In this document: piece by piece, positions 1-64,000 of the stretch
How the letters are laid out: each line of letters begins with the position of its first letter
Position numbering within the stretch: the first letter of the stretch is position 1
Origin: Agromyces sp. 3263
GTDB lineage: Bacteria > Actinomycetota > Actinomycetes > Actinomycetales > Microbacteriaceae
Length of the DNA stretch: 64,000 nucleotides
Assembly: GCF_031456545.1 (NCBI RefSeq)
Contig: NZ_JAVDUV010000001.1
Location: forward strand, 2,232,001-2,296,000
Direction of reading: 5' to 3'
The notes under the pieces: generated by a model
Databases searched by the model: none
What the model was told of the DNA's origin: nothing
What the model saw: only the letters and a program-made list of their open reading frames with translations
Program-made: the position numbers and the translations under genes

Positions 1-2
1 AC

Positions 3-1214
3 ATCGCACCTGGCGACGGGTTGCGGCCGCGGCGCCTGGCGGCCGCACCGCCGGAGTCCGAGGCCCAGCGCGACCCCGGCGAGCCCGCCCGCGTTGAGAG
101 GCCGGGGGCCGCCGCGCCGGAGGCGGCCGATATCCAGCGCTACTACCTCTGCTGCATGGAGCCCGACGGTGAGTTCGTCGAGGTGATCGTGGCCGTCTCC
201 GATGCGGGGCGGCGCCGGTACTTCACGACAGCTGACGGCCGTCGGCTGACCGAGGTCGAGGAGGACTACTTCGACCTCCTCCGCGAGAGCGGCGCGCGTT
301 CGATGCTCGAGCTCGACGACCGCGAGATGGGCGAACTCGAGGCCGAGCTGCGCTTCGTGCGCTCGGTGCGTGGACGCGACCCGCTGCTCGAGATCGAGCC
401 GCCCGATGAGCCGGTTGAGGCGCGCCGCGCAGAGGAGGACGCAGAGGAGGACGACGCACCGGCACCGGTCGCCGCGCAACCGCCAGGGCCGGTTGCCGCC
501 GCCGTCGAGGCACCGTTCGAGCCGGTTGCACCGCCGCCGCCTGAACCCCCGGTGACGGATGCCGCTGCGCCGCCGCATCCGGTGACGGAGACCGCGACCC
601 TAACCGATGACGATGACGACGACGCGGGCGACCTGCCCGACTGGACGATTGAGGAGTTCGAGGCCGTGATGATGGGATCCACGACGACGTACGAGCAGGT
701 CGCACCCGAGGCATCCGCCCCGACCGCCGACGAACCGCAGGTCGCGCAGGACGCCATCGCGCAGCCGTTGCTCGACGCCGTCGCGCAGGTGTCACTCGCC
801 AAGGGCATCGCGTTCGTCGCGCACCGCGGCCAGGTCGACCGCGTCGGCGCCGCCTACATCGACCACCCGGGGCGCGTCGCCGAGCGCTTCGACCCGATCG
901 GTGACCCGATCGCCGCGGCATCCGCGTGGCTGCACGAGGTGCTCGAAGGCACGGTCGTGACGGCCCAGGAGCTCCTCGAGGCGGGCGTCCTGCCGGAGAT
1001 CGTCGAGGTCGTGCACCTGATGACGCGCACTCCGGATGTCGCCGACGACGAGTTCCACGCCCGTATCCGCCGGCACCCGGTCGCGCGTCGCGTGAAGCTC
1101 GCGGCCATCGACGACAACGCCGCGCCGTGGCGCACGCGCCGCCTCGACTACGAGACCCAGGTGGTCCTCGCCGAGCGGTACCGCCACGCGCGCGAGCTGC
1201 TCGGCGAGGTCTGA
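3..1214 (+). CDS. Hypothetical acidic/proline-rich protein, 5' end probably outside the window
   Basis: I do not recognise this gene. The frame is open to the left edge, so the start is probably upstream; a TTG at 21 is the first possible internal start. Counting from 21 it encodes 397 residues. Residues 40-120 look like a small folded domain (YYLCCMEPDGEF, then a region rich in Asp and Glu). A long Ala/Pro/Glu/Asp linker follows, including a run of Asp around residue 195. Residues 245-397 form a second, probably helical domain ending in RYRHARELLGEV. There is no signal peptide or membrane segment in the visible part. It ends tail-to-tail with the reductase gene on the other strand. Function unknown; the two-domain layout is inferred from composition only. 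Confidence 0.6.
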   Translation: MAPGDGLRPRRLAAAPPESEAQRDPGEPARVERPGAAAPEAADIQRYYLCCMEPDGEFVEVIVAVSDAGRRRYFTTADGRRLTEVEEDYFDLLRESGARSMLELDDREMGELEAELRFVRSVRGRDPLLEIEPPDEPVEARRAEEDAEEDDAPAPVAAQPPGPVAAAVEAPFEPVAPPPPEPPVTDAAAPPHPVTETATLTDDDDDDAGDLPDWTIEEFEAVMMGSTTTYEQVAPEASAPTADEPQVAQDAIAQPLLDAVAQVSLAKGIAFVAHRGQVDRVGAAYIDHPGRVAERFDPIGDPIAAASAWLHEVLEGTVVTAQELLEAGVLPEIVEVVHLMTRTPDVADDEFHARIRRHPVARRVKLAAIDDNAAPWRTRRLDYETQVVLAERYRHARELLGEV

Positions 1215-1259
1215 GGCCTCATTCCCCGCAGCTCCCGCGTCATCGATCGGCGAGGTGCG

Positions 1260-2156
1260 CTACGCCGCGTTCGTCGCCTGGGCCAGGCGCTGCTCCTGCG
1301 CCGGCACGGCCGCCCGAAGCCCGTCGACGAGCGACGTCGTCGGCCGCCCGATGAGGCGCGACAGCGTGCCGGTCGGCACGTCGAGCACACCACGGCGGAT
1401 CGCGTCGTCGATGCCCGCGACGAACGCGGCCGTGCCGGCGTCGAGACCGGCCGACTCGAGCGCCGCCACGTGCTCCTCGGTCGTGAGCGACGCGTACGAG
1501 ACGGGACGCCCGACGACCTCAGAGGCGGCCGCCGCGAGCTCCGCGTAGCTCCACGCCGCGTCGCCGCCGAACTCGTAGACCTGGCCGAGGTGCCCGTCTT
1601 CGAGGAGCACGGCCGCGTCGCCGGCGGCGAAGTCGGCACGGGTGGCGCTGGCCACGCGACCGTCGGCCACGGACGCCGCGATGGTGCCGGTCGAGGCGGC
1701 GCGCGCGACATCCGCCGCGTAGTTCTCGGTGTACCAGTTGTGGCGCACGATCACGGCGGGCACGCCCGATGCGGCGATCGCCTCCTCGGTGGCCTTGTGG
1801 TCGGCGCCGAGAGCGTAGTCGGCGGTGGCCGCCTGCGGTGCGCTCGTGTAGACGAGCTTCGCGACGCCCGCGGCCTTCGCTGCGTCGATCACGTTGCGGT
1901 GGCCGGTGAGGCGCGAGCCCGGCTCCGAGCCCGAGATGAGCAGCACGGCGTCGATGCCGTCGAGGGCGGCCGCGATGGTGTCGGGGCGCGCATAGTCGAG
2001 CTCGACGGTGCGGATGCCGCGTGCCGCGACGTCCGCGAGCTTCGAGGTGTCGCGCGCGCTCGCGACGAGGTCGTCGGGCCGGGCGCCGCGCTCGAGCAAT
2101 GCGTCGACGACGAGGCGGCCGAGCTGGCCCGAGGCTGCGGTGACGAGGATGGTCAT
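1260..2156 (-). CDS. NmrA/QorB-type NAD(P)-binding quinone oxidoreductase-like protein
   Basis: A 298-residue atypical short-chain dehydrogenase of the NmrA/QorB (YtfG) group, which reduces quinones or related electrophiles with NADPH, or senses the cofactor. The N-terminus MTILVTAASGQLGRLV carries the Rossmann GxxGxxG signature, followed by the expected VLLISGSEPGSR and LVYTSAP stretches. No classical YxxxK pair stands out, as is usual for this group. The start at 2156 is chosen because GGAAGGA lies just upstream of the ATG. The gene is divergent from an HxlR regulator, the same pairing as E. coli qorB/ytfH, which suggests induction by quinones or electrophiles. The family call is firm; the exact substrate is inferred. 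Confidence 0.85.
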   Translation of the reverse strand: MTILVTAASGQLGRLVVDALLERGARPDDLVASARDTSKLADVAARGIRTVELDYARPDTIAAALDGIDAVLLISGSEPGSRLTGHRNVIDAAKAAGVAKLVYTSAPQAATADYALGADHKATEEAIAASGVPAVIVRHNWYTENYAADVARAASTGTIAASVADGRVASATRADFAAGDAAVLLEDGHLGQVYEFGGDAAWSYAELAAAASEVVGRPVSYASLTTEEHVAALESAGLDAGTAAFVAGIDDAIRRGVLDVPTGTLSRLIGRPTTSLVDGLRAAVPAQEQRLAQATNAA

Positions 2157-2224
2157 GATGGTCCTTCCGATTGCGTACATCGAGGGCCAACCGGATGCCG
2201 TTCGCCAACCTTCCCGAGATCGTG

Positions 2225-2245
2225 TACCCACTTTGAAGTAAGGTA
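2225..2245. promoter_or_regulatory. Candidate HxlR operator
   Basis: An imperfect palindrome built on ACTT-TG-AAGT with outer TACC and GGTA arms lies in the 94-bp divergent gap, directly before the hxlR-family start. HxlR-family proteins usually bind such palindromes and repress themselves and the divergent oxidoreductase. The octamer GTACCCAC also occurs twice, at 2224 and 2243. Confidence 0.5.
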
Positions 2246-2250
2246 CCCAC

Positions 2251-2616
2251 ATGGTGGTAAGTCTTGCGCAGATCCGCGAAACGTCCGGCGAAGTGTTCAC
2301 CGAGGGATGCCCCACGCGCGTCGTGCTCGATCACATCATGAGCAAGTGGGGCGTGCTCGTGCTACTCGCGCTCACCGACGGCACGCATCGCTGGGGAGAG
2401 CTGCGCCGCGAGGTCGAGGGCATCAGCGAGAAGATGCTCGCCTCGACGCTGCGCACCCTCGAGGGCGACGGGCTCGTCGAACGCCGCTCCTACCCCGAGG
2501 TGCCCCCGCGCGTCGAGTACTCGCTCACCGAGATCGGGCGCGACCTGATGGACCGGATGCTGCCGCTCGTCGAGTGGGTCGCGGCGAACGCCGGCCGCGT
2601 CATCCCGGTCGGATAG
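2251..2616 (+). CDS. HxlR-family winged-helix transcriptional regulator
   Basis: A 121-residue MarR-like regulator of the HxlR family. It has the diagnostic GCPTRVVLDHIMSKWG segment near residue 20, with the conserved Cys that can act as an electrophile or redox sensor in this family. The wing segment around residues 55-90 (ISEKMLASTLRTLEGDGLV, then RVEYSLTEIG) is typical. Length matches the family (100-130 residues). It is divergent from the NmrA/QorB reductase and probably controls it and itself through the palindrome immediately upstream. The start ATG follows the operator directly, so repression would also occlude the start region. The role is inferred from the neighbour. Confidence 0.88.
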   Translation: MVVSLAQIRETSGEVFTEGCPTRVVLDHIMSKWGVLVLLALTDGTHRWGELRREVEGISEKMLASTLRTLEGDGLVERRSYPEVPPRVEYSLTEIGRDLMDRMLPLVEWVAANAGRVIPVG

Positions 2617-2651
2617 CCTGTGCGCGTCCCGCATCGCATCGAGAGGCCCCG

Positions 2652-3146
2652 ATGACCACCCAGCCCACGCCTGCCCAGCCCACGCCTGCCCAGCCCGCCC
2701 CGGCCCGAACCACTCCTGCCCAGCCGACCCCTGCCCAGGCGAATCCCTACGCGGCCGTGTCGCCCGCCGGATGGCACCTCGAGACCGTCTCGAATCGCTA
2801 CCGCTGGTGGGACGGCTCGAGCTGGGGCGTCTACCACGACCAGATGCCGGCCGGGTATGTCGGGCCGGTCGCCCGAGTGGCCGTCGTTCCGTCGTCGGCG
2901 ACGAACGGCTTCGCCGTGGCGGCGCTCGTGCTCGGCATCTGGGGCTTCCTCGTCACGTGGATCCCGTTCTTCATCGGCCTGGTGCTCGGCGGCCTGCCCG
3001 ATCTCCTCGCGGTCGTCTTCGGCATTCTGGGAATCGTGCGCGCGAACGCCTCCGGTGGCCGTGGCTTCGTCATGGCCCTGATCGGCCTCATCCTCGGCGG
3101 GCTCGCGTTCCTCTCGTTGTTCGTGGGCGCGGGCACGCTCTGGTAG
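2652..3146 (+). CDS. DUF2510/DUF4190 membrane protein
   Basis: A 164-residue membrane protein. Residues 1-35 are a low-complexity tail of TPAQP repeats. A DUF2510 module follows (AGWHLETVSNRYRWWDGSSWG, residues about 38-58, with the typical Trp residues). A DUF4190-type pair of hydrophobic segments comes last, around residues 88-160, with GILGIVRAN and a glycine-rich turn. The layout (disordered cytoplasmic tail, DUF2510, two or three membrane helices) is common in actinobacteria and has no assigned function. The ATG at 2652 is chosen over longer in-frame extensions because upstream sequence reads as shadow of other genes. It stands alone between the HxlR gene and the next plus-strand gene. 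Confidence 0.8.
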   Translation: MTTQPTPAQPTPAQPAPARTTPAQPTPAQANPYAAVSPAGWHLETVSNRYRWWDGSSWGVYHDQMPAGYVGPVARVAVVPSSATNGFAVAALVLGIWGFLVTWIPFFIGLVLGGLPDLLAVVFGILGIVRANASGGRGFVMALIGLILGGLAFLSLFVGAGTLW

Positions 3147-3268
3147 CCCGCCGCGCGCAGGGTTCCCTGCCCGATCGGGCACACTGCGCGCTCGCCGAGC
3201 GTGGCCGCGGTTAGCCTCGCACTGAGGAGGACGGGCGGGCCAGCCGTCGGCGACCCGTCCGAGTGAGG

Positions 3269-5056
3269 ATGCGGCATCGCAAGGTCGGCGACGACGAGGC
3301 CGACGACACCGGCCGGCGCATCGGGAACGGCCGACCGGCTTCCGCCGTGGTGCCCGCGGCCGGCGTCGCCCCCGATCGTGAGGCGGCGCCACTCACCCTC
3401 GCCGGCGTGCAGCGCGTCGCCGGAAATCGCGCGGCAGCGGAGCTCGTGGCATCCGATGGGGTCTCGGCCCGCGCGTCCGGTGGCATCGTGCGGCTGCAGC
3501 GCCAGCCGGCCGATGCCGGCGTCGATGCGGATGCCCCGACCGATGCGCAGGCGCAGCCCCCGGGTCAGCAACCGGCCCAGGCGCCCACCCAGACGCCGAG
3601 GCAGCAGCCGGGACCGCAGCCGACCCGGACGCCGGCCCAGACCCCGGGGCAGCAGCCCGCGCAGGGCGTGCCGCAGCAGGGAGCGGCGCAGCCGGCGACC
3701 GCCGCGCCGCGCGACGTCGACACGACCGACGTGCCCTATCCGCCCGCCCGGCCGAGCATCCAGGTCGCGCGCGGCACACCCGTCGTCGTGGCTGGGGCCG
3801 CGCCGCCGGCCGCCGAGACCGCGCCCGTGCACGGCATCGACACCACGGTCGAGTTCTGGGGCGTCGCCGGGGTCGCCGCCTACGTCGACCAGCTCGTCGA
3901 CGGATGGCGCACGCGTCGCGCCGCGCAAGGGCAGACCGTCGACGTGGCCGCGACGCGAGCGTCGTTCGTGACCGATTTCGACGAGACGATGCAGGGCTGG
4001 TACCAGCGCAGCAGCTTCAGCACTCCCTTCGCGGGCCTCGACGCCGCGGTCCTTCGCCAGCTCAACGGGAGACGCACACGGCTCGCGCAGGCCGTCGCGA
4101 ACCGGCGCGTCGTCGAGAACGGCCGACGACGCCCGCTCACTGCCGATGAGCGCAGCGCACAGCTCGAGGCCGAGCTCGTCGTCGAACGGCAGCTCTTCGT
4201 CGACAAGATCGTGTCGCACCTCACCGAAGGAGCCTGGGGCTGGATGCTCGAGCGGCGCGAGCACCTCGACTTCACCACGGTCACCCAGCGCGGTGTGCGC
4301 GAACTGCGGAACTTCGCGCCGGGCGCCCTCCCGAACGTCGACGCCGTCGCCCTCGTGCGTGGTCGACTCGCCGCGCGCAACCGCGCGCTCACCGACCCCG
4401 AGCGGGCCCGGGCGATCGCCCAGGCCGAATCCGCACTCCGGCGTCGCACCCGCGACCCGAAGGCGACGCTGGATGCCGCCGGAGAGGAGGCCGCGATCGT
4501 CGCCGCCGAGACCCGCAAGTTCGGCGGCCAGCAGCAGGTCGACGCCGCCGTGCGGGAGGCGGCGATCGACATCGAGGAACGCGGCTGGGAGAACGTGCAC
4601 GAGCTCGACGCGAACGGCCGGCCCGCGTGGGGCTCGGTGTGGGGGCGCAACAGCATCGGGGTCATGACGACGACGGCCATCTTCGTGCTCTGGCTCATCG
4701 ACGCGTACGGCGCCGGGTTCACGGCCGACAACTACGGCGGTCATGGCGGCGGCGGCTTCGCAGGCCGCGGGCGCTCGCTCGATCTCACGATCCCGCAGCG
4801 CCGCGCCGACGGCTTCTTCGACGCAGCCCAAGCGATCACGTTCGGCCTGGCCATCGACCGCGCCGCCTCAGCGATCGGCGTCGAGTGGCGTGTGATCTAC
4901 GACGACTTCTCGGTCGCCCGCGCGGTGAACGAACGGCTCGGCCAGCGCCGCATCATCGAGGTCGCCAACACGAGCCGCGGTCGCACGGGCGACATCACGA
5001 ACATCAACTGGCATGGGCCGCTGGTGAACCACTTCCACCTCGACCTCGCGTTCTGA
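3269..5056 (+). CDS. Proline-rich protein with GNRA-type N-terminus and LAS-peptidase-like C-terminus
   Basis: About 595 residues; a GTG at 3263 is an alternative start. Near residue 45 it has GVQRVAGNRAAAELV followed by VRLQRQP. This signature resembles the N-termini of actinobacterial proteins associated with extracellular contractile injection systems. Residues 75-130 are a Pro/Gln repeat linker. The middle part (170-420) is helical and charged. The C-terminus has GRGRSLDL and ends NHFHLDLAF. The GxSxD and HxH spacing recalls LAS-type (M15/M74) zinc peptidases, but the first metal His is not at the usual distance. No signal peptide is visible. The metallopeptidase and injection-system links are inferences; no injection-system structural genes are in the window. 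Confidence 0.6.
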   Translation: MRHRKVGDDEADDTGRRIGNGRPASAVVPAAGVAPDREAAPLTLAGVQRVAGNRAAAELVASDGVSARASGGIVRLQRQPADAGVDADAPTDAQAQPPGQQPAQAPTQTPRQQPGPQPTRTPAQTPGQQPAQGVPQQGAAQPATAAPRDVDTTDVPYPPARPSIQVARGTPVVVAGAAPPAAETAPVHGIDTTVEFWGVAGVAAYVDQLVDGWRTRRAAQGQTVDVAATRASFVTDFDETMQGWYQRSSFSTPFAGLDAAVLRQLNGRRTRLAQAVANRRVVENGRRRPLTADERSAQLEAELVVERQLFVDKIVSHLTEGAWGWMLERREHLDFTTVTQRGVRELRNFAPGALPNVDAVALVRGRLAARNRALTDPERARAIAQAESALRRRTRDPKATLDAAGEEAAIVAAETRKFGGQQQVDAAVREAAIDIEERGWENVHELDANGRPAWGSVWGRNSIGVMTTTAIFVLWLIDAYGAGFTADNYGGHGGGGFAGRGRSLDLTIPQRRADGFFDAAQAITFGLAIDRAASAIGVEWRVIYDDFSVARAVNERLGQRRIIEVANTSRGRTGDITNINWHGPLVNHFHLDLAF

Positions 5057-5069
5057 GCACCTCGCGGCG

Positions 5070-5525
5070 TCAGCCGCCGTTCGGCCGCTGGTCCACCGCG
5101 CGCCGCAGGCGGTCGACGTCGAGCTCGAGCAGCTCGAACGTCTCGCGCAGCCGCCCCGCGGCATCCGGATGCTCCGCCTCGAGGCATTCGGCCAGCAGCA
5201 GCCCCTCCTTGCTCACCTCGGTCAGCGAGGCCATCAGCGAGACGACGGCGGACGCCGGCAGCGTCAGCGTCCCTCCGGACTCCGAGGCATCCGTCACCTC
5301 GCCGACCTCCACGGCGTAGAGCAGCGCACTGCCGAGCGCCGCGCGCTCGCGCGCGCATCGAGCCGTTGCGGCATCCGTGTCGTCGCCGAACACCTCCGCC
5401 GGTACGCCGGCGCTCTCGAGGTAGGTGTCGACCTCGCCGTCGGATGCCACGATGCGCATGATCTCGGGCGAGTCAGCCGTCGTGATCGCGATCGTCGCTT
5501 CGAGCCCGGTTGATTCGTCACTCAT
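5070..5525 (-). CDS. Hypothetical acidic protein
   Basis: I do not recognise this 151-residue protein. It is acidic and helical, with no membrane segment or signal peptide. The N-terminal half has IAITTADSPEIMRIV and a short Asp-rich stretch. The C-terminal half is probably a helical hairpin (TLTLPASAVVSLMASL, then a Leu/Glu-rich helix). It ends PNGG, 13 bp from the convergent gene upstream in the window. The codon pattern is that of real coding sequence here: GC-rich third positions and GCATCC for Ala-Ser. Confidence 0.6.
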   Translation of the reverse strand: MSDESTGLEATIAITTADSPEIMRIVASDGEVDTYLESAGVPAEVFGDDTDAATARCARERAALGSALLYAVEVGEVTDASESGGTLTLPASAVVSLMASLTEVSKEGLLLAECLEAEHPDAAGRLRETFELLELDVDRLRRAVDQRPNGG

Positions 5526-5647
5526 CTCGATCGTCCCCTTCGGCCACCCGCTCCACCAGACGTCGGGAATCTACTCCGGGTGGCTCGGCGCGGCAACGGG
5601 CGGCCTCGCGCTCGCGGCATCCGCTCGGCTCTGGTAGTCAGGTGCAC

Positions 5648-6214
5648 ATGTCCGGCTCGTACGTCGCCCTGCTGCGCGGCATCAACGTGGGCGGACGGAA
5701 CCCGATTCGCATGCCGGAGCTCGCCGAGTGCTTCCGCGACGCCGGATACGAGGACGTGGGCACCTACCTGCAGAGCGGCAACGTGCTGTTCCAGCCCGGC
5801 GGCAGGGGTCGCCCCGGCGGCCAGAAGCTCGAAGCCGACGTGGAGGCGATGCTCGAGCAGCGGTTCGGGATGCCGCTGCTCGTCGTGATCCGATCGCGCG
5901 ACGAGCTCGCCCGAACCATCGAGGCCGCCCCCGCCGATCATGGATCACCGAAGCTGCGAAGCGACGTCTTCTTCCTCAAGCACCCGCTCACCGCCGAGGC
6001 GGCGCTCGCCGAGATGCCCGAACTGCGCGAGGGCGTCGACGCGGTGGCGGCCGGACCGGGGGCGATCTACTTCTCGCGGGTGGCCGCGCGGGCGACGAAG
6101 ACCCGCATCCAGAAGTTCATGGCGATGCCGGTCTTCCAGCAGATGACCGTGCGCACGTGGGGCACCTGCACCAAGCTGCTCGAGAAGCTCGACGAGATGG
6201 ATGGGGCCGCCTGA
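5648..6214 (+). CDS. DUF1697 family protein
   Basis: A 188-residue DUF1697 protein, a family of unknown function found mostly in actinobacteria and firmicutes. The start MSGSYVALLRGINVGGRNPI and the segment GTYLQSGNVLF (near residue 40) are the family hallmarks. Further conserved pieces are DVFFLKHPLT and the RTWGTCTKLLEKL near the end. Length is normal for the family. It is probably cytosolic. The ATG at 5648 is the only start that preserves the family N-terminus. It ends exactly adjacent to the minus-strand gene that follows, with no gap. Confidence 0.88.
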   Translation: MSGSYVALLRGINVGGRNPIRMPELAECFRDAGYEDVGTYLQSGNVLFQPGGRGRPGGQKLEADVEAMLEQRFGMPLLVVIRSRDELARTIEAAPADHGSPKLRSDVFFLKHPLTAEAALAEMPELREGVDAVAAGPGAIYFSRVAARATKTRIQKFMAMPVFQQMTVRTWGTCTKLLEKLDEMDGAA

Positions 6215-6940
6215 CTATTCGCCCGGCACCTCCGTCGTATCCTCCTCGAAGCACGGCGTCGGCGACCAGTAGTACCCGCTGAGAATCGGGCAGGCGTAGT
6301 CGTACAGGTGCGGATCCTCCTCCCACGGGCCGAGCGGCGGGACCGGGATCAGGCCTGGCGTGACGTTCAGGTCGAAGTCGATCTGCCCCGGCGCGGCCCG
6401 CTCGCTCGACCCATCACTCCCTCCGCCGTCATCCTCGGCTGCGGCCGCGAGGATCGCCGCCTCCTCCGCCGCCTGCCACGCGATCGCCGAGCTCGCCACC
6501 GCGTCGCGAAGTCGGCGCAACTCATGGACCCGGGGGAAGTACCACGCCCCGCCGCCGCCGTCGCCCGCAAGGTCGTGTTCGAGCTGGTCGACGGATGCCG
6601 CGAGGGCGGCGATCGACTCCGCAGAGGCCTTGCCCGTGGCATCCGTCGCCGCAGCGCGAGCCGCCTCGAGGGCCGCCCTCGCGCCGTTCGTGTCGACCGT
6701 GATCCGTGCCCCCGTCGGATCGAACTCAGCCGCGCCGATGCCGACGTGTCCGGCCACGAGATGCACCGCCGCAGCGCGTGCCTCGGCCTCCATTTGCGTC
6801 TCGTGCTCGGCGTGCGACGACGTCACGCCGATCGTGCCGACGGTCGCGCACAGCAGGGTGACGACGAGCACGGCGAAGGTCGCGATCGGGCGGCCGGAGA
6901 GCCCGAGCGTCCTGGAGCGTGAGGGCGACGCGTCGGGCAT
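6215..6940 (-). CDS. Hypothetical membrane-anchored extracytoplasmic protein
   Basis: A 241-residue protein of unknown function. One hydrophobic segment at residues 18-40 (PIATFAVLVVTLLCATVG) after a basic N-terminus indicates a signal anchor. The remainder is Ala/Glu/Asp-rich and probably helical up to about residue 170. A Gly/Ser linker follows, and then a short C-terminal part with two Cys residues (CPILSGYYWSPTPC) that could form a disulfide outside the cell. There is no recognisable catalytic motif. It stands alone, convergent with the DUF1697 gene. Confidence 0.65.
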   Translation of the reverse strand: MPDASPSRSRTLGLSGRPIATFAVLVVTLLCATVGTIGVTSSHAEHETQMEAEARAAAVHLVAGHVGIGAAEFDPTGARITVDTNGARAALEAARAAATDATGKASAESIAALAASVDQLEHDLAGDGGGGAWYFPRVHELRRLRDAVASSAIAWQAAEEAAILAAAAEDDGGGSDGSSERAAPGQIDFDLNVTPGLIPVPPLGPWEEDPHLYDYACPILSGYYWSPTPCFEEDTTEVPGE

Positions 6941-7064
6941 GGTACCTCCGGCTCAGCGGGCAGCAACATCGGGTGGCGCGTGCCGAGCCTATGGGCGCGA
7001 GGTTTCGCGCGGATGTCGCGGGCGCGTCTTCTCTCCGACGTTCTCGCCGTGAGGCGCGCTCAGG

Positions 7065-7886
7065 TCACCACGTGCCGCCCACGGGGTGCCGCTCGTCGGT
7101 GAATGCGGCTCCGAGCGGGGCGGTCGGGTCGGGGTCGGGCGGCACCACGCCGTCGCGCTCGATCGAGACCGCGCGGGCGTCGTCGAGCGGCCGGTACCCG
7201 ATCGCGTGGCCGGCCTCGAGCGAGAACCAGGCCGGCGCGTTCGCCGACACACCCCACACGAGATGGTGGGAGCCGTCGTCGAGGGCGACGCTCGCCTCGA
7301 CGAGTCGGGCCATGTCGTCGGGTGAGAGCCATTGTGCGACCGCGCGGCCGTCGCCCGGTTCCTCGAGGAAGGTGCAGATCCGTGCGCTCACGACCGACAT
7401 GCCGAACCGGTCGGCGTAGAGGCTGCCGAGTGCCTCCATGGCCGCCTTGCTGACGCCGTAGTACGTGTCGGGACGGGGCAGCAGCGGCGTGGTCGAGGCG
7501 GCGGCGCCGACCGGCTGGAAGCCCACCGCGTGGATCGAGCTCGCGAGCAGCACCCGCCGGACTCCGGCCCGCCGTGCTGCCTCGAGCACGGTGTGGGTGC
7601 CGTCGATGTTGACCCGCAGCAGGTCCGCCCATGGGCGCTCCGAGGACAGCCCCGCGAGATGCACCAGCGCGGATGCCCCGTGCATGACCCGCTCCATCCC
7701 GTCGGCATCCTCGATCGACACGTCATGCCAGGAGACGTCTCGGGGCTCGACGTCGAGTTCGAGGCCCGCCCTGCTCGTGTCGACGAGCCGCAGCGCCCGG
7801 CCCCGTCGACGGAGCCGTGGGACGAGGGCGCGCCCGGTCCGGCCCGCAGCACCCGTGATGACGACGGTCTGCTCGATTGACAACAC
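7065..7886 (-). CDS. udh: Uronate dehydrogenase
   Basis: A 273-residue extended SDR that matches bacterial uronate dehydrogenase, which oxidises D-galacturonate or D-glucuronate with NAD+ to the aldarolactone. It has the Rossmann GAAGRTG motif (residues 12-18) and the catalytic Y143-x3-K147 in TYYGVSK. The C-terminal WLSPDDMARLVEA and VWGVSANAPAWF segments are characteristic of Udh rather than other epimerases. Length fits the family (265-280). It is divergent from glucarate dehydratase, with a LacI-type palindrome between them. This pairing implies the oxidative uronate pathway: uronate to aldarate to keto-deoxy-aldarate. The product call rests on motif recognition, not alignment. Confidence 0.88.
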   Translation of the reverse strand: MLSIEQTVVITGAAGRTGRALVPRLRRRGRALRLVDTSRAGLELDVEPRDVSWHDVSIEDADGMERVMHGASALVHLAGLSSERPWADLLRVNIDGTHTVLEAARRAGVRRVLLASSIHAVGFQPVGAAASTTPLLPRPDTYYGVSKAAMEALGSLYADRFGMSVVSARICTFLEEPGDGRAVAQWLSPDDMARLVEASVALDDGSHHLVWGVSANAPAWFSLEAGHAIGYRPLDDARAVSIERDGVVPPDPDPTAPLGAAFTDERHPVGGTW

Positions 7887-7903
7887 CCGGTCCTTTCCCT
7901 ACT

Positions 7904-7923
7904 GTTGTGAATCCATTCACAAC
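7904..7923. promoter_or_regulatory. LacI-type operator between udh and gudD
   Basis: A perfect palindrome with 9-bp arms, GTTGTGAATCCATTCACAAC, lies 18 bp upstream of the udh start and about 100 bp upstream of gudD. Its half-site GTGAAT is shared with three other sites at 12993, 15611 and 20998; this copy has CC instead of CG at the centre. It probably controls both divergent transcripts. Confidence 0.8.
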
Positions 7924-8027
7924 AGCGTACCCCCGGTCGACCCGCCGCGGGACGCTGTGAGCTCAGACCTCTGCGGGGTGGGCCGCGCGCCGCCGATCCG
8001 CCCCGCAGAGCCATCCGGAACAGGTCG

Positions 8028-9254
8028 ATGAGTCGTATCCGCACGGTCGAAGTGGTGCCCATGGCGTTTCCCGACCCGCCGCTGCTCAACAGTTGGGGAG
8101 TGCACGAGCCCCTCGCGCTCCGCACGCTGGTGATCCTGACGCTCGACGACGGCACGGTGGGCTTCGGCGAGACGAGCGGCGAAGCGCCGCTCCTCGGGCG
8201 GCTCCTGGCCGCAGCGCCGCGGCTCGTCGGCCTGCGGGTCGACGAGCCGTCCGCCCTCCACGACGCGGTGATGGCCACGCTCGACGCCGACGTCTGTGCG
8301 ATCGAACTCCGCAAGGCCTTCGCGCCCTTCGAGGTGGCGGCGCTCGACGCGCTCGGCAGGCTCGAGGGCGTGCCCGCCAGCGAACTGCTCGGCGGCCGCG
8401 AGCGCGACGCCATCGACTTCGCGGGCTATCTCTTCTTCAAGTGGGCCGGCCACCCCGGAGCCGCTCCCGACGATTGGGGTGCGGCAGACGAGGCTGAAGG
8501 TCTCGTGGCTCTCGCGGGGCGCCTCATCGACGACTACGGATTCCGCTCGCTGAAGCTCAAGGCGGGCGTGCTGGCCCCCGAGCGCGAGATCGCGGCGATG
8601 CGGGCGCTCAGGGCCGCCTACCCCGAGGTGCCTCTGCGCATCGACCCCAACGGAGCCTGGCGCGTCGACACCGCCATCGAGGTCGCGCGCCGGCTCGAGG
8701 GCGTCGCCGAGTACCTCGAGGACCCGACGCTCGGCCTCGACGGCATGGCCGCCGTGCGGGCGTCGACGACACTCCCGCTGGCGACGAACATGGTCGTCGT
8801 CTCTCCCGAGACGCTCGAGCCGGCCGTCGAGGCCGGCGCCGTCGACATCGTGCTCGCCGACCATCACTACTGGGGCGGCCTCGCTGCGACCCGCGAGCTG
8901 GGGCGCGCCTGCGCCACGTACGGCCTTGGACTCTCGATGCACTCGAACTCGCACCTCGGCGTCTCGCTCGCCGCGATGGTGCACGCCGCGGCCGCCACAC
9001 CCGAGCTCGATCACGCCTGCGACACCCACTACCCCTGGAATGCGGCATCCGACATCGTCGTGCCTGGGGCGATCGCCTTCCGCGACGGCGCGGTGCGGGT
9101 GCCCGACGGCCCGGGCCTCGGGGTCGACGTGCGGCGCGACGTCGTCGACCGATTGCACCGCGCCTACCTCGAGTCGGGGCGGACGGTGCGCGACGACACG
9201 GCCTACGCCCGCACGGTGGACCCCGCCTACGACCCCACCCTGCCGAGGTTCTGA
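8028..9254 (+). CDS. gudD: Glucarate dehydratase (enolase superfamily)
   Basis: A 408-residue member of the mandelate racemase/glucarate dehydratase branch of the enolase superfamily. It dehydrates D-glucarate (and L-idarate) to 5-keto-4-deoxy-D-glucarate. Visible active-site elements are the KxK pair K176/K178 in LKLKAG, the metal ligands D206 in DPNGAW and Glu in LEDP, and the MHSNSHLG segment (H305, H309) that marks glucarate dehydratases. The N-terminal capping domain occupies about residues 1-130. It is the first gene of a coupled operon (ATGA overlap with the next gene) and shares a LacI operator with divergent udh, which would supply the aldarate. The galactarate-specific family is different, so glucarate is the best call. 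Confidence 0.9.
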   Translation: MSRIRTVEVVPMAFPDPPLLNSWGVHEPLALRTLVILTLDDGTVGFGETSGEAPLLGRLLAAAPRLVGLRVDEPSALHDAVMATLDADVCAIELRKAFAPFEVAALDALGRLEGVPASELLGGRERDAIDFAGYLFFKWAGHPGAAPDDWGAADEAEGLVALAGRLIDDYGFRSLKLKAGVLAPEREIAAMRALRAAYPEVPLRIDPNGAWRVDTAIEVARRLEGVAEYLEDPTLGLDGMAAVRASTTLPLATNMVVVSPETLEPAVEAGAVDIVLADHHYWGGLAATRELGRACATYGLGLSMHSNSHLGVSLAAMVHAAAATPELDHACDTHYPWNAASDIVVPGAIAFRDGAVRVPDGPGLGVDVRRDVVDRLHRAYLESGRTVRDDTAYARTVDPAYDPTLPRF

Positions 9255-10333
9255 TGGAGGCCACCTTCCGACTCTTCCCGTGGGATGTCGAGGGAGATCC
9301 GGACGCGGCGGTGCGACTGCGCGCCGAGGGCGTCGCCCGGATCGCACTCGCCGCGACCTACCATGGCGCGCGCACCATCACGCCGCGGCATCCGCTGCAT
9401 CGCATCGTCGACCTTCCTGGGTCGGCGAGCTATCTCGGAGAACCCGCACCGCTGCCGCTCGGCGCCTTCTCCTTCGACGGCGCACGTCACGAACTCGAGC
9501 GAGTCGGCATGCGGGTCGACACCTGGGCGGTGATCGGCCACGTCGACGGCGCCGCACCCGGGGTTCCGCGAGTCGAGAACGCCTTCGGCGACCGGATGCC
9601 GCATGCCCCGTGCCTCTCGCAGGCCCCCACCCGAGCGTTCCTCCGCGAGCTGGTGGGGGCGGCGGCTCGGGCGAGTGCCGGAGCTGCGCTGCACCTCGAG
9701 GCGGTCGGCTGGCAGGGGCTCGCGCACGGGTCCCTGCACGACAAGCTGCACGGGGCCGACCTCGGCGAGGCGGCCGCGGAACTGTTGGCGATGTGCGTCT
9801 GCGCGGCCTGCGCCCGTGCGGTGGGGATCGACGCCGAGGTGCTCGCCGAGTCGCTGCGTGCGGCCATCGACCAGCCGGCCGTCGGTCGTGCGACCGAACG
9901 CCGTGCGAGCGATGGCCGCGATCCGGTGTACCGAGCGGATGCCGCGAGCGACGGGCCCCTCGCGGCCTTGCGCCAGTACCGGGCCGAGGTGGCGGCCGAG
10001 ATCGCGACCGAACTCGTGGCCCTCGCCCGCGACTCGGGTGCCGGTGAGGTGAGCCTCGGTGCCGCGGACGCCGTCGGGGTGAGGCTTCCGATCGAACGCC
10101 TGGTGGACTGCTGGGGCGACGTCGACCGCGGCGTCGACGCGCTGGCGCGGAAGGCCGGCGACACCGGAGCGACCGCGTACGTCGACATCCTCTCGGGAGA
10201 TCCGGACGGTTTCGCCGCGCACTGGCAGCGGCTCGTCGCGTCGGGTGCTCATCGCCTGCACGTGTACCACGCGGGCCTCGCATCGACGCGGCGGCTGCGT
10301 GCCGGCGTCGCGGCCGCCGGGAGCATCCGATGA
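9254..10333 (+). CDS. Unrecognised protein in the uronate operon
   Basis: I do not recognise this 359-residue protein. It begins MEATFRLFPWDVEGDPD and has segments such as AATYHGARTITPRHP, a histidine/glycine-rich GLAHGSLHDKLHG near residue 160, and HRLHVYHAGL near the C-terminus. Alternating beta-like and helical stretches suggest an alpha/beta barrel, possibly a sugar-active hydrolase or isomerase. It starts within the gudD stop (ATGA) and overlaps the aldolase-like gene, so it is translated with the aldarate enzymes and probably acts on a pathway intermediate or an upstream oligouronide. No catalytic residues can be assigned. The fold and role are inferences. Confidence 0.75.
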   Translation: MEATFRLFPWDVEGDPDAAVRLRAEGVARIALAATYHGARTITPRHPLHRIVDLPGSASYLGEPAPLPLGAFSFDGARHELERVGMRVDTWAVIGHVDGAAPGVPRVENAFGDRMPHAPCLSQAPTRAFLRELVGAAARASAGAALHLEAVGWQGLAHGSLHDKLHGADLGEAAAELLAMCVCAACARAVGIDAEVLAESLRAAIDQPAVGRATERRASDGRDPVYRADAASDGPLAALRQYRAEVAAEIATELVALARDSGAGEVSLGAADAVGVRLPIERLVDCWGDVDRGVDALARKAGDTGATAYVDILSGDPDGFAAHWQRLVASGAHRLHVYHAGLASTRRLRAGVAAAGSIR

Positions 10334-10992
10334 GGACGTCGACCTCGCGCCGGGAGCACGTGATCGCCGTGCTGCGGGCGCCGAGCGCCCGGCGATTCGC
10401 GGAGGTGGCCTCCGTGCTCGCCGACGCCGGGCTTTCGCGGCTGGAGTTCACGCTGACGAGCGACGGCACGCTCGACGCCATCACGGCGGCCAAGGGAGCG
10501 CTGCCGCACCTGGCCGTCGGGTGCGGCACGGCGCGCACCCCGGCCGACGTGCGCCGCGCCACGGATGCCGGCGCCGACTTCGTCGTGAGCCAGTACCACG
10601 ACCCGGCGCTCACCGAGGCGGCTCGTTGCACCGGGATCGAGTACATCCCCGGTGCGCTGACGCCGGGCGAGATCGCACGGGCCGCCCTCGACGCCGACCT
10701 CGTGAAGGTCTCGCCGATCGGCCCGGTCGGTGGTGTGTCCTACCTGCGTGAGCTCGTGGGTCCGCTGCCCGACATCCCGCTCTTCCCGACCGGTGGCGTG
10801 CGTCCCGACGAGCTCGGCGCGTACTTCGACGCGGGCGCGGCCTACGTCGGCGTGAGTGCGCTGCTCCTGCAGGACGCGCTCGTCGGCGGCGACCTGCGAG
10901 CGCTCGAGGAGCGCACCCGCGCGGCACTCGTCCCCCTCGCCGCCCTCGATCAGACTGATCGGCCCGTCTCGACCCCGAAAGGACACGCATGA
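10330..10992 (+). CDS. KDPG/KHG aldolase family protein
   Basis: A 220-residue class I aldolase of the KDPG family. These enzymes cleave 2-keto-3-deoxy sugar acids to pyruvate and an aldehyde. The family Glu lies in RLEFTLTSD, and the Schiff-base Lys in LVKVSPIGPVGG, where the usual Phe of the KFFP motif is Ser. The phosphate/carboxylate loop PTGGV is present. The operon contains garR but no HpcH-type 5-keto-4-deoxyglucarate aldolase (garL). This protein may therefore do that step, giving pyruvate and tartronate semialdehyde; alternatively it splits KDPG from another branch. It overlaps both neighbours by 4 bp. The family call is secure, the substrate inferred. Confidence 0.82.
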   Translation: MRTSTSRREHVIAVLRAPSARRFAEVASVLADAGLSRLEFTLTSDGTLDAITAAKGALPHLAVGCGTARTPADVRRATDAGADFVVSQYHDPALTEAARCTGIEYIPGALTPGEIARAALDADLVKVSPIGPVGGVSYLRELVGPLPDIPLFPTGGVRPDELGAYFDAGAAYVGVSALLLQDALVGGDLRALEERTRAALVPLAALDQTDRPVSTPKGHA

Positions 10993-11900
10993 CCGTCACG
11001 TTCATCGGACTCGGCATCATGGGGGCGCCCATGGCGCGCAACCTGCTTGCCGCCGGCCACGACGTCATCGGCATCAACCGCTCACACGGCCCGGTGGCGC
11101 GCTTCATCGCCGCAGGCGGACGCGCCGCCGAGCTCGCGGATGCTGTCGCGGCGTCCGAGGTCGTCATGCTCATGCTGCCCGACTCGCCGGACGTCGAACG
11201 GGTCGTGCTCGGCGACGACTCCGGAGCAGACGGCGATGGCGGCGGCGTGCTCGTCGCCGCACGGCCTGGTACGTGCATCGTCGACCTCAGCTCGATCGCG
11301 CCGGCGACGTCACGGCGGCTCGCCGAGGTGTGTGCGACACGCGGCATCCGCTACCTCGACGCCCCCGTGAGCGGCGGCGAGCAGGGAGCGATCGAGGGCA
11401 CCCTCTCGATCATGGTGGGCGGCGCCGCCGACGACCTGGCCGCCGTTCGACCGCTGCTCGAGGCGATCGGATCGACGATCGTGCACGTCGGCGACGTCGG
11501 GGCGGGCCAGACGGTGAAGGCGGCCAACCAGCTCATCGTGGCGGGGACGATCCAGCTCGTGGCAGAGGCGCTCGTGTTCCTCGAGCAGCACGGCGCCGAC
11601 GTCGAGGCAGCGGTGCGCGTGCTCGCCGGTGGCCTCGCAGGGAACCGGATCCTCGACCGCAAGTCCGCGGGCATGATCGAGCGCCGGTTCGAACCGGGAT
11701 TCCGCATCGAACTGCACCGGAAGGACCTCGGCATCTACCTCGCCGCGGCGCGCGATGCCGGCGTGGTGTCGCCGGCGGGTGCCGTGGTGGGTCAGCTGCT
11801 CGAGTCGGCGGTCGCCAACGGCGACGGCGCTCTCGACCACACGGCGCTGCTGCGGGGCGTCGACCGCATGAACGGTCGCGAGGTCACGCCCGCGGCGTAG
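10989..11900 (+). CDS. garR: Tartronate semialdehyde reductase (3-hydroxyisobutyrate dehydrogenase family)
   Basis: A 303-residue beta-hydroxyacid dehydrogenase. The N-terminus has GLGIMGAPMARNL, the NAD(P)-binding motif. The substrate-binding DAPVSGGEQGAIEG follows in mid-protein, and the catalytic Lys sits in GAGQTVKAANQLI. The sequence style and the DAPVSGGE motif fit GarR/GlxR, which reduces tartronate semialdehyde to D-glycerate. It is the last gene of the gudD operon and completes glucarate breakdown. It overlaps the aldolase-like gene by 4 bp and ends 17 bp inside the convergent LacI-family gene. A 3-hydroxyisobutyrate dehydrogenase role is less likely in this context. Confidence 0.85.
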   Translation: MTVTFIGLGIMGAPMARNLLAAGHDVIGINRSHGPVARFIAAGGRAAELADAVAASEVVMLMLPDSPDVERVVLGDDSGADGDGGGVLVAARPGTCIVDLSSIAPATSRRLAEVCATRGIRYLDAPVSGGEQGAIEGTLSIMVGGAADDLAAVRPLLEAIGSTIVHVGDVGAGQTVKAANQLIVAGTIQLVAEALVFLEQHGADVEAAVRVLAGGLAGNRILDRKSAGMIERRFEPGFRIELHRKDLGIYLAAARDAGVVSPAGAVVGQLLESAVANGDGALDHTALLRGVDRMNGREVTPAA

Positions 11901-12933
11901 GGAGCGACGTGGCGCGCACGACGATCTCGGGGGCGAACCGGCCCTCGAGGTTCGCCTCGGTCTCCAGACCGAGCAGCAGGCGCACGGCTGCAGCGCCCAA
12001 GGCGGCCGACGGGTGCCGGATCGTCGTGAGCGGCACGATGGCGAAGTCGGCGAACTCGATGTCGTCGTAGCCGACGAGTGAGAGCTCGTCGGGGATCGCG
12101 ATGCCGGCCACGATGAGTCCGTGCAGCAGGCCCAGCGCGAGCAGGTCGTTGCCGGCGAAGATGCCGTCGGGACGGTCGCCGGGCGCGAGTTCGCCGAGGG
12201 CCACGGCCACCTCCTCGCCGATGCGGGCGTTCTGCGCCGGGGTGCGGATGACCTCGAGGGAAGGAGCCGGGGAGCCCGCGCCGCCCGAGGTGTCCGTTCC
12301 AGCCTCCCGAAGCGCCCGCCGTGCGCCCGCCAGGCGGGCGTCGACATGCGGGTGCGGGCCACCGACGAACAGGAGTCGCCTGCGGCCCTGCTCGAGCAGG
12401 TGCCGCATCGCGAGGTATCCGCCCTGCTCGTTGTCGCCCGAGATCGCGGGGAAGTCGTGCGGTCCCTCGGCGAGGCCGACGAGCACGAACGGGGTGCCCT
12501 GGTCGCGCAGGGCGAGGAGCTCGGCGGGCACGCCGCCGACGGGTGCCGCGATGATGCCGCTCACCTGCTGGGACTCGAAGAAGTTCACGTAGTCGCGTTC
12601 GCGTTGCGGGTCGTCGTCGCTGTTGACGACGATGATGAAGCGCCCGTTGGCGGATGCCTCGCGCTCGGCGCCGGCCGCGACCTCGGCGTAGACCGGGTTG
12701 GCGGTGTTCGAGATGAGCAGCCCGAAGGCGAGGCTGTGGCCCATTCGCAGGCGGCGGGCGGCGTCGTTGCCGACGTAGCCGAGCTCGTCGGCGGCCGCGA
12801 GGACCCGCTTGCGCAGCGGCTCCGAGACGCGCGACGGCTGCGTGAACGTGTACGACGCAGTCGCCCGCGACACGCCGGCGTGGTCGGCGACGTCCTTGAT
12901 CGTCGCTGGCGCTGTGCGTTTCACGCTCGGCAT
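11884..12933 (-). CDS. LacI-family repressor, probable regulator of the uronate/pectin genes
   Basis: A 349-residue LacI/GalR regulator. Residues 10-60 form the DNA-binding domain with hinge (ATIKDVADHAGVSRATASY, then LGYVGNDAARRLR). The rest is a periplasmic-binding-protein-like effector domain with typical pieces such as GLLISNTANPVYAEV, GIFAGNDLLALGLL and LVGYDDIEFADF. The gene lies inside the catabolic cluster, between garR and the GH106 gene, with a palindrome upstream that could also give autoregulation. Four palindromes with the same half-site occur at the promoters of the cluster, so this protein is the likely binder. The effector is probably a uronate, aldarate or oligouronide (inference). 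Confidence 0.88.
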   Translation of the reverse strand: MPSVKRTAPATIKDVADHAGVSRATASYTFTQPSRVSEPLRKRVLAAADELGYVGNDAARRLRMGHSLAFGLLISNTANPVYAEVAAGAEREASANGRFIIVVNSDDDPQRERDYVNFFESQQVSGIIAAPVGGVPAELLALRDQGTPFVLVGLAEGPHDFPAISGDNEQGGYLAMRHLLEQGRRRLLFVGGPHPHVDARLAGARRALREAGTDTSGGAGSPAPSLEVIRTPAQNARIGEEVAVALGELAPGDRPDGIFAGNDLLALGLLHGLIVAGIAIPDELSLVGYDDIEFADFAIVPLTTIRHPSAALGAAAVRLLLGLETEANLEGRFAPEIVVRATSLPTPRA

Positions 12934-12992
12934 CTCGCTCCCTTGCAGCTGCTTGTCGTGCCCGTGGGCCGTACGCTAGCGTAGCGGAAATC

Positions 12993-13006
12993 GTGAATCG
13001 ATTCAC
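12993..13006. promoter_or_regulatory. LacI-type operator upstream of the GH106 gene
   Basis: The perfect palindrome GTGAATCGATTCAC lies 11 bp before the GH106 start and about 60 bp before the divergent LacI gene. Binding here would block initiation of the glycosidase gene and may autoregulate the repressor. It is identical in core to the sites at 15611 and 20998. Confidence 0.82.
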
Positions 13007-13017
13007 GGTCTGAAGGG

Positions 13018-15603
<2,586 letters not shown>

Positions 15604-15610
15604 CCGTGTT

Positions 15611-15624
15611 GTGAATCGATTCAC
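15611..15624. promoter_or_regulatory. LacI-type operator upstream of the sugar ABC operon
   Basis: The palindrome GTGAATCGATTCAC lies between the GH106 stop and the first permease gene, 21 bp before that start. It indicates separate control of the importer by the same repressor. Confidence 0.82.
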
Positions 15625-15645
15625 GATCACGAAGGAGTGACACCC

Positions 15646-16593
15646 GTGGCTAGCACCCTCCTGGAGGAACGCGCGGCGGCCTTGCCTGCTGCCGCGTCCC
15701 TGACCCCGTCGCCGCGGCGGCGAGCGCGCCGAGCCGGCGTGGTCGCCCCGTGGTGGTTCGTCGCGCCGGCCGTCGCGATCTACGTCTTCATCGTCGTGGT
15801 GCCGAGCACGCGTGGGGCGTTCTTCTCGTTCACCGACTGGAACGGCTTGGCCGGCGACTGGTCGTGGGTGGGCTTCGAGAACTTCGCCGACGTCTTCACC
15901 GACCGGGCCGCGCAGGCCGCCCTCTGGAACACGCTCGTGCTCGCGGTGCTGTGCACCGTCATCCAGAACGCGATCGGCCTGGCCCTCGCGGTCGGCCTGC
16001 ACACCATGGTGAAGTCGCGGTACATCCTGCGCGTCGTGTTCTTCGCCCCGGTCGTGCTCACCCCGCTCGTCTCGGGCTACGTGTGGAGCTACCTCCTCTC
16101 GCCGAACGGCACGGTGAACGAGGTGCTGCGCGGCCTCGGGCTCGGATTCCTCGCACAGGACTGGCTCGGCGACCCGCAGTACGCGCTCTATTCCGTCGTG
16201 GCGGCGGTCGTCTGGCAGTTCGCCGGCTACTCGATGGTGATCTTCCTCGCAGGCCTGCAGGCGGTGCCAGAGGAGATCCTCGAAGCGGCGACGATCGACG
16301 GCGCCGGCCCGTGGCGGCGATTCTGGAGCGTGACGTTCCCGCTCCTGAACGGCGCCGTCGTGATCAACGTCATGCTCAGCCTCATCGGCGGCCTCAAGCA
16401 GTTCGACCAGGTCGTCGCGATGACCGGCGGCGGCCCTGGCACGGCCACCGAGACCATCTCGACGCTCATCTACAAGAACGCGTTCCTGCTCGGCGAGTAC
16501 CCGTTCTCGGTCGCGCTCGCGGTGGTCATGACGATCCTGATCGCCGGGCTCTCCGCCATTCAGTACCGACTCACCCTTCGGAAGGCCAGCTGA
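15646..16593 (+). CDS. Carbohydrate ABC transporter permease (CUT1, MalF type)
   Basis: A 315-residue integral membrane permease of the CUT1 sugar importer family. About six membrane helices are visible, starting at WWFVAPAVAIYVFIVVVP. The cytoplasmic EAA loop that docks the ATPase is EEILEAATIDGAGPWRRF. The GTG at 15646 is preferred over the GTG at 15637 because AAGGAG ends eight bases before it. The gene follows a LacI operator and is coupled to the second permease by an ATGA overlap. With the two genes after it, it forms an importer, probably for oligogalacturonides or rhamnosyl-uronides. No ATPase gene is adjacent, so a shared MsmX-type ATPase elsewhere is likely. Confidence 0.9.
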   Translation: MASTLLEERAAALPAAASLTPSPRRRARRAGVVAPWWFVAPAVAIYVFIVVVPSTRGAFFSFTDWNGLAGDWSWVGFENFADVFTDRAAQAALWNTLVLAVLCTVIQNAIGLALAVGLHTMVKSRYILRVVFFAPVVLTPLVSGYVWSYLLSPNGTVNEVLRGLGLGFLAQDWLGDPQYALYSVVAAVVWQFAGYSMVIFLAGLQAVPEEILEAATIDGAGPWRRFWSVTFPLLNGAVVINVMLSLIGGLKQFDQVVAMTGGGPGTATETISTLIYKNAFLLGEYPFSVALAVVMTILIAGLSAIQYRLTLRKAS

Positions 16594-17417
16594 TGCAGAC
16601 GCGCTACACCGGCCTGACGCTCGTCCGCGAGATCGTCCTCATCGGGGTCGCGGTCGTCTGGTTCATCCCGATCCTCGCGCTCGTGAACGTGTCGCTGAAG
16701 CCGAGCAACAGCCAGACCAACGCGCTCACCTTCGCCTGGCCGCCGACGTTCGAGAACTACGGCCGGGCCTGGGAGGAGGCGAGCCTCGGGGCCGCGCTGA
16801 TGAACAGCACGATCGTCGCCGTCGTGAGCATCGCCTTCATCGTCGCGATCTCGGCCCTCGCGTCGTATCCGCTCGCCCGGGTCACGCGGGCGTGGTCGCG
16901 GTGGACCTTCTACGGCCTCCTCGGCGGCCTGCTCATCCCGGCGCAGCTGGCGCTCCTGCCGCTCTACTCGACGATGCGCGACATCGGGCTCCTGGGATCG
17001 CTCTGGTCCGTCATCCTCATCAACATCGGCACCGCGATGCCGTTCTCGATCTTCCTGTACACGACCTTCATGCGCGACCTTCCCCTGGACTATGAGGAGG
17101 CGGCCCTCCTCGACGGCTGCGGGCCGGTTCGCTCGTTTCTCAGCGTGGTCTTCCCGCTCGTGCGTCCCGCGACGGGCACTGTCATCATCCTGAACCTCGT
17201 CGGCATCTGGAACGAGTTCTTCACCCCGCTCCTCTACCTGTCGGGCAGCGGCAACGCGACGGCGCCCGTCGCGATCTACAGCTTCGTCAGTCAATACGTC
17301 ACCGTCTGGCCGCTCGTCTTCGCCGGACTGGTCATCAGCGTCATCCCCATCCTCGCGGTCTACTTCTCGCTGCAGAAGTACGTCATCAAGGGGTTCGCGG
17401 GAGGACTCAAGGGATAG
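16593..17417 (+). CDS. Carbohydrate ABC transporter permease (CUT1, MalG type)
   Basis: A 274-residue partner permease of the MalG group. It starts MQTRYTGLTLVREI, has six predicted helices, a periplasmic loop with PPTFENYGRAW typical of this subunit, and the EAA loop DYEEAALLDGCGPVRSF. The C-terminus VIKGFAGGLKG is the usual CUT1 ending. It overlaps the first permease by the ATGA junction and precedes the binding-protein gene by 70 bp. Substrate as for its partner, inferred from the pectin context. Confidence 0.9.
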   Translation: MQTRYTGLTLVREIVLIGVAVVWFIPILALVNVSLKPSNSQTNALTFAWPPTFENYGRAWEEASLGAALMNSTIVAVVSIAFIVAISALASYPLARVTRAWSRWTFYGLLGGLLIPAQLALLPLYSTMRDIGLLGSLWSVILINIGTAMPFSIFLYTTFMRDLPLDYEEAALLDGCGPVRSFLSVVFPLVRPATGTVIILNLVGIWNEFFTPLLYLSGSGNATAPVAIYSFVSQYVTVWPLVFAGLVISVIPILAVYFSLQKYVIKGFAGGLKG

Positions 17418-17487
17418 CAGCACCCGTCCCTGCGGCGCGCAATCACCCATGCACCACGGGCATCCAGCCCACATTCAAGGAGGAATA

Positions 17488-18771
17488 GTGAAGCTCAATC
17501 CCACTCGCCGGGCGGGCGCGGCGATCGGCGTCGCGGCCGTCGCGGCACTCGTGCTCGCCGGCTGCTCGACCGACGGCGGCTCGAGCGGAGGCTCCGGCGA
17601 CGAGAACGTGCTGACGTTCACGGCGGCAGGGGAGGCTCCGGCGCAGGCGGCGATCGACGCGTTCGAGGCGGCCAACCCCGGCGTGACGGTCGACGCGACG
17701 TTCGCCAATGACGACGAGTCCTACCAGCAGACCCTGCGCACGCAGCTCTCGGCGGGCACCGCGCCCGACGTGTTCCGCGTCTGGCCCGGCAACGGCAACG
17801 CGACCTCGATCGTGGCGCTCAGCAACGACGGCCTGCTGCTCTCGCTCGACGACGAGGAGTGGGCGGGCGATGTCGACGACTCCGTTCGCCCGGTCGTCGA
17901 GGATGCCGACGGCAAGCTCGTGGGCGTGCCGGTCACGATGGTCGGCATCGGCGCGATCTGGAACGATCAGGCCGTCGAGGCGGCCGGCCTCGAGACGCCG
18001 ACCACGTGGAGCGAGGTGCTGCAGTTCTGCGCCGACGCGAAGGCCGCGGGCAAGGTCGCGTTCGCGCTCGGCCTGAAGTCGGCGTGGGTCACCCAGCTCG
18101 TGCCGTACGCGCTCACCGCGACCACGGTGTACGGCCCCGATCCCGACTTCACGGACCAGCAGCTCGACGGCGATGCGTCGTTCGTCGACTCCGGCTGGAA
18201 CGACGCCGAGTCGCAGTACCTCGAGCTGCGCGATGCCGGATGCTTCAACGACAACCCGAACGGCATCGGCTACGACGAGCAGATGACCATGCTGGGACAG
18301 GGAGACGCGCTCGGCGCCATCCACATCACCTCGGCCGGCGCGAACGCGCAGCAGTACGCACCCGAGGGCACGACGTTCTCGATGACGCCCTTCCCCGCGA
18401 CGGACGACGCGGACGACACGAACCTGCCCGTGTCGGTCGGCATCGTGTACTCGGCGAATGCGAAGGCGAAGAATCCCGAGCTGGCGAAGAAGTTCATCGA
18501 CTTCCTCGCGTCGAGCGAGGGTCAGTCGGTCTACGCGACCGCCGCGGGGGCTGCCCCGGCCCTGCCGTCCACGGACTTCGAGCCCGACCCGGTGCTCGCG
18601 GCGATCACCGAGTACCAGGCCGACGGCCGCGCGCGTCCGTTCCCCGACGTGTTCTGGCCGAACACGAAGGTGCAGCAGGAGCACCTCACCGGCATCCAGG
18701 AGCTCTTCAACAACAGCATCACGGTCGACGAGTTGCTGCAGCGCATGGACACCGCGTTCGCCGACGACTAG
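17488..18771 (+). CDS. Sugar ABC transporter substrate-binding lipoprotein
   Basis: A 427-residue extracellular solute-binding protein (cluster 1). The start is the GTG at 17488, with AAGGAGG just upstream; an in-frame extension to 17449 lacks a ribosome site and would bury the signal. Residues 1-25 form a lipoprotein signal with lipobox LAGC (Cys26), followed by a Gly/Ser linker. The mature protein has the expected NVLTFTAAGEAP start and a Trp-rich sugar site. It delivers sugar to the two preceding permeases. The 70-bp gap before it may allow extra expression. Oligouronide binding is inferred from the regulon. Confidence 0.9.
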   Translation: MKLNPTRRAGAAIGVAAVAALVLAGCSTDGGSSGGSGDENVLTFTAAGEAPAQAAIDAFEAANPGVTVDATFANDDESYQQTLRTQLSAGTAPDVFRVWPGNGNATSIVALSNDGLLLSLDDEEWAGDVDDSVRPVVEDADGKLVGVPVTMVGIGAIWNDQAVEAAGLETPTTWSEVLQFCADAKAAGKVAFALGLKSAWVTQLVPYALTATTVYGPDPDFTDQQLDGDASFVDSGWNDAESQYLELRDAGCFNDNPNGIGYDEQMTMLGQGDALGAIHITSAGANAQQYAPEGTTFSMTPFPATDDADDTNLPVSVGIVYSANAKAKNPELAKKFIDFLASSEGQSVYATAAGAAPALPSTDFEPDPVLAAITEYQADGRARPFPDVFWPNTKVQQEHLTGIQELFNNSITVDELLQRMDTAFADD

Positions 18772-18780
18772 TCGGGGGTT

Positions 18781-18817
18781 CGCGACGAGGCGGGGTGCGT
18801 GCTGCACCCCGCCTCGT
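18781..18817 (+). terminator. Strong hairpin terminator after the sugar ABC operon
   Basis: Perfect 16-bp arms (CGACGAGGCGGGGTGC and its complement) close a 5-nt loop just after the binding-protein stop. There is no U-tract, as is common in actinobacteria. Confidence 0.8.
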
Positions 18818-18870
18818 CGCGTTGCGCCTACGCGCTCCGGATGCCGCGGCGCGGCCGCTACCCTCGACGC

Positions 18871-19212
18871 ATGCCTGCGACCGAACGCCTCTTCAGCTAC
18901 GGCACCTTGCGCCTCCCCGGGGTGCAACGCGAGCTCTTCGGCACGGAGTTGCCCACGTCGGCGGACGCGCTCGTCGGGTGGCGGCTCCGGATGCTGCGCA
19001 TCACCGATCCCGACGTGGTCACGCTGAGCGGCGAGGCCGAGCATCCGATCCTCGAGCGCACCGACGACCCCGACGATCGCGTCGACGGGGCCGTGCTCGA
19101 GGTGACCGCCGCGCAGCTCGCCGCCGCGGATGAGTACGAGGTCGACGACTACCGTCGCGTCCGTGCGCGGCTCGTGTCGGGCGGCGACGCCTGGGTGTAC
19201 GCGGCGGGCTGA
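18871..19212 (+). CDS. Gamma-glutamylcyclotransferase-like (GGCT/AIG2) protein
   Basis: A 113-residue GGCT-fold protein. The signature FSYGTLRLPGVQ (residues 8-19) includes the YGTL loop that binds the gamma-glutamyl group. An acidic YEVDDYRRV segment near residue 90 is also typical, and the acidic residue at DEYEVDDY could be the catalytic Glu. Members either cyclise gamma-glutamyl amines or amino acids, or have unknown roles. It lies between two hairpin terminators, so it is monocistronic. Substrate unknown. Confidence 0.78.
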   Translation: MPATERLFSYGTLRLPGVQRELFGTELPTSADALVGWRLRMLRITDPDVVTLSGEAEHPILERTDDPDDRVDGAVLEVTAAQLAAADEYEVDDYRRVRARLVSGGDAWVYAAG

Positions 19213-19216
19213 TCCG

Positions 19217-19234
19217 GGCGGCCTTCCGGCCGCC
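19217..19234. terminator. Bidirectional hairpin between convergent genes
   Basis: GGCGGCC and its exact complement flank a TTCC loop in the gap between the GGCT gene and the convergent GH28 gene. It is a compact GC-rich terminator usable from both sides. Confidence 0.65.
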
Positions 19235-19291
19235 GCGCGGATGCCCCGGGCCCGCAGTGCGGCTCGAGGCATCCGTTCGCTGCTGGAATTG

Positions 19292-20911
19292 CTACGGGAC
19301 GATCTGGATGTTCGATGAGTCGGAGACGTTGGTCACATTCATCTGCTGCAGCGTCGTCGCGGTGGATGTGCTGCCCGGCATCCGGATCTTCTCGAACTTC
19401 ACGTCCGTGATCGGCGCGCCCGGCACGCCATTGATGCGCGCGGGAGTCGTGCCTGCGCTCCGCACATTCACTCGGGTGAGGTCGACGTCGGCGACGGGGC
19501 CGATGCCCTCGGCGGTGTTGCCGGTCCAGAGGGCCATCCACGTGGTGTTGCCGTCGTTGTCCTTCGTCACCCGCTCGATGTCGATGTCCTCGAACTGGAT
19601 GCTCACCGCGCCCGCCGTGCCGTACTTGTGATGCACGCCGATCCCGACGGCCGAGTCGTAGATCGTGGCGTTCTTGAAGGTCACGTTCGTCTGCTGCTGG
19701 AACACGCCCTGTCCCACCTTCAGGCCATAGCACCACGTCCAGCTCACCAGGTCGTCGAAGGTGACGTCGCCCAGCGGGCGAGGGTCGCCCGGGACCTTCG
19801 CGAACAGGTCGATGTGGTTCGCCCAGGTCTTCGTGCTGAACGGGTCGTCGAGCCCGATGCCGATCGCGTTCGTCACCGAGACGTTGGTCGACTCCATGAC
19901 ATCGATGCCGTCGTTCTCGCCCATGTCGAACCGGTTGAACATCTTGATATTGCGGAATTGCGAATCGGTCGAGCGGGTCGGCATGACCGCCCAGCTGCTC
20001 GACTCCCGGAACGTGATGCCGTCGACGATGAAGTCGTCGGTGTAGATCGGCACGAGCAGGTTGACGCCGAGGTTGCCGCGTTGGAGGGACGCCATGCCGT
20101 CGCCGTCGATGATGCCGCGCCCGGAGATGGTGATGTTGGTCGTCGAGTACCGCGTCGACAGGAACCATGTGACGTCACGCTGCTGCGAGAGCTTGCGCCA
20201 GTGCACGTCGTAGTGGTCGCGCTCGCCGGTGTACTTGAGCACCGCCCCCGGCGCGAGATACAGCCTCAGGTTGGAGCGCAGGTACAAGGTGCCGAGCGTG
20301 TAGACACCGGCTGGTACGAAGACGGTGCCCTGCCCGGCGTTCGCCGAACCCCAGGCCGCGGCGTCGTTCAGTGCGGTCTGGAAGGCCGTCGTCGAGTACC
20401 CGACGCCGGGCTGCGCGCCATACGGCGCGGCGGTGACGTTGAAGATTCCCGTGCCCGAGCTCGGGGGCCGGTCGGTCTCGAGCGGGTCGATCGCGATGAC
20501 GAGCTCGGGCCGGCCGTCGATCTTCACGATCAGGTACTCGTCGTGGGTGACCGTGAACGTCAGCGTCGGCCCGCTCTTCGTGCCCGTCAACCCGAGCTTG
20601 AGCGGGCTGATCGAGAACGCGCCGATCGCGGTGTTGTTGCGCTTCGTGATCGAGATCGTCGCCTCCCCCGCGCCCATCGCGAACTGCGCGATGTCGTAGC
20701 CGGCGCAGTCCTGCACCGGCACGCCCTGCCCATTCACGGTCATCACGAAGTCCGGCGAGGCCGGATACGTGGAGGCCAACGGGTAGATGTCGAGCGGCGC
20801 CGGTGCCGCGTTCGCCGGCGGGGCCGGGCTCGCGATCGCGATGAGCGTGGCGAGCAGGGCTCCGGTGGCGACGGATGCCACCGCTCCCATGATTCGGTCG
20901 AGGTGCTTCAT
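19292..20911 (-). CDS. Secreted GH28-like right-handed beta-helix glycosidase
   Basis: A 539-residue secreted protein. A signal peptide covers residues 1-36 (hydrophobic ATGALLATLIAIA, cleavage near ANAA). From about residue 170 the sequence is a right-handed beta-helix of the polygalacturonase type. The acidic active-site analogues are NDGIDV near residue 333 and GLDDPF near residue 355, followed by GVHHKYG in place of the usual GHG, and GLKVG where RIK occurs in classical GH28. Residues 40-160 form an N-terminal beta domain. It probably cleaves galacturonate-rich pectin outside the cell. A LacI-type operator lies 87 bp upstream, placing it in the same regulon as the importer and udh/gudD. 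Exact specificity is uncertain. Confidence 0.8.
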   Translation of the reverse strand: MKHLDRIMGAVASVATGALLATLIAIASPAPPANAAPAPLDIYPLASTYPASPDFVMTVNGQGVPVQDCAGYDIAQFAMGAGEATISITKRNNTAIGAFSISPLKLGLTGTKSGPTLTFTVTHDEYLIVKIDGRPELVIAIDPLETDRPPSSGTGIFNVTAAPYGAQPGVGYSTTAFQTALNDAAAWGSANAGQGTVFVPAGVYTLGTLYLRSNLRLYLAPGAVLKYTGERDHYDVHWRKLSQQRDVTWFLSTRYSTTNITISGRGIIDGDGMASLQRGNLGVNLLVPIYTDDFIVDGITFRESSSWAVMPTRSTDSQFRNIKMFNRFDMGENDGIDVMESTNVSVTNAIGIGLDDPFSTKTWANHIDLFAKVPGDPRPLGDVTFDDLVSWTWCYGLKVGQGVFQQQTNVTFKNATIYDSAVGIGVHHKYGTAGAVSIQFEDIDIERVTKDNDGNTTWMALWTGNTAEGIGPVADVDLTRVNVRSAGTTPARINGVPGAPITDVKFEKIRMPGSTSTATTLQQMNVTNVSDSSNIQIVP

Positions 20912-20997
20912 TGCACTTCCTCTCGGTTGCCACCGTCATCGGTGGGCGGAGAGGGGCCGCTTTCGCGCCGCGCAGCCCCGGCGGGCCAGGGCGAATC

Positions 20998-21011
20998 GTG
21001 AATCGATTCAC
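20998..21011. promoter_or_regulatory. LacI-type operator upstream of the GH28 gene
   Basis: The same GTGAATCGATTCAC palindrome as at 12993 and 15611, 87 bp upstream of the minus-strand GH28 start. The 286-bp gap between the GH28 gene and the DUF1761 gene holds this operator and no other feature I can support. Confidence 0.82.
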
Positions 21012-21197
21012 AACCGGCACCGACTGCGAGATTACGCGACTGCTGAAGACCGTGTCAACGGGCGGTGCCCCGATCCAGCCGCCGGCTGCGGCGCGCTGCC
21101 GCCGGCCTGTACTACCGCGGGAGTACGCTCTCGCCCAGCGACGGCGCGGGCGCGCTGCGCGGCGATCCGCGGCTCCGGCCGCGGCGAGGAGGCGGAG

Positions 21198-21629
21198 ATG
21201 GTCCCCGAGATCAACTACTGGGCGGTGCTGGTGGCGACGGCGTCGAGCATGGCGGTCGGCGCCATCTGGTACGCCCGGGGCGTGTTCGGCACCCGGTGGG
21301 CGAAGCTCGCGAACGTCGACATGGACCGTCCTGGCGCGAGTGCGGTGATGCCGCTCATCGTGACGGTGCTCGTGAGCTTCGTCACGGCGTGGGTGCTCGC
21401 GGGCGCCTCGACGATCGCGTGGCACTTCTACGGCGGCGGCTACCTGGTCGCAGCGCTGCTCACCGGGGTGATCCTCTGGGCCGGCTTCACCGCCGCGCGA
21501 TTCATCACGCACGACGTCTTCGAGGGCCGCCCGTCGTCCCTCACCGTGATGAACATCGCCCACGAGCTCGTCACGATCGTCATCATGGCGATCATCATCG
21601 GCGTCTGGCCGCCCGCCGGCACCGTCTGA
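21198..21629 (+). CDS. DUF1761 membrane protein
   Basis: A 143-residue integral membrane protein of the DUF1761 family. Four hydrophobic segments are visible (near residues 7-25, 52-72, 80-98 and 112-135). The family signature GAIWYARGVFGTRWAKLA is in the first loop. Function is unknown. The ATG at 21198 has GGAGGCGGAG just upstream. A decayed second copy of this gene lies at 43328-43637, with clear nucleotide identity over about 300 bp. Confidence 0.85.
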   Translation: MVPEINYWAVLVATASSMAVGAIWYARGVFGTRWAKLANVDMDRPGASAVMPLIVTVLVSFVTAWVLAGASTIAWHFYGGGYLVAALLTGVILWAGFTAARFITHDVFEGRPSSLTVMNIAHELVTIVIMAIIIGVWPPAGTV

Positions 21630-21690
21630 GCACCGACCAGGCTCGCGCCGCACCCCGTCGACCCGCCACACCGCTCGCCGCCGCCCCCCG

Positions 21691-22938
21691 CTACCTGCGT
21701 GCGGGCCGCGGTGCTCGCAGTCGTTCGGGGGCTTCATCGGCGGATCCCGCGGGCCCGGGCTTGCCGGCCATCCAGCCCATCACCGCCTGTACCGCGATGA
21801 CGAGGAGCAGCATCGACACGACGACGGGCCAGCTGAGGCCGGCGTCGTGCAGCAGTCCGAGTGCGAGTGGCCCGAGGGCGGCGAACGCGTAGCCGACCCC
21901 CTGCGCGAAGGCGGAGAACCCGGCGATCGAGCCGTGGGGTGGTGCCTTCAGCACGATGAGCATCACCGCGAGCCCGAACGCGGCCCCCTGGGCGAACCCG
22001 AGCACGGCCACGAAGACGGGGGCGAGCGCCTCCGGCGCCCAGGCGACGCCGATCATCCCGACCGCCGAAAGTGCACTCACGACGAGCACCACCACCGATT
22101 GCGAGGCCCGTCGTCCCGCGATGACGGCGATCAGGAGCGAGGCCGGCAACCCCGCGATGCTCATCCATGCGAGCAGCCAGCCCGCCTCGGCCGGCGCCAT
22201 CCCACGGCTGGCGAAGATGGTAGGCAACCACGCCGTCATCGCGAAGAAGCAGAGGGCCTGGCTGCCGAAGAAGGCGGTGACGGAGAGGGCGGTCGCATCG
22301 AGCCTGAGCCGGAGGACCGAGTTCGGCGTCGCCGCGGCCGGGGGCGTGAGCGCGGTGCGACGTCGAGCCGTCCGCACTCGTGCGGCGGCGATGGCGGCGA
22401 CCGTCGTGGCGACGGCAGCTGGCCCGGCCCACAAAGCGAGCGTCGCCCTGACTGAGCCGGTCGCGAACATGAGCGGGATGGTGAGGCTCGCGCCGAGGGC
22501 GGCGCTCACGCCGAAGCTCGTCGAGAAGAGGCCCGACCAGACGCCCGCGCGGCCCGCGAGGTGGATGCGGATGAGCTGGGGCGTCAGCACGCTGAGCCCG
22601 CAGATGCCCAAGCCGGCGAGCACGGTACCGACGAACATCGTCGTGGTGTCGAGGGGGCGCAGCGCGAGCGAGAGGGTGAGCAGAGCCGTGAGTGCGAGGG
22701 CGGCGCCGTGCAGCCCCATGCGACGTTCGAGCACCGGCGCGAGCGGCGCGCCGAGGGCGAGCATGAGTACGGGGAGGCTCGAGAGCGTCGCCGCGCTGAT
22801 CGGGGTGAGGCCGAACATGACGCTGATCGGCGCGAGCGCCGCTGAGACGCTCGTGATGGGGTCGCGCAGGTTGAGCCCGATCAGCAGGATGAGGGCCGCT
22901 GCCGTGAGGCCCTCGCGGTGATCAGGGCGCGACGTCAT
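21691..22938 (-). CDS. MFS transporter, CynX/NimT family
   Basis: A 415-residue major facilitator with about twelve membrane helices. The N-terminus ALILLIGLNLRDPITSVSAALAPI is the CynX/NimT hallmark, including NLR in the first helix and the following periplasmic loop. It overlaps the end of the FadR-type regulator gene by 17 bp, so the two form a minus-strand operon divergent from the amidohydrolase/ABC genes. It may import or export the same amide-type compound. Homologues are linked to cyanate or 2-nitroimidazole, but the substrate cannot be read from sequence. Confidence 0.85.
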   Translation of the reverse strand: MTSRPDHREGLTAAALILLIGLNLRDPITSVSAALAPISVMFGLTPISAATLSSLPVLMLALGAPLAPVLERRMGLHGAALALTALLTLSLALRPLDTTTMFVGTVLAGLGICGLSVLTPQLIRIHLAGRAGVWSGLFSTSFGVSAALGASLTIPLMFATGSVRATLALWAGPAAVATTVAAIAAARVRTARRRTALTPPAAATPNSVLRLRLDATALSVTAFFGSQALCFFAMTAWLPTIFASRGMAPAEAGWLLAWMSIAGLPASLLIAVIAGRRASQSVVVLVVSALSAVGMIGVAWAPEALAPVFVAVLGFAQGAAFGLAVMLIVLKAPPHGSIAGFSAFAQGVGYAFAALGPLALGLLHDAGLSWPVVVSMLLLVIAVQAVMGWMAGKPGPAGSADEAPERLRAPRPARR

Positions 22939-23605
22939 TCAGCGACTGCTCCTGGTCGTCGAGCACGCTGAGCGCCGCGAGCGTCGCGGCCGTGTCGTCG
23001 CCGGTCTCGATGGCCGTGAGGATCGCCGCGTGGAAGTCGTCGTGGTCGGAGGTGCCGTTGACGAAGCAGTTGGTGCGGCTCACCGAGTCGCGAAGTGAGT
23101 CCTCGAAGCTGCGGTAGAGCTCGAAGAGCAGCGCGTTCTGCGAGGCGCGCGCGATACCGATGTGGAAGGCGACGTCGTGATCGATGAAGGCATCGACGTC
23201 TTCTGCCTCGACGGCCGCACGGCGCCCGTCGAGGGCGGCCCGCAGGTCGTGCAGGTCGTCGTCGGTGCGGCGGGACGCCGCTTCGCGCGCGGCGACGACG
23301 TCGAGCGCTCGACGAACGGCGAGCACCTCGCGAACATCGGCGACGTGCAGCGCGTGCTTGAGCGCGACGGCCGTCTCGTTGTCGGCGATGACATAGGTGC
23401 CATCGCCCTGGCGGCTCTCGAGCAGGCCCACCTGGGCGAGTGCGCGAACGCCTTCGCGCACCGACGGCCGGCTGACCCCGAGCGCCTCGACGAGTTCGGC
23501 CTCGGTGGGGATGCGGGTGCCGACCGGCCAAGCGCCCGTGACGATCTCATGGCGCAGCCGATCGACGACCGTGTCGACCAGGGAGACCCGTGCGATCTGC
23601 TTCAT
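22922..23605 (-). CDS. FadR-subfamily GntR transcriptional regulator
   Basis: A 227-residue FadR-type GntR regulator. Residues 5-70 are the winged helix (IVTGAWPVGTRIPTEAELVEALGVSRPSV is split here by a typical turn; LLESRQGDGTYV is the wing). The C-terminal helical FCD domain contains the metal/ligand residues of DHDVAFHIGIARAS and the later DDFHAAI. The ATG at 23605 is chosen because AGGAAG lies seven bases before it; an ATG four codons upstream overlaps that site. It is divergent from the amidohydrolase gene and probably represses both directions through the palindrome at 23643. The effector is unknown, probably an acid from the pathway. Confidence 0.87.
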   Translation of the reverse strand: MKQIARVSLVDTVVDRLRHEIVTGAWPVGTRIPTEAELVEALGVSRPSVREGVRALAQVGLLESRQGDGTYVIADNETAVALKHALHVADVREVLAVRRALDVVAAREAASRRTDDDLHDLRAALDGRRAAVEAEDVDAFIDHDVAFHIGIARASQNALLFELYRSFEDSLRDSVSRTNCFVNGTSDHDDFHAAILTAIETGDDTAATLAALSVLDDQEQSLNDVAP

Positions 23606-23642
23606 ACACTTCCTCATCTACGAAACGTATGGTTATCATATC

Positions 23643-23662
23643 GTCTGACAACTGGTTCAGAC
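23643..23662. promoter_or_regulatory. Candidate FadR-type operator in the divergent gap
   Basis: An inverted repeat GTCTGA-N8-TCAGAC sits in the 86-bp gap between the FadR-type gene and the amidohydrolase gene. Its position suits control of both promoters. A second, weaker AT-rich palindrome (TATGGTTATCATA) lies just before it. Confidence 0.55.
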
Positions 23663-23691
23663 AATGACCATCTCCGAAGAAGTAGGTATCG

Positions 23692-24762
23692 GTGTCCACC
23701 ACTCGTTCCGAGAGGCCGCAGCTCGTCGCTGCATCACTCGTCGACGCGCACATCCACCCCGACAAGACGTCGTGGGGCGGCCCGTGGATGAGCCGGCGCC
23801 CTGCGCGCTCGCTCTCCGACCTCATCGCCAACGACCTCGCGACGCAGCTCGCCTTCACGCGCAGCGTCGAGGAGCGGGCTCACGCGCTCTTGAGCGCCGC
23901 CCTCCGCAGCGGCACGCTCGCGATGCGGGCGCACGTCGACGTCTCGAGCGAGCTCGGCACCGCCAACGTCGAGGGCGTTCGTGCGGCGGCCGAACGGCTG
24001 GCACCTGAGCTGACCGTCCAGATCGTCGCCTTCCCGCAGTTCGGCCTGCTCACCAATCCCGGCACCGTCGAGGCCATGGCCGCGTCGCTCGACTGTGGCG
24101 CCGACCTCGTCGGAGGCATCGATCCGCTCGGTCTCGAGCGCGATGTCGCCGGGCACCTCGATGCGGTCTTCGGGTTGGCCGAGCGCGCCGGCCGCGACCT
24201 CGACATCCACCTGCACGACGGCGGCGAGCCGGGTCTGGCGCAGATTCGAGAGATCGCCGCGCGAACCGAAGCCGCCGGCATGCAGGGTCGAGTGACCGTG
24301 AGCCACGCCTTCGCGCTCGCGGATGCATCCGCCCCCTCGTTGCACGACACGCTCGACCGAGTCGCAAAGGCCCGCCTCTGGATCACGACGTGCGCACTCG
24401 GCGCCGACCCGGTGCCCGACCTGGCCCTGCTCGCCGAGCACGGCGTGCAGCTCGCCGTCGGCTCCGACGGGGTGCGCGACTCGTGGTCGCCGTTCGGCAC
24501 CGGCAGCATGGTCGACCGCGCCCACCTGCTCGCCTATCGCTCGGGCGCGATCACCGACGCCGAGCTCGAGCACTGCTACGACCTCGCCTCGACGGCCGGC
24601 GGGCGCATGCTCGGCATCCCCGAACTCGCCGACTGGCCGGGTCCGTCGAGCGACACCCGCCTCGAGTTCGAGGCCGAATCCGTCGCCCAGCTCGTCGTCG
24701 ACCGCCCCGAGCCGAGCCGCGTCATCCGCGCCGGGCGCGAGGTGCACCACCTGATCCCGTAG
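23692..24762 (+). CDS. Amidohydrolase, cytosine deaminase-like
   Basis: A 356-residue amidohydrolase of the cytosine deaminase branch. The metal site is complete: H20 and H22 in DAHIHPDKT, then His in DIHLHDGGEP, His in VSHAF, and Asp in GSDGVRDSW. The RAHVDVSSELG segment matches the HVD region of that branch. It deaminates or hydrolyses a small cyclic or amide compound in the cytosol. It starts at a GTG with AGAAGTAGG upstream, is divergent from the FadR-type regulator and is followed by a peptide-type ABC importer. This suggests the substrate or its conjugate is imported. The identity of the compound is unknown. Confidence 0.82.
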   Translation: MSTTRSERPQLVAASLVDAHIHPDKTSWGGPWMSRRPARSLSDLIANDLATQLAFTRSVEERAHALLSAALRSGTLAMRAHVDVSSELGTANVEGVRAAAERLAPELTVQIVAFPQFGLLTNPGTVEAMAASLDCGADLVGGIDPLGLERDVAGHLDAVFGLAERAGRDLDIHLHDGGEPGLAQIREIAARTEAAGMQGRVTVSHAFALADASAPSLHDTLDRVAKARLWITTCALGADPVPDLALLAEHGVQLAVGSDGVRDSWSPFGTGSMVDRAHLLAYRSGAITDAELEHCYDLASTAGGRMLGIPELADWPGPSSDTRLEFEAESVAQLVVDRPEPSRVIRAGREVHHLIP

Positions 24763-24846
24763 CCGACCCGCCCCACGAAGGCGACGCCGGGCGCGCCCAT
24801 TCCATCACCGACCGCAGCCCCACGACACAGCAACGAAGGAGTTCCC

Positions 24847-26478
24847 GTGTTCCCCCCGAAGACGATGATCACCGCGGCATCCATTGCCGCCGCCGCCCTG
24901 CTCTTGACCGCCTGCACCGCCGACGCGAGCGAGACGCACACGGGTCTCAGCCTCGACCTCGACAACCTTGCGACGACCACGACGGCGGGCACCGAGCCGG
25001 TCGACGAGGTGAAGTGGAACCTGCCCTACGAACCGATGTCCCTCGACCCCATCTTCGGCTTCAACTACGCCGAGAACACGGTCACCGCGAACCTCTGCGA
25101 GAGCCTCGTGCGCATGACGCCCGACCTCTCGACCGAACCCGGACTCGCGACGGCCGTCGCCCAGCCCGACGACACGACGCTCGTCTACACCATCCGCGAC
25201 GGTGTCACCTTCTGGAACGGCAACCCGCTCACTGCCGACGACGTGGCGTACTCCCTGCAGCGCCAGGTCGGCGAGACCGCGACGAGCTACTTCGCCAGCT
25301 ACTTCGTGAACGTCGACTCGGTCGAGGTGAGCGGCCCGAGCGAAGTGACGGTCAAGCTGAAGCAGCCCGACGTGCTCTTCGCGCAGGCGATGGGAACGGC
25401 GGCCGGTGCCATTGTCGAGAAGGCGGCCGCCGAAGCCGCAGGCGAGGCGTTCGGCACCCCCGACGGAGGACTGCAGTGCACGGGGCCGTTCCAGCTCGAC
25501 GCCTGGAACTCCGGCCGGAGCATCGAGCTCACCGCGAACCCGGGCTACTGGGATCCGGCGCTCGCGCCGAAGGTGCAGCGGCTCAGCTTCAGTTTCATCG
25601 CCGATGAATCCACCGCGGTGAACGCGCTCCGAACGGGCGAGGTCGACGGCCAGTTCTTCTACCTTCCGCCCGCCGGTCTCTCGCAGCTCGAGAACGGCGA
25701 TGACGTCACGACGACGTACGGCAAGTCGCTCGTGTTCTGGACGATGATCACGACCAATCTGACGGGTGGCCTCGCCGACGAGCGGATCCGCGAGGCACTC
25801 TCGCTCGCGATCGACCGGGAGGGGCTCGCGAAGGTCGTCTTCCAGGGCGCGGCCGTGCCGGCCACGACCCTCGCCGGCCCGGACTACTGGGGCTACGAGT
25901 CCGACGCCTTCGCCACGGCGTACGAGGAGTTCTCTGCCGACGTCGATCTCGAGCGGGCGAAGCAGCTCGTCGCGGAGGCCGGCGCTCCGGCCGAGCCGAT
26001 CGTGCTCGCGGTGCAGGGCAGCTCCGCCGTGCACGAGCAGACCGCGAACCTCATCCAGGCCGCCGGTCAGGCGATCGGCCTGACGATCGAGTCGAAGGTC
26101 ATCCCAGTCGAGCAGTTCGGCAACCTCTACTTCGACGAGAGCGCCCGCGAGGGACTCGACGGCTTCTTCACGACGAACTACGGCAACTTCGCCGACCCGC
26201 TCGACGTGTACACGATGTTCCACACCGCCGACAGCCACAACTACTCCGGCTGGGACGGAGCCGATGCGCCGCTCGCGGAAGCACGCGCCACGACCGACCC
26301 GGCCGAGCGCGCCGAGCTCGTGATCGAGGCCCAGGAGCAGATCACGAAGGGCCTGTCGTGGATCCCCCTCGCCTACGAGCCGGTGACCCTCGTGCAGAAC
26401 ACGCGGATCTCGGGTGCGACGGCCTCGTTCGCCTACCTGTACGCGCCGTGGGCCGCGACGATCGGCGGGGTGAAGTAA
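24847..26478 (+). CDS. Peptide/opine ABC transporter substrate-binding lipoprotein (SBP_bac_5)
   Basis: A 543-residue family 5 solute-binding protein. Residues 1-22 are a lipoprotein signal with lipobox LTAC (Cys23). The start of the mature fold, NLPYEPMSLDPIFGFNYAENTV, and GLATAVAQPDDTTLVYTIRDG are typical of the family, as is FWNGNPLTADDVAYSL. The GTG at 24847 has GAAGGAG before it. It is the receptor for the permeases and two ATPases that follow. Family 5 proteins bind peptides, opines, nickel or amide compounds; the flanking amidohydrolases favour an amide-containing heterocycle or peptide-like molecule (inference). Confidence 0.9.
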   Translation: MFPPKTMITAASIAAAALLLTACTADASETHTGLSLDLDNLATTTTAGTEPVDEVKWNLPYEPMSLDPIFGFNYAENTVTANLCESLVRMTPDLSTEPGLATAVAQPDDTTLVYTIRDGVTFWNGNPLTADDVAYSLQRQVGETATSYFASYFVNVDSVEVSGPSEVTVKLKQPDVLFAQAMGTAAGAIVEKAAAEAAGEAFGTPDGGLQCTGPFQLDAWNSGRSIELTANPGYWDPALAPKVQRLSFSFIADESTAVNALRTGEVDGQFFYLPPAGLSQLENGDDVTTTYGKSLVFWTMITTNLTGGLADERIREALSLAIDREGLAKVVFQGAAVPATTLAGPDYWGYESDAFATAYEEFSADVDLERAKQLVAEAGAPAEPIVLAVQGSSAVHEQTANLIQAAGQAIGLTIESKVIPVEQFGNLYFDESAREGLDGFFTTNYGNFADPLDVYTMFHTADSHNYSGWDGADAPLAEARATTDPAERAELVIEAQEQITKGLSWIPLAYEPVTLVQNTRISGATASFAYLYAPWAATIGGVK

Positions 26479-26482
26479 GCGC

Positions 26483-27433
26483 ATGTCGGTCGGCTCCTAC
26501 CTGCTGCGGCGGACGGGCGGGCTGGTGCTCGTCCTGCTCGTGACCTCGTTCCTCGTGTTCGGACTGCTGTACCTCGCACCCGGCAGCCCCCTTGCCTTCA
26601 TCCTCGGACCGCGTGGCGGCACGCCCGAGCAGATCGCCATGGTGACCGAGCAGTACCACCTGGACGACCCGTTCGTCGTGCGGTACGCGGCATGGCTCGG
26701 CGACATCCTTCGGGGTGATCTCGGCTACTCGATCGTCTACCGGCAGGATGTCTCCGCGCTCATCTCGGGGCGGGTCGGCACGACGCTGGCGCTCGTCTCG
26801 ATGGCCGCCATCATCATCGCGGTGGTGGGCATCGGGGCGGGCACCTTCGCGGCGCTGCGTGGCGGATGGGGTGATCAGCTCACCTCGACCTTCGCCGCCG
26901 TCGGCCTCTCGACGCCGTCGTTCGTCATCGGCGTTGCGCTCATCAGCGTCTTCGCCGTCGGCCTCGGCTGGTTCCCCACCTTCGGGTCGGGAACCGGCGG
27001 GGTGGACACGCTCTGGCACCTGACCCTGCCCGCGATCGCGCTCTCGGTCGCGAGCGCGGCGTACCTCGCCCGCATCACGCGCGCCGCGGTGCTCGAGGAG
27101 AGCGGTCGCGAGCACGTGCAGACGGCGACCGTGCGAGGCCTCGCACCGCAGCGCATCGTGCGCCATCACGTGCTGCGCAACTCCCTCATCCCGATCGTCA
27201 CCGTGCTCGGCCTCACCATTGCCACACTCATCGCCGGTGCGGTGGTGATCGAGAACGTGTTCGCCCTCGACGGTCTCGGCTCACTGCTCGTGCGAGCCAT
27301 CCTGCAGCGCGACTTCGCGGTCGTGCAGGCCGTGATCCTCGTGCTCGTGGTCGCCTTCGTCGTGGTCAACGCGATCGTCGACTTCCTCTACACCTTCATC
27401 GATCCGCGCATCGCGCTCGGGAGCCGGCAATGA
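26483..27433 (+). CDS. ABC transporter permease, DppB type
   Basis: A 316-residue permease with the conserved N-terminal YLLRRTGGLVLVLLVTSFLV, the DppB-type first helix, and a PGSPLAFILGPRGG periplasmic loop. The EAA loop that docks the ATPase is around ESGREHVQTATVRGLAPQ. It follows the binding protein by 4 bp and overlaps the next gene by 4 bp (ATGA). Confidence 0.9.
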   Translation: MSVGSYLLRRTGGLVLVLLVTSFLVFGLLYLAPGSPLAFILGPRGGTPEQIAMVTEQYHLDDPFVVRYAAWLGDILRGDLGYSIVYRQDVSALISGRVGTTLALVSMAAIIIAVVGIGAGTFAALRGGWGDQLTSTFAAVGLSTPSFVIGVALISVFAVGLGWFPTFGSGTGGVDTLWHLTLPAIALSVASAAYLARITRAAVLEESGREHVQTATVRGLAPQRIVRHHVLRNSLIPIVTVLGLTIATLIAGAVVIENVFALDGLGSLLVRAILQRDFAVVQAVILVLVVAFVVVNAIVDFLYTFIDPRIALGSRQ

Positions 27434-28320
27434 CGACCCCATCCACCACGAGCCTCGCCGTCGCCCACGTCGCGCGCGAACGGCGTGCACCGGGGCTCGC
27501 CCGGGTGGCGACCGGTCGCCTCGGCATCGCCGGCTGCACCGCCGCCGGCATCCTGCTCGTCATCGCGCTCGCCGCGACGTTCGCGCCGATCGTCGCCCCA
27601 TACGACCCCGACGTCCCCGACCTGCTCGCGTCGCTCAGCGGCCCCACGCCGGAGCACCTGCTCGGCACCGACGCCCTCGGCCGCGACATCCTCTCGCGAC
27701 TGATCTGGGGTGCCCGCATCACGCTCGCCGGGCCGGGCCTCGTCATCGTCATCGCGACGGTCGTCGGCACGCTGCTCGCACTGCTCGCCGCCTGGCGAGG
27801 CGGTCGCACCGACACGGGGATCTCCTGGTTCCTCGACGTGCTGTTCTCGGTGCCGGGCATCGTGTTCGGCCTCATCGCGGTCGCGATCTGGGGGCCGAGC
27901 CTCGCCACCGTGGTCTGCGGCCTCGCCATCGCCTACGTGCCGTACGTGGCACGCGTGGTGCGCGGCGCGGCCCTGCGGGAGCGCAGCATGCCATACGTCT
28001 CGGCCGCCTGGTTGCAGGGCCATTCGGGCACCAGCATCAGCTTCACGCAGGTGCTGCCGAACGTGCAGCCGATCGTGGTGGCGCAGGCCGTGTCGTCGCT
28101 CGGCTTCGCCGTGATCGACCTGGCCGCGCTGTCGTTCCTGGGCCTCGGCGTGCAGCCGCCGACCGCCGACCTCGGCCTCATGGTCAAGAGCGGCTTCGAC
28201 TCCGTGCTGCGCGGCTATCCGATCGAGGCGATCTCGGCGGGCAGCCTCATCGTCGTCATCGTCTGCTGCGTCACGATCATCGGCGATCGGCTCACCTCGA
28301 GTGCAAGGAGCATCCGATGA
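27430..28320 (+). CDS. ABC transporter permease, DppC type
   Basis: A 296-residue partner permease. It has the DppC-type features: an N-terminal helix followed by YDPDVPDLLASLSGPTPEHL and the diagnostic LLGTDALGRDILSRLIWGAR segment. The EAA loop is near RERSMPYVSAAWLQG. It is translationally coupled to both neighbours and forms the membrane channel with the DppB-type protein. Confidence 0.9.
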   Translation: MTTPSTTSLAVAHVARERRAPGLARVATGRLGIAGCTAAGILLVIALAATFAPIVAPYDPDVPDLLASLSGPTPEHLLGTDALGRDILSRLIWGARITLAGPGLVIVIATVVGTLLALLAAWRGGRTDTGISWFLDVLFSVPGIVFGLIAVAIWGPSLATVVCGLAIAYVPYVARVVRGAALRERSMPYVSAAWLQGHSGTSISFTQVLPNVQPIVVAQAVSSLGFAVIDLAALSFLGLGVQPPTADLGLMVKSGFDSVLRGYPIEAISAGSLIVVIVCCVTIIGDRLTSSARSIR

Positions 28321-29168
28321 CCGAACCACTGTTGCGTCTCGACGACGTGCGCGCGACCCTGCAGACAGGTGGCACGGAGCAGACCCTGCTGAACGGCGTC
28401 TCGTTCACGATCGAGGCCGGCGAGGCGCTCGGGCTCGTCGGGGAGTCGGGCTCGGGCAAGTCACTCACCACCCGGGCGATCACCCGCATGCTCGACCCGA
28501 GGTTCCGGGTCTCGGGCGAGATCACCTTCGATGGCGCCTCGGTGCTCGGCATGAACGCCGCGCAGCTGCGTCGGTACCGCGTGAGCGACGTGGGCATGAT
28601 CTTCCAGGACCCGCGGGCCCACGTGAATCCCGTGCACACCGTCGGCGACTTCCTCACGGAGGGGCTCGTGCACACCCGGGGCGTTCGTCGCGACGAGGCC
28701 GAGCGACGCGCCGTCGTGCTGCTCGACGAGGTCGGCGTGCACAACGCAGAGCAGCGACTGCGCCAGTATCCGCACGAGCTCTCGGGCGGACTGCTGCAGC
28801 GCGTCATGATCGCGAGCGTCCTGCTCGCCGAGCCGAGGCTCATCCTCGCCGACGAGCCGACCACCGCGCTCGACGTGACCGCCCAGTCCGACGTGATGGC
28901 GATCGTCGACGAGCAGCGCCGTGCGCGCGGGCTCGCCTTGCTCTTCATCACGCACGACCTCGAGCTCGCGGCCGCGTGCTGCGACCGGCTCGCCGTGATG
29001 TACGCCGGGGAGATCGTCGAGCAGGGCGCGCACGTCTACGACGCACCGACCCACCCCTACACGGTCGAGCTGATGGGCGCACGCCCGAGCATCGACGAGC
29101 GCTACGACCGGCTTCCGGTGCTGCGCTACAACCGGGAGACCCACGACATGTTGAGGGCAGAGGCATGA
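28317..29168 (+). CDS. ABC transporter ATP-binding protein, DppD type
   Basis: A 283-residue ATPase. Walker A is GESGSGKS (near residue 42), the ABC signature LSGGLLQRV, Walker B LILADEPTTALD, and the switch His is in FITHDLELAA. The signature has LL instead of the usual QR after SGG, which is tolerated in this family. The C-terminal extension after residue 245 is shorter than in many DppD proteins, and the Cys cluster that binds iron-sulfur in some is absent. It works with the following DppF-type subunit. Confidence 0.9.
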   Translation: MTEPLLRLDDVRATLQTGGTEQTLLNGVSFTIEAGEALGLVGESGSGKSLTTRAITRMLDPRFRVSGEITFDGASVLGMNAAQLRRYRVSDVGMIFQDPRAHVNPVHTVGDFLTEGLVHTRGVRRDEAERRAVVLLDEVGVHNAEQRLRQYPHELSGGLLQRVMIASVLLAEPRLILADEPTTALDVTAQSDVMAIVDEQRRARGLALLFITHDLELAAACCDRLAVMYAGEIVEQGAHVYDAPTHPYTVELMGARPSIDERYDRLPVLRYNRETHDMLRAEA

Positions 29169-30025
29169 GCAATCCGAGCGAGGCGATCGTCGTCGCACGC
29201 AAGCTGCAGAAGGTGTTCCCGGCTCCTCGGGGCTCGAAGGGCGCGCCGATCGTCGCGGTCGACGAGGTCTCGTTCGAGCTGTACCCGAACGAGTGCCTCG
29301 CCATCGTCGGCGAATCGGGTTCGGGCAAGACCACGGTCGCGCGCATGCTCGTGGGCCTCGAGACCGTCACCGCCGGTGAGCTCACGGTGCGCGGTGAATC
29401 ACGAGCCGACGGGGTGAAGCGGCTGGCCGACCGCCGCCGGTGGGCGCGCGAGGTGCAGTACGTCTTCCAGGACCCGTACTCCTCGCTCAATGGCCGCCAG
29501 CGCATCGGCGACATCGTCGAGTCGAGCGTGGCACTGCACTCGCGGGGCATCCCCGGCAAGCGCGAAGCCCGCACCGCAGCCCGCGACATCCTCGACAGCG
29601 TCGGGCTCGGTTCGCAGTTCGCGGAGAAGTACCCGCACCAGCTCTCGGGCGGGCAGCGCCAGCGCGTCGCCATCGCGCGGGCGCTCGCGGCGAACCCGGC
29701 GGTGATCGTGCTCGACGAGGCCGTCGCAGCGCTCGACGTGTCGATCCAGGCCCAGATCCTGAACCTGCTGAGCGACATCCGGGCCGAGCGCGAGGTGAGC
29801 TACCTGTTCATCTCGCACGACCTCTCGGTGGTGAACCAGATCTCCGAGCGCATGATCGTCATGGAGCGGGGCGTCGTGGTCGATGCGGGCCCCACCGCCG
29901 AGCTGCTCGCCAATCCGGTGCATCCGTACACCCGATCGCTGCGCGCCGCGGTGCCTCGGCCCGGGTGGAAGCCGGTGCGCCGCGAACGCCTCGCGCAGGC
30001 GGCACCCCAGGCACCGGCTGCATAG
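29165..30025 (+). CDS. ABC transporter ATP-binding protein, DppF type
   Basis: A 286-residue ATPase with Walker A GESGSGKT, signature LSGGQRQRVAIARAL, Walker B VIVLDEAVAALD and switch His in FISHDLSVV. The C-terminal NPVHPYTRSL is the oligopeptide ATPase hallmark. Walker B has AVAALD where SVSALD is usual. It starts within the stop of the preceding gene. With it, the ABC importer is complete (one binding protein, two permeases, two ATPases). Confidence 0.9.
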   Translation: MSNPSEAIVVARKLQKVFPAPRGSKGAPIVAVDEVSFELYPNECLAIVGESGSGKTTVARMLVGLETVTAGELTVRGESRADGVKRLADRRRWAREVQYVFQDPYSSLNGRQRIGDIVESSVALHSRGIPGKREARTAARDILDSVGLGSQFAEKYPHQLSGGQRQRVAIARALAANPAVIVLDEAVAALDVSIQAQILNLLSDIRAEREVSYLFISHDLSVVNQISERMIVMERGVVVDAGPTAELLANPVHPYTRSLRAAVPRPGWKPVRRERLAQAAPQAPAA

Positions 30026-30032
30026 GGGGCGC

Positions 30033-31523
30033 ATGCGCACGCTCATCACCGCCGACCATGTGCTTGCGCACGACGGCTCGGGTCATGTCGAGCTCTGCGA
30101 CGGCGCCGTGCTGATCGACGACGGTCGCATCGTCGCCGTCGAACCGGCGAGCGAATTCCCCCGTGGGTCGACTGCCGTCGACGAGCGGGTCGCGCTCGGC
30201 GAGAGCCTCCTGATGCCGGGGCTCATCGACCTCGACGCGCTCGCCGACATCGATCACCTCATCCTCGATTCCTGGTCGGATGCCGCGGGGTCCGCGCGGC
30301 TCGAATGGTCGGCCTCCTACTTCGCCGAGGGTCGGCGCGACGTGCTCAGCCCAACCGAGCGCAGCACGATGCGGCGCTACGCGCTGACGCAGCTCGCCAT
30401 GCACGGCATCACCTCGTTCATGCCGATCGCCTCGGAGGTGCACTCGTCCTGGGCCGAGACCCATGACGACCTTGCGGATGTCGCGCGCATCGCGAGTGGG
30501 CTCGGACTGCGGGCCTTCCTCGGCCCGTCGTACCGCTCGGGCGCGAACGTCGCGGGCGATGACGGCACGGTCTCCGTCGCCTGGAACGACGACGAGGGCC
30601 GCCGCGGATTCGAGGAGGCGGTGCGGTTCCTCGACACCGTGGAAGCGCTCGGCGACCCGCTCATCACCGGGGTGCTCGCGCCGTGCCGCATCGAGACCGT
30701 GCGCGAGGAGCTGCTCGCTGCGACGGCCCGCGAGTCCGCGGCGCGCGACGTGCTCGTGCGGGTGCACGCGCTGCAGGGGCTCGAGGAGCGCGCCCTCATC
30801 GCGGCCGACCGCGGCACGACGCCGATCGGGTTGCTCGAGCGCGTCGGCCTGCTCAACGAACGCGTGCTCCTGGCGCACGGCGTCTACCTCGACGTGCACT
30901 CCGAGGTCGAGGGGGAGGACCGTGGCGAGCTCGCGACGCTCGCCGCGGCCGGGGTGTCGGTCATCCACTGCCCGCTCACGAACAACCGGTACGCGTTCCT
31001 GCTCGAGCGGCTCTCGCGCTATCTCGATGCGGGGGTGAACATCTGCCTCGGCACCGACTCGTTCCCGCCCGACCTGGTCCGCGGCATCGACGCCGGCGTG
31101 CAGCTCGCGAAGCAGCAGCACGGCGACCTGTCGCGCGGACTGCTCGCCGAGTACGTGGAGGCCGCGACGCTGGGCGGCGCTCGCGCGCTGCGCCGACCCG
31201 ACCTCGGTCGTCTCGCGCCGGGCGCCAGCGCCGACCTCGTGGCCTTCGCGCTCGACGACGTGCGCCTCGGGCCGGTCGAGGACCCGCTCCGCACGCTCGT
31301 GCTGAGCGGCACGGCGCGCGACGCCCGCTTCAGCATGGTCGGAGGCCGGGTCGTCATGCGCGACGGCGTGATTCCGGGCGCCGACGTCGACGGGTTGCGC
31401 GGCGAGGGGCAGCGCATCTTCGAGAAGCTGCGCGCCGCCTATCGGGAGCGCGACCATCGGGCGGCGGCGCCGCTGGCCGACGAGCTCTTCCCGTCGGTGT
31501 TTCCCGAGAGGATGTGCACATGA
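30033..31523 (+). CDS. Amidohydrolase-fold protein with atypical metal site
   Basis: A 496-residue protein of the ATZ/TRZ/guanine-deaminase-like amidohydrolases. The small beta domain is at both ends and the barrel starts after MPGLID near residue 62. In active members this point carries HxH; here the sequence is IDLDALADIDH, so the first two metal His are Asp68 and Leu70. Later elements remain: VHALQG, LAHGVYLD and LGTDSFPPD. It may bind metal differently or be a specialised subfamily. AGGGGG precedes the ATG. It ends the ABC operon and overlaps the ankyrin gene by 4 bp, so it is expressed with the importer. Substrate unknown. Confidence 0.78.
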   Translation: MRTLITADHVLAHDGSGHVELCDGAVLIDDGRIVAVEPASEFPRGSTAVDERVALGESLLMPGLIDLDALADIDHLILDSWSDAAGSARLEWSASYFAEGRRDVLSPTERSTMRRYALTQLAMHGITSFMPIASEVHSSWAETHDDLADVARIASGLGLRAFLGPSYRSGANVAGDDGTVSVAWNDDEGRRGFEEAVRFLDTVEALGDPLITGVLAPCRIETVREELLAATARESAARDVLVRVHALQGLEERALIAADRGTTPIGLLERVGLLNERVLLAHGVYLDVHSEVEGEDRGELATLAAAGVSVIHCPLTNNRYAFLLERLSRYLDAGVNICLGTDSFPPDLVRGIDAGVQLAKQQHGDLSRGLLAEYVEAATLGGARALRRPDLGRLAPGASADLVAFALDDVRLGPVEDPLRTLVLSGTARDARFSMVGGRVVMRDGVIPGADVDGLRGEGQRIFEKLRAAYRERDHRAAAPLADELFPSVFPERMCT

Positions 31524-32128
31524 CCGAGGTCCCAGTACCCGAGCCGGCCGGCCCCGACGCAACCCTCCTCGCCGCCGCGGCAACCGGCGATGCTGCCACG
31601 GTCGACCTCGCCGTGCGTGCGGGCGCCGACCTCGAGGCCCGCGACGCCCAGCAGCGCACCTCCCTCCTGCTCGCGGCGACCGGCGATCACGTCGACGCAG
31701 CGAAGGTGCTCGTCGGCGCGGGAGCCGACCCCGACGCACTCGACGACCGCAGCGATACGCCGTGGCTCGTCACGGGTGTCACGGGCAGTGTGGCGATGGC
31801 CGAGGTGCTGCTGACGGCGAATCCCGACCTCACGATCCGGAACCGCTTCGGCGGCATCTCGATCATCCCGGCGGCCGAGCGCGGTCACGTCGAGTACCTG
31901 CGGCGGGTGCTGCAGACCGACATCGACGTGAACCACGTGAACGACCTCGGGTGGACCGCCCTGCTCGAAGCCGTGATCCTCGGCGACGGCGGCCCGCGGC
32001 ATCGGGAGACCGTGCGCGTGCTCCTCCACGCGGGTGCCGATCCGTCGATCGCCGACCACGACGGCGTCACGCCGCTCGAGCACGCCCGTTCCCGCGGCTA
32101 CGCCCAGATCGCCGCCCTGCTGTCATAG
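31520..32128 (+). CDS. Ankyrin-repeat protein
   Basis: A 202-residue cytosolic protein made of about five ankyrin repeats. Visible repeat cores include LLAAAATGDAATVDLAVRAG, ADLEARDAQQRTSLLLAA, LVGAGADPDALDD, LLHAGADPSIADHDGVTPLEHA and a final capping helix. Ankyrin repeats bind other proteins. The start lies in the stop of the amidohydrolase gene, so it is co-translated with the importer operon. A partner or regulatory role for the amidohydrolase is possible but unproven. Confidence 0.85.
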   Translation: MTEVPVPEPAGPDATLLAAAATGDAATVDLAVRAGADLEARDAQQRTSLLLAATGDHVDAAKVLVGAGADPDALDDRSDTPWLVTGVTGSVAMAEVLLTANPDLTIRNRFGGISIIPAAERGHVEYLRRVLQTDIDVNHVNDLGWTALLEAVILGDGGPRHRETVRVLLHAGADPSIADHDGVTPLEHARSRGYAQIAALLS

Positions 32129-32150
32129 CCGAGCGGATGCCGCGAGCCAC

Positions 32151-33095
32151 TCACGACCGCCGCGACGGGGTCCGCCCGCGGCTCCGTCGCAGCACCGCAA
32201 CCACGGCAACGGCCGCGAGTCCCGTAAGCCCCGCAGCGACGGCCAGCGTCGCGCCGTCGGGACGAACGACGCTCTGCCCGCGCATCGCCTGCCAGATGAC
32301 GAGCAGCACCACCGCGGTGTAGGTCGCTCCGGCCACGGCGAGCAGGCGGGCTCGGGTCGTCGCGTCGAGGCGCGTCCACCGCAGCAGCGCCCAGGCGAGC
32401 AGCGGCAGCAGTTGCAGCGCGTGCAGGCCGACGAAGTGCCCGATGCGCAGGTCGCCGTGTTCGAGGCTCCACCCGGTGATCGGCATGCCGGCGCCGCCAT
32501 CGGCCGCCCCGACGGTGTGCCCGCCCGAGTCGTTCCAGCCCGTGTTGAAGATCATCGCGAGGGCCGAAAGCATGCCGAGCACGCTGATGCCGATGCCCCA
32601 GCGGAGCCCGGTCGCCAGTCCCGGGTCCAGGCCGCGCTGCCGCAGCGCGAGCACGCCGGCGGCGATGGTCGCGATCACCACGAGCGACACGATGCCGCCC
32701 ATCGCGTAGAAGACCGCGGCGTCGAAGTCGGTCGCCTCGTTGTAGTGACTGGTCGTGCCGCGCAGCACCTGCATCTCGACGAGGGCGATCTCGGCGACGA
32801 GGGCGACGGTGATGACGGTGCCGAGCACCGCGAGCAGCCGATCGTGGCCTCGAACGTACGACAGGATCCAGCGCAGCGTCAGCAGGAAGACCGCGATCGA
32901 GAAGGCGAACTTGGCGGGTTTCATCCAGGCGGGCGCACCGGTGATCACCGTCTGATCGACGACCAGCCCGACGATCGCGATCACGAAGGCGGCAGCGCTG
33001 AGGCCGGCACCGGCCGCGAGCACGGCGCGGGCAACCGCCGCGGTCGACGGGCGAGGGGAGGAGAGACGGGGCGGAGTTGCGAGTGAAGTGGTCAT
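32151..33095 (-). CDS. Multi-pass membrane protein of unknown function
   Basis: A 314-residue integral membrane protein with seven or eight hydrophobic segments. Conserved-looking polar features are KPAKFAFSIAVF near residue 70, a loop with TSHYNEATDFDAAVFY near residue 125, and GHFVGLHALQLLPLLAW near residue 230, whose two His lie in or near helices. I do not recognise the family. The ATG at 33095 is chosen because the sequence upstream of it is shadow-like and the first helix follows after about 30 residues. It is divergent from the two-component genes. Confidence 0.68.
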   Translation of the reverse strand: MTTSLATPPRLSSPRPSTAAVARAVLAAGAGLSAAAFVIAIVGLVVDQTVITGAPAWMKPAKFAFSIAVFLLTLRWILSYVRGHDRLLAVLGTVITVALVAEIALVEMQVLRGTTSHYNEATDFDAAVFYAMGGIVSLVVIATIAAGVLALRQRGLDPGLATGLRWGIGISVLGMLSALAMIFNTGWNDSGGHTVGAADGGAGMPITGWSLEHGDLRIGHFVGLHALQLLPLLAWALLRWTRLDATTRARLLAVAGATYTAVVLLVIWQAMRGQSVVRPDGATLAVAAGLTGLAAVAVVAVLRRSRGRTPSRRS

Positions 33096-33223
33096 GCCCC
33101 GATGCTCCGCGCGCGGCATCCGGCCGTCATCGCACCGTGGAACGCCTCGTTCTCGTACCACGGGACGAGGCGCGAACCCGTCCGATACGGTTTCGTTGAG
33201 GCGAAGCCCGAGAGGAGCGACGC

Positions 33224-34345
33224 ATGACGCGAGCTTCAGCCGCGGCGGGTTCACGGGTCACCGACCTCGTCTACGCCGGAACCGCCCTGGTCGCCGCGGT
33301 CCTGGCCGTGGTCAATGCCCAGTTCGCTCCGGTGGTCGTCGTGGCCATGCTGATCGCCCTGGTGCCGTGGGCACTCCTCGTCTTCGGCATCGAGCTCCCC
33401 CTGCTCGCGTTCGCCGCCCTCGCGATCATCCCGGTCATCCCGGTCATCGCCCTCTCCGAGATCGGCGCGGCGCTCTTCCTCAGCCTGGCGGCCGCGAGCC
33501 GCATCGCCAGCCGCACCGATGACCGCTGGTTGATCGGCTCGGTCACCGTCGTCATCATGGTGCTCCCGTTCGTGCCGTTCCTGTTCGGCGTCGAGTGGGA
33601 TGTGGGCGCGATCTACTTCGCGTTCGGCGGCGCCTTCGCCGTGCTCATCGGCGTGCTGCTGCGGCGCGCCACGCGGTTGGCCGACGAGCTGCGCGCCGCC
33701 GAGGGCGAGCTGGCGGATGCCGCGGCCCGCGAGGAGCGGCATCGCATCGCCCGTGACGTGCACGATCTCGTCGCGCATTCGCTGACGGTCGTGGTGCTGC
33801 ACGTCGGCGGCGCCCGACGGGTGATCCGCTCGAATCCGGATGCCGCTGAGGCGGCCCTCATCGAAGCCGAACGGGTGTCGCGCGAGAGCCTCGACGCGAT
33901 TCGCGGCGCCGTCGGGATGCTCCGGGACGACGACGAGTCCGAGTGGGCATCACTTGACCTCGAGCGACTCATCACGACCTACCGTTCGGCCGGACTCCCG
34001 GTCGAGCTGCGCATCGTCGGAACCCCCGAACCCCTGTCGCTGCCCATCCGGCTCACGCTCTACCGGGTCGTGCAGGAGGCGCTGGCCAACGCAGCCCGGC
34101 ACAGCGCGCCCGGGGCATCCGCTGCCGTGCAGATCGGGATCGACGACCACACCGTGCTCGCCCGGATCTCGAACGCGTTCATCCCGTCCACCGCGACGGA
34201 TGCCGTGGTGGACCACGCTCCTGATGGTTACGGGCTCGTCGGACTCCGCGAGCAGGCCGCCTCGCTCGGCGGCGAGCTCAGCAGCGGTCCCTATGGCGAC
34301 GCATGGGTCGTCGAGTGCCGGCTTCCCGTCGGAGGTGCGGCGTGA
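33224..34345 (+). CDS. NarL-type sensor histidine kinase
   Basis: A 373-residue membrane histidine kinase. Residues 10-150 contain four or five membrane helices with very short loops, so sensing is probably in the membrane. The HisKA_3 dimerisation box is EERHRIARDVHDLVAHSLTV (phospho-accepting His near residue 182). The ATPase has VVQEALANAARHSAPG (N box) and GYGLVGLREQAASLGGEL (G box). It is coupled to the response regulator gene by a 4-bp overlap. The signal is unknown; antibiotics or envelope stress are common for this architecture in actinobacteria. Confidence 0.9.
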   Translation: MTRASAAAGSRVTDLVYAGTALVAAVLAVVNAQFAPVVVVAMLIALVPWALLVFGIELPLLAFAALAIIPVIPVIALSEIGAALFLSLAAASRIASRTDDRWLIGSVTVVIMVLPFVPFLFGVEWDVGAIYFAFGGAFAVLIGVLLRRATRLADELRAAEGELADAAAREERHRIARDVHDLVAHSLTVVVLHVGGARRVIRSNPDAAEAALIEAERVSRESLDAIRGAVGMLRDDDESEWASLDLERLITTYRSAGLPVELRIVGTPEPLSLPIRLTLYRVVQEALANAARHSAPGASAAVQIGIDDHTVLARISNAFIPSTATDAVVDHAPDGYGLVGLREQAASLGGELSSGPYGDAWVVECRLPVGGAA

Positions 34346-35007
34346 CCGAGACCGCCCCGCTTCGCCTCCTGCTCGTCGACGACCAGGCGATGGTGCGGGC
34401 CGGTCTCGCGCTCATCCTCGGCGCCGAGCCCGACCTCGAGGTGGTCGCCGAGTGTGGCGACGGCACGGGCGTGCTGCCGGCGGTCCGCGCGCACCACCCC
34501 GACCTCGTGCTCATGGACGTACGCATGCCGCGGATGGACGGCCCCGAGGCGACACGGCAGCTGCGCGCGGCATCCGACGCCCCGCCCGTGCTCGCCCTGA
34601 CGACCTTCGACGACGACGCGGTGCTCTGGGGAGCGCTGACGGCGGGGGCCGCGGGCTTCGTGCTCAAGGACAGCCCGGCTGAGGACCTCATCGCGGCGGT
34701 GCGTGCCGTCGCCGCCGGGGGAGCCTGGCTGGACCCACGGGTGCTGCCGCGGGTGCTGGCGCGGGCGAAGGATCGTGCGCCGACGTCGCCGACGGCGAGC
34801 CGGGCGCTCGAGCAGCTGACCCCGCGCGAGCTCGAGGTGCTGCGCCGCATCTGCGCTGGTGCGAACAACCGCGAGATCGCGGCGCAGCTGCACGTCGGCG
34901 AGCGCACGGTGAAGTCCCACGTCTCGGCGATCTTCATGAAGCTCGGCGCCCGCGACCGCGCCGCCGCGATCATCGCCGCCTACGACGCGGGGCTGCGCCC
35001 AGAGTGA
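34342..35007 (+). CDS. LuxR/NarL-family response regulator
   Basis: A 221-residue response regulator. The receiver domain spans residues 5-125 with acidic pair D13/D14 and phosphorylation site D59 in LVLMDVRMP; the Lys is in FVLKDSP. The LuxR-type helix-turn-helix is at residues 155-215 (LTPRELEVLRRICAGANNRE is the start, and ERTVKSHVSAIF the recognition helix). The GTG at 34342 overlaps the kinase stop, marking a cognate pair. No target operator can be assigned from the sequence. Confidence 0.92.
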   Translation: MTETAPLRLLLVDDQAMVRAGLALILGAEPDLEVVAECGDGTGVLPAVRAHHPDLVLMDVRMPRMDGPEATRQLRAASDAPPVLALTTFDDDAVLWGALTAGAAGFVLKDSPAEDLIAAVRAVAAGGAWLDPRVLPRVLARAKDRAPTSPTASRALEQLTPRELEVLRRICAGANNREIAAQLHVGERTVKSHVSAIFMKLGARDRAAAIIAAYDAGLRPE

Positions 35008-35200
35008 CGGATGCGTCGGTCCGCCGCCACCGACGCGGCCGCCACACCGACGGCACTGCCTGTCGATCGACCTGCCGCTCGGTCGTCATCACCGTAGAGG
35101 CCGACATCCGGCCCACTCCCGCAGGGGAGCGAACGAGGATGACCCCGGCGACGGCGGTGCGCGAGTACCCTGTCGCTGGATCGGGTCGAGGAGGAACACC

Positions 35201-35584
35201 ATGCGCTACACACTGCTGCTTCACTACCCCGAGATGACCGCCGACGAGCTCGGTGACGAGGCGCTCGCCGAAGGTCAGCAGGCCTTCACCGCCTACGCCG
35301 CGACCCTGCATTCGGCGGGCGTGCTGCTCGGCGCCGAGGTCCTGCAGCCGTCGTCGAGCACGACCACCCTGCGCGCCGACGGCGGCGCCCTGCAGGTGCA
35401 GGACGGCCCGTTCGCCGACACGAAGGACCAGCTCGGCGGCACGTTCGTCATCGACGTGCCCGACCTCGACACCGCGATCGAGTGGGCCAAGCAGGCTCCC
35501 TCGATGGACTACGGCGCGGGCGGCGTCGAGGTGCGTCCGGGCGCCGTGTACACCGTCGACGGCGTGTGGACTCCCAACGAGTGA
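35201..35584 (+). CDS. YCII/DGPF-domain protein
   Basis: A 127-residue YCII-fold protein of the DGPF subgroup. It has MRYTLLLHYPE, the defining LQVQDGPFADTKDQLGG near residue 65, and a C-terminal PGAVYTVDGVW. YCII proteins are small alpha/beta dimers with a conserved His/Asp that may be catalytic. The gene overlaps the downstream sigma factor gene (GTGA), the usual pairing with ECF42-type sigma factors, so it probably helps control or respond to that sigma factor. The 193 bp before it show no other feature. AGGAGG precedes the start. Confidence 0.9.
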   Translation: MRYTLLLHYPEMTADELGDEALAEGQQAFTAYAATLHSAGVLLGAEVLQPSSSTTTLRADGGALQVQDGPFADTKDQLGGTFVIDVPDLDTAIEWAKQAPSMDYGAGGVEVRPGAVYTVDGVWTPNE

Positions 35585-36867
35585 ACGCCGATGGCGCGCG
35601 GGCGGCGGCTGCGGCATCCGGCGAGCTGGTCGCCCGCGCGTCGTACGGCCGGCTGGTCGCGCTGCTCGCGGCCTCGACGGGTGATCTCGCGCTCGCCGAG
35701 GACGCCCTGGCTGGCGCGTTCGAGCAGGCGCTCACGAGGTGGCCGGATGCCGGTGTGCCTGACAATCCCGAGGGGTGGCTGTTGACCGTGGCCCGCAATC
35801 GCCAGCGCGACGCGTGGAAGTCGGCGGAACGCCGCCTCACCGCGCCGTTTGATGACGACGCCGAGGCCGGCGCCGCGGCGGCGCCCGCGGCATCCGTCGA
35901 CCCCCTGGCCGAGCTCGACCCGTTCGCGATCGGCGACAAGCGGCTGGAACTGCTGTTCGTGTGCGCGCATCCGGCGATCGACGCCGCCGTCCGCACGCCC
36001 CTCATGCTGCAGGTCGTGCTCGGATTCGACGCGGCGCAGATCGCCACGGCCTTCGCGGTGCCGCCGGCGGCGATGGCCCAACGGCTCGTGCGGGCGAAGC
36101 GGCGCATCCGCGATGCGCGCATCCCGTTCGCAGTGCCCGACCGTCGCGCGATGCCCGAGCGGCTACCCGCGGTGCTCGAGGCGGTCTACGGATGCCACGC
36201 CATCGCGTGGCGCGCCCCGGCCGACGCTCCCGACTCGATGGCCGGCGAGGCGCAGTACCTCGCGGTGACCCTCGCGGCCCTGCTCGAGCACGAGACGGAG
36301 GCGTGGGGCCTCGCGGCGCTCGTGACGCTGTCGCTCGCGCGGCGGGGGAGTCGAGGTGGCGCCAGCCGCGATTCGGAAACCGACTCGCGCCCGTTCGTCC
36401 CGCTCGACGAGCAGGACCCGTCGACGTGGGATGCCGCGCTCATCGCCGAGGGCGAGGAGTACCTCCGACGTGCGTCGGCGCCGGGGCGGCCGCCGGGCCG
36501 CTTCCAGCTCGAGGCCGCCATCGAGGCCGTGCACTGCGATCGCCGTCGCACGGGCGCGACCGACTGGGCGGCGCTGCGCACGCTCTACGTCGCGCTGAAC
36601 GCGGTCGCTCCGAGCCTCGGCGCGACGGTCGCGCTCGCCGCGGTGATCGGGCGTCTCGACGGCGCCGCGGCGGGTCTCGCGGCGCTCCCGGCGGAGCCAG
36701 AGACGTCGACGTTCCAGCCCTGGTGGGCGGCGCGCGCCGACCTGCTCGCCCGTGCGGGCCGCGGCTCCGAGGCATCCGATGCCTTCGCCCATGCCGCCGA
36801 GCTGGCGGATGACCCGGCCGTGCGCACCTACCTGCTGGCCCGGCGGGAGGCTACGGCGCGTTCGTGA
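35581..36867 (+). CDS. ECF42-like RNA polymerase sigma factor with C-terminal extension
   Basis: A 428-residue extracytoplasmic-function sigma factor. Region 2 covers about residues 18-90 (LAEDALAGAFEQALTRWP and NPEGWLLTVARNRQRDAW). Region 4 is near residues 130-190. The long C-terminal part (190-428) is helical and TPR/DUF6596-like (LLEHETEAWGLAALVTL, ALRTLYVALNAVAPS), as in group ECF42. These factors lack an anti-sigma gene and are paired with DGPF proteins, as here. The GTG start overlaps the DGPF stop. It ends 17 bp inside the convergent gene. Confidence 0.88.
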   Translation: MNADGARAAAAASGELVARASYGRLVALLAASTGDLALAEDALAGAFEQALTRWPDAGVPDNPEGWLLTVARNRQRDAWKSAERRLTAPFDDDAEAGAAAAPAASVDPLAELDPFAIGDKRLELLFVCAHPAIDAAVRTPLMLQVVLGFDAAQIATAFAVPPAAMAQRLVRAKRRIRDARIPFAVPDRRAMPERLPAVLEAVYGCHAIAWRAPADAPDSMAGEAQYLAVTLAALLEHETEAWGLAALVTLSLARRGSRGGASRDSETDSRPFVPLDEQDPSTWDAALIAEGEEYLRRASAPGRPPGRFQLEAAIEAVHCDRRRTGATDWAALRTLYVALNAVAPSLGATVALAAVIGRLDGAAAGLAALPAEPETSTFQPWWAARADLLARAGRGSEASDAFAHAAELADDPAVRTYLLARREATARS

Positions 36868-38011
36868 AGGTCGCGCTCGGGTACAGCAGGTTCGGCGCCG
36901 CCTCCATCGTGAGCGAGCTGGAGTCGTCGAGCGACCAAGCGACCCGCCAGCTGACCGACCCGCCCGGCTCTATCGTGGCGGTGGGCGGGAACCCGACGTC
37001 GTCCGCGGGGTCGAACACCTCGGCCCCCACGTCGAAGATCTCGCTCACCTCCTGGTCGCCCGCGGTGAGGGTCGGCAGCGGCAGGGGCTGGAGCTCGCCG
37101 GTCGAGTTGTTCGTGAGCGTCAGCGTGAACACGACCGAGGTCGCCCGCGTCGCACCGACCGCGAAGTCGCTCGGCGTGTACGGCTCGGGCACCGAGACCG
37201 TGAGGGCGACGCCGTCGTCCCACGTCATCGTCTCACCGAACCTGAGATTGCCTGCCACGGCGGAGTCGTCCGCATTCGGGTCATCCGCACCCGGGACCTC
37301 TGGCACTGGGAACACCGGCACCGGCACGTCGGGAACAGCATCCTCGACGCCGGCGACGACGTCGCCGATCCACCCGAAGAGCAGCATCACGAGCATGACG
37401 ATGCCGACGATCGCCGCGATGATCGACACGACGAGCCCGGTGATCGCCGCCCACTTCGCGCCGCGCAGCGACAGGCCGATGAGCGACAGCACGAACGCGA
37501 CGAGCACGAGCGTCCACGCGACGCCGCTCAGCGCCGGGATGAACACGAACACCAGCCCGGTGACCGCCACGATGAGCGCGATGATGCCCACCACGTTCGG
37601 CCCGGGGTTCGACGGCTCGGTGAACGGATGCTGCGGCAGCACGCTCGTGGGACCCGCGGCTGGGGCTGCGCTCACCGTCTCGAACGGCACGGTCGTCGCG
37701 TCCGCCGGGTTCGCACCCGATGCATCCCACCAACCACTCGACCCACCCGCGCCGCCGCCATAGCCCGACCCCGCGGCATCCGACCCGCCGGAGCCCCAGA
37801 CGAACGGAATCGTCGGACCGGTCGCTCCCACGGGCTGCGTCGCCGCGGCATCCGTCGCCTCAGTGCTGCCCGACTCGACCCCGACCTGCGACCCGGGCTC
37901 GCCCGAGGCGGCGGGCGCCACGTACTGCGTCCAGGCCTCGCCGTCCCAGTACCGCCGCCCGCCGGACCCGTCTTCGTACCACCCCGCGGGCGCCCTCGTC
38001 GGGTCGCTCAT
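36851..38011 (-). CDS. DUF2510 membrane protein with C-terminal DUF4352-like domain
   Basis: A 386-residue protein. Residues 8-28 are a DUF2510 module (APAGWYEDGSGGRRYWDGEA is typical). A disordered Gly/Ser/Ala region follows to about residue 130, then three membrane helices (about 140-225). After a Pro/Val-rich stalk, residues 250-386 form an immunoglobulin-like beta domain resembling DUF4352, seen in VVFTLTLTNNSTGELQ and SVSWRVAWSL. The domain is probably extracytoplasmic. Function unknown. It shares the DUF2510 plan with the gene at 2652. Confidence 0.8.
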   Translation of the reverse strand: MSDPTRAPAGWYEDGSGGRRYWDGEAWTQYVAPAASGEPGSQVGVESGSTEATDAAATQPVGATGPTIPFVWGSGGSDAAGSGYGGGAGGSSGWWDASGANPADATTVPFETVSAAPAAGPTSVLPQHPFTEPSNPGPNVVGIIALIVAVTGLVFVFIPALSGVAWTLVLVAFVLSLIGLSLRGAKWAAITGLVVSIIAAIVGIVMLVMLLFGWIGDVVAGVEDAVPDVPVPVFPVPEVPGADDPNADDSAVAGNLRFGETMTWDDGVALTVSVPEPYTPSDFAVGATRATSVVFTLTLTNNSTGELQPLPLPTLTAGDQEVSEIFDVGAEVFDPADDVGFPPTATIEPGGSVSWRVAWSLDDSSSLTMEAAPNLLYPSATFTNAP

Positions 38012-38113
38012 CTCTCGATGGTGACAGAGCCGGCCCGCCGCCGCACCGGTCGAGTTCCCAGCGTCGTCCGCAACCCACAGCCGCCACCCAGCGCCGCGCC
38101 TAGGATCGAACCC

Positions 38114-39460
38114 ATGGCCGGATTCTGGGGCAGACGTAAGCGCGAAGATCCTGAGCTCGCCGCGCAGGACGCCGACCTGGCGAAGCGGGCGGGAACGGCG
38201 CTGGTCGCCGCCGACGAGCGCATTCGCGTCACCACCGACGAGCTCGTGTTCGCCGAGGCCGAGCTGGGGCCCGACGCGACCGCCGACCTGCGCACCGCGC
38301 TCACCGCGGTGCGGCAGCACCTGGGCGAGGCGTTCCGGCTGAATCAGCTGAACTTCGACGAGATCCCCGACACCGCCGAGGAGCTGCGCACCCGCAACGC
38401 GCGCATCGTGCAGCTCTGCGAGTGGGCGCAAGACCTGCTCGACGAGCGCACGGCCGCGCTCGCCGACAAGGTCGCGCGGGCACGTCGGGCTCCCGAGATC
38501 ATCGCCGGCGTGCGAGCGGATGCCGCGCGCCTGCGCGCTCGCATCCCCCACGCCCGCGAGACGGTCGAACGGCTCGCGGCCCGCTATGCACCCGAGGCGC
38601 TCTCGCAGGTGGAGGCCAACCCCGCCGAGGCCGACCAGCTCCTCGGATTCGCCGAGCACAGCGCCGGCGTGGCCGAGCGCCGTCGCGAGGCCGGGCAGCG
38701 TGAGCAAGCCAATCTGGCGCTCGAGGCGTCCACCGAGTCGGTGCGCCGGGCGGCCGCACTCCTCGACGCGGTCGAGACCTTCGAGGTCGAGGCCCTGCGC
38801 GCCGAGTCCACGCTCGCGGCGATCGTCGAGGACTCCCGCGGCGACCTCGTCGTCGCGCTCAAGGAGCCGCAGTCACCGGGGGTGACCAAGGCGATCGCCG
38901 ACCTGCAGGCCGCCCTCGCGAGCCTGCCCCGGGCCGGCGTCAACACCGACCCGTTCGCGCAGCTGAATCGCCTGCGCGAGGCGAACGCGGGGCTGGATGC
39001 CGCGATCGCGGCGGCCCGCGAGCGCGCGGCCCGCCCGATCCCGCCACTGGAGCACGTGCGTCACGCCATCGATGACGCCGACCGCCAGCTCGCGGTCGCC
39101 CGCGACGTCTTCGCCGGCTACCGCGGCTGGATCGGCGCCGACGCGCGCACCCGTCTCGCCGAGTCCGAGCGCATCCGGCTGGACCTCGACCGCTTCCTCG
39201 GCTCGCCCGCGGCGCTCGTCACCGTCATCGACGAGGACCACCGCGAGCAGGCGATGCACATGGCGCGGCGGGTCGCGTACCTCGCGGGCGAGGCCCTGCA
39301 GCTCGCGCAGCGCGACATCGATGCGTCGCGTCCGCAGGACCAGGGCCAGTGGGGCGGCCAGGGCTGGGGCGGCGGTCGCCGCAGCGGCGGCGGCGACATG
39401 ATGGGCGGCATCCTCGGCGGCCTGGTCATCGGCAGCATCCTCGACGGCTTCATCGACTGA
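38114..39460 (+). CDS. Coiled-coil protein, paralogue 1, with Gly-rich tail
   Basis: A 448-residue, mostly helical protein of unknown function. It starts MAGFWGRRKRE and has long Ala/Glu/Arg heptad-like helices. Shared landmarks with the second copy at 40076 are AGTALVAADERI, RARRAPEIIAGVRADA, AGVNTDPFAQLNRLREA and LDRFLGSP. The C-terminal 50 residues are Gly/Gln-rich and end in a short hydrophobic GGILGGLVIGSILDGFID, which may contact the membrane. The pattern recalls actinobacterial proteins with a TPM-like or phage-shock-like coiled-coil plan, but I cannot name the family. Confidence 0.75.
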   Translation: MAGFWGRRKREDPELAAQDADLAKRAGTALVAADERIRVTTDELVFAEAELGPDATADLRTALTAVRQHLGEAFRLNQLNFDEIPDTAEELRTRNARIVQLCEWAQDLLDERTAALADKVARARRAPEIIAGVRADAARLRARIPHARETVERLAARYAPEALSQVEANPAEADQLLGFAEHSAGVAERRREAGQREQANLALEASTESVRRAAALLDAVETFEVEALRAESTLAAIVEDSRGDLVVALKEPQSPGVTKAIADLQAALASLPRAGVNTDPFAQLNRLREANAGLDAAIAAARERAARPIPPLEHVRHAIDDADRQLAVARDVFAGYRGWIGADARTRLAESERIRLDLDRFLGSPAALVTVIDEDHREQAMHMARRVAYLAGEALQLAQRDIDASRPQDQGQWGGQGWGGGRRSGGGDMMGGILGGLVIGSILDGFID

Positions 39461-39467
39461 CCCCACT

Positions 39468-39539
39468 GAGCGGATGCCGCGACCGGCGCTCGCCGATTGG
39501 GTGCGGGTACGGGTCGGCCGAGGCCCGCGGCATCCGCTC
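39468..39539. repeat. Long inverted repeat in the gap after paralogue 1
   Basis: Exact 14-bp arms GAGCGGATGCCGCG and CGCGGCATCCGCTC flank a 44-nt interior that itself has GC-rich symmetry. It lies between convergent genes and may act as a bidirectional terminator. The arms contain the GGATGC/GCATCC hexamer abundant in this chromosome. Confidence 0.6.
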
Positions 39540-39553
39540 GGCCGCCGGGGCGG

Positions 39554-40030
39554 CTACGTGCGCGACGTCTGCGCGCTCGCTGGGTGGGCGCTCGCCGATC
39601 GCCGGTGCGACATCCGGTACACGGCGTGGCCGTTCTTCAGCCCGAAGCCCGTCGAGCCGTGCGGACCGTAGGGCTCGTAGGCGCGCATCTTCGTGATGCG
39701 CTCGCCGTCGGTGTCGATGACGAACACCTGCGGGAAGTCGAGGCGCTTGCTGCCCATGTTCAACACGTGGTGGGTCGAGGTCTCGACGACGACCGAGGTG
39801 CCGGCCTCGTCGAAGAACCACCGCTCGATGTCGAACCGCATGCTCGTCATCTGCGTGAACGCCCATGCGAGTCCCTCGCGCACGGCGGCGATGCCGACCA
39901 TGTCGGGATACGGGTAGTGCGGGTCATAGAGCACGATGTCGTCGTGCATCGCTGCGGTCGCGGCGTCCACGTCGAGGGCCTGGACGCCCGCGAACATCGA
40001 CTCGATGAGGTGCTGCACCGGTGCTGGCAT
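39554..40030 (-). CDS. SnoaL-like NTF2-fold protein
   Basis: A 158-residue protein with the SnoaL-like/NTF2 cone fold. The core pieces are AGVQALDVDAATAAMHDDIV, PDMVGIAAVREGLAW, and a strand series ending FVIDTDGERITKMRAYEP. Such proteins are small enzymes or binding proteins of varied function; a pocket Asp/His is typical, and candidates are in MHDDIVLYDPH. It is on the opposite strand between two paralogous coiled-coil genes, so its insertion splits a duplicated pair. Start at 40030 or 40039. Confidence 0.78.
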   Translation of the reverse strand: MPAPVQHLIESMFAGVQALDVDAATAAMHDDIVLYDPHYPYPDMVGIAAVREGLAWAFTQMTSMRFDIERWFFDEAGTSVVVETSTHHVLNMGSKRLDFPQVFVIDTDGERITKMRAYEPYGPHGSTGFGLKNGHAVYRMSHRRSASAHPASAQTSRT

Positions 40031-40075
40031 GCGGCACACGCTAGCAGGGCGGCGGCTGCGAACTTACGATGGACC

Positions 40076-41377
40076 ATGGTCGCGTTTCCGGCCGGGCGCA
40101 GGCGCCCGGCGCAACAGCAGGGCGTTCACGACGCCGAGCTGGCGAGACGGGCCGGTGCGGCGCTGGTCGCGGCCGACGAACGCATCCACGGCACCGCCGA
40201 CGAGCTGGGGTTCGCCGAGGCGCAGCTGGGACCCCAGTCGATCACGCAGGCGACCGAGGCGCTGGATGCCGCGCGCCGGCACCTGGGCGACGCCTTCCGA
40301 TTGCACCGGCTGAACCACGAGGCGATCCCCGGCGCCGCCGACGAGATCCGGGCGCGGTACGAGCGCATCCTGCAGCTCTGCGACTCGATCGATCGCGAGC
40401 TCGACGAGCAGCTCGGGGTGCTCGCCGAGCGGATCGCGCTGGCGCGTCGTGCGCCCGAGCTCATCGCCGGCCTGTGCGCCGACGCCGAGCGACTGCGAGC
40501 CCGTCTTCCGCGCGCCCGAGCCACCATCGAACGCTTGGCCGCCCGCTACGCGCCGGATGCGCTCGCCGACGTCGAGGCCGACGTCGCGGATGCCGCGCAG
40601 CTGCTCGCATTCGCCGAGCACAGCCTGGGCGTGGCCGAACGCAGTCGCGAGGGAGGGCAGCGTGACCAGGTCGCCCTCGCTCTCGAGGCATCCGCTGAAT
40701 CGATGAGCCGGGCCGCGACGCTGCTCGACGCGGTGGAGACGTTCGAGGTCGACGCGCTGCGAGCGGAATCCCTGCTCGCCGCACTCGTCGTGGAGTCCCG
40801 TCGCGACCTCGCCGCCGCGCTCGCCGAGCCGCACGGCCACGCGGCCGGCCGCGGCGTCGCGAGCGCGATCGCCGAGCTGCGGGCGGCCCTCGCGGCCCTG
40901 CCGACCGCCGGTGTCAACACCGACCCGTTCGCCCACCTGCGCCGACTGCGAGAGGCGCACGCTGCGCTGGAGACCGCGGTCGCCGCGGCTCGCGACCATG
41001 CCGCGCATCCGGTTCCGTCGATGACCCAGGTGCGCCGCGCCATCGAGGCCGCGGATCGCCGGCTCGACGTCGCTCGTGACCTGGTCGCCGCTCACCCGGG
41101 CTGCATCGGCGTCGAGGCCCTCACACGTCTGGCCGAGTCCGAGCGCCTCCGAATCGATCTCAGCCACGCGCTCGGCAGCTCGGCAGCGCCGACGGTCGCG
41201 GTCACCGACCCTGACGATCGATCGCAGATGCTCGCGATGGCCCAGCGGGTCGCATCCCGCGCGAGCGAAGCCCTGGAACTGGCCCGGCGCGACCTCGACG
41301 CGTCACGGTCGCCGGATCGGTTGCGCCCGCGCCGCCTGCCTTCGGCATCGCAGGGCGACGCAGCGCTCCTGTCGTGA
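40076..41377 (+). CDS. Coiled-coil protein, paralogue 2
   Basis: A 433-residue homologue of the gene at 38114, colinear along most of its length (AGAALVAADERI, LARRAPELIAGLCADA, AGVNTDPFAHLRRLREA). It lacks the Gly-rich hydrophobic tail of the first copy and ends in a basic, Arg-rich segment. This suggests divergence after duplication, with only copy 1 possibly membrane-linked. The start ATG at 40076 aligns with the start of copy 1. Function unknown. Confidence 0.72.
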   Translation: MVAFPAGRRRPAQQQGVHDAELARRAGAALVAADERIHGTADELGFAEAQLGPQSITQATEALDAARRHLGDAFRLHRLNHEAIPGAADEIRARYERILQLCDSIDRELDEQLGVLAERIALARRAPELIAGLCADAERLRARLPRARATIERLAARYAPDALADVEADVADAAQLLAFAEHSLGVAERSREGGQRDQVALALEASAESMSRAATLLDAVETFEVDALRAESLLAALVVESRRDLAAALAEPHGHAAGRGVASAIAELRAALAALPTAGVNTDPFAHLRRLREAHAALETAVAAARDHAAHPVPSMTQVRRAIEAADRRLDVARDLVAAHPGCIGVEALTRLAESERLRIDLSHALGSSAAPTVAVTDPDDRSQMLAMAQRVASRASEALELARRDLDASRSPDRLRPRRLPSASQGDAALLS

Positions 41378-41408
41378 TGCACCCCTGAGCGGATGCCCCG
41401 GCACGAAC

Positions 41409-43205
41409 TCAGACGCGCGCCCCACGGCGCACGACGTCGCCGAGCGCGTCGGCGTCGAGGGCGAACAGGTCACGCGAGCCGGCCGTGGCGGCGCCGGCGA
41501 GGCCGGCCGCCTGCGGCAGCAGTTGCTCGGCGTAGAACCGGGCCAGCGGCAGCTGCGACTCCGCGATGCCGTCGGCGTCAAGCTCGCGGGCAGCGAGTGC
41601 GGACTTCGCCATGAGCCAGCCACCCAGCACGAGCCCCCAGATGCGCTGGTAGGGGGTCGACCCCGACAGCACGGCGTTGGCGTCGGTGGCGCCGGTGCGG
41701 AGCATCCACGCCGTCGTCTGCTCGAGGGTGTCGAGCTGCGCGTTCAACTGCGTGCGGATCGAGGCGAACTCGTCGCCGGCCGCCGCGAGCTCGTCGTCGA
41801 GCTCGCGCATGGTGGCGATGAACTCGAGTGCGGATGCCCCGTCGCGAACCGGGATCTTCCGGCCCACGAGGTCCGCAGCCTGGATGCCGTTGGTGCCCTC
41901 GTAGATCGCCGCGATCCGCACATCGCGGTAGTGCTGGGCGACGCCGGTCTCCTCGATGAACCCCATGCCGCCGTGGACCTGCAGCGCGAGCGAGGTGAGC
42001 TCGTTGCCGAGGTCGGTGCCGAACGACTTGGCGATGGGCGTGAGCAGGCCGACGATCTCGTTCGCCCGGGCGCGCACGGCGGCGTCGGGGTGGTGCGTCG
42101 ACACGTCGGTGTAGGTCGCGGTCAGCAGCATCATGCGGCGCATCGCGGCGATGTACGCCTTCTGCGTCATGAGCATGCGGCGCACGTCGGGGAAGTCGAT
42201 GATGGGGGAGTCTTGCGTCGCGCCGATCGCACGGCCCTGGATGCGCTCCCGCGCGTAGTCGAGCGACTGCTGGTAGGCGAGCTCGGACACGGCGAGGCCC
42301 TGCATGCCGACCGAGAGGCGGGCACTGTTCATCATGACGAACATGATGCGCATGCCGATGTTCTCGGCGCCGACGAGGTACCCGGTCGCGTCTTCGTACG
42401 AGAGCACGCAGGTGGGCGAACCGTGGATGCCCATCTTGTGCTCGACGCCGACGGTGTGCACCCCGTTGCGCTCGCCGAGCGAGCCGTCGTCGTTCATGAG
42501 GAACTTCGGCACGATGAAGATCGAGATGCCCTTCGTTCCTGCGGGCGCGTCGGGGATGCGGGCGAGCACGAGGTGCACGATCTGCTCACTGAGGTCGTGG
42601 TCGCCGAAGGTGATGAAGATCTTCTGGCCGGTGATGCCGTAGCTGCCGTCGGCGCGCTTCACCGCCTTCGTGGTGAGGGCGCCGACGTCGGAGCCGGCGT
42701 GCGGCTCAGTGAGGTTCATGGTGCCGGCCCACTCGCCGCTGACCATCTTCGGCAGCCACTGCTGCTTCTGCTCATCGCTGCCGTAGTGGAGGAGCGCCTC
42801 GATCGCGCCCTGGGTGAGCAGCGGCGCCAGCGCGAACGCCATGTTCGCGGTCGTCATGAGCTCCTGGAGGGCGAGGCCCACCGTGCGCGGGAATCCGCCG
42901 CCGCCGAACTCCTCGGGCAACGGCACCGAGCCCCAGCCGGCGTCGACATAGGCGGCGTACGCCTCCTTGAATCCCGTCGCCGTGCTGACGCTGCCGTCGG
43001 GGTTCAGCCGCGCTCCCTCGAGGTCGCCGGCACGGTTGGTGGGTGCCACCACCTCGGCCATGAAGTTGCCGGCCTCGTCGAGGATCTCCGAGACCGTCTC
43101 GAGGTCGGCGTGCTCATACCCGGGGAGCTGCGCGACCGCGTCGTAGTCCACGACGTGCTCGAGGATGAAGGCGATGTCGGCTGTCGGGAGTCGGAGTGCG
43201 CTCAT
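41409..43205 (-). CDS. Acyl-CoA dehydrogenase (long, DmdC/FadE-like)
   Basis: A 598-residue FAD-dependent acyl-CoA dehydrogenase of the long subclass. It oxidises an acyl-CoA at C2-C3 and passes electrons to ETF. Landmarks are GTMNLTEPHAGSDVGAL (FAD/substrate), GQKIFITFGDHD, and near residue 430 IYEGTNGIQAADLVGRKI, which in this class carries the catalytic Glu. The last 130 residues are the extra helical domain of DmdC-type enzymes. Start at 43205 (MSALRLP). It stands alone; the substrate is unknown. It marks the last ordinary chromosomal gene before the defence island. Confidence 0.9.
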   Translation of the reverse strand: MSALRLPTADIAFILEHVVDYDAVAQLPGYEHADLETVSEILDEAGNFMAEVVAPTNRAGDLEGARLNPDGSVSTATGFKEAYAAYVDAGWGSVPLPEEFGGGGFPRTVGLALQELMTTANMAFALAPLLTQGAIEALLHYGSDEQKQQWLPKMVSGEWAGTMNLTEPHAGSDVGALTTKAVKRADGSYGITGQKIFITFGDHDLSEQIVHLVLARIPDAPAGTKGISIFIVPKFLMNDDGSLGERNGVHTVGVEHKMGIHGSPTCVLSYEDATGYLVGAENIGMRIMFVMMNSARLSVGMQGLAVSELAYQQSLDYARERIQGRAIGATQDSPIIDFPDVRRMLMTQKAYIAAMRRMMLLTATYTDVSTHHPDAAVRARANEIVGLLTPIAKSFGTDLGNELTSLALQVHGGMGFIEETGVAQHYRDVRIAAIYEGTNGIQAADLVGRKIPVRDGASALEFIATMRELDDELAAAGDEFASIRTQLNAQLDTLEQTTAWMLRTGATDANAVLSGSTPYQRIWGLVLGGWLMAKSALAARELDADGIAESQLPLARFYAEQLLPQAAGLAGAATAGSRDLFALDADALGDVVRRGARV

Positions 43206-43327
43206 GCCCGCAGCGTAACTCCGCTTCCGTGGGCGGGTCGTGATCTCTGCGGGTTCCACGATGCGCGTCATCCGGCCGCTCGCCGGTTTGGCAGCATTCC
43301 ACAACGCGCCGCCTCAAACCGTCGAAG

Positions 43328-43637
43328 TTGTTCCCCGAGATCAACTACTGGCGGTCCTGTGGCAACGGCGTCGAGCATGGCCGCCGGAGTGATCTGGTAC
43401 GCCCGTGGCGTGTTCGGCACCCGGTGGGCGAAGCTCGCGAACGACGACATGGACCGCCCGGGCGCGAGCGCGGTGATGCCGCACACCGTGACGGTGTTGG
43501 TGAGCTTCGTCACGGCGGGGGTGCTCGCGGGCGCCTCGACGATCGCGTGGCACTTCTACGGCGGCGGATACCTCGTGGCAACGCTGCTCGCGGCCGTCAT
43601 CCTGTGGGCAGGCTTCACGGCGGCGTTCACTACGCGC
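43328..43637 (+). pseudogene. Decayed, truncated duplicate of the DUF1761 gene
   Basis: This stretch aligns base by base with 21198-21510 of the intact DUF1761 gene. Early on, PEINYW is followed by two single-base losses (GGGCGG to GGCGG, then one in the GCTGGTGGC region). The frame therefore changes and ASSMAAGVIWYARGVFG appears in another phase. The ATG is replaced by TTG and the last 35 codons are missing. It is a non-functional remnant adjoining the island. The rest of the 43206-43820 gap shows no gene. Confidence 0.85.
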
Positions 43638-43820
43638 CGCAGCTTCGCCCCTACGCTCGAGCTCTCGAGGCGGCCACCGGCGAACCGGCGCGGATGGTGC
43701 TGGTGTTCCTTGACGGATCGGGGGCCGCAGGGCGGGTCATTGCATTGGTTAGCTCGCCACGACGGCGATGCTACGGCCCACTGACGCGCGTGTGACTGTG
43801 ACCGACGGTACCCTCGTCCC

Positions 43821-44762
43821 ATGGCCGATGCTGACGTGGACGGTGTTGGGTGGCTGGTCGCTTCCAATCTTGGAATGTTCAATGCGGATGCTGCGTTTGC
43901 GAGTCTCGGGGAGATCGATTGGAGCGAGACCAGGTCCGCACGAATTGAGATCGGCGACCGTGTCTTCCTGTACGGGACGGCGCCGGTCAGTGCATTGACG
44001 CACGAGTGTGTCGTCGTGGACCGGGGTCTCTCCTACGATGAGGTGATCGACGACCGGGAGTTCTGGCGCGACCCCTCGGCGTTCGAAGAGCGGCGGGATC
44101 GGACATGGATGCGACTCCGACTCCAACGCACGTTCTCAGGGCGGCAACGCGAACTGCTCTCCCTGGGAGAGCTGAAGCAGCATGGTCTGAGCTCAGCGCC
44201 ACAAGGGCGTATGCGCGTTCCCGCGAGCGTAGCCGCCCAGATTGGGGCCGTCCTCCGGGTCACAGGCGGACCCGCTGACGGCGTTGCTGAGCACCTGCCG
44301 TCCGACGATGACGAGGTCACGAAGTTTGATCGTGCGATTCGCGATGGGCGATTCGCTGTGCGGGACGAGTATGCCACGGCGAAAACCCGGGGTAGCGCGC
44401 AACGGGCGTTCGCTGGCGTCGTCAAGCGAAACTACGGGTACCGGTGCGCGATCACCGGTATCACCAGCCCCGACTTCCTTATTGCATCCCACATTGTCCC
44501 TTGGTCAGAGGACGAGGAAATCCGGCTCGACCCCTCGAACGGGATCTGTCTTTCCACCCTTGTGGATCGCGCGTTCGACCTCGGGTTCATCTCAATCTCG
44601 CCGGAAGGACGAGTGGGCGTCATTCACGACCGAGTCGCGGTCGACAGCGCGCTGGCTGCGTTCCTTATGCCGTTCGACGGCCGCTTACTCGAGCTCCCCT
44701 CGAGCAACCCGCCGAGGGCGGAATACCTCGCGCAACGACTTGGCGTGAAGTGGGAAGTCTGA
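43821..44762 (+). CDS. EVE-like/HNH restriction endonuclease (type IV-like)
   Basis: A 313-residue two-domain protein. Residues 8-120 resemble an EVE/PUA-type reader of modified bases (GWLVASNLGMFNADAAF, IEIGDRVFLYGTAPVSAL). Residues 195-290 are an HNH nuclease: C209 in YRCAITG, H224 in ASHIVPW, N240 in NGICLS, then VDRAFDLG. EVE-HNH proteins cut DNA carrying modified bases, so this is probably type IV-like restriction against phages with modified DNA. GC content is lower than in neighbouring chromosomal genes. It opens the defence island, 1.15 kb before pglW. Modified-base specificity cannot be read from sequence. Confidence 0.82.
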   Translation: MADADVDGVGWLVASNLGMFNADAAFASLGEIDWSETRSARIEIGDRVFLYGTAPVSALTHECVVVDRGLSYDEVIDDREFWRDPSAFEERRDRTWMRLRLQRTFSGRQRELLSLGELKQHGLSSAPQGRMRVPASVAAQIGAVLRVTGGPADGVAEHLPSDDDEVTKFDRAIRDGRFAVRDEYATAKTRGSAQRAFAGVVKRNYGYRCAITGITSPDFLIASHIVPWSEDEEIRLDPSNGICLSTLVDRAFDLGFISISPEGRVGVIHDRVAVDSALAAFLMPFDGRLLELPSSNPPRAEYLAQRLGVKWEV

Positions 44763-44916
44763 ATCGCCGCAAGCCCTGCCGACGGAGAGTCGACAAGCAC
44801 TGCACGCTATGAACGCGAGATTCGTTGGTCGGGTGGCGCGGTCGAACGACCTTTCAGCGCGATCGGAGCCGAAGCCACTCCTCACCGATCGCTACGCTGC
44901 ATGCGGGAGGGACCTC

Positions 44917-45260
44917 ATGGCTCAGATTGCACCGGATGGGGTTCCGACGATCGACGGCTGCCGCCGGCTGTCTTGCGATATCTGGCCGAGGGGGAGGTGC
45001 GCTCGCTCCAACAGATCATCCAGGGCGTCACCGACGTGCTCCAACTCGACGATCATGTCGTCGCTCAGAAGATCAGTTCCGGGCAGGGCCGACTGGAGAA
45101 CCGAGCCTGCTCGTCCTTCTATCGTGCGGGACTTCTCGAGAGGGAGCGCCGGAGCTGGTATTGGATCACCGAGGATGGTCGTGCCGTAGCAGACCGCGGT
45201 TTGACCGAGTACTCAGAACAAGACTTGCTCGAGTGGCCGACATGGCGTTCATGCCTCGCA
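44917..45260 (+). pseudogene. Frameshifted Mrr N-terminal (winged-helix) fragment
   Basis: The start MAQIAPDGVPTIDG, with GGAGGG ahead of it, reads in one frame. At about 44958 the sequence continues in another as LPPAVLRYLAEGEVRSLQQI, and later RAGLLERERRSWYWITEDGR. Together they match the winged-helix N-terminal domain of Mrr-type restriction endonucleases. The expected catalytic domain is absent: after EWPTWRSCLA the reading frame degenerates. It is a broken restriction gene, or the frameshift is a sequencing error and the 3' loss is real. Confidence 0.7.
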
Positions 45261-45313
45261 CGCACGCCCGTGTGCTCGGGGGCAGTACGGAGGCGATGGC
45301 GGGTGCCGCGTAA

Positions 45314-45600
45314 CTCGCGTGGCGCGCCGATGCCCTCCATGGCAACTCGAGTTTGCGGATAAGCGAATCGAACGAAGCGGTGTCCGCCCTCAACGTGCGA
45401 GCACGGACGGAACTCATCCTCGAGGGGCGAGTCGACGCGCTCCGGGAGGCGAAGCTGCATGATGGCACCGCGGCATCCGTCGGCGACACCGTCATCACCC
45501 GCCGGAACGATCGCCGGCTTCGCACCGGACAAAGCTGGATGCGCAACCGGCGACGGATGGACCGTTGCGACCGTGCGCAGGGTTAGCGGGCTCGAGATTC
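45314..45600 (+). pseudogene. MobF/TraA relaxase-helicase remnant
   Basis: Directly after a TAA, the frame reads LAWRADALHGNSSLRISESN, then EAVSALNVRARTELILEG and TAASVGDTVITRRNDRRLR. These are conserved pieces of the helicase part of MobF-family conjugative relaxases. A one-base insertion near 45548 moves the continuation (GDGWTVATVRR) to another frame. No start and no flanking relaxase domain exist. It is a fragment of an old conjugative element. Confidence 0.75.
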
Positions 45601-45915
45601 CCCGGCATATCCGCCGTCGCGGACTCCTAGATGTGCGTCGACGCCCCTGTCTGGAGCGGTCGGAGCAGGTCCGTCACCGAAGAGGGAGAGCGCGTCGGTC
45701 ACTCGATTGTCTTCGTTCGGGAGCCCAATCAACGAAGCACCCCCGAACGTGGGGCGCGCATACCCGCCACCCTTCCCGCCCTTGTCTGTGGACTCTGAAA
45801 CAATGCTGAATACGCTCTCCGACCGACTTGGCGAGTGACTCGTGCCGAGGATCCGAATGAATGTTGCTGTTGCGCTGCCGCTGGTCGGTGTGCCGTGCGC
45901 CTTGGAGTCGACTCG
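45601..45915. other. Leader region upstream of pglW
   Basis: This 315-bp stretch holds no gene I can support. It presumably contains the BREX promoter, but no convincing -35/-10 pair or palindrome stands out. A GTG at 45835 is in frame with pglW and would add a Cys-rich, non-conserved 27-residue extension. Confidence 0.5.
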
Positions 45916-48900
45916 ATGAAGGCAGACTCCCCGAAATGGATCGTCATGGGTCCGGCTGCGTCGCCGGCTGAACAGGCTGCCCTCAACAAGCTGCGCGACC
46001 TGCTGCCCGACGACGGCATCACCACGGGGTGGGTGAACGTCACGTTCGTCGACAACCAGGGCGGCTTCAACGAGGTCGACGTGCTGTTGCTGACGAAGAA
46101 CGGCCTGTTCGTCGTGGAGCTCAAGGGCTGGCATGGCACGGTGCTGGTCAAGCCGAACCGTTGGTTCCAGAACGGTAAGGACATGGGCAACCCGCCCGTC
46201 GCGAACAACAACAAGGCCAAGCGACTGTCGGGGCTGCTGCAGGGCGTGACGATCAAGCACGCTGCCGGGTTCAAGCTGCCGTTCGTGCGATCGGTCATGG
46301 TGCTGCACGGCGCGAATTCCAACGTCGTGGTGCAGGGCAAGATCGAAGCGCTGACCACACTCGACGGCTACAGTGTGAGCCTCAAGGGCGACGGGGTGTC
46401 CTTCTCGAAGTTCCTGGCGACGCCGGCGACGCACGCTGACGATCTGGTCAGCGAGGCGAAGGCAAAGCAGATCCGAGCCGTGATCGCCGCCGCCGATCTG
46501 AAGCCGACTCCGAAGACTCGTAAGGTTGGTGACTACGACCTGGCCGACGCTGACCCGCTGGGGGAGGACGAGGAGTGGACGGACCTCCTCGCGACGCACC
46601 CGATCACGAAGGATCGCCGTCGCATCCGCGTGTTCAAGGTGCCCCGCGGCGCGTCGAAGGAGATGGCGTCCGACATCCAGCGTCACGCGCTCCGTGAGTA
46701 CCGACTGACGAACGGCATCTCACACCCTGGTATCACCCGTCCGCTCGAATACGTGGATTCCGAGGTCGGCCCGGCGCTCGTTTTCGCATACGACGAGCGA
46801 GAGCAGCCGCTCACCGACTACCTCACCGAGCACGCCGCAACGCTTTCGCTCGACGAACGGGTGGCGCTGATCCGCAAGATCGGTGAAGTCATCAAGGCGG
46901 CGCATTCGCGGCGGGTGATGCACCGCGCGCTCTCTCCACTGCGCGTTACCGTGCGCGCGAGCAAGAAGAAGGGCGCGACGGTCGCGGTTCGCGACTGGTT
47001 CGCCGGTCAGCGCACGAGCGAGGGTTCGACGCTGTCGCGCACGTTGCTTGGAACAAACGACATCCCCGAGGCGATCGACGAAGCGCAGTGGGGATATCTC
47101 GCGCCCGAGGTGGTGCAGTATCTCGGCGAACCATCGCCGATCGCGCTCGATGTCTACGGTCTCGGCGCGCTGGCATACCGCATCCTGACGGATCGCGACC
47201 CTGCTGAGAACGGCAAGGACTTACACGAGCTGTACCAGTCGGCATCGTCGCTTGATCCGATCGCGGTGCAGCCGGATCTTCCCGAGGTGTTCGCGAAGGT
47301 CGTGCGCGAGTCGACGGCGTTCGATGAGGCTCATCGCCCGACCGATGTCGGCGCCTTGCTCGCGCTGTTCGAGGATGCGTTCCGCGACTACGCAGGTTGG
47401 GCTGAGCCGGTCGCCGTCGATATCGACCCGTTGGATGCTTCGCCGGGTGAGATCGTTGGCGAGCGCTTCGAGATCAAGGCGCGGCGCGGTTCGGGCACGA
47501 CGGGTGTTGCCCTGCTCGTGGACGACTACGACTCGGGTCGCGAAAGCGTGATTCTGAAGCTCGCACGAGATGAGGATGCCGCGGCGCGACTCGCGGTTGA
47601 GGCCGAGGTCCTTCGTGGCCTCGATCATCCCCGCGTCGTGAGACTCCTCGATGGCCCGCTCGAGGTGGGTGGCCGGGCGGGGCTCCTCTTGAGCGATGCG
47701 GGCGCGGAGACGCTCGCCACGCGGCTGCAGACTGAGGGTCGCTCGACGCTCGAGCAGCTTGAGAACTACGGGCGCGACCTCCTCGAAGCGGTGCGGTACC
47801 TCGACTCGAGGGGCATCTTCCACCGCGACATCAAGCCCGCGAACCTGGCGATCGCGCCTGACCCGGGCACCCGTAAGCCGCGACTGACGCTGTTCGATCT
47901 CTCGCTCGCTCGCGAGCCGCTCACGCACACGAAGTCGGGTTCCCGCCCGTATCTCGACCCGTATCTCGATCAGCCGGGGCGGCGCGAGTTCGACCGGGCG
48001 GCGGAGCTCTTCTCGGTGGCGGCGACCTTGTTCGAGATGTCGGCCGGGGTGCCGCCGTTCTGGCCTGGCGGCAACGCACCAGAGCGTCCCGACGAGGCGG
48101 CGGTGGTGCAGGCGAGCCAGTTCGAGGAGTCGGTGGCGTCGGCACTCACGGAGTTCTTCACCCGGGCGCTCGCTCCGGTCGCGCGTGACCGATTCGAGAC
48201 CCTCGAGACCTTCGCGGCCGCTTGGCAGGGCGTCTTTACGCCCCTTGATCTGGTGGTCCAAGATGACTCGGCGACCGAGCAACTCGACGCCCTGGCCGCA
48301 TCGGCGACGCTCGACACTCCGCTCTCCGATTCTGGGTTGAGCGCTCGCGCCCGCTCGGGCCTCACCCGCCTCAGAGTGTCGACGGTCGGAGAACTCCTTG
48401 GCGTACCGCCGATGCAGATCAACCAGATTCGTGGCCTCGGTGAGTTGCATCGCAAAGAGGTACAGCGTCGCGTCCGCGAGTGGCGGACGCGACTGGCTGC
48501 GGGATCGAGTCCCGCAGCCACCGAGACGCCGGCCGGTCGGCAGTCGATCGAGCAGTTCCGGTCGAAGCTCATTCCGCAGCGCCGTACGGCTGAGAACTCC
48601 AAACAGATCGAAGTGCTTCGCCTCCTGCTCGGCGAAGACGAGACGCCGGGCGGCGTGGCTTGGCCGACGCTGACGTCGATCGCTGATCGCCTCGGCCTGC
48701 AAGTGGCGGCGGTGTCGCGTCTCGTGACCGAGGCGGTGCGTCGTTGGCGTAAGGACAGCAAGCTCCTGCAGATCGCGGTCAACGACGTCGTGCGTATCGT
48801 CGCCGACGCCGGGCTCGTGGCGACGCTCGATGAGGTGGCCGACCAGTTGCTGATGGACTACGGCTCGTCGAAGGTCGGCGATGAGCGTCGCCGGCACGCA

Positions 48901-50052
48901 CGTGGGCTTGTGCGGGCCGTCATCGAGCTGGATGCCGCCGCGGAGACCCCGCGGCTCGACAAGCGTCGCCCGCGTGATGACCAGGCTCCCGTGTTGCTCG
49001 CCATTGTCGGTGACGCTGACCGGCCGTCGTCGGAGCAGTTGCTTGCGATGGGGCGGCAGCTCGGCGATGAGGTCGACAAGCTCCTGCGTACCCAGGATGT
49101 GGCCCCTGCCGCAGCCGTGCGTGACCGACTTCGACGACTCGTTCCCGATCAGGTGTCGCTGTCGGATGCCCGACTGCTCGAGCTCGCCGTTGCGGCGTCG
49201 ACGACGGGTGCGAAGTCGAGTCTCGACGAGGTGTATTCGGTGGATCTCACGCCCGCCCGCGCGATCGAGGTGACACTCGCCGGGGTCGCCGTACGTGAGC
49301 TTTCCATCGACAGCATCGAGCGCCGTGTGCGCGGACGGTTCAGGCGTATCGCGGCGATCCCGTCCCGGCCTGCACTCGACGAGATCATTCAGCGGACGCA
49401 TCCGCACCTGGAGTGGAACTCCGGGCGCTACGCGGTGCGCGAGGGGTCGACGTTCGGCGCCTCGACGCGATCGGTGACGACGTTGCAGGGCTCCCTCCCG
49501 AACGACCAGTTGGCGCGCGCCCTCGCCGGGTCGGTGCAGGAGCGCAGTGCCCTAGCGCTCACGACGGCGTGGTCGCATTACGACGCGGCCGCGGCGACGC
49601 TCAGCGCCCGATTCGGCCTCGAGGTCGTCGACCTGGCCGCGCTCGTGGTTGAACGACTGCATGAGGCCGCGGCGCAGCTCGGTGCCGACTGGGCGGTCGT
49701 GGTCGGTGCGGACGCACCGTCGGCGGGGGCTGGCGACCGACGCAACCTGCAGGAGCTCGCGAAGCGGGCGGTCACCGAGGCGTGGGCCGGACTCGAGGCT
49801 CGCACAGAACCGTTGCTCTTCACCGACCCGGCGGTGCTCGCTCACCTTGGGCTCGTCGACCTCATCGGGCGCGCGATGGACCTGACGACCGCCCGTGCCG
49901 GCGCACGCTGGTTCCTCCTTCCGCAACGCTCGGCCGCCGCAGTGCCCGACCTCGACGGGGTGCCGATGCCGTTCGGTGCCGATCGTTGGATCGAACTCCC
50001 CACGAATCTGGCAGCGGTGCTGCCGACGCAACCCACGAAGGTGACGAAGTGA
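45916..50052 (+). CDS. pglW: PglW, NERD-domain tandem-kinase protein of BREX type 2
   Basis: A 1378-residue PglW. The NERD nuclease-related domain is at residues 12-110 (NEVDVLLLTKNGLFVVELKGWHG). A first kinase domain (about 215-480) is degenerate: HRA at 336-338 replaces HRD. A second domain (about 515-780) keeps Lys548, H636-R637-D638 with N643, and DLS (D661) for DFG, so it can be active. A helix-hairpin-like piece near 800-850 and a long C-terminal helical region follow. In Streptomyces Pgl, PglW is a Ser/Thr kinase needed for phage growth limitation. The ATG at 45916 is chosen for its GGAG site eight bases upstream. It overlaps pglX by 4 bp. Confidence 0.93.
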   Translation: MKADSPKWIVMGPAASPAEQAALNKLRDLLPDDGITTGWVNVTFVDNQGGFNEVDVLLLTKNGLFVVELKGWHGTVLVKPNRWFQNGKDMGNPPVANNNKAKRLSGLLQGVTIKHAAGFKLPFVRSVMVLHGANSNVVVQGKIEALTTLDGYSVSLKGDGVSFSKFLATPATHADDLVSEAKAKQIRAVIAAADLKPTPKTRKVGDYDLADADPLGEDEEWTDLLATHPITKDRRRIRVFKVPRGASKEMASDIQRHALREYRLTNGISHPGITRPLEYVDSEVGPALVFAYDEREQPLTDYLTEHAATLSLDERVALIRKIGEVIKAAHSRRVMHRALSPLRVTVRASKKKGATVAVRDWFAGQRTSEGSTLSRTLLGTNDIPEAIDEAQWGYLAPEVVQYLGEPSPIALDVYGLGALAYRILTDRDPAENGKDLHELYQSASSLDPIAVQPDLPEVFAKVVRESTAFDEAHRPTDVGALLALFEDAFRDYAGWAEPVAVDIDPLDASPGEIVGERFEIKARRGSGTTGVALLVDDYDSGRESVILKLARDEDAAARLAVEAEVLRGLDHPRVVRLLDGPLEVGGRAGLLLSDAGAETLATRLQTEGRSTLEQLENYGRDLLEAVRYLDSRGIFHRDIKPANLAIAPDPGTRKPRLTLFDLSLAREPLTHTKSGSRPYLDPYLDQPGRREFDRAAELFSVAATLFEMSAGVPPFWPGGNAPERPDEAAVVQASQFEESVASALTEFFTRALAPVARDRFETLETFAAAWQGVFTPLDLVVQDDSATEQLDALAASATLDTPLSDSGLSARARSGLTRLRVSTVGELLGVPPMQINQIRGLGELHRKEVQRRVREWRTRLAAGSSPAATETPAGRQSIEQFRSKLIPQRRTAENSKQIEVLRLLLGEDETPGGVAWPTLTSIADRLGLQVAAVSRLVTEAVRRWRKDSKLLQIAVNDVVRIVADAGLVATLDEVADQLLMDYGSSKVGDERRRHARGLVRAVIELDAAAETPRLDKRRPRDDQAPVLLAIVGDADRPSSEQLLAMGRQLGDEVDKLLRTQDVAPAAAVRDRLRRLVPDQVSLSDARLLELAVAASTTGAKSSLDEVYSVDLTPARAIEVTLAGVAVRELSIDSIERRVRGRFRRIAAIPSRPALDEIIQRTHPHLEWNSGRYAVREGSTFGASTRSVTTLQGSLPNDQLARALAGSVQERSALALTTAWSHYDAAAATLSARFGLEVVDLAALVVERLHEAAAQLGADWAVVVGADAPSAGAGDRRNLQELAKRAVTEAWAGLEARTEPLLFTDPAVLAHLGLVDLIGRAMDLTTARAGARWFLLPQRSAAAVPDLDGVPMPFGADRWIELPTNLAAVLPTQPTKVTK

Positions 50053-53000
50053 TCGACTCCGCCCAGCTCCTTGCCGACCTCAAGGGGCAGCTCAAGCTGC
50101 TCGAGGCCGACCTGACGGCGCGCGCCGATGATGTGACGAACGGGTGGGGTGCAGCACTCCGCACCGAGCACGCGAACGCGACGGCGCGCGAACGCACCGG
50201 CCTGCCGTGGATCGACTGGCGCAACGGCCAGGTCGCCCAGGCCGCGGTGGCTTGGATTCTCGCGACGGTGTTCATCCGCTTCGCCGAAGACAACGATCTG
50301 CTCGAGGGTGTGACGATCGACGGTGCACGCGCGGCACTGCCCTGGTTCGCCGGCCCCGGCGAAAGGCTGGAGCGGGCGGTCGAGCACCAGTCAGCGTTCT
50401 TCACGGCGAACCCGACGGCGGCTGGCCCGGACTGGCTCAAGCAGTCGTTCTCGGCGCTCGCGTCGCTGCCCGCGGGGCGCGCGCTCGTCGACCCCGCGCA
50501 CTCGCCGGTGTGGAGGGCGCCGATCTCGGGTGAAGCGGCCGACCGGCTGCTCGACTTTTGGCGCGTGACGGATTCGAGTGGTGCGCTTGTGCGCGACTTC
50601 ACCGACTCCGCGCTTGACACCCGGTTTCTCGGCGACCTCTACCAAGACCTCTCGGAGTTCGCGAAGAAGCAGTACGCCCTGCTGCAGACTCCGGTGTTCG
50701 TCGAGGAGTTCATCCTTGACCAGACGCTGACCCCGGCGATCGCCGAGTTTGGGCTCGAGAGCTTGAAGCTCATCGACCCGACGTGCGGCTCGGGGCACTT
50801 CTTGCTTGGTGCATTCGGCCGGCTCGTGGACGCGTGGACCGTCGAAGCACCGGCATTGGATGCTCGAGAGCGTGTTGCGAAGGCGCTCGCCTCTGTGCAC
50901 GGCGTCGACCTCAACCCGTTCGCGGTCGCGATCGCGCGCTTTCGGCTCACGGTCGCCGCGTTGCAAGCGGCGGGCGACCGAACGCTTGTCGCCGCACCTG
51001 ACTATCACCTCAAGCTCGCAATCGGTGACTCGCTGCTCGGCTCGCAGGCGTCGAGCGTGAGGCTCTTCGACGGTGAGAATGCTGATGCATTCGAGTACTC
51101 AGTCGAAGACCTCGCGGGATACCACGGCATCTTGCAGCAGAACCAGTACCACGTCGTCGTGGGCAACCCGCCCTACATTGCTGTATCCGACCGGGCCCAA
51201 AAGAAGACCTATGGGCAACTCTATTCCGCGTGCTCCGGTCATTGGGTTCTCTCGGTGCCCTTCATGCAGTTGTTCTTCGAACTCGCGGTACGAAGCGAAT
51301 CAACGGCCGGATCCGGTTATGTGGGACAGATTACGTCCGACTCCTTCTCGAAACGCGAATTCGGCGAAACTCTGGTTCGTGACTTCTTGTCAGGGAACGA
51401 CCTTGCCAGTCCGGTCGATCTAACATTGGTGGTCGATTCAGCGGGCGCATGGATCCCTGGCCACAACTTCGAAGGCACTCCAACCGTAATGCTTTTCGGC
51501 AGGAGGCGACGGCCGATTTCAACCACCGTGCGCGTGGTCGAAAGCATCCGAAGCGAAGCGGGACGACCGGAGGTCCCTTCCCGTAGCGCCACCTGGCAGG
51601 AGATAGTCGCTGCGGCCAACGGGGAACTTCTGTCTGGCGAGTTCGTGGCGGCCGAGGAATCCCCGCGGAGTCTGATTGCTGAGCACCCCTGGGTTCTCCG
51701 ACACGGAGCAAAGCCGCTTCTGGACCAAATGATGGCGTCATCTGGACGTCGCGTTCGTGGCATGGTTGCACGAGCTGGGTTCTTTGGTGTCGTCGGCGTG
51801 GATGACGCGTTCGTGGTTCCGCAGGGCTTTGCGAGCAGAGTTCATCTTGAGAGCAGTTTTCGAAGGCTCGCAATCGGCGACGGAGTTCGTGACTACGCCG
51901 TGGACGCGAATGAAGAAGTCTATTTTCCGTATTCCTCGACGCACGTGCTAGATGGCGAACCCGCACGATTCCTTTGGCCGCTCCGTTCCTCGTTAGGTGG
52001 AAGGGCCTCATATTCGGGCCTCTCGTACGCGGCGGAGGGGCGTCCATGGCACGGCTGGCACCAACTTCCTCTTGATTCTGGTGCTAGTGCCGTATCAATT
52101 GTTTGGGCGGAGGTAGCTACGCACAATCACTTTTCACTTGATTCCGGATCGTATGCGTTTAAGCAAACCGCGCCGATCTTGAAGTTTGCCGGCAGTGTCT
52201 CGGGCGAAGACATCGAGGGACTCCTCGGTGTCCTCAATTCTTCAGTTGGTTGCTTCTACCTACGCCAGGTTTGCTATCCAAAGGATCGTTCGCCTGAAGA
52301 ATGGCGCAGTCGGTTCGCATTCAACGCGACGAACGTCACCAGAATGCCGTTGCCAGACCAGCTCCCGAACGTCCGCGGCAAGGAGCTGGCGCTGCTATCT
52401 CGCCATGTCTCGAGCGCTGATGCTAGCGCCATGCTGAATGGCACTGGAACCCGGAGAGACTTTTCCGAACGCGCAGCGAAGATGGGCGCATCATGGAATC
52501 TGTTTCGAGGCCGCATGATCTTCGAGCAGGAAGAACTGGACTGGGATGTCTACCGCCTGTATGGACTGATCGACGATGACCTGACGTACTCAGGTGACTT
52601 TGACGGGCTCGATCTCGGACAGCGCGCCTTCGAAATTGCCCTTGCACGTCGCGTTGCCGCTGGTGATGAGCAGACCATGTGGTTCGCAAGGCATGGTTCG
52701 ACTCCAATCACCGAACTGCCGGTCGAATGGCCGACAGACTACCGCGCCGTCGTGGAGCGTCGGCTCGAAGCGCTTGCCGCGAATCCGGGGGTGCGCCTGC
52801 TTGAACGACCCGAGTTCAAGCGACGCTGGGCGACGCGGTCGTGGGACGATCAGCTCGCCGATGCGCTCCGCGACGCGATGCTCAACCACCTGGAGTCCGC
52901 CGCACACTGGACCGACATGAACGGCCGCCCGGTGACCCGCTCGGTCAACGAACTCGCTGATCTCTTGAAGTCCGACGCCTGGTTCGTGGAACTCGCGTCG

Positions 53001-53621
53001 CTTGCGTACGGCGCCGATGCCGATCTCCGCACGGTCATCGGCAAGCTGCTCGACGACGAGTCGGTGCCTTACTTGGCGGCGCTGCGCTACAAGCCGAGTG
53101 GGTTCGAGAAGTTCCGGGCGTGGGAACACACGTGGGAGTTACAGCGCGCTGAAGATCGGGGTGAGCGCGTCGAGGTGCCTGTGCCGTCGAAGTACGGGCA
53201 GGGTGACTTCCGCAAGTCGACGTACTGGAAGGCACGCGGCAAACTCGACGTGCCGAAAGAGCGCTTCATTTCCTACCCCGGCACGAACCGAGCCAACGAC
53301 CCGAGCCCGGTCTACGGCTGGGCCGGCTGGAATCACGCCGATCGGGCTCAGGCCCTTGCGCGCCTCCCGATGGAGCTGCTCGCGGCTGGCGCAACGTCCG
53401 ACGACCTCGCACCCCTGATCGGTGGGCTCATCGAACTGCAGCCGTGGCTCGATCAGTGGCACGCCGAGCTCGACCCTAACCTCGGCGTCAGCCCTGCGTT
53501 GGCGATCAGCGGCCTGACCGACCAGTTGCTCACCCAACTCCAGCTCGCGCGCGACAGTGTCACCGGGTGGCAACCGCCCGTCGCGACTCGTGGCCGCGCC
53601 GCCTCGAAAGGCACCAAATGA
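50049..53621 (+). CDS. pglX: PglX, adenine-specific DNA methyltransferase of BREX type 2
   Basis: A 1190-residue class I N6-adenine methyltransferase, close to the usual PglX length. The AdoMet-binding motif is DPTCGSGHF (D243 onward) and the catalytic motif is NPPY at 373-376. The target-recognition region probably lies at about 400-840, followed by a conserved C-terminal domain ([19 protein letters not shown]). In BREX it methylates one strand of a non-palindromic site to mark self. The GTG start overlaps pglW (GTGA), and the end overlaps pglY (ATGA). It is intact, with no G-tract of the kind that drives Pgl phase variation in Streptomyces. Confidence 0.95.
51200..52580 (+). other. Low-GC segment of pglX covering the probable target-recognition region
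   Basis: Inside pglX the GC content falls: the 60 bases at 52081-52140 contain 29 G/C, against 45 of 60 at 50161-50220. The drop starts shortly after the catalytic NPPY motif and ends before the conserved C-terminal part. This fits replacement of the specificity region by recombination. Confidence 0.65.
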
Positions 53622-56600
53622 CCGCCCTGCCGCTCACCACGCCGCTTCGTGACCTCATCACGATTCCGACGCGCATCGACTCCGCCGACTTCGTGCTCAA
53701 ACTGCACGACGGCGTCGCCGCTGCCGACCGCACTCTCGCCGACTATGTAGTCACCGACGCCATTGCCGAGGCGTTCGACGACGCACTCGGTCTCGTCGAG
53801 CATGCCGTGACGAACCGCACGTCGCGCGGCACGTACATCCACGGCTCGTTCGGTGCCGGTAAGTCGCACTTCATGGCCGTGCTGCACCTGCTCCTCACCC
53901 AGCACTTGCCCGCGCGCGAAGTGCCGGGCATCGGGCCGGTGGTGAGCAAGCACCTCGACGTGCTCGAAAAGCGCTTCTTCGCCGTCGACTACCACCTGAT
54001 CGGGGCGAAGAGCTTCGAGTCGGCGCTGTTCTCGGGCTACCTCGACACCGTCGCGGCGAAGCATCCGGAATCACCTCTGCCGTTCCTCCACGTCAGCGAC
54101 CAGCTTCTCGAAGACGCCAAGCAGCAGCGCGCAACGTTCGGCGACGACCAGTTCTTCGCGGCCGTCTCGACCGACAGCACCGGCGGCGGTTGGGGTGCGC
54201 TGGCGACCGGATGGGATGCGGCATCCTTCGACGCCGCGATTGCGCAGTCGACCGGTAACGCGGACCGCGACCGACTCGTGAGCGACCTCACCTCGACCCT
54301 GTTCAAGGGCTACACGAACGCCGGCGCCTGGGTCGACATCTCGACGGGTCTGAAGACCATCAGCAACCACGCTCAGAGCCTCGGCTATGACGGTGTCGTG
54401 CTGTTCCTCGACGAACTCGTGCTCTGGCTCGGCCAGCACATCTCCAACCAGGAGTTCGTGCAGGGCGAGATATCCAAGGTCGCCAAGCTTGTCGAGACCG
54501 GGACCGGTAGCCTTCCCGTGCCCTTCATCTCGTTCGTCGCCCGGCAGCGCGACCTCGCGCAGTTCCTCGGCAGCAGCACGCTCGGGGTCGAGCGTGAAGC
54601 GCAGCAGCAGACCTTCAACTACTGGGACGACCGGTTCGACAAGATCCAGCTGCGCGCGGCCGACCTGCCGAAGATCGTCAAGCAGCGCCTGCTGCAGCCA
54701 GTCGATCAGGACGCCGACGACACGCTCAAGTCGGCGCTCGCCCGCGTGCGCCACGACAACACCGCCTGGAACAACCTCCTCGCCGACGAGGCATCCTCGG
54801 GCGAAGCCGAGTTCTCGAGCGTGTATCCGTTCTCGCCCGCGCTCGTCGACGCGATGGTCGCCCTCTCAAATCTCATGCAGCGGGAGCGCACCGCGCTGAA
54901 GCTCATGGGTGAGCTGCTCGTCGACGGTCGCGACGAGCTCACTGCCGGCGACGTCATCCCGGTTGGCGACCTGTACGAGCCGGTCGCGCTCGGCACGCTC
55001 AAGCCGCTGGACGACACGATGCAGCAGCACTTCGCGATCTCGGCGACGTTCTACGTCGAGAAGCTTCGTCCATACCTGCTCAATAAGCATGCGCTCAGCG
55101 AGGAAGCCGCCGCGGGGCTGCCGCGAATCCACCCGTTCCGCAACGAAGACCGTCTCGCCAAGACGCTGCTCGTCGCGGCGCTCGCCCCCGGCGCAGCTTC
55201 GTTGAAGAACCTCACCGCCTCGAAGCTGCACTCGCTCAACTTCGGCTCGGTCACCGCGTTCGTGCCTGGCGCGGAGACTGCGCAGACGCTCGGGCTCGTG
55301 CGCAAATGGGCTGAAGAGTTCGGCGAGATCCACGTTGGTGAAGGTGTCGACCCCGTCATCTCAGTGCAGCTCTCGGGTGTCGACTACGACTCGATCCTCG
55401 ACCGCGTGCGCGGCGAAGACAGCCAGCCCGCGCGCCGCGCACTCGTACGCAAGCTTGTGCTCGAGGGTCTCGGACTCGGTGCCACGGTCGGGATGCTCGG
55501 CCAAGGCACCCCCTTCCCGCACGTGTGGCGCGGGCAGAAGCGCACCGCGTCGATCTGGTTCGGCAACATCCACAGCGGCAGCAACGACTTCAAGGACTAC
55601 GACTTCGAGACCGCCGAGGGCGAGTGGAAGGTCTTCATCGACTTCCCCTACGCAGCCGACGGGCAAACCGGTCCGCGCGACGACCTTGCGCGGATCACCG
55701 AGCTTCGCGAGAAGGGCATCGTCGCCGACACCATCGCGTGGCTGCCGAACTTCCTGACGGCGCCGCGGCAGAGCGACCTCGGGCGACTCGTCGTGCTCGA
55801 GTATCTGCTCACCGAGAACCGCTTCGATCAGTACGCCGATCACCTGCCCGTGAGCGACCGTCCCGCCGCAAGGCAGGCGCTCGAGAACAACCGCAGCAAC
55901 CTGCGCGAATCGTTCGGTCGCGCACTGCTCAGGGCGTACGGAGTCTCTGCGCCCGACGCCGCCGACGTCGACGAGCAGCTCCTGCCGAGCGAGACGTTCA
56001 CCTCACTCGTGCACGGGCTCACCCTACAACCGCCGGTCACCGGCACGCTCGCGGGCGGCCTCACCGGTGTCCTCGATCAGGCGTGGAAGAACGCGTACCC
56101 GAACCACCCCGATCTTGGCACTGTCGAGGTCAAGCGCCGGGAGCTCGACGAGACGCTGGCGCTGCTCGCCGAGACGGCCGAGCATTCTGGACGTCTGGAG
56201 TCGCTGAACCCGACCCAGAAACGAGTCGCTTCTGCCGTCGCCGTGCCGTTGAAGTTCGGCGTGCGCAACGAGAACATCTTCACCGCCCAGCTCGCTCAGT
56301 TCGGATGGCGCGACGATTTCACGCGCTGGGAGGCCGAACTCGGCGCTGCACTTACGGCAGCCGCCCTACGCGCGCGGCTCGAGCCCTGGGGCATGTCGCG
56401 CGATCTCGAAGACACGGTGCTGCTCGGCTGGTCGATCGTCGCCGACCGCGAATGGGTGCGCGGGGCCGCCGCCGTCGACCGACCAGCAGTCGGTTCGGTC
56501 ACGGATGACCTCGTGCTCCGAGCCGCGAATCTGCCCGATGAAGATTCGTGGACGCGGGCGAATTCGGTCGTTGCGCCGCTATTCGGTATCAGGGCGGAGA

Positions 56601-57289
56601 CGTACCGCAACTCAGGGGCGGTGCGGCGGCTCGGTGCGGCGATCGTCGACGCGGCGAAGTCGAAGAGTTCCGCAGCTTCCGAGCTCGTCTCGCAGCTCGA
56701 GGCGCACGCCGGGCAACTTGGCATCGACACGACGGCGGTTACCGGGCGGCTCGCGACCGCACGTAACGCGTCGGAGCTGCTCGGGTTGCTCGCGAAGGAG
56801 AACGAACCGAGGCTTGCGATCATCCGGCTCGCCGACACGACGCTCGTCGACTCGGCAGACGTGGTCGGCAAGTCGATCGCGAACGCAGATGCCGTCTCTC
56901 GGGCGCTCGAGGGAGCGGGCTGGGACTTCATCGCGAAGGCGGCGACGCTTGGTCGCGCAGAGGTCGACGACGCCATCGCGACACTTCAGCACGCCGCCGC
57001 TTCCAACGAGGCCATCGCACAGCTCGTTCCTCGACTGACCGAGGCCGCGCGCGTCGCGCGTGATGCGGTCATCAATGTGCCTGGGCCGACCCCGCCGAAT
57101 CCTCATGCGCCGACGCCGCCCGCGCCGATGCCGCCTGGCCCTGCTCGTCCTGACGGGCCGACGAGCGGGTCAACGTCAGCGGCTCCTGGCGAACTCGACT
57201 CGACGATCTCGAGTCTGCAGAAGGCGCTCGAGGCAGCACTCGGTGCGAATCCGAACAAGCACGTGCGCATCGACTGGTGGGTTGAGTGA
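53618..57289 (+). CDS. pglY: PglY, BREX ATPase (BrxC/PglY family)
   Basis: A 1223-residue P-loop ATPase. Walker A is GSFGAGKS (residues 76-83) and Walker B is VVLFLDEL (D265-E266). The first 450 residues form the ATPase core; the rest is helical, with a WFGNIHSGSNDFKDYDFE stretch near 650 and a Pro-rich linker (PGPTPPNPHAPTPP) near 1150 before the last helix. PglY/BrxC is the conserved ATPase of the BREX defence complex. Start and stop overlap pglX and pglZ, so stoichiometry is probably set by translational coupling. Slightly shorter than Streptomyces PglY. Confidence 0.94.
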   Translation: MTALPLTTPLRDLITIPTRIDSADFVLKLHDGVAAADRTLADYVVTDAIAEAFDDALGLVEHAVTNRTSRGTYIHGSFGAGKSHFMAVLHLLLTQHLPAREVPGIGPVVSKHLDVLEKRFFAVDYHLIGAKSFESALFSGYLDTVAAKHPESPLPFLHVSDQLLEDAKQQRATFGDDQFFAAVSTDSTGGGWGALATGWDAASFDAAIAQSTGNADRDRLVSDLTSTLFKGYTNAGAWVDISTGLKTISNHAQSLGYDGVVLFLDELVLWLGQHISNQEFVQGEISKVAKLVETGTGSLPVPFISFVARQRDLAQFLGSSTLGVEREAQQQTFNYWDDRFDKIQLRAADLPKIVKQRLLQPVDQDADDTLKSALARVRHDNTAWNNLLADEASSGEAEFSSVYPFSPALVDAMVALSNLMQRERTALKLMGELLVDGRDELTAGDVIPVGDLYEPVALGTLKPLDDTMQQHFAISATFYVEKLRPYLLNKHALSEEAAAGLPRIHPFRNEDRLAKTLLVAALAPGAASLKNLTASKLHSLNFGSVTAFVPGAETAQTLGLVRKWAEEFGEIHVGEGVDPVISVQLSGVDYDSILDRVRGEDSQPARRALVRKLVLEGLGLGATVGMLGQGTPFPHVWRGQKRTASIWFGNIHSGSNDFKDYDFETAEGEWKVFIDFPYAADGQTGPRDDLARITELREKGIVADTIAWLPNFLTAPRQSDLGRLVVLEYLLTENRFDQYADHLPVSDRPAARQALENNRSNLRESFGRALLRAYGVSAPDAADVDEQLLPSETFTSLVHGLTLQPPVTGTLAGGLTGVLDQAWKNAYPNHPDLGTVEVKRRELDETLALLAETAEHSGRLESLNPTQKRVASAVAVPLKFGVRNENIFTAQLAQFGWRDDFTRWEAELGAALTAAALRARLEPWGMSRDLEDTVLLGWSIVADREWVRGAAAVDRPAVGSVTDDLVLRAANLPDEDSWTRANSVVAPLFGIRAETYRNSGAVRRLGAAIVDAAKSKSSAASELVSQLEAHAGQLGIDTTAVTGRLATARNASELLGLLAKENEPRLAIIRLADTTLVDSADVVGKSIANADAVSRALEGAGWDFIAKAATLGRAEVDDAIATLQHAAASNEAIAQLVPRLTEAARVARDAVINVPGPTPPNPHAPTPPAPMPPGPARPDGPTSGSTSAAPGELDSTISSLQKALEAALGANPNKHVRIDWWVE

Positions 57290-59952
57290 CCTTGGCCGGC
57301 GAAGCATCCTGGGCACCGGTGCTCGATGAGGCGACCCTGCGGGGCCGGCTTCGGCAGTGGCGCGACGACGGCAAACGACGAGCCAACATGCTGCTGCTTC
57401 GCGCCAACCCGACGTGGAGCGGGCCCTCGTCGCTGACCGTCGGTGACGAGCACGTGCACGTCATCAACGGCATCTCACAGCTCGCCGTGCTCGACGCCGT
57501 ACACCAGTACTCTGGCGAGCCGATCGTCGTACTCACCCACCTCGACGACCAGCAGCTCGGCAGCGCCGTGCGGCTGCGAGCGGAGCGGTACGCCGTGCAG
57601 TCTGTCGACGCCTGGGAACTCGTGCCCGGGTTGTTCAAGGTCAGCGACCCCGTCGTCGACCGCAGCGTCCGGGAACTCGGCAGTTGGCTACCGCCGTTCC
57701 TGCTGACCCGCCAGCGTTCGGCGGGGTGGCCCATCGCGCGCGGGGGCACGCTCAGCGGCGACCACGTCATACGGGCGATCCTTGCCGATCTCATCGGTGT
57801 CGACAGCGCCGACGAGGTCGACCTACTCGCCGTGCTCGAACACATCGACGAACCTCAAACCGTTGCGCGCTTATACGACTACAAGGCCGACGAACTCGCC
57901 GGCGTGCTTGCCGCCACTAAACGACACGTGGGCGGCAGCGCCGCCCTCGCAGTGGAGTCGAAGGCGCGATCGAAGTCGTTCTCGACGCTCGCCGTGGCGC
58001 TCGTGGCCGACATGCTGTGGAACGGTCAGGCCGACGCCACCGCACGTGTGCGCTTCGATGAACGCTTTCTCGGCGGTAAGGCTGCCGAGACCGACGTGCG
58101 ACTGCTCGGTGACGCTGCCCGGGCCATCATTCTGCGTCGCGAAGCAGCTGCAGACGTGCACCTCAATGATGTGCTTCGCCAGGCCGAGGCGATCTTCGCT
58201 GACCTCGATTGGACCGACGGCGCGTCCGACTCGTCGGTGCTGCCCGCGGGACTCGAACGTCGGTACGAGCAGCTCGCGGCGGCAATCGAAGCAGCGGCTG
58301 CTGACGCATCCGAAGGCCGCACAAGCGCAGTCGACGACGCGCTTGCCGAGGTGCGCGCGCACCTGCTCGCGACGCATGATGCTGGCGAGTTGCTTGGGGC
58401 CGAGATGGCGACCCGACTCACCCGTTGGCTCGCGTCCGAACCGTCAGTTCTCCCGTCATCCTTCGGGGAGGCAGCAACTACTTACCTGCACGACTCGGCC
58501 TGGGCCGATCGCGCCCTCAGCGTGATCTGGAACGGCTCGGCTCGCACCGCATTGACGAGCGCGTATCGGTCGCTCGCCGAGCGGGTTGGCGAACGGCGCG
58601 GCGCTGAGGACGCTGCCGCAGCAGCTGTGCTCACCGGAGACGTGCCAACCGACATCGCGCCGATCGAGTCGTTGCTGGCCAGGGTCGTCGAACCGCTTGC
58701 GCGCGAGCGCGTGCTGCTCATCGTGCTCGATGGAATGTCGGCAGCAGTCGCCGCTGAGCTCGCCGACGAGGTTGGACGACTCCGCTGGGTGGAAGTCCTG
58801 CCGAACGACCTCACCAAGCGTGAGGCAGCGCTTGCGACGCTCCCGAGCGTCACTCGCTACTCGCGCTCGTCGCTCTTCGCCGGCCGGCTCACCGACGGAA
58901 ACCAGAGCACGGAGAAGACTGCGTTCGCGAAACTCACCGGAGGGATGCTCTTCCACAAGGACGACCTGCGCTCGTCGGCGGGCGCACTGTTGCCAAGTGC
59001 CGTCGAGACGGCTGTCTCGACGGCGGGTCCCAAGGTCGTCGGCGTGGTGCTCAACACCATCGATGACGACCTCGCGAAAGCGGACCCCGACTCGACACGT
59101 TGGACGCTGAATCGTGTCGCGAACCTTGCACCCTTGCTCGCTGCGGCTGCCGCCGCTGGACGAACTGTCGTACTCACCTCCGACCACGGCCACGTCATCG
59201 AACGCGGCGGTGAGTACCGCGCGAACGACAGCGGTGGAGCACGCTGGCGCACGGCGACCGGCGCCCCGGCCGCCGACGAGGTACACGTGTCGGGAGCCAG
59301 AGTGCTTGCGCCCGGCGGCTCAGCAGTGCTCGCGCGAGCCGAAGGGCTCCGCTACACGTCCAAAGCCGCCGGATACCACGGCGGGGCGGCGCTTGCGGAA
59401 CTCACCGTGCCGATCGTGGTCTTCCGGCCCGCAGGTGCCGAAGCGCCGAAGGGATGGCACGATGCGCCGCCCCAGGCGCCCGACTGGTGGTACGAGCGGG
59501 TGCCGGCTGAGGCATCCGCAGATATTGCGGTGCCAGACGCCCCAGTCGCCAAGCCAACGAAACGGTCAGCAAAGCCTGCCGATGTCGTGCCGATGTTCGA
59601 GTTCGCCGTCGACGAGTCGAGCGACAAGCAACCCCTGGCATCCGATCTCCTGAGCGAGATGTTGCTCGCGTCAGAGCTGTACGTCGAGCAGCGCAAGCGG
59701 CTGGGCCGACACCCGCTCGATGATGCCGTGGTCGCGAGCACTGTCGACCTCATCGACGAACGTGACGGTCGTGTCCACCGAGACGTGCTCGCCGCGCGGC
59801 TTCAGCTCGCACCGGCTGCACTTGACCTCACGCTCACGGTGCTCCGGCGACTGCTCAACATCGACGGATACGACACCGTTACCACCGATGCCGACGAGGT
59901 CACGATCGTTCTCAACCGCGAGCTGCTGCGCGAACAGTTCAATCTGAAGTAG
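57286..59952 (+). CDS. pglZ: PglZ, alkaline-phosphatase-fold BREX protein
   Basis: An 888-residue PglZ. The alkaline-phosphatase-like domain is at about 470-760, with LIVLDGMSAAVAAEL (D482) and LTSDHGHVIERGG (D633, H634, H636) as metal-site motifs. An N-terminal helical region precedes it. The C-terminal 100 residues form a winged-helix-like tail (RKRLGRHPLDDAVV, ending LLREQFNLK). PglZ is the hallmark protein of BREX, and in some systems it binds BrxX/BrxC. The GTG start overlaps pglY by 4 bp. Its C-terminal tail is duplicated in the next gene. Confidence 0.95.
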   Translation: MTLAGEASWAPVLDEATLRGRLRQWRDDGKRRANMLLLRANPTWSGPSSLTVGDEHVHVINGISQLAVLDAVHQYSGEPIVVLTHLDDQQLGSAVRLRAERYAVQSVDAWELVPGLFKVSDPVVDRSVRELGSWLPPFLLTRQRSAGWPIARGGTLSGDHVIRAILADLIGVDSADEVDLLAVLEHIDEPQTVARLYDYKADELAGVLAATKRHVGGSAALAVESKARSKSFSTLAVALVADMLWNGQADATARVRFDERFLGGKAAETDVRLLGDAARAIILRREAAADVHLNDVLRQAEAIFADLDWTDGASDSSVLPAGLERRYEQLAAAIEAAAADASEGRTSAVDDALAEVRAHLLATHDAGELLGAEMATRLTRWLASEPSVLPSSFGEAATTYLHDSAWADRALSVIWNGSARTALTSAYRSLAERVGERRGAEDAAAAAVLTGDVPTDIAPIESLLARVVEPLARERVLLIVLDGMSAAVAAELADEVGRLRWVEVLPNDLTKREAALATLPSVTRYSRSSLFAGRLTDGNQSTEKTAFAKLTGGMLFHKDDLRSSAGALLPSAVETAVSTAGPKVVGVVLNTIDDDLAKADPDSTRWTLNRVANLAPLLAAAAAAGRTVVLTSDHGHVIERGGEYRANDSGGARWRTATGAPAADEVHVSGARVLAPGGSAVLARAEGLRYTSKAAGYHGGAALAELTVPIVVFRPAGAEAPKGWHDAPPQAPDWWYERVPAEASADIAVPDAPVAKPTKRSAKPADVVPMFEFAVDESSDKQPLASDLLSEMLLASELYVEQRKRLGRHPLDDAVVASTVDLIDERDGRVHRDVLAARLQLAPAALDLTLTVLRRLLNIDGYDTVTTDADEVTIVLNRELLREQFNLK

Positions 59953-59958
59953 GCGCCC

Positions 59959-61259
59959 GTGACGTGGATAGCGAACGGTCGGCGCCTGACTCCGAGCGCT
60001 GCACAGTCGAGGATGCTTGCGTACGCCGATGCGATGGCCGGCGAATGGTCCATGACCAACCCCTCTCCCGCATCACAAGCGCAGCTCAGGGCCGCCATCG
60101 ACGGGCTCCTCGAGCAGATCGATTTCGACGCCGACGATTGGTCGACCAGGCGTTCATGGGCGGCGAGAGCCAAGCGTGATATGCGCGATCACGTTCAGAC
60201 CTGGCTTTGGGGGCTGGCCGCGAACAGAATGCACAGCCGGTTGGCGGATCCCTCGTCCTGGTCTGCACCGACCAAACGGGACGACCCACGTTCGGGGGCA
60301 ACGGAGGTTGCCTCGGGTCCGCAACCCGGCCCGCAACCGTACGGGGTGTCCTTCCGCGGGTCGGCGGCGCTGGTTCGCGATTGGCTTCGACATCTCGGTG
60401 TGGCTGATACGCGCATCGAAACCGAAGCCAGCGCCAGCGACGGGTTCGTCGAGGTCATCTCGCGCTTCTACGTGGCGTGGGTGATCCACAGCGCGAGTCA
60501 TGTGGATGCGGTGACCGTGCGAGGTCTCAGGGATTCGGCCGCAGAACGAGGTCGAGTGCCGCTCCTGTTCACCAGTGCGAGGTTCACTGCCGAGAAGCCA
60601 TCGCGCTGGCGAATTCAAGCTACGTCGCCCTGCTTATCTTCGATCCCGAGGCTGGGGAACTGTTCGGCGAGAACGATGTCGGACGAACCTTCCGGCGGCA
60701 AGCGCTCGACCCACAACGGACGCTCGAGGCGCTCCGGAATTCGACCGCGATGGCGCGTCGTATCGAAGCGGACGTGTCGGAATTGCCGGCCGCCTGGGGA
60801 GCGCCGCAGCTCGACGATCGGACACCCCTATCCAGGACGGCAGTGCAGGTCGCACTCCCGGATCTGGACACCGCCGAAGACAACAGCCGCACAATCGAAC
60901 TCGATCTCTCTGACCCTGAGACCACGCCCCCACGAGTCATTGAGCCAGCGGTTCGTATCAGCACGTTGCTGATCGCCTCAGAGACCTACGCCTTGCAGAA
61001 GAAGCGACTTGTTCGTCGTGCCCTTGATGATTCGGTCGTCGCGCGGATCGTCGACGCTGCGGATGATCGAGACGGGAGAGTGCGCCGCGAAGTGCTCGCT
61101 GACATCCTTGGAGTGACGCTTGGAGGCGTGGACAATGTGCTCGCGGTCCTTCGTCGCACACTCAACGTCGATGGATTCGAGACGGTTTCGACTGACGCAG
61201 ATCAGGCGAGCATCGTGATCGATCGTGCGTTGCTGCGTGAGCAGTTCAGTCTGAGGTAG
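59959..61259 (+). pseudogene. BREX accessory: Mrr-like domain fused to a PglZ C-terminal domain, frameshifted
   Basis: The reading frame starts at a GTG at 59959, 6 bp after pglZ, and shifts near 60595, where one base appears to be missing. Joined, it gives about 430 residues. Residues 1-115 are unknown. Residues 125-240 are Mrr-like (YGVSFRGSAALVRDWLRHLG; LLFTSARFT joins AIALANSSYVALLIFD across the shift). The catalytic Asp is DGFVEV, but the QxK position reads WVIHS, so cleavage is doubtful. The last 100 residues repeat the PglZ tail (KKRLVRRALDDSVVA; LLREQFSLR), with more than half of positions identical by eye. It is followed by brxD after 10 bp. It may be inactive, mis-sequenced, or made as two products. 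Confidence 0.75.
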
Positions 61260-61269
61260 GAGCAGAGAT

Positions 61270-62610
61270 ATGCAGGTGAGCCCCCGACGTCGCCAGGAGA
61301 TCGTCGACTCATTGCGCCGCGGTACCGTTCCCCAGCGAGGTCTCGACGTGATGGCGGTCGGACTTGATCGCTTCGCGCCGACGATCAAGGCTGAGCTTGG
61401 CGTTGTCGCGAACGGTGGGGCCCAGTTTAAGGCAGTGCGCGGCGAGTACGGCTCAGGGAAGACGTTCTTCGCACGCTGGATGAGCGAGACCGCGAAGGCC
61501 GCGGACTTCGCGACCGCCGAGGTGCAGATCTCCGAGACGGAGACGCCGTTGCACAAGCTCGAGACCGTGTATCGGCGCATCGTCGAGAGCATCTCGACGT
61601 CGTCGGCGCAGCCGAGCGCATTCAAGGAGATCGTCGACAGTTGGTTCTTCAATCTCGAAGGCGACGTCGTCGATGGGGGAGTGGACCCGAACGACCGCCA
61701 AGCCATCGCGCGAGCGACCGACGAACTCATCGAGAAGCGGCTCGCCAACGTCAGCAGGACCGCGCCCGCGTTCGCGACGGCATTGCGCGGGTATCGTTCA
61801 GCGGTTGAACGAGGAGACTCCGCCGAGGCAGATGGCCTCATCGCCTGGCTGGGTGGACAACCGCACGTCGCCGCGAGCGTGCGACGCTACGCGGGCATCA
61901 AGGGCGAACTCGACCACTTCGGCGCGCTCGGCTTTCTACAGGGTTTGCTCGCCGTGCTCAAGGACGCCGGGTATGCCGGACTTATTGTCATTCTCGACGA
62001 GGTCGAGACACTGCAGCGGGTGCGGTCTGATGTGCGTGAGAAGTCACTCAACTCGTTGCGGCAGCTGCTCGACGAGGTTGATGCGGGCCGGTTCCCTGGC
62101 TTGTATCTCCTCATCACCGGCACGCCTGCCTTCTTCGATGGCCAGCAGGGAGTGCAGCGACTGGCTCCCCTCGCGCAACGCCTCGAGACTCGATTCGAGA
62201 CGAACCCGCGCTTCGATAACCCGCGCGCCCCGCAGCTCCGGCTCACGGGGTTCACGTACGAGTCACTGCACGAGCTCGGCGGACGCATCCGCGATATCTA
62301 CGCCGACGGTGCCGACAACGGATACCGAGTCGCCAGCGCCGTCGACGACAGGTTCATCGACTCCTACGCAGCCAAGATCGCCGGGCAGCTCGGTGGAAAG
62401 GTCGGCATCGCCCCGCGAGTGTTCCTTCGCCAGCTCATCGACGTGATGGACAAGGTCGACCTCTACGTCGACTACGACCCGAGGCGTGAAGCGCTCGGCG
62501 AGGCGGGTCCGCTCACGTCGCTCACTGAAGAGGAGCAGGCAGCCATCCGCCGCGGCGAGGTTCGTGTGCCGACTCCCGTAGGCGTCGACGATATCGACCT
62601 CGGCATCTGA
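61270..62610 (+). CDS. brxD: BrxD, P-loop ATPase of BREX type 2
   Basis: A 446-residue ATP-binding protein of the BrxD (DUF2791) family. Walker A is GEYGSGKT (58-65) and Walker B is LIVILDEVETL (D243-E244). It starts MQVSPRRRQEIVDSLRRGTV, as is usual for BrxD. AGGAGCAGAG precedes the ATG, and the stop overlaps brxHI (TGATG). The biochemical role of BrxD in BREX is not well defined; it is characteristic of type 2 systems with brxHI. Confidence 0.92.
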   Translation: MQVSPRRRQEIVDSLRRGTVPQRGLDVMAVGLDRFAPTIKAELGVVANGGAQFKAVRGEYGSGKTFFARWMSETAKAADFATAEVQISETETPLHKLETVYRRIVESISTSSAQPSAFKEIVDSWFFNLEGDVVDGGVDPNDRQAIARATDELIEKRLANVSRTAPAFATALRGYRSAVERGDSAEADGLIAWLGGQPHVAASVRRYAGIKGELDHFGALGFLQGLLAVLKDAGYAGLIVILDEVETLQRVRSDVREKSLNSLRQLLDEVDAGRFPGLYLLITGTPAFFDGQQGVQRLAPLAQRLETRFETNPRFDNPRAPQLRLTGFTYESLHELGGRIRDIYADGADNGYRVASAVDDRFIDSYAAKIAGQLGGKVGIAPRVFLRQLIDVMDKVDLYVDYDPRREALGEAGPLTSLTEEEQAAIRRGEVRVPTPVGVDDIDLGI

Positions 62611-64000
62611 TGGGCGCGGCCGGCCTGCACTCGGCGATCGAATATCACGTCGTCAACTCACTCGGCTGGCCGTCGCTGCGACCGCTGCAGGAGGCATCGG
62701 TCGCCCCGATTTGCAGCGGGGCCGACTGCCTGCTGGTTGCGCCCACCGCTGGAGGCAAGACGGAAGCGGCGGTCTTCCCGCTGCTCTCGAGCATGATGGA
62801 TGACTCGTGGCACGGCTTCACCGTCATATACGTGACCCCGCTCAAGGCGCTGCTCAACAACCTGCTGCCGCGCTTGGAGAAGTACACCGAGTGGGTCGGC
62901 CGCAGGGTGGCGCTTTGGCACGGCGATGTCGGCGATGGCGATCGCCGACGCATCCTCGCTGACCCGCCAGACATCCTGCTCACCACGCCGGAATCGCTCG
63001 AGGCGATGCTCGTCTCGCGGCGAGTCTTGCATCATCAGTTCTTCCGGAGCATCCGCGCGATCGTCGTCGACGAGGTGCATTCGTTCGCGGCATCCGATCG
63101 TGGCTGGCACCTGCTCGCGGTACTCGAGCGGCTGCAGCGCATCGCCGACCGGCCGATCCAGCGAATCGGGCTGTCGGCGACGCTCGGCAACCCGGAGGAC
63201 GTGCTGCACTGGCTGCAGGGCTCGAACCGGGCTCGCGGTGTGTTCGCAAAGGTCGTGCGCGACTCGAGCACGATTGCTGAGCCCGAGATCACGCTCGACT
63301 ACGTTGGCTCGCTCGAGAACGCCGCTGAGATCCTGTCGCGGCTGTTCGTGGGGGAGAAGCGGCTCGTCTTCTGCCAATCGCGGGCTCAGGCCGAGGAACT
63401 CGCGTTCGAACTGCGACAGCGGGGCGTGACCACGTATGTTTCCCACTCCTCGCTGTCGGTCGATGAGCGGCGCATCAGCGAGCGGGCGTTCGCAGAAGCG
63501 CGCGACTGCGTGATCGTCGCCACATCGACGCTCGAACTCGGCATAGACATCGGCGACCTCGACCGGATGATCCAGATCGATGCGCCGTTCTCGGTGTCGG
63601 CGTTTCTGCAGCGACTCGGTCGCACCGGGCGGCGGCCAGGGACATCGCGGAACGCGTTGTTCCTCGCGACCGAGCTCGATGCGTTCGCTCGAGCGGCGGG
63701 CCTCCTGTTGCTGTGGTCACGTGGCTTCGTCGAGCCGATCGTCGCCCCGCCGCATCCGCGACACATCGCTGCGCAGCAGCTGCTCGCGCTCGCGCTGCAG
63801 GAAGGTCGCATCCCGATCGCAGGCTGGGAAGACTGGTGGGCGGGTTCCGCGGTCATGGATGGCGCGACCGAGGTGCTTGACTACCTCGTGGGATCCGACT
63901 TTCTCGTCGCCGATGGCGACCTGCTGGTCATCGGACCTACGGCCGAGCGTGCATTCGGTCGTCGCAACTTCATGGACCTCCTGTCCTCGTTCATCGCAGA
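62610..64000 (+). CDS. brxHI: BrxHI, Lhr-like superfamily 2 helicase, truncated by the window edge
   Basis: The first 463 residues are present. The SF2 helicase motifs are all readable: motif I APTAGGKTE (K50), Ia TPLKALLNN, Ib TTPESLE, motif II DEVH (154-157), III LSATLG, IV LVFCQSRAQAEE, V STLELGIDIGDLD, and VI QRLGRTGRR. The layout is that of Lhr-like helicases, which BREX type 2 uses as BrxHI. It starts in the brxD stop. The winged-helix and C-terminal parts lie outside the window. Confidence 0.92.
   Translation, partial: MGAAGLHSAIEYHVVNSLGWPSLRPLQEASVAPICSGADCLLVAPTAGGKTEAAVFPLLSSMMDDSWHGFTVIYVTPLKALLNNLLPRLEKYTEWVGRRVALWHGDVGDGDRRRILADPPDILLTTPESLEAMLVSRRVLHHQFFRSIRAIVVDEVHSFAASDRGWHLLAVLERLQRIADRPIQRIGLSATLGNPEDVLHWLQGSNRARGVFAKVVRDSSTIAEPEITLDYVGSLENAAEILSRLFVGEKRLVFCQSRAQAEELAFELRQRGVTTYVSHSSLSVDERRISERAFAEARDCVIVATSTLELGIDIGDLDRMIQIDAPFSVSAFLQRLGRTGRRPGTSRNALFLATELDAFARAAGLLLLWSRGFVEPIVAPPHPRHIAAQQLLALALQEGRIPIAGWEDWWAGSAVMDGATEVLDYLVGSDFLVADGDLLVIGPTAERAFGRRNFMDLLSSFIA

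Follow-up and report, generated by a model that had tools for sequence, protein, structure and literature searches.

A BREX type 2 accessory gene of Agromyces that joins a catalytically degenerate Mrr-like domain to a PglZ-type tail, a candidate docking module for BrxD

Between pglZ and brxD in the BREX type 2 operon of Agromyces sp. 3263 lies a gene whose family encodes an Mrr-like nuclease domain, stripped of its catalytic residues, fused to a C-terminal tail homologous to that of PglZ. Both parts have confidently predicted folds, intact homologues conserve them, and the same tail is reused on other proteins in loci that carry brxD and brxHI. We give about an even chance to the reading that the intact gene encodes a BREX type 2 accessory adaptor, whose tail plugs into BrxD, or into BrxD together with BrxHI, while its non-cutting Mrr-like domain touches DNA.

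Results

The accessory gene lies within a BREX type 2 operon and is interrupted once

The window, by which we mean the whole 64,000-nucleotide stretch analyzed (contig NZ_JAVDUV010000001.1, positions 2,232,001 to 2,296,000), comes from a genome of three contigs and 4.07 Mb. On its forward strand pglW, pglX, pglY, pglZ, the accessory gene, brxD and brxHI follow one another in the order of BREX type 2 (Table 1), and the accessory gene is encoded within this operon, its start only a few bases 3' of pglZ. The NCBIfam model for PglY was matched below its curated cut-off, the corresponding PADLOC model strongly. The brxHI product is 63% identical to a protein that PADLOC calls BrxHI at locus L114, described below. 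Elsewhere in the neighborhood, an HNH_2 endonuclease gene (window 43821-44762, E 1.6e-11) lies about 1 kb upstream of pglW, and two consecutive GmrSD_N-domain genes stand behind brxHI, just past the window end (L143:6826-10868); this pair is likely a type IV restriction layer.

Table 1. Features of the BREX type 2 operon and its accessory gene, in window coordinates
Feature	Position	Strand	Basis or remark
pglW	45835..50052	+	BREX_PglW, 1095.7 bits
pglX	50067..53621	+	BREX_2_MTaseX, 1377.5 bits; start set by the match, frame open from 49782
pglY	53567..57289	+	BREXATPasePglY, E 4.9e-275, 915.9 bits (curated cut-off 1700); PADLOC BrxC-PglY, 1231 bits
pglZ	57286..59952	+	BREX_PglZ_2, E 7e-219
PglZ tail, part common to the accessory gene	59638..59949	+	Sequence comparison with the accessory tail
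Accessory gene, 5' half: helical N-terminus (residues 1-117) plus the greater part of the Mrr-like domain	59959..60597	+	Match to P0001
Mrr-like PD-(D/E)XK domain without catalytic residues	60310..60707	+	Frame break inside the domain
Degenerate catalytic stretch DGFVEVISRFYVAWVIHS	60439..60492	+	Read from the sequence; aligned homologues
Frame break relative to intact homologues	60588..60597	+	End and start of the two P0001 matches
Accessory gene, 3' half including stop codon	60588..61259	+	85% identity to P0001 residues 210-432
PglZ-type tail, winged helix-turn-helix	60942..61256	+	BLASTP, identity, model, structural matches
brxD ATPase, proposed docking partner	61270..62610	+	BREX_BrxD, E 1.1e-190
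brxHI helicase	62610..64000, continues past the window end	+	687-aa open frame in the genome

Two open reading frames, 59959-60972 and 60477-61259, are the two halves of this one gene. Residues 2-213 of an intact homologue, P0001 (432 aa), aligned with window 59962-60597 at 89% identity, and its residues 210-432 aligned with 60588-61256, both matches being free of stop codons; since they meet at 60588-60597, we place a single frame break about there. Because the frame breaks only this once, the window copy is probably a pseudogene or reflects a sequencing error and probably does not work. The original prediction had described a gene of two-part make-up between pglZ and brxD whose protein would need repair; the open reading frames, the profile matches and the P0001 alignment agree with it, and the break it implied is now mapped. 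Among the 4186 ORFs of the fetched loci, the N-terminus (residues 1-117) had no known relatives, its matches being copies of the window gene only.

The Mrr-like domain keeps its predicted fold and has lost its catalytic residues

The middle of the accessory gene did not reach Pfam Mrr_cat. The protein search matched P0007, an Mrr_cat-bearing protein of Microbacterium oryzae (38% identity, E 1.2e-9), and an Mrr profile built without the accessory family matched P0001 at 115.5 bits (E 4.7e-37 in a search of six sequences), the profile being a favorable choice in that its source loci had been retrieved with the accessory family itself. AlphaFold predicted a PD-(D/E)XK nuclease-like fold for the middle of the protein, with pLDDT mostly 92-97, from an alignment of 28 sequences assembled from partial relatives. 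At window 60478-60492, WVIHS stands where QxK is expected, the K being I in this copy, and in all five homologues the aligned catalytic positions are changed (E to A, D to E, Q to W, and K to V, T or I). By comparison, 34 other Mrr domains were aligned, and 23 of them retain E, D, K and either Q or S. The accessory family thus resembles Mrr-type restriction endonucleases (Pfam PF04471), such as P0007, in having a homologous domain with the PD-(D/E)XK fold, but the E, D, Q and K of the catalytic E...D...QxK pattern are all replaced and a PglZ tail is added. The loss of QxK had been noticed from the sequence at the outset; the alignment extends it to the other catalytic positions, and the nuclease-like fold on which that reading depended, together with a winged-helix tail, emerged from structure prediction.

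Small degenerate Mrr proteins of 133-164 aa (L018, L022-L030) were also present in genomes of the family, some of which gave several matches each. In a small tree these form the nearest branch to the accessory Mrr domain (support 0.869). They share with it the loss of K and, in nine of ten, the replacement of Q by W, but are small Mrr proteins without the tail fusion.

The C-terminal tail is homologous to that of PglZ

By BLASTP, 71 of 173 aligned residues are identical between the accessory protein and the local PglZ (E 3e-27). The tail proper is 53.8% identical to the local PglZ tail over about 104 residues, in keeping with the hand count of about 55 of 97 from which the last 100 residues had been taken for a copy of the PglZ C-terminus. 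The NCBIfam BREX_PglZ_2 (E 4.2e-18) and PADLOC PglZ (E 4.1e-19) profiles match only the 3' half, over its last three quarters. No DNA-level match between the accessory gene and pglZ was returned by blastn, as expected if the duplication is old. The PglZ core (PF08665), which Pfam finds in pglZ, gave no match in either gene half or in P0001-P0004.

The tail is predicted at pLDDT 94-97 over residues 331-430, and its structural matches are winged helices; these include DNA-binding regulators, and ScpB, a winged helix solved with a protein partner, scores equally. Several positions (P0001 numbering) are shared by PglZ tails and fused tails: R352 and N402 are kept in 16/16 and 10/10, Q428 and F429 in 16/16 and 9/10, Q346 in 15/16 and 10/10, and S340 in 12/16 and 10/10, respectively. 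The tails also conserve an LL-x-EQF motif at the C-terminal end. Type 2 PglZ is described as ending in a three-stranded winged helix-turn-helix (PMC12839542). The accessory protein is therefore like the PglZ of BREX type 2 (NCBIfam NF033446) in the sequence of its last 105 or so residues, in the conserved polar positions and in the winged-helix fold of its C-terminus, but it carries a dead Mrr domain and had no detectable PglZ core.

Intact homologues exist but are few

The search with the accessory protein, in which the 8000 best candidates were scored, gave seven matches among them: five homologues (P0001-P0005), the window's own 3' piece (P0006) and P0007, a plain Mrr protein. The homologues are 80-93% identical; P0003 and P0005 are shorter, P0003 lacking most of the tail, and P0004 is a protein of Agromyces laixinhei. 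P0001, P0002 and P0004 cross the break region in one frame. Identities of the Mrr-like domain, tail and linker are 78%, 87% and 69% between P0001 and P0004, and 92%, 91% and 76% between P0001 and P0002. In P0005 the linker is conserved like the domains (72 of 72), so that its pairing with P0001 shows no special constraint. In the six other BREX type 2 loci compared, pglZ and brxD have no gene between them, which is why we consider the accessory gene rare. In open-access full texts we found neither this fusion as a BREX component, in agreement with the first impression that it was undescribed, nor any description of a class of proteins joining a dead nuclease to a PglZ tail.

The tail occurs on unrelated proteins

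Genomes were searched with the accessory family as query (398 of the family and 60 of the genus) and with an alignment of the tail (396 of the order, 396 of the phylum and 394 of the class); the samples overlap. The best 4 or 12 candidates per genome were scored, the genus run excepted, and one collection scan yielded 16 loci. Loci from L047 onward, which include the best 30 matches of the class search, hold 66 distinct tail-bearing ORFs, 57 of them PglZ; the class-search matches beyond those fetched all have open frames of at least 927 aa. The nine remaining ORFs are the window gene, a remnant at L116, an ORF cut by a contig end at L133, and six others.

Tail bearers other than PglZ are diverse. 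P0008, of Agromyces sp. H66, is an SRA protein (SAD_SRA, E 1.7e-45) whose gene adjoins brxHI, and at L079 a gene behind brxHI encodes a protein of 353 aa that includes a membrane-like stretch. Kinase-like proteins carry the tail directly upstream of brxD at L114 and L115. A 710-aa protein of Cellulosimicrobium composti (P0022, L125) occupies the window gene's slot between pglZ and brxD, and one of 386 aa in Cellulomonas endophytica (L135) is encoded upstream of pglW. A protein search with the PglZ tail returned 13 matches, nine with a PglZ core, and added P0020, P0010, P0012 and the doubtful P0021. P0020 is a second SRA protein (SAD_SRA, E 1e-41), alike to P0008 over nearly its full length (37%); P0010, which lies on a 1259-base contig and is possibly incomplete, and P0012 share with L135 both the tail and a domain known from the N-terminus of HNH enzymes. 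The original prediction had tied the tail to PglZ and the accessory protein, which holds, and it is in fact a wider module on unrelated proteins. Tail identities and a tree suggest that this mobile module was captured several times, with low tree support for so short a domain.

Several candidates were set aside. Two short tail remnants, the L116 ORF (79 aa) and a G1309 fragment (93 aa), come from genomes that lack BrxD and were not taken as fusions, and the L133 ORF, ending at a contig edge, may be a PglZ. P0021 (NERD, kinase and partial tail) was left uncounted because only 40% of the tail query is covered; it could be a real fusion or the joint of a pglW-pglZ deletion. Residues 445-545 of P0022 were considered as another degenerate Mrr domain, and neither the Mrr profile nor hhalign gave anything above shuffled sequences; the P0022 model is poor around these residues, with block means of 35-73, and has a clear tail (611-710 at 92-97). 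SngA of the PADLOC SngABC system, whose SngB resembles BrxD, was not supported as a tail bearer: at the five loci tried, the tail profile gave E values of 0.038 or worse and hhalign a probability of 0.4-1.1%.

In two types the tail stands where relatives carry an HNH nuclease

The best plasmid relative of P0008 (L160) has an SRA domain at residues 130-273 and HNH_2 at 325-380. Among five plasmid proteins related to the P0012 domain, three are annotated as HNH endonucleases, and the one examined (L161) has the shared domain at 101-203 followed by HNH at 273-326. P0008, P0020, P0010, P0012 and L135 had no Pfam match to HNH and bear the PglZ tail at that end. In both types with a relative examined (SRA and HNH), an HNH nuclease thus stands where the tail proteins carry the tail. 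Together with the dead Mrr domain, these types make three restriction-type architectures that combine a PglZ tail with the lack of a working nuclease, and their families imply that all three may read DNA. P0008 and P0020 share the SRA domain of the SRA-HNH modification-dependent enzymes (TagI; PMC6212794, in the part available), an arrangement seen complete in L160, but have the PglZ tail in place of a match to HNH. Auxiliary nucleases, for example of the GmrSD type, adjoin BREX as extra layers (PMC12839542, excerpt), and the tail proteins resemble them as restriction-type genes in BREX loci; those, however, are nucleases, for which the excerpt mentions no PglZ tail, whereas the three architectures above have a dead nuclease or lack one.

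The tail keeps company with BrxD and BrxHI

Downstream of 47 of the 57 distinct PglZ tails lies brxD. For 45 of them it is within 150 bases; at L076 the distance is 796 bases and at L125, where P0022 fills the gap, 2189. Ten tails have no brxD in the stretch. One is that of the window, where the accessory gene comes before brxD. Another eight belong to genomes in which BrxD passes the cut-off, encoded 2-10 kb downstream in six and on another contig in two, and the last is in a fragmented MAG (G1080) that has a sub-cut-off BrxD match only. A sample of 80 genomes of the order took in every tail genome except G000, 11 in all, and roughly one in four of the rest. BrxD passed the cut-off in those 11 and in none of the 69 others. 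Weaker BrxD matches occur in three of the 69 tail-less genomes (G464, G572 and G660), that of G464 (E 4.5e-40) beside its SngA. Most of this co-occurrence arises because tail and BrxD both belong to BREX type 2.

More telling are two genomes, G1427 and G1329, which alone separate BrxD and BrxHI from PglZ. In each, the sole PglZ_2 match is a kinase-like tail protein, below the cut-off and directly before brxD-brxHI; PglX and PglY were looked for within the 19-20 kb fetched. Kinase-like tail protein, BrxD and BrxHI stand in a row at L114:7238-11930 and L115:6323-12122, and no PglZ proper was found in either genome. These loci are possibly a separate defense system. A PP2C phosphatase adjoins the row at L115 (PP2C_2, E 6.4e-30), and both loci have a further nearby ORF with coiled-coil-like matches.

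At L079, L122 and L135 the tail gene does not adjoin brxD. At L079:14018-15126 a toxin-antitoxin-like pair, one gene with a PIN domain and one with HTH_17, separates brxD from brxHI. Other cargo sits at the pglZ-brxD junction of L154, L155, L156, L158 and L159; an opposite-strand pair in this L154-L159 set is presumably DUF262 plus a partner, and L159 has an HTH-like and a metalloprotease-like gene.

Discussion

BrxD is described, in the portion of PMC12839542 drawn on here, as an ATPase without additional DNA-binding domains that may load BrxHI. In the adaptor that we propose, the C-terminal winged helix would be a duplicated PglZ tail that plugs into BrxD and thereby connects to the BrxHI helicase. 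The Mrr-like domain would have lost cutting and kept its fold, and because the fold is kept it probably still touches DNA. The tail would then be the link that recruits or triggers BrxD, with the dead Mrr domain as an extra DNA-sensing input, and the adaptor would either lead BrxD-BrxHI to invader DNA left unmarked by PglZ alone or restrain them. Docking, DNA reading and a benefit to defense are what the anatomy of the protein and its company lead us to infer. That one tail occurs on PglZ, on DNA-reader domains and on a kinase-like protein with BrxD-BrxHI is best explained by a link to BrxD. The suggestion that the accessory protein binds the same partner as PglZ gains from the unrelated tail proteins in BREX type 2 loci and from the kinase-tail/brxD/brxHI rows without PglZ, which would point to BrxD or BrxHI as that partner. 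Against the plug count the tail genes away from brxD (L079, L122, L135), the broken window copy and the rarity of the gene. Moreover, the same excerpt lists BrxD in 1153 of 1309 type 2 taxa, so that the tail may persist in some systems that lack BrxD.

A winged helix could also simply bind DNA, which weighs against the plug. The tail proteins would then be brought to the DNA of PglZ rather than to BrxD, as the DNA-binding regulators among the structural matches allow and as fits an excerpt that regards the accessory domains of PglZ as modules binding DNA or the invader (PMC12839542). However, ScpB, with its protein partner, matches equally well, the conserved LL-x-EQF end is rather explained by protein contact, and BrxD and BrxHI are constant company even where PglZ proper is missing; we think this reading improbable. 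No more favored is a regulator or decoy that competes with PglZ for one site and restrains the operon's effector. Such a protein would have no need to read DNA, and the likeness of its tail to that of PglZ, the loss of every catalytic residue and the position of its start just behind pglZ would all suit it, but the sensor-like domains of the SRA, HNH-type and kinase-like tail proteins would be superfluous for a plain competitor, and in two genomes no PglZ proper was found with which the kinase-like proteins would compete.

Least probable, at a small fraction of the chance we allow the adaptor, is that a PglZ tail was duplicated onto a neighboring gene by accident and that the product is decaying without a role. 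The broken frame, the seven matches among the 8000 best candidates scored and the linker of P0005, as conserved as its domains, are what decay might leave. Yet P0001, P0002 and P0004 are each in one frame and among them conserve the Mrr-like domain and tail above the linker, and similar fusions recur on several N-termini, with P0008 and P0020 alike over nearly their full length.

Beyond the adaptor itself, we hold somewhat short of an even chance a broader view, in which BrxD-BrxHI would be a universal BREX type 2 socket and the PglZ winged helix-turn-helix a plug put repeatedly on nuclease-dead or nuclease-less readers (Mrr, SRA and the N-terminal domain of HNH enzymes) and on kinase-like switches. 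Cutters would thereby become targeting subunits, and the kinase-tail-BrxD-BrxHI loci would be a separate system with its PglZ effector replaced. Target choice and the roles of BrxD and BrxHI are open questions in BREX type 2, for which a shared tail of 100 residues gives a concrete handle. If the tail binds BrxD, the order of events becomes testable, with a reader or PglZ recruiting BrxD and BrxD loading BrxHI; it would also show that BREX has restriction-type readers plugged into it minus their nuclease, and a search for the tail alone could then turn up further BrxD-BrxHI systems, for example of the kinase type.
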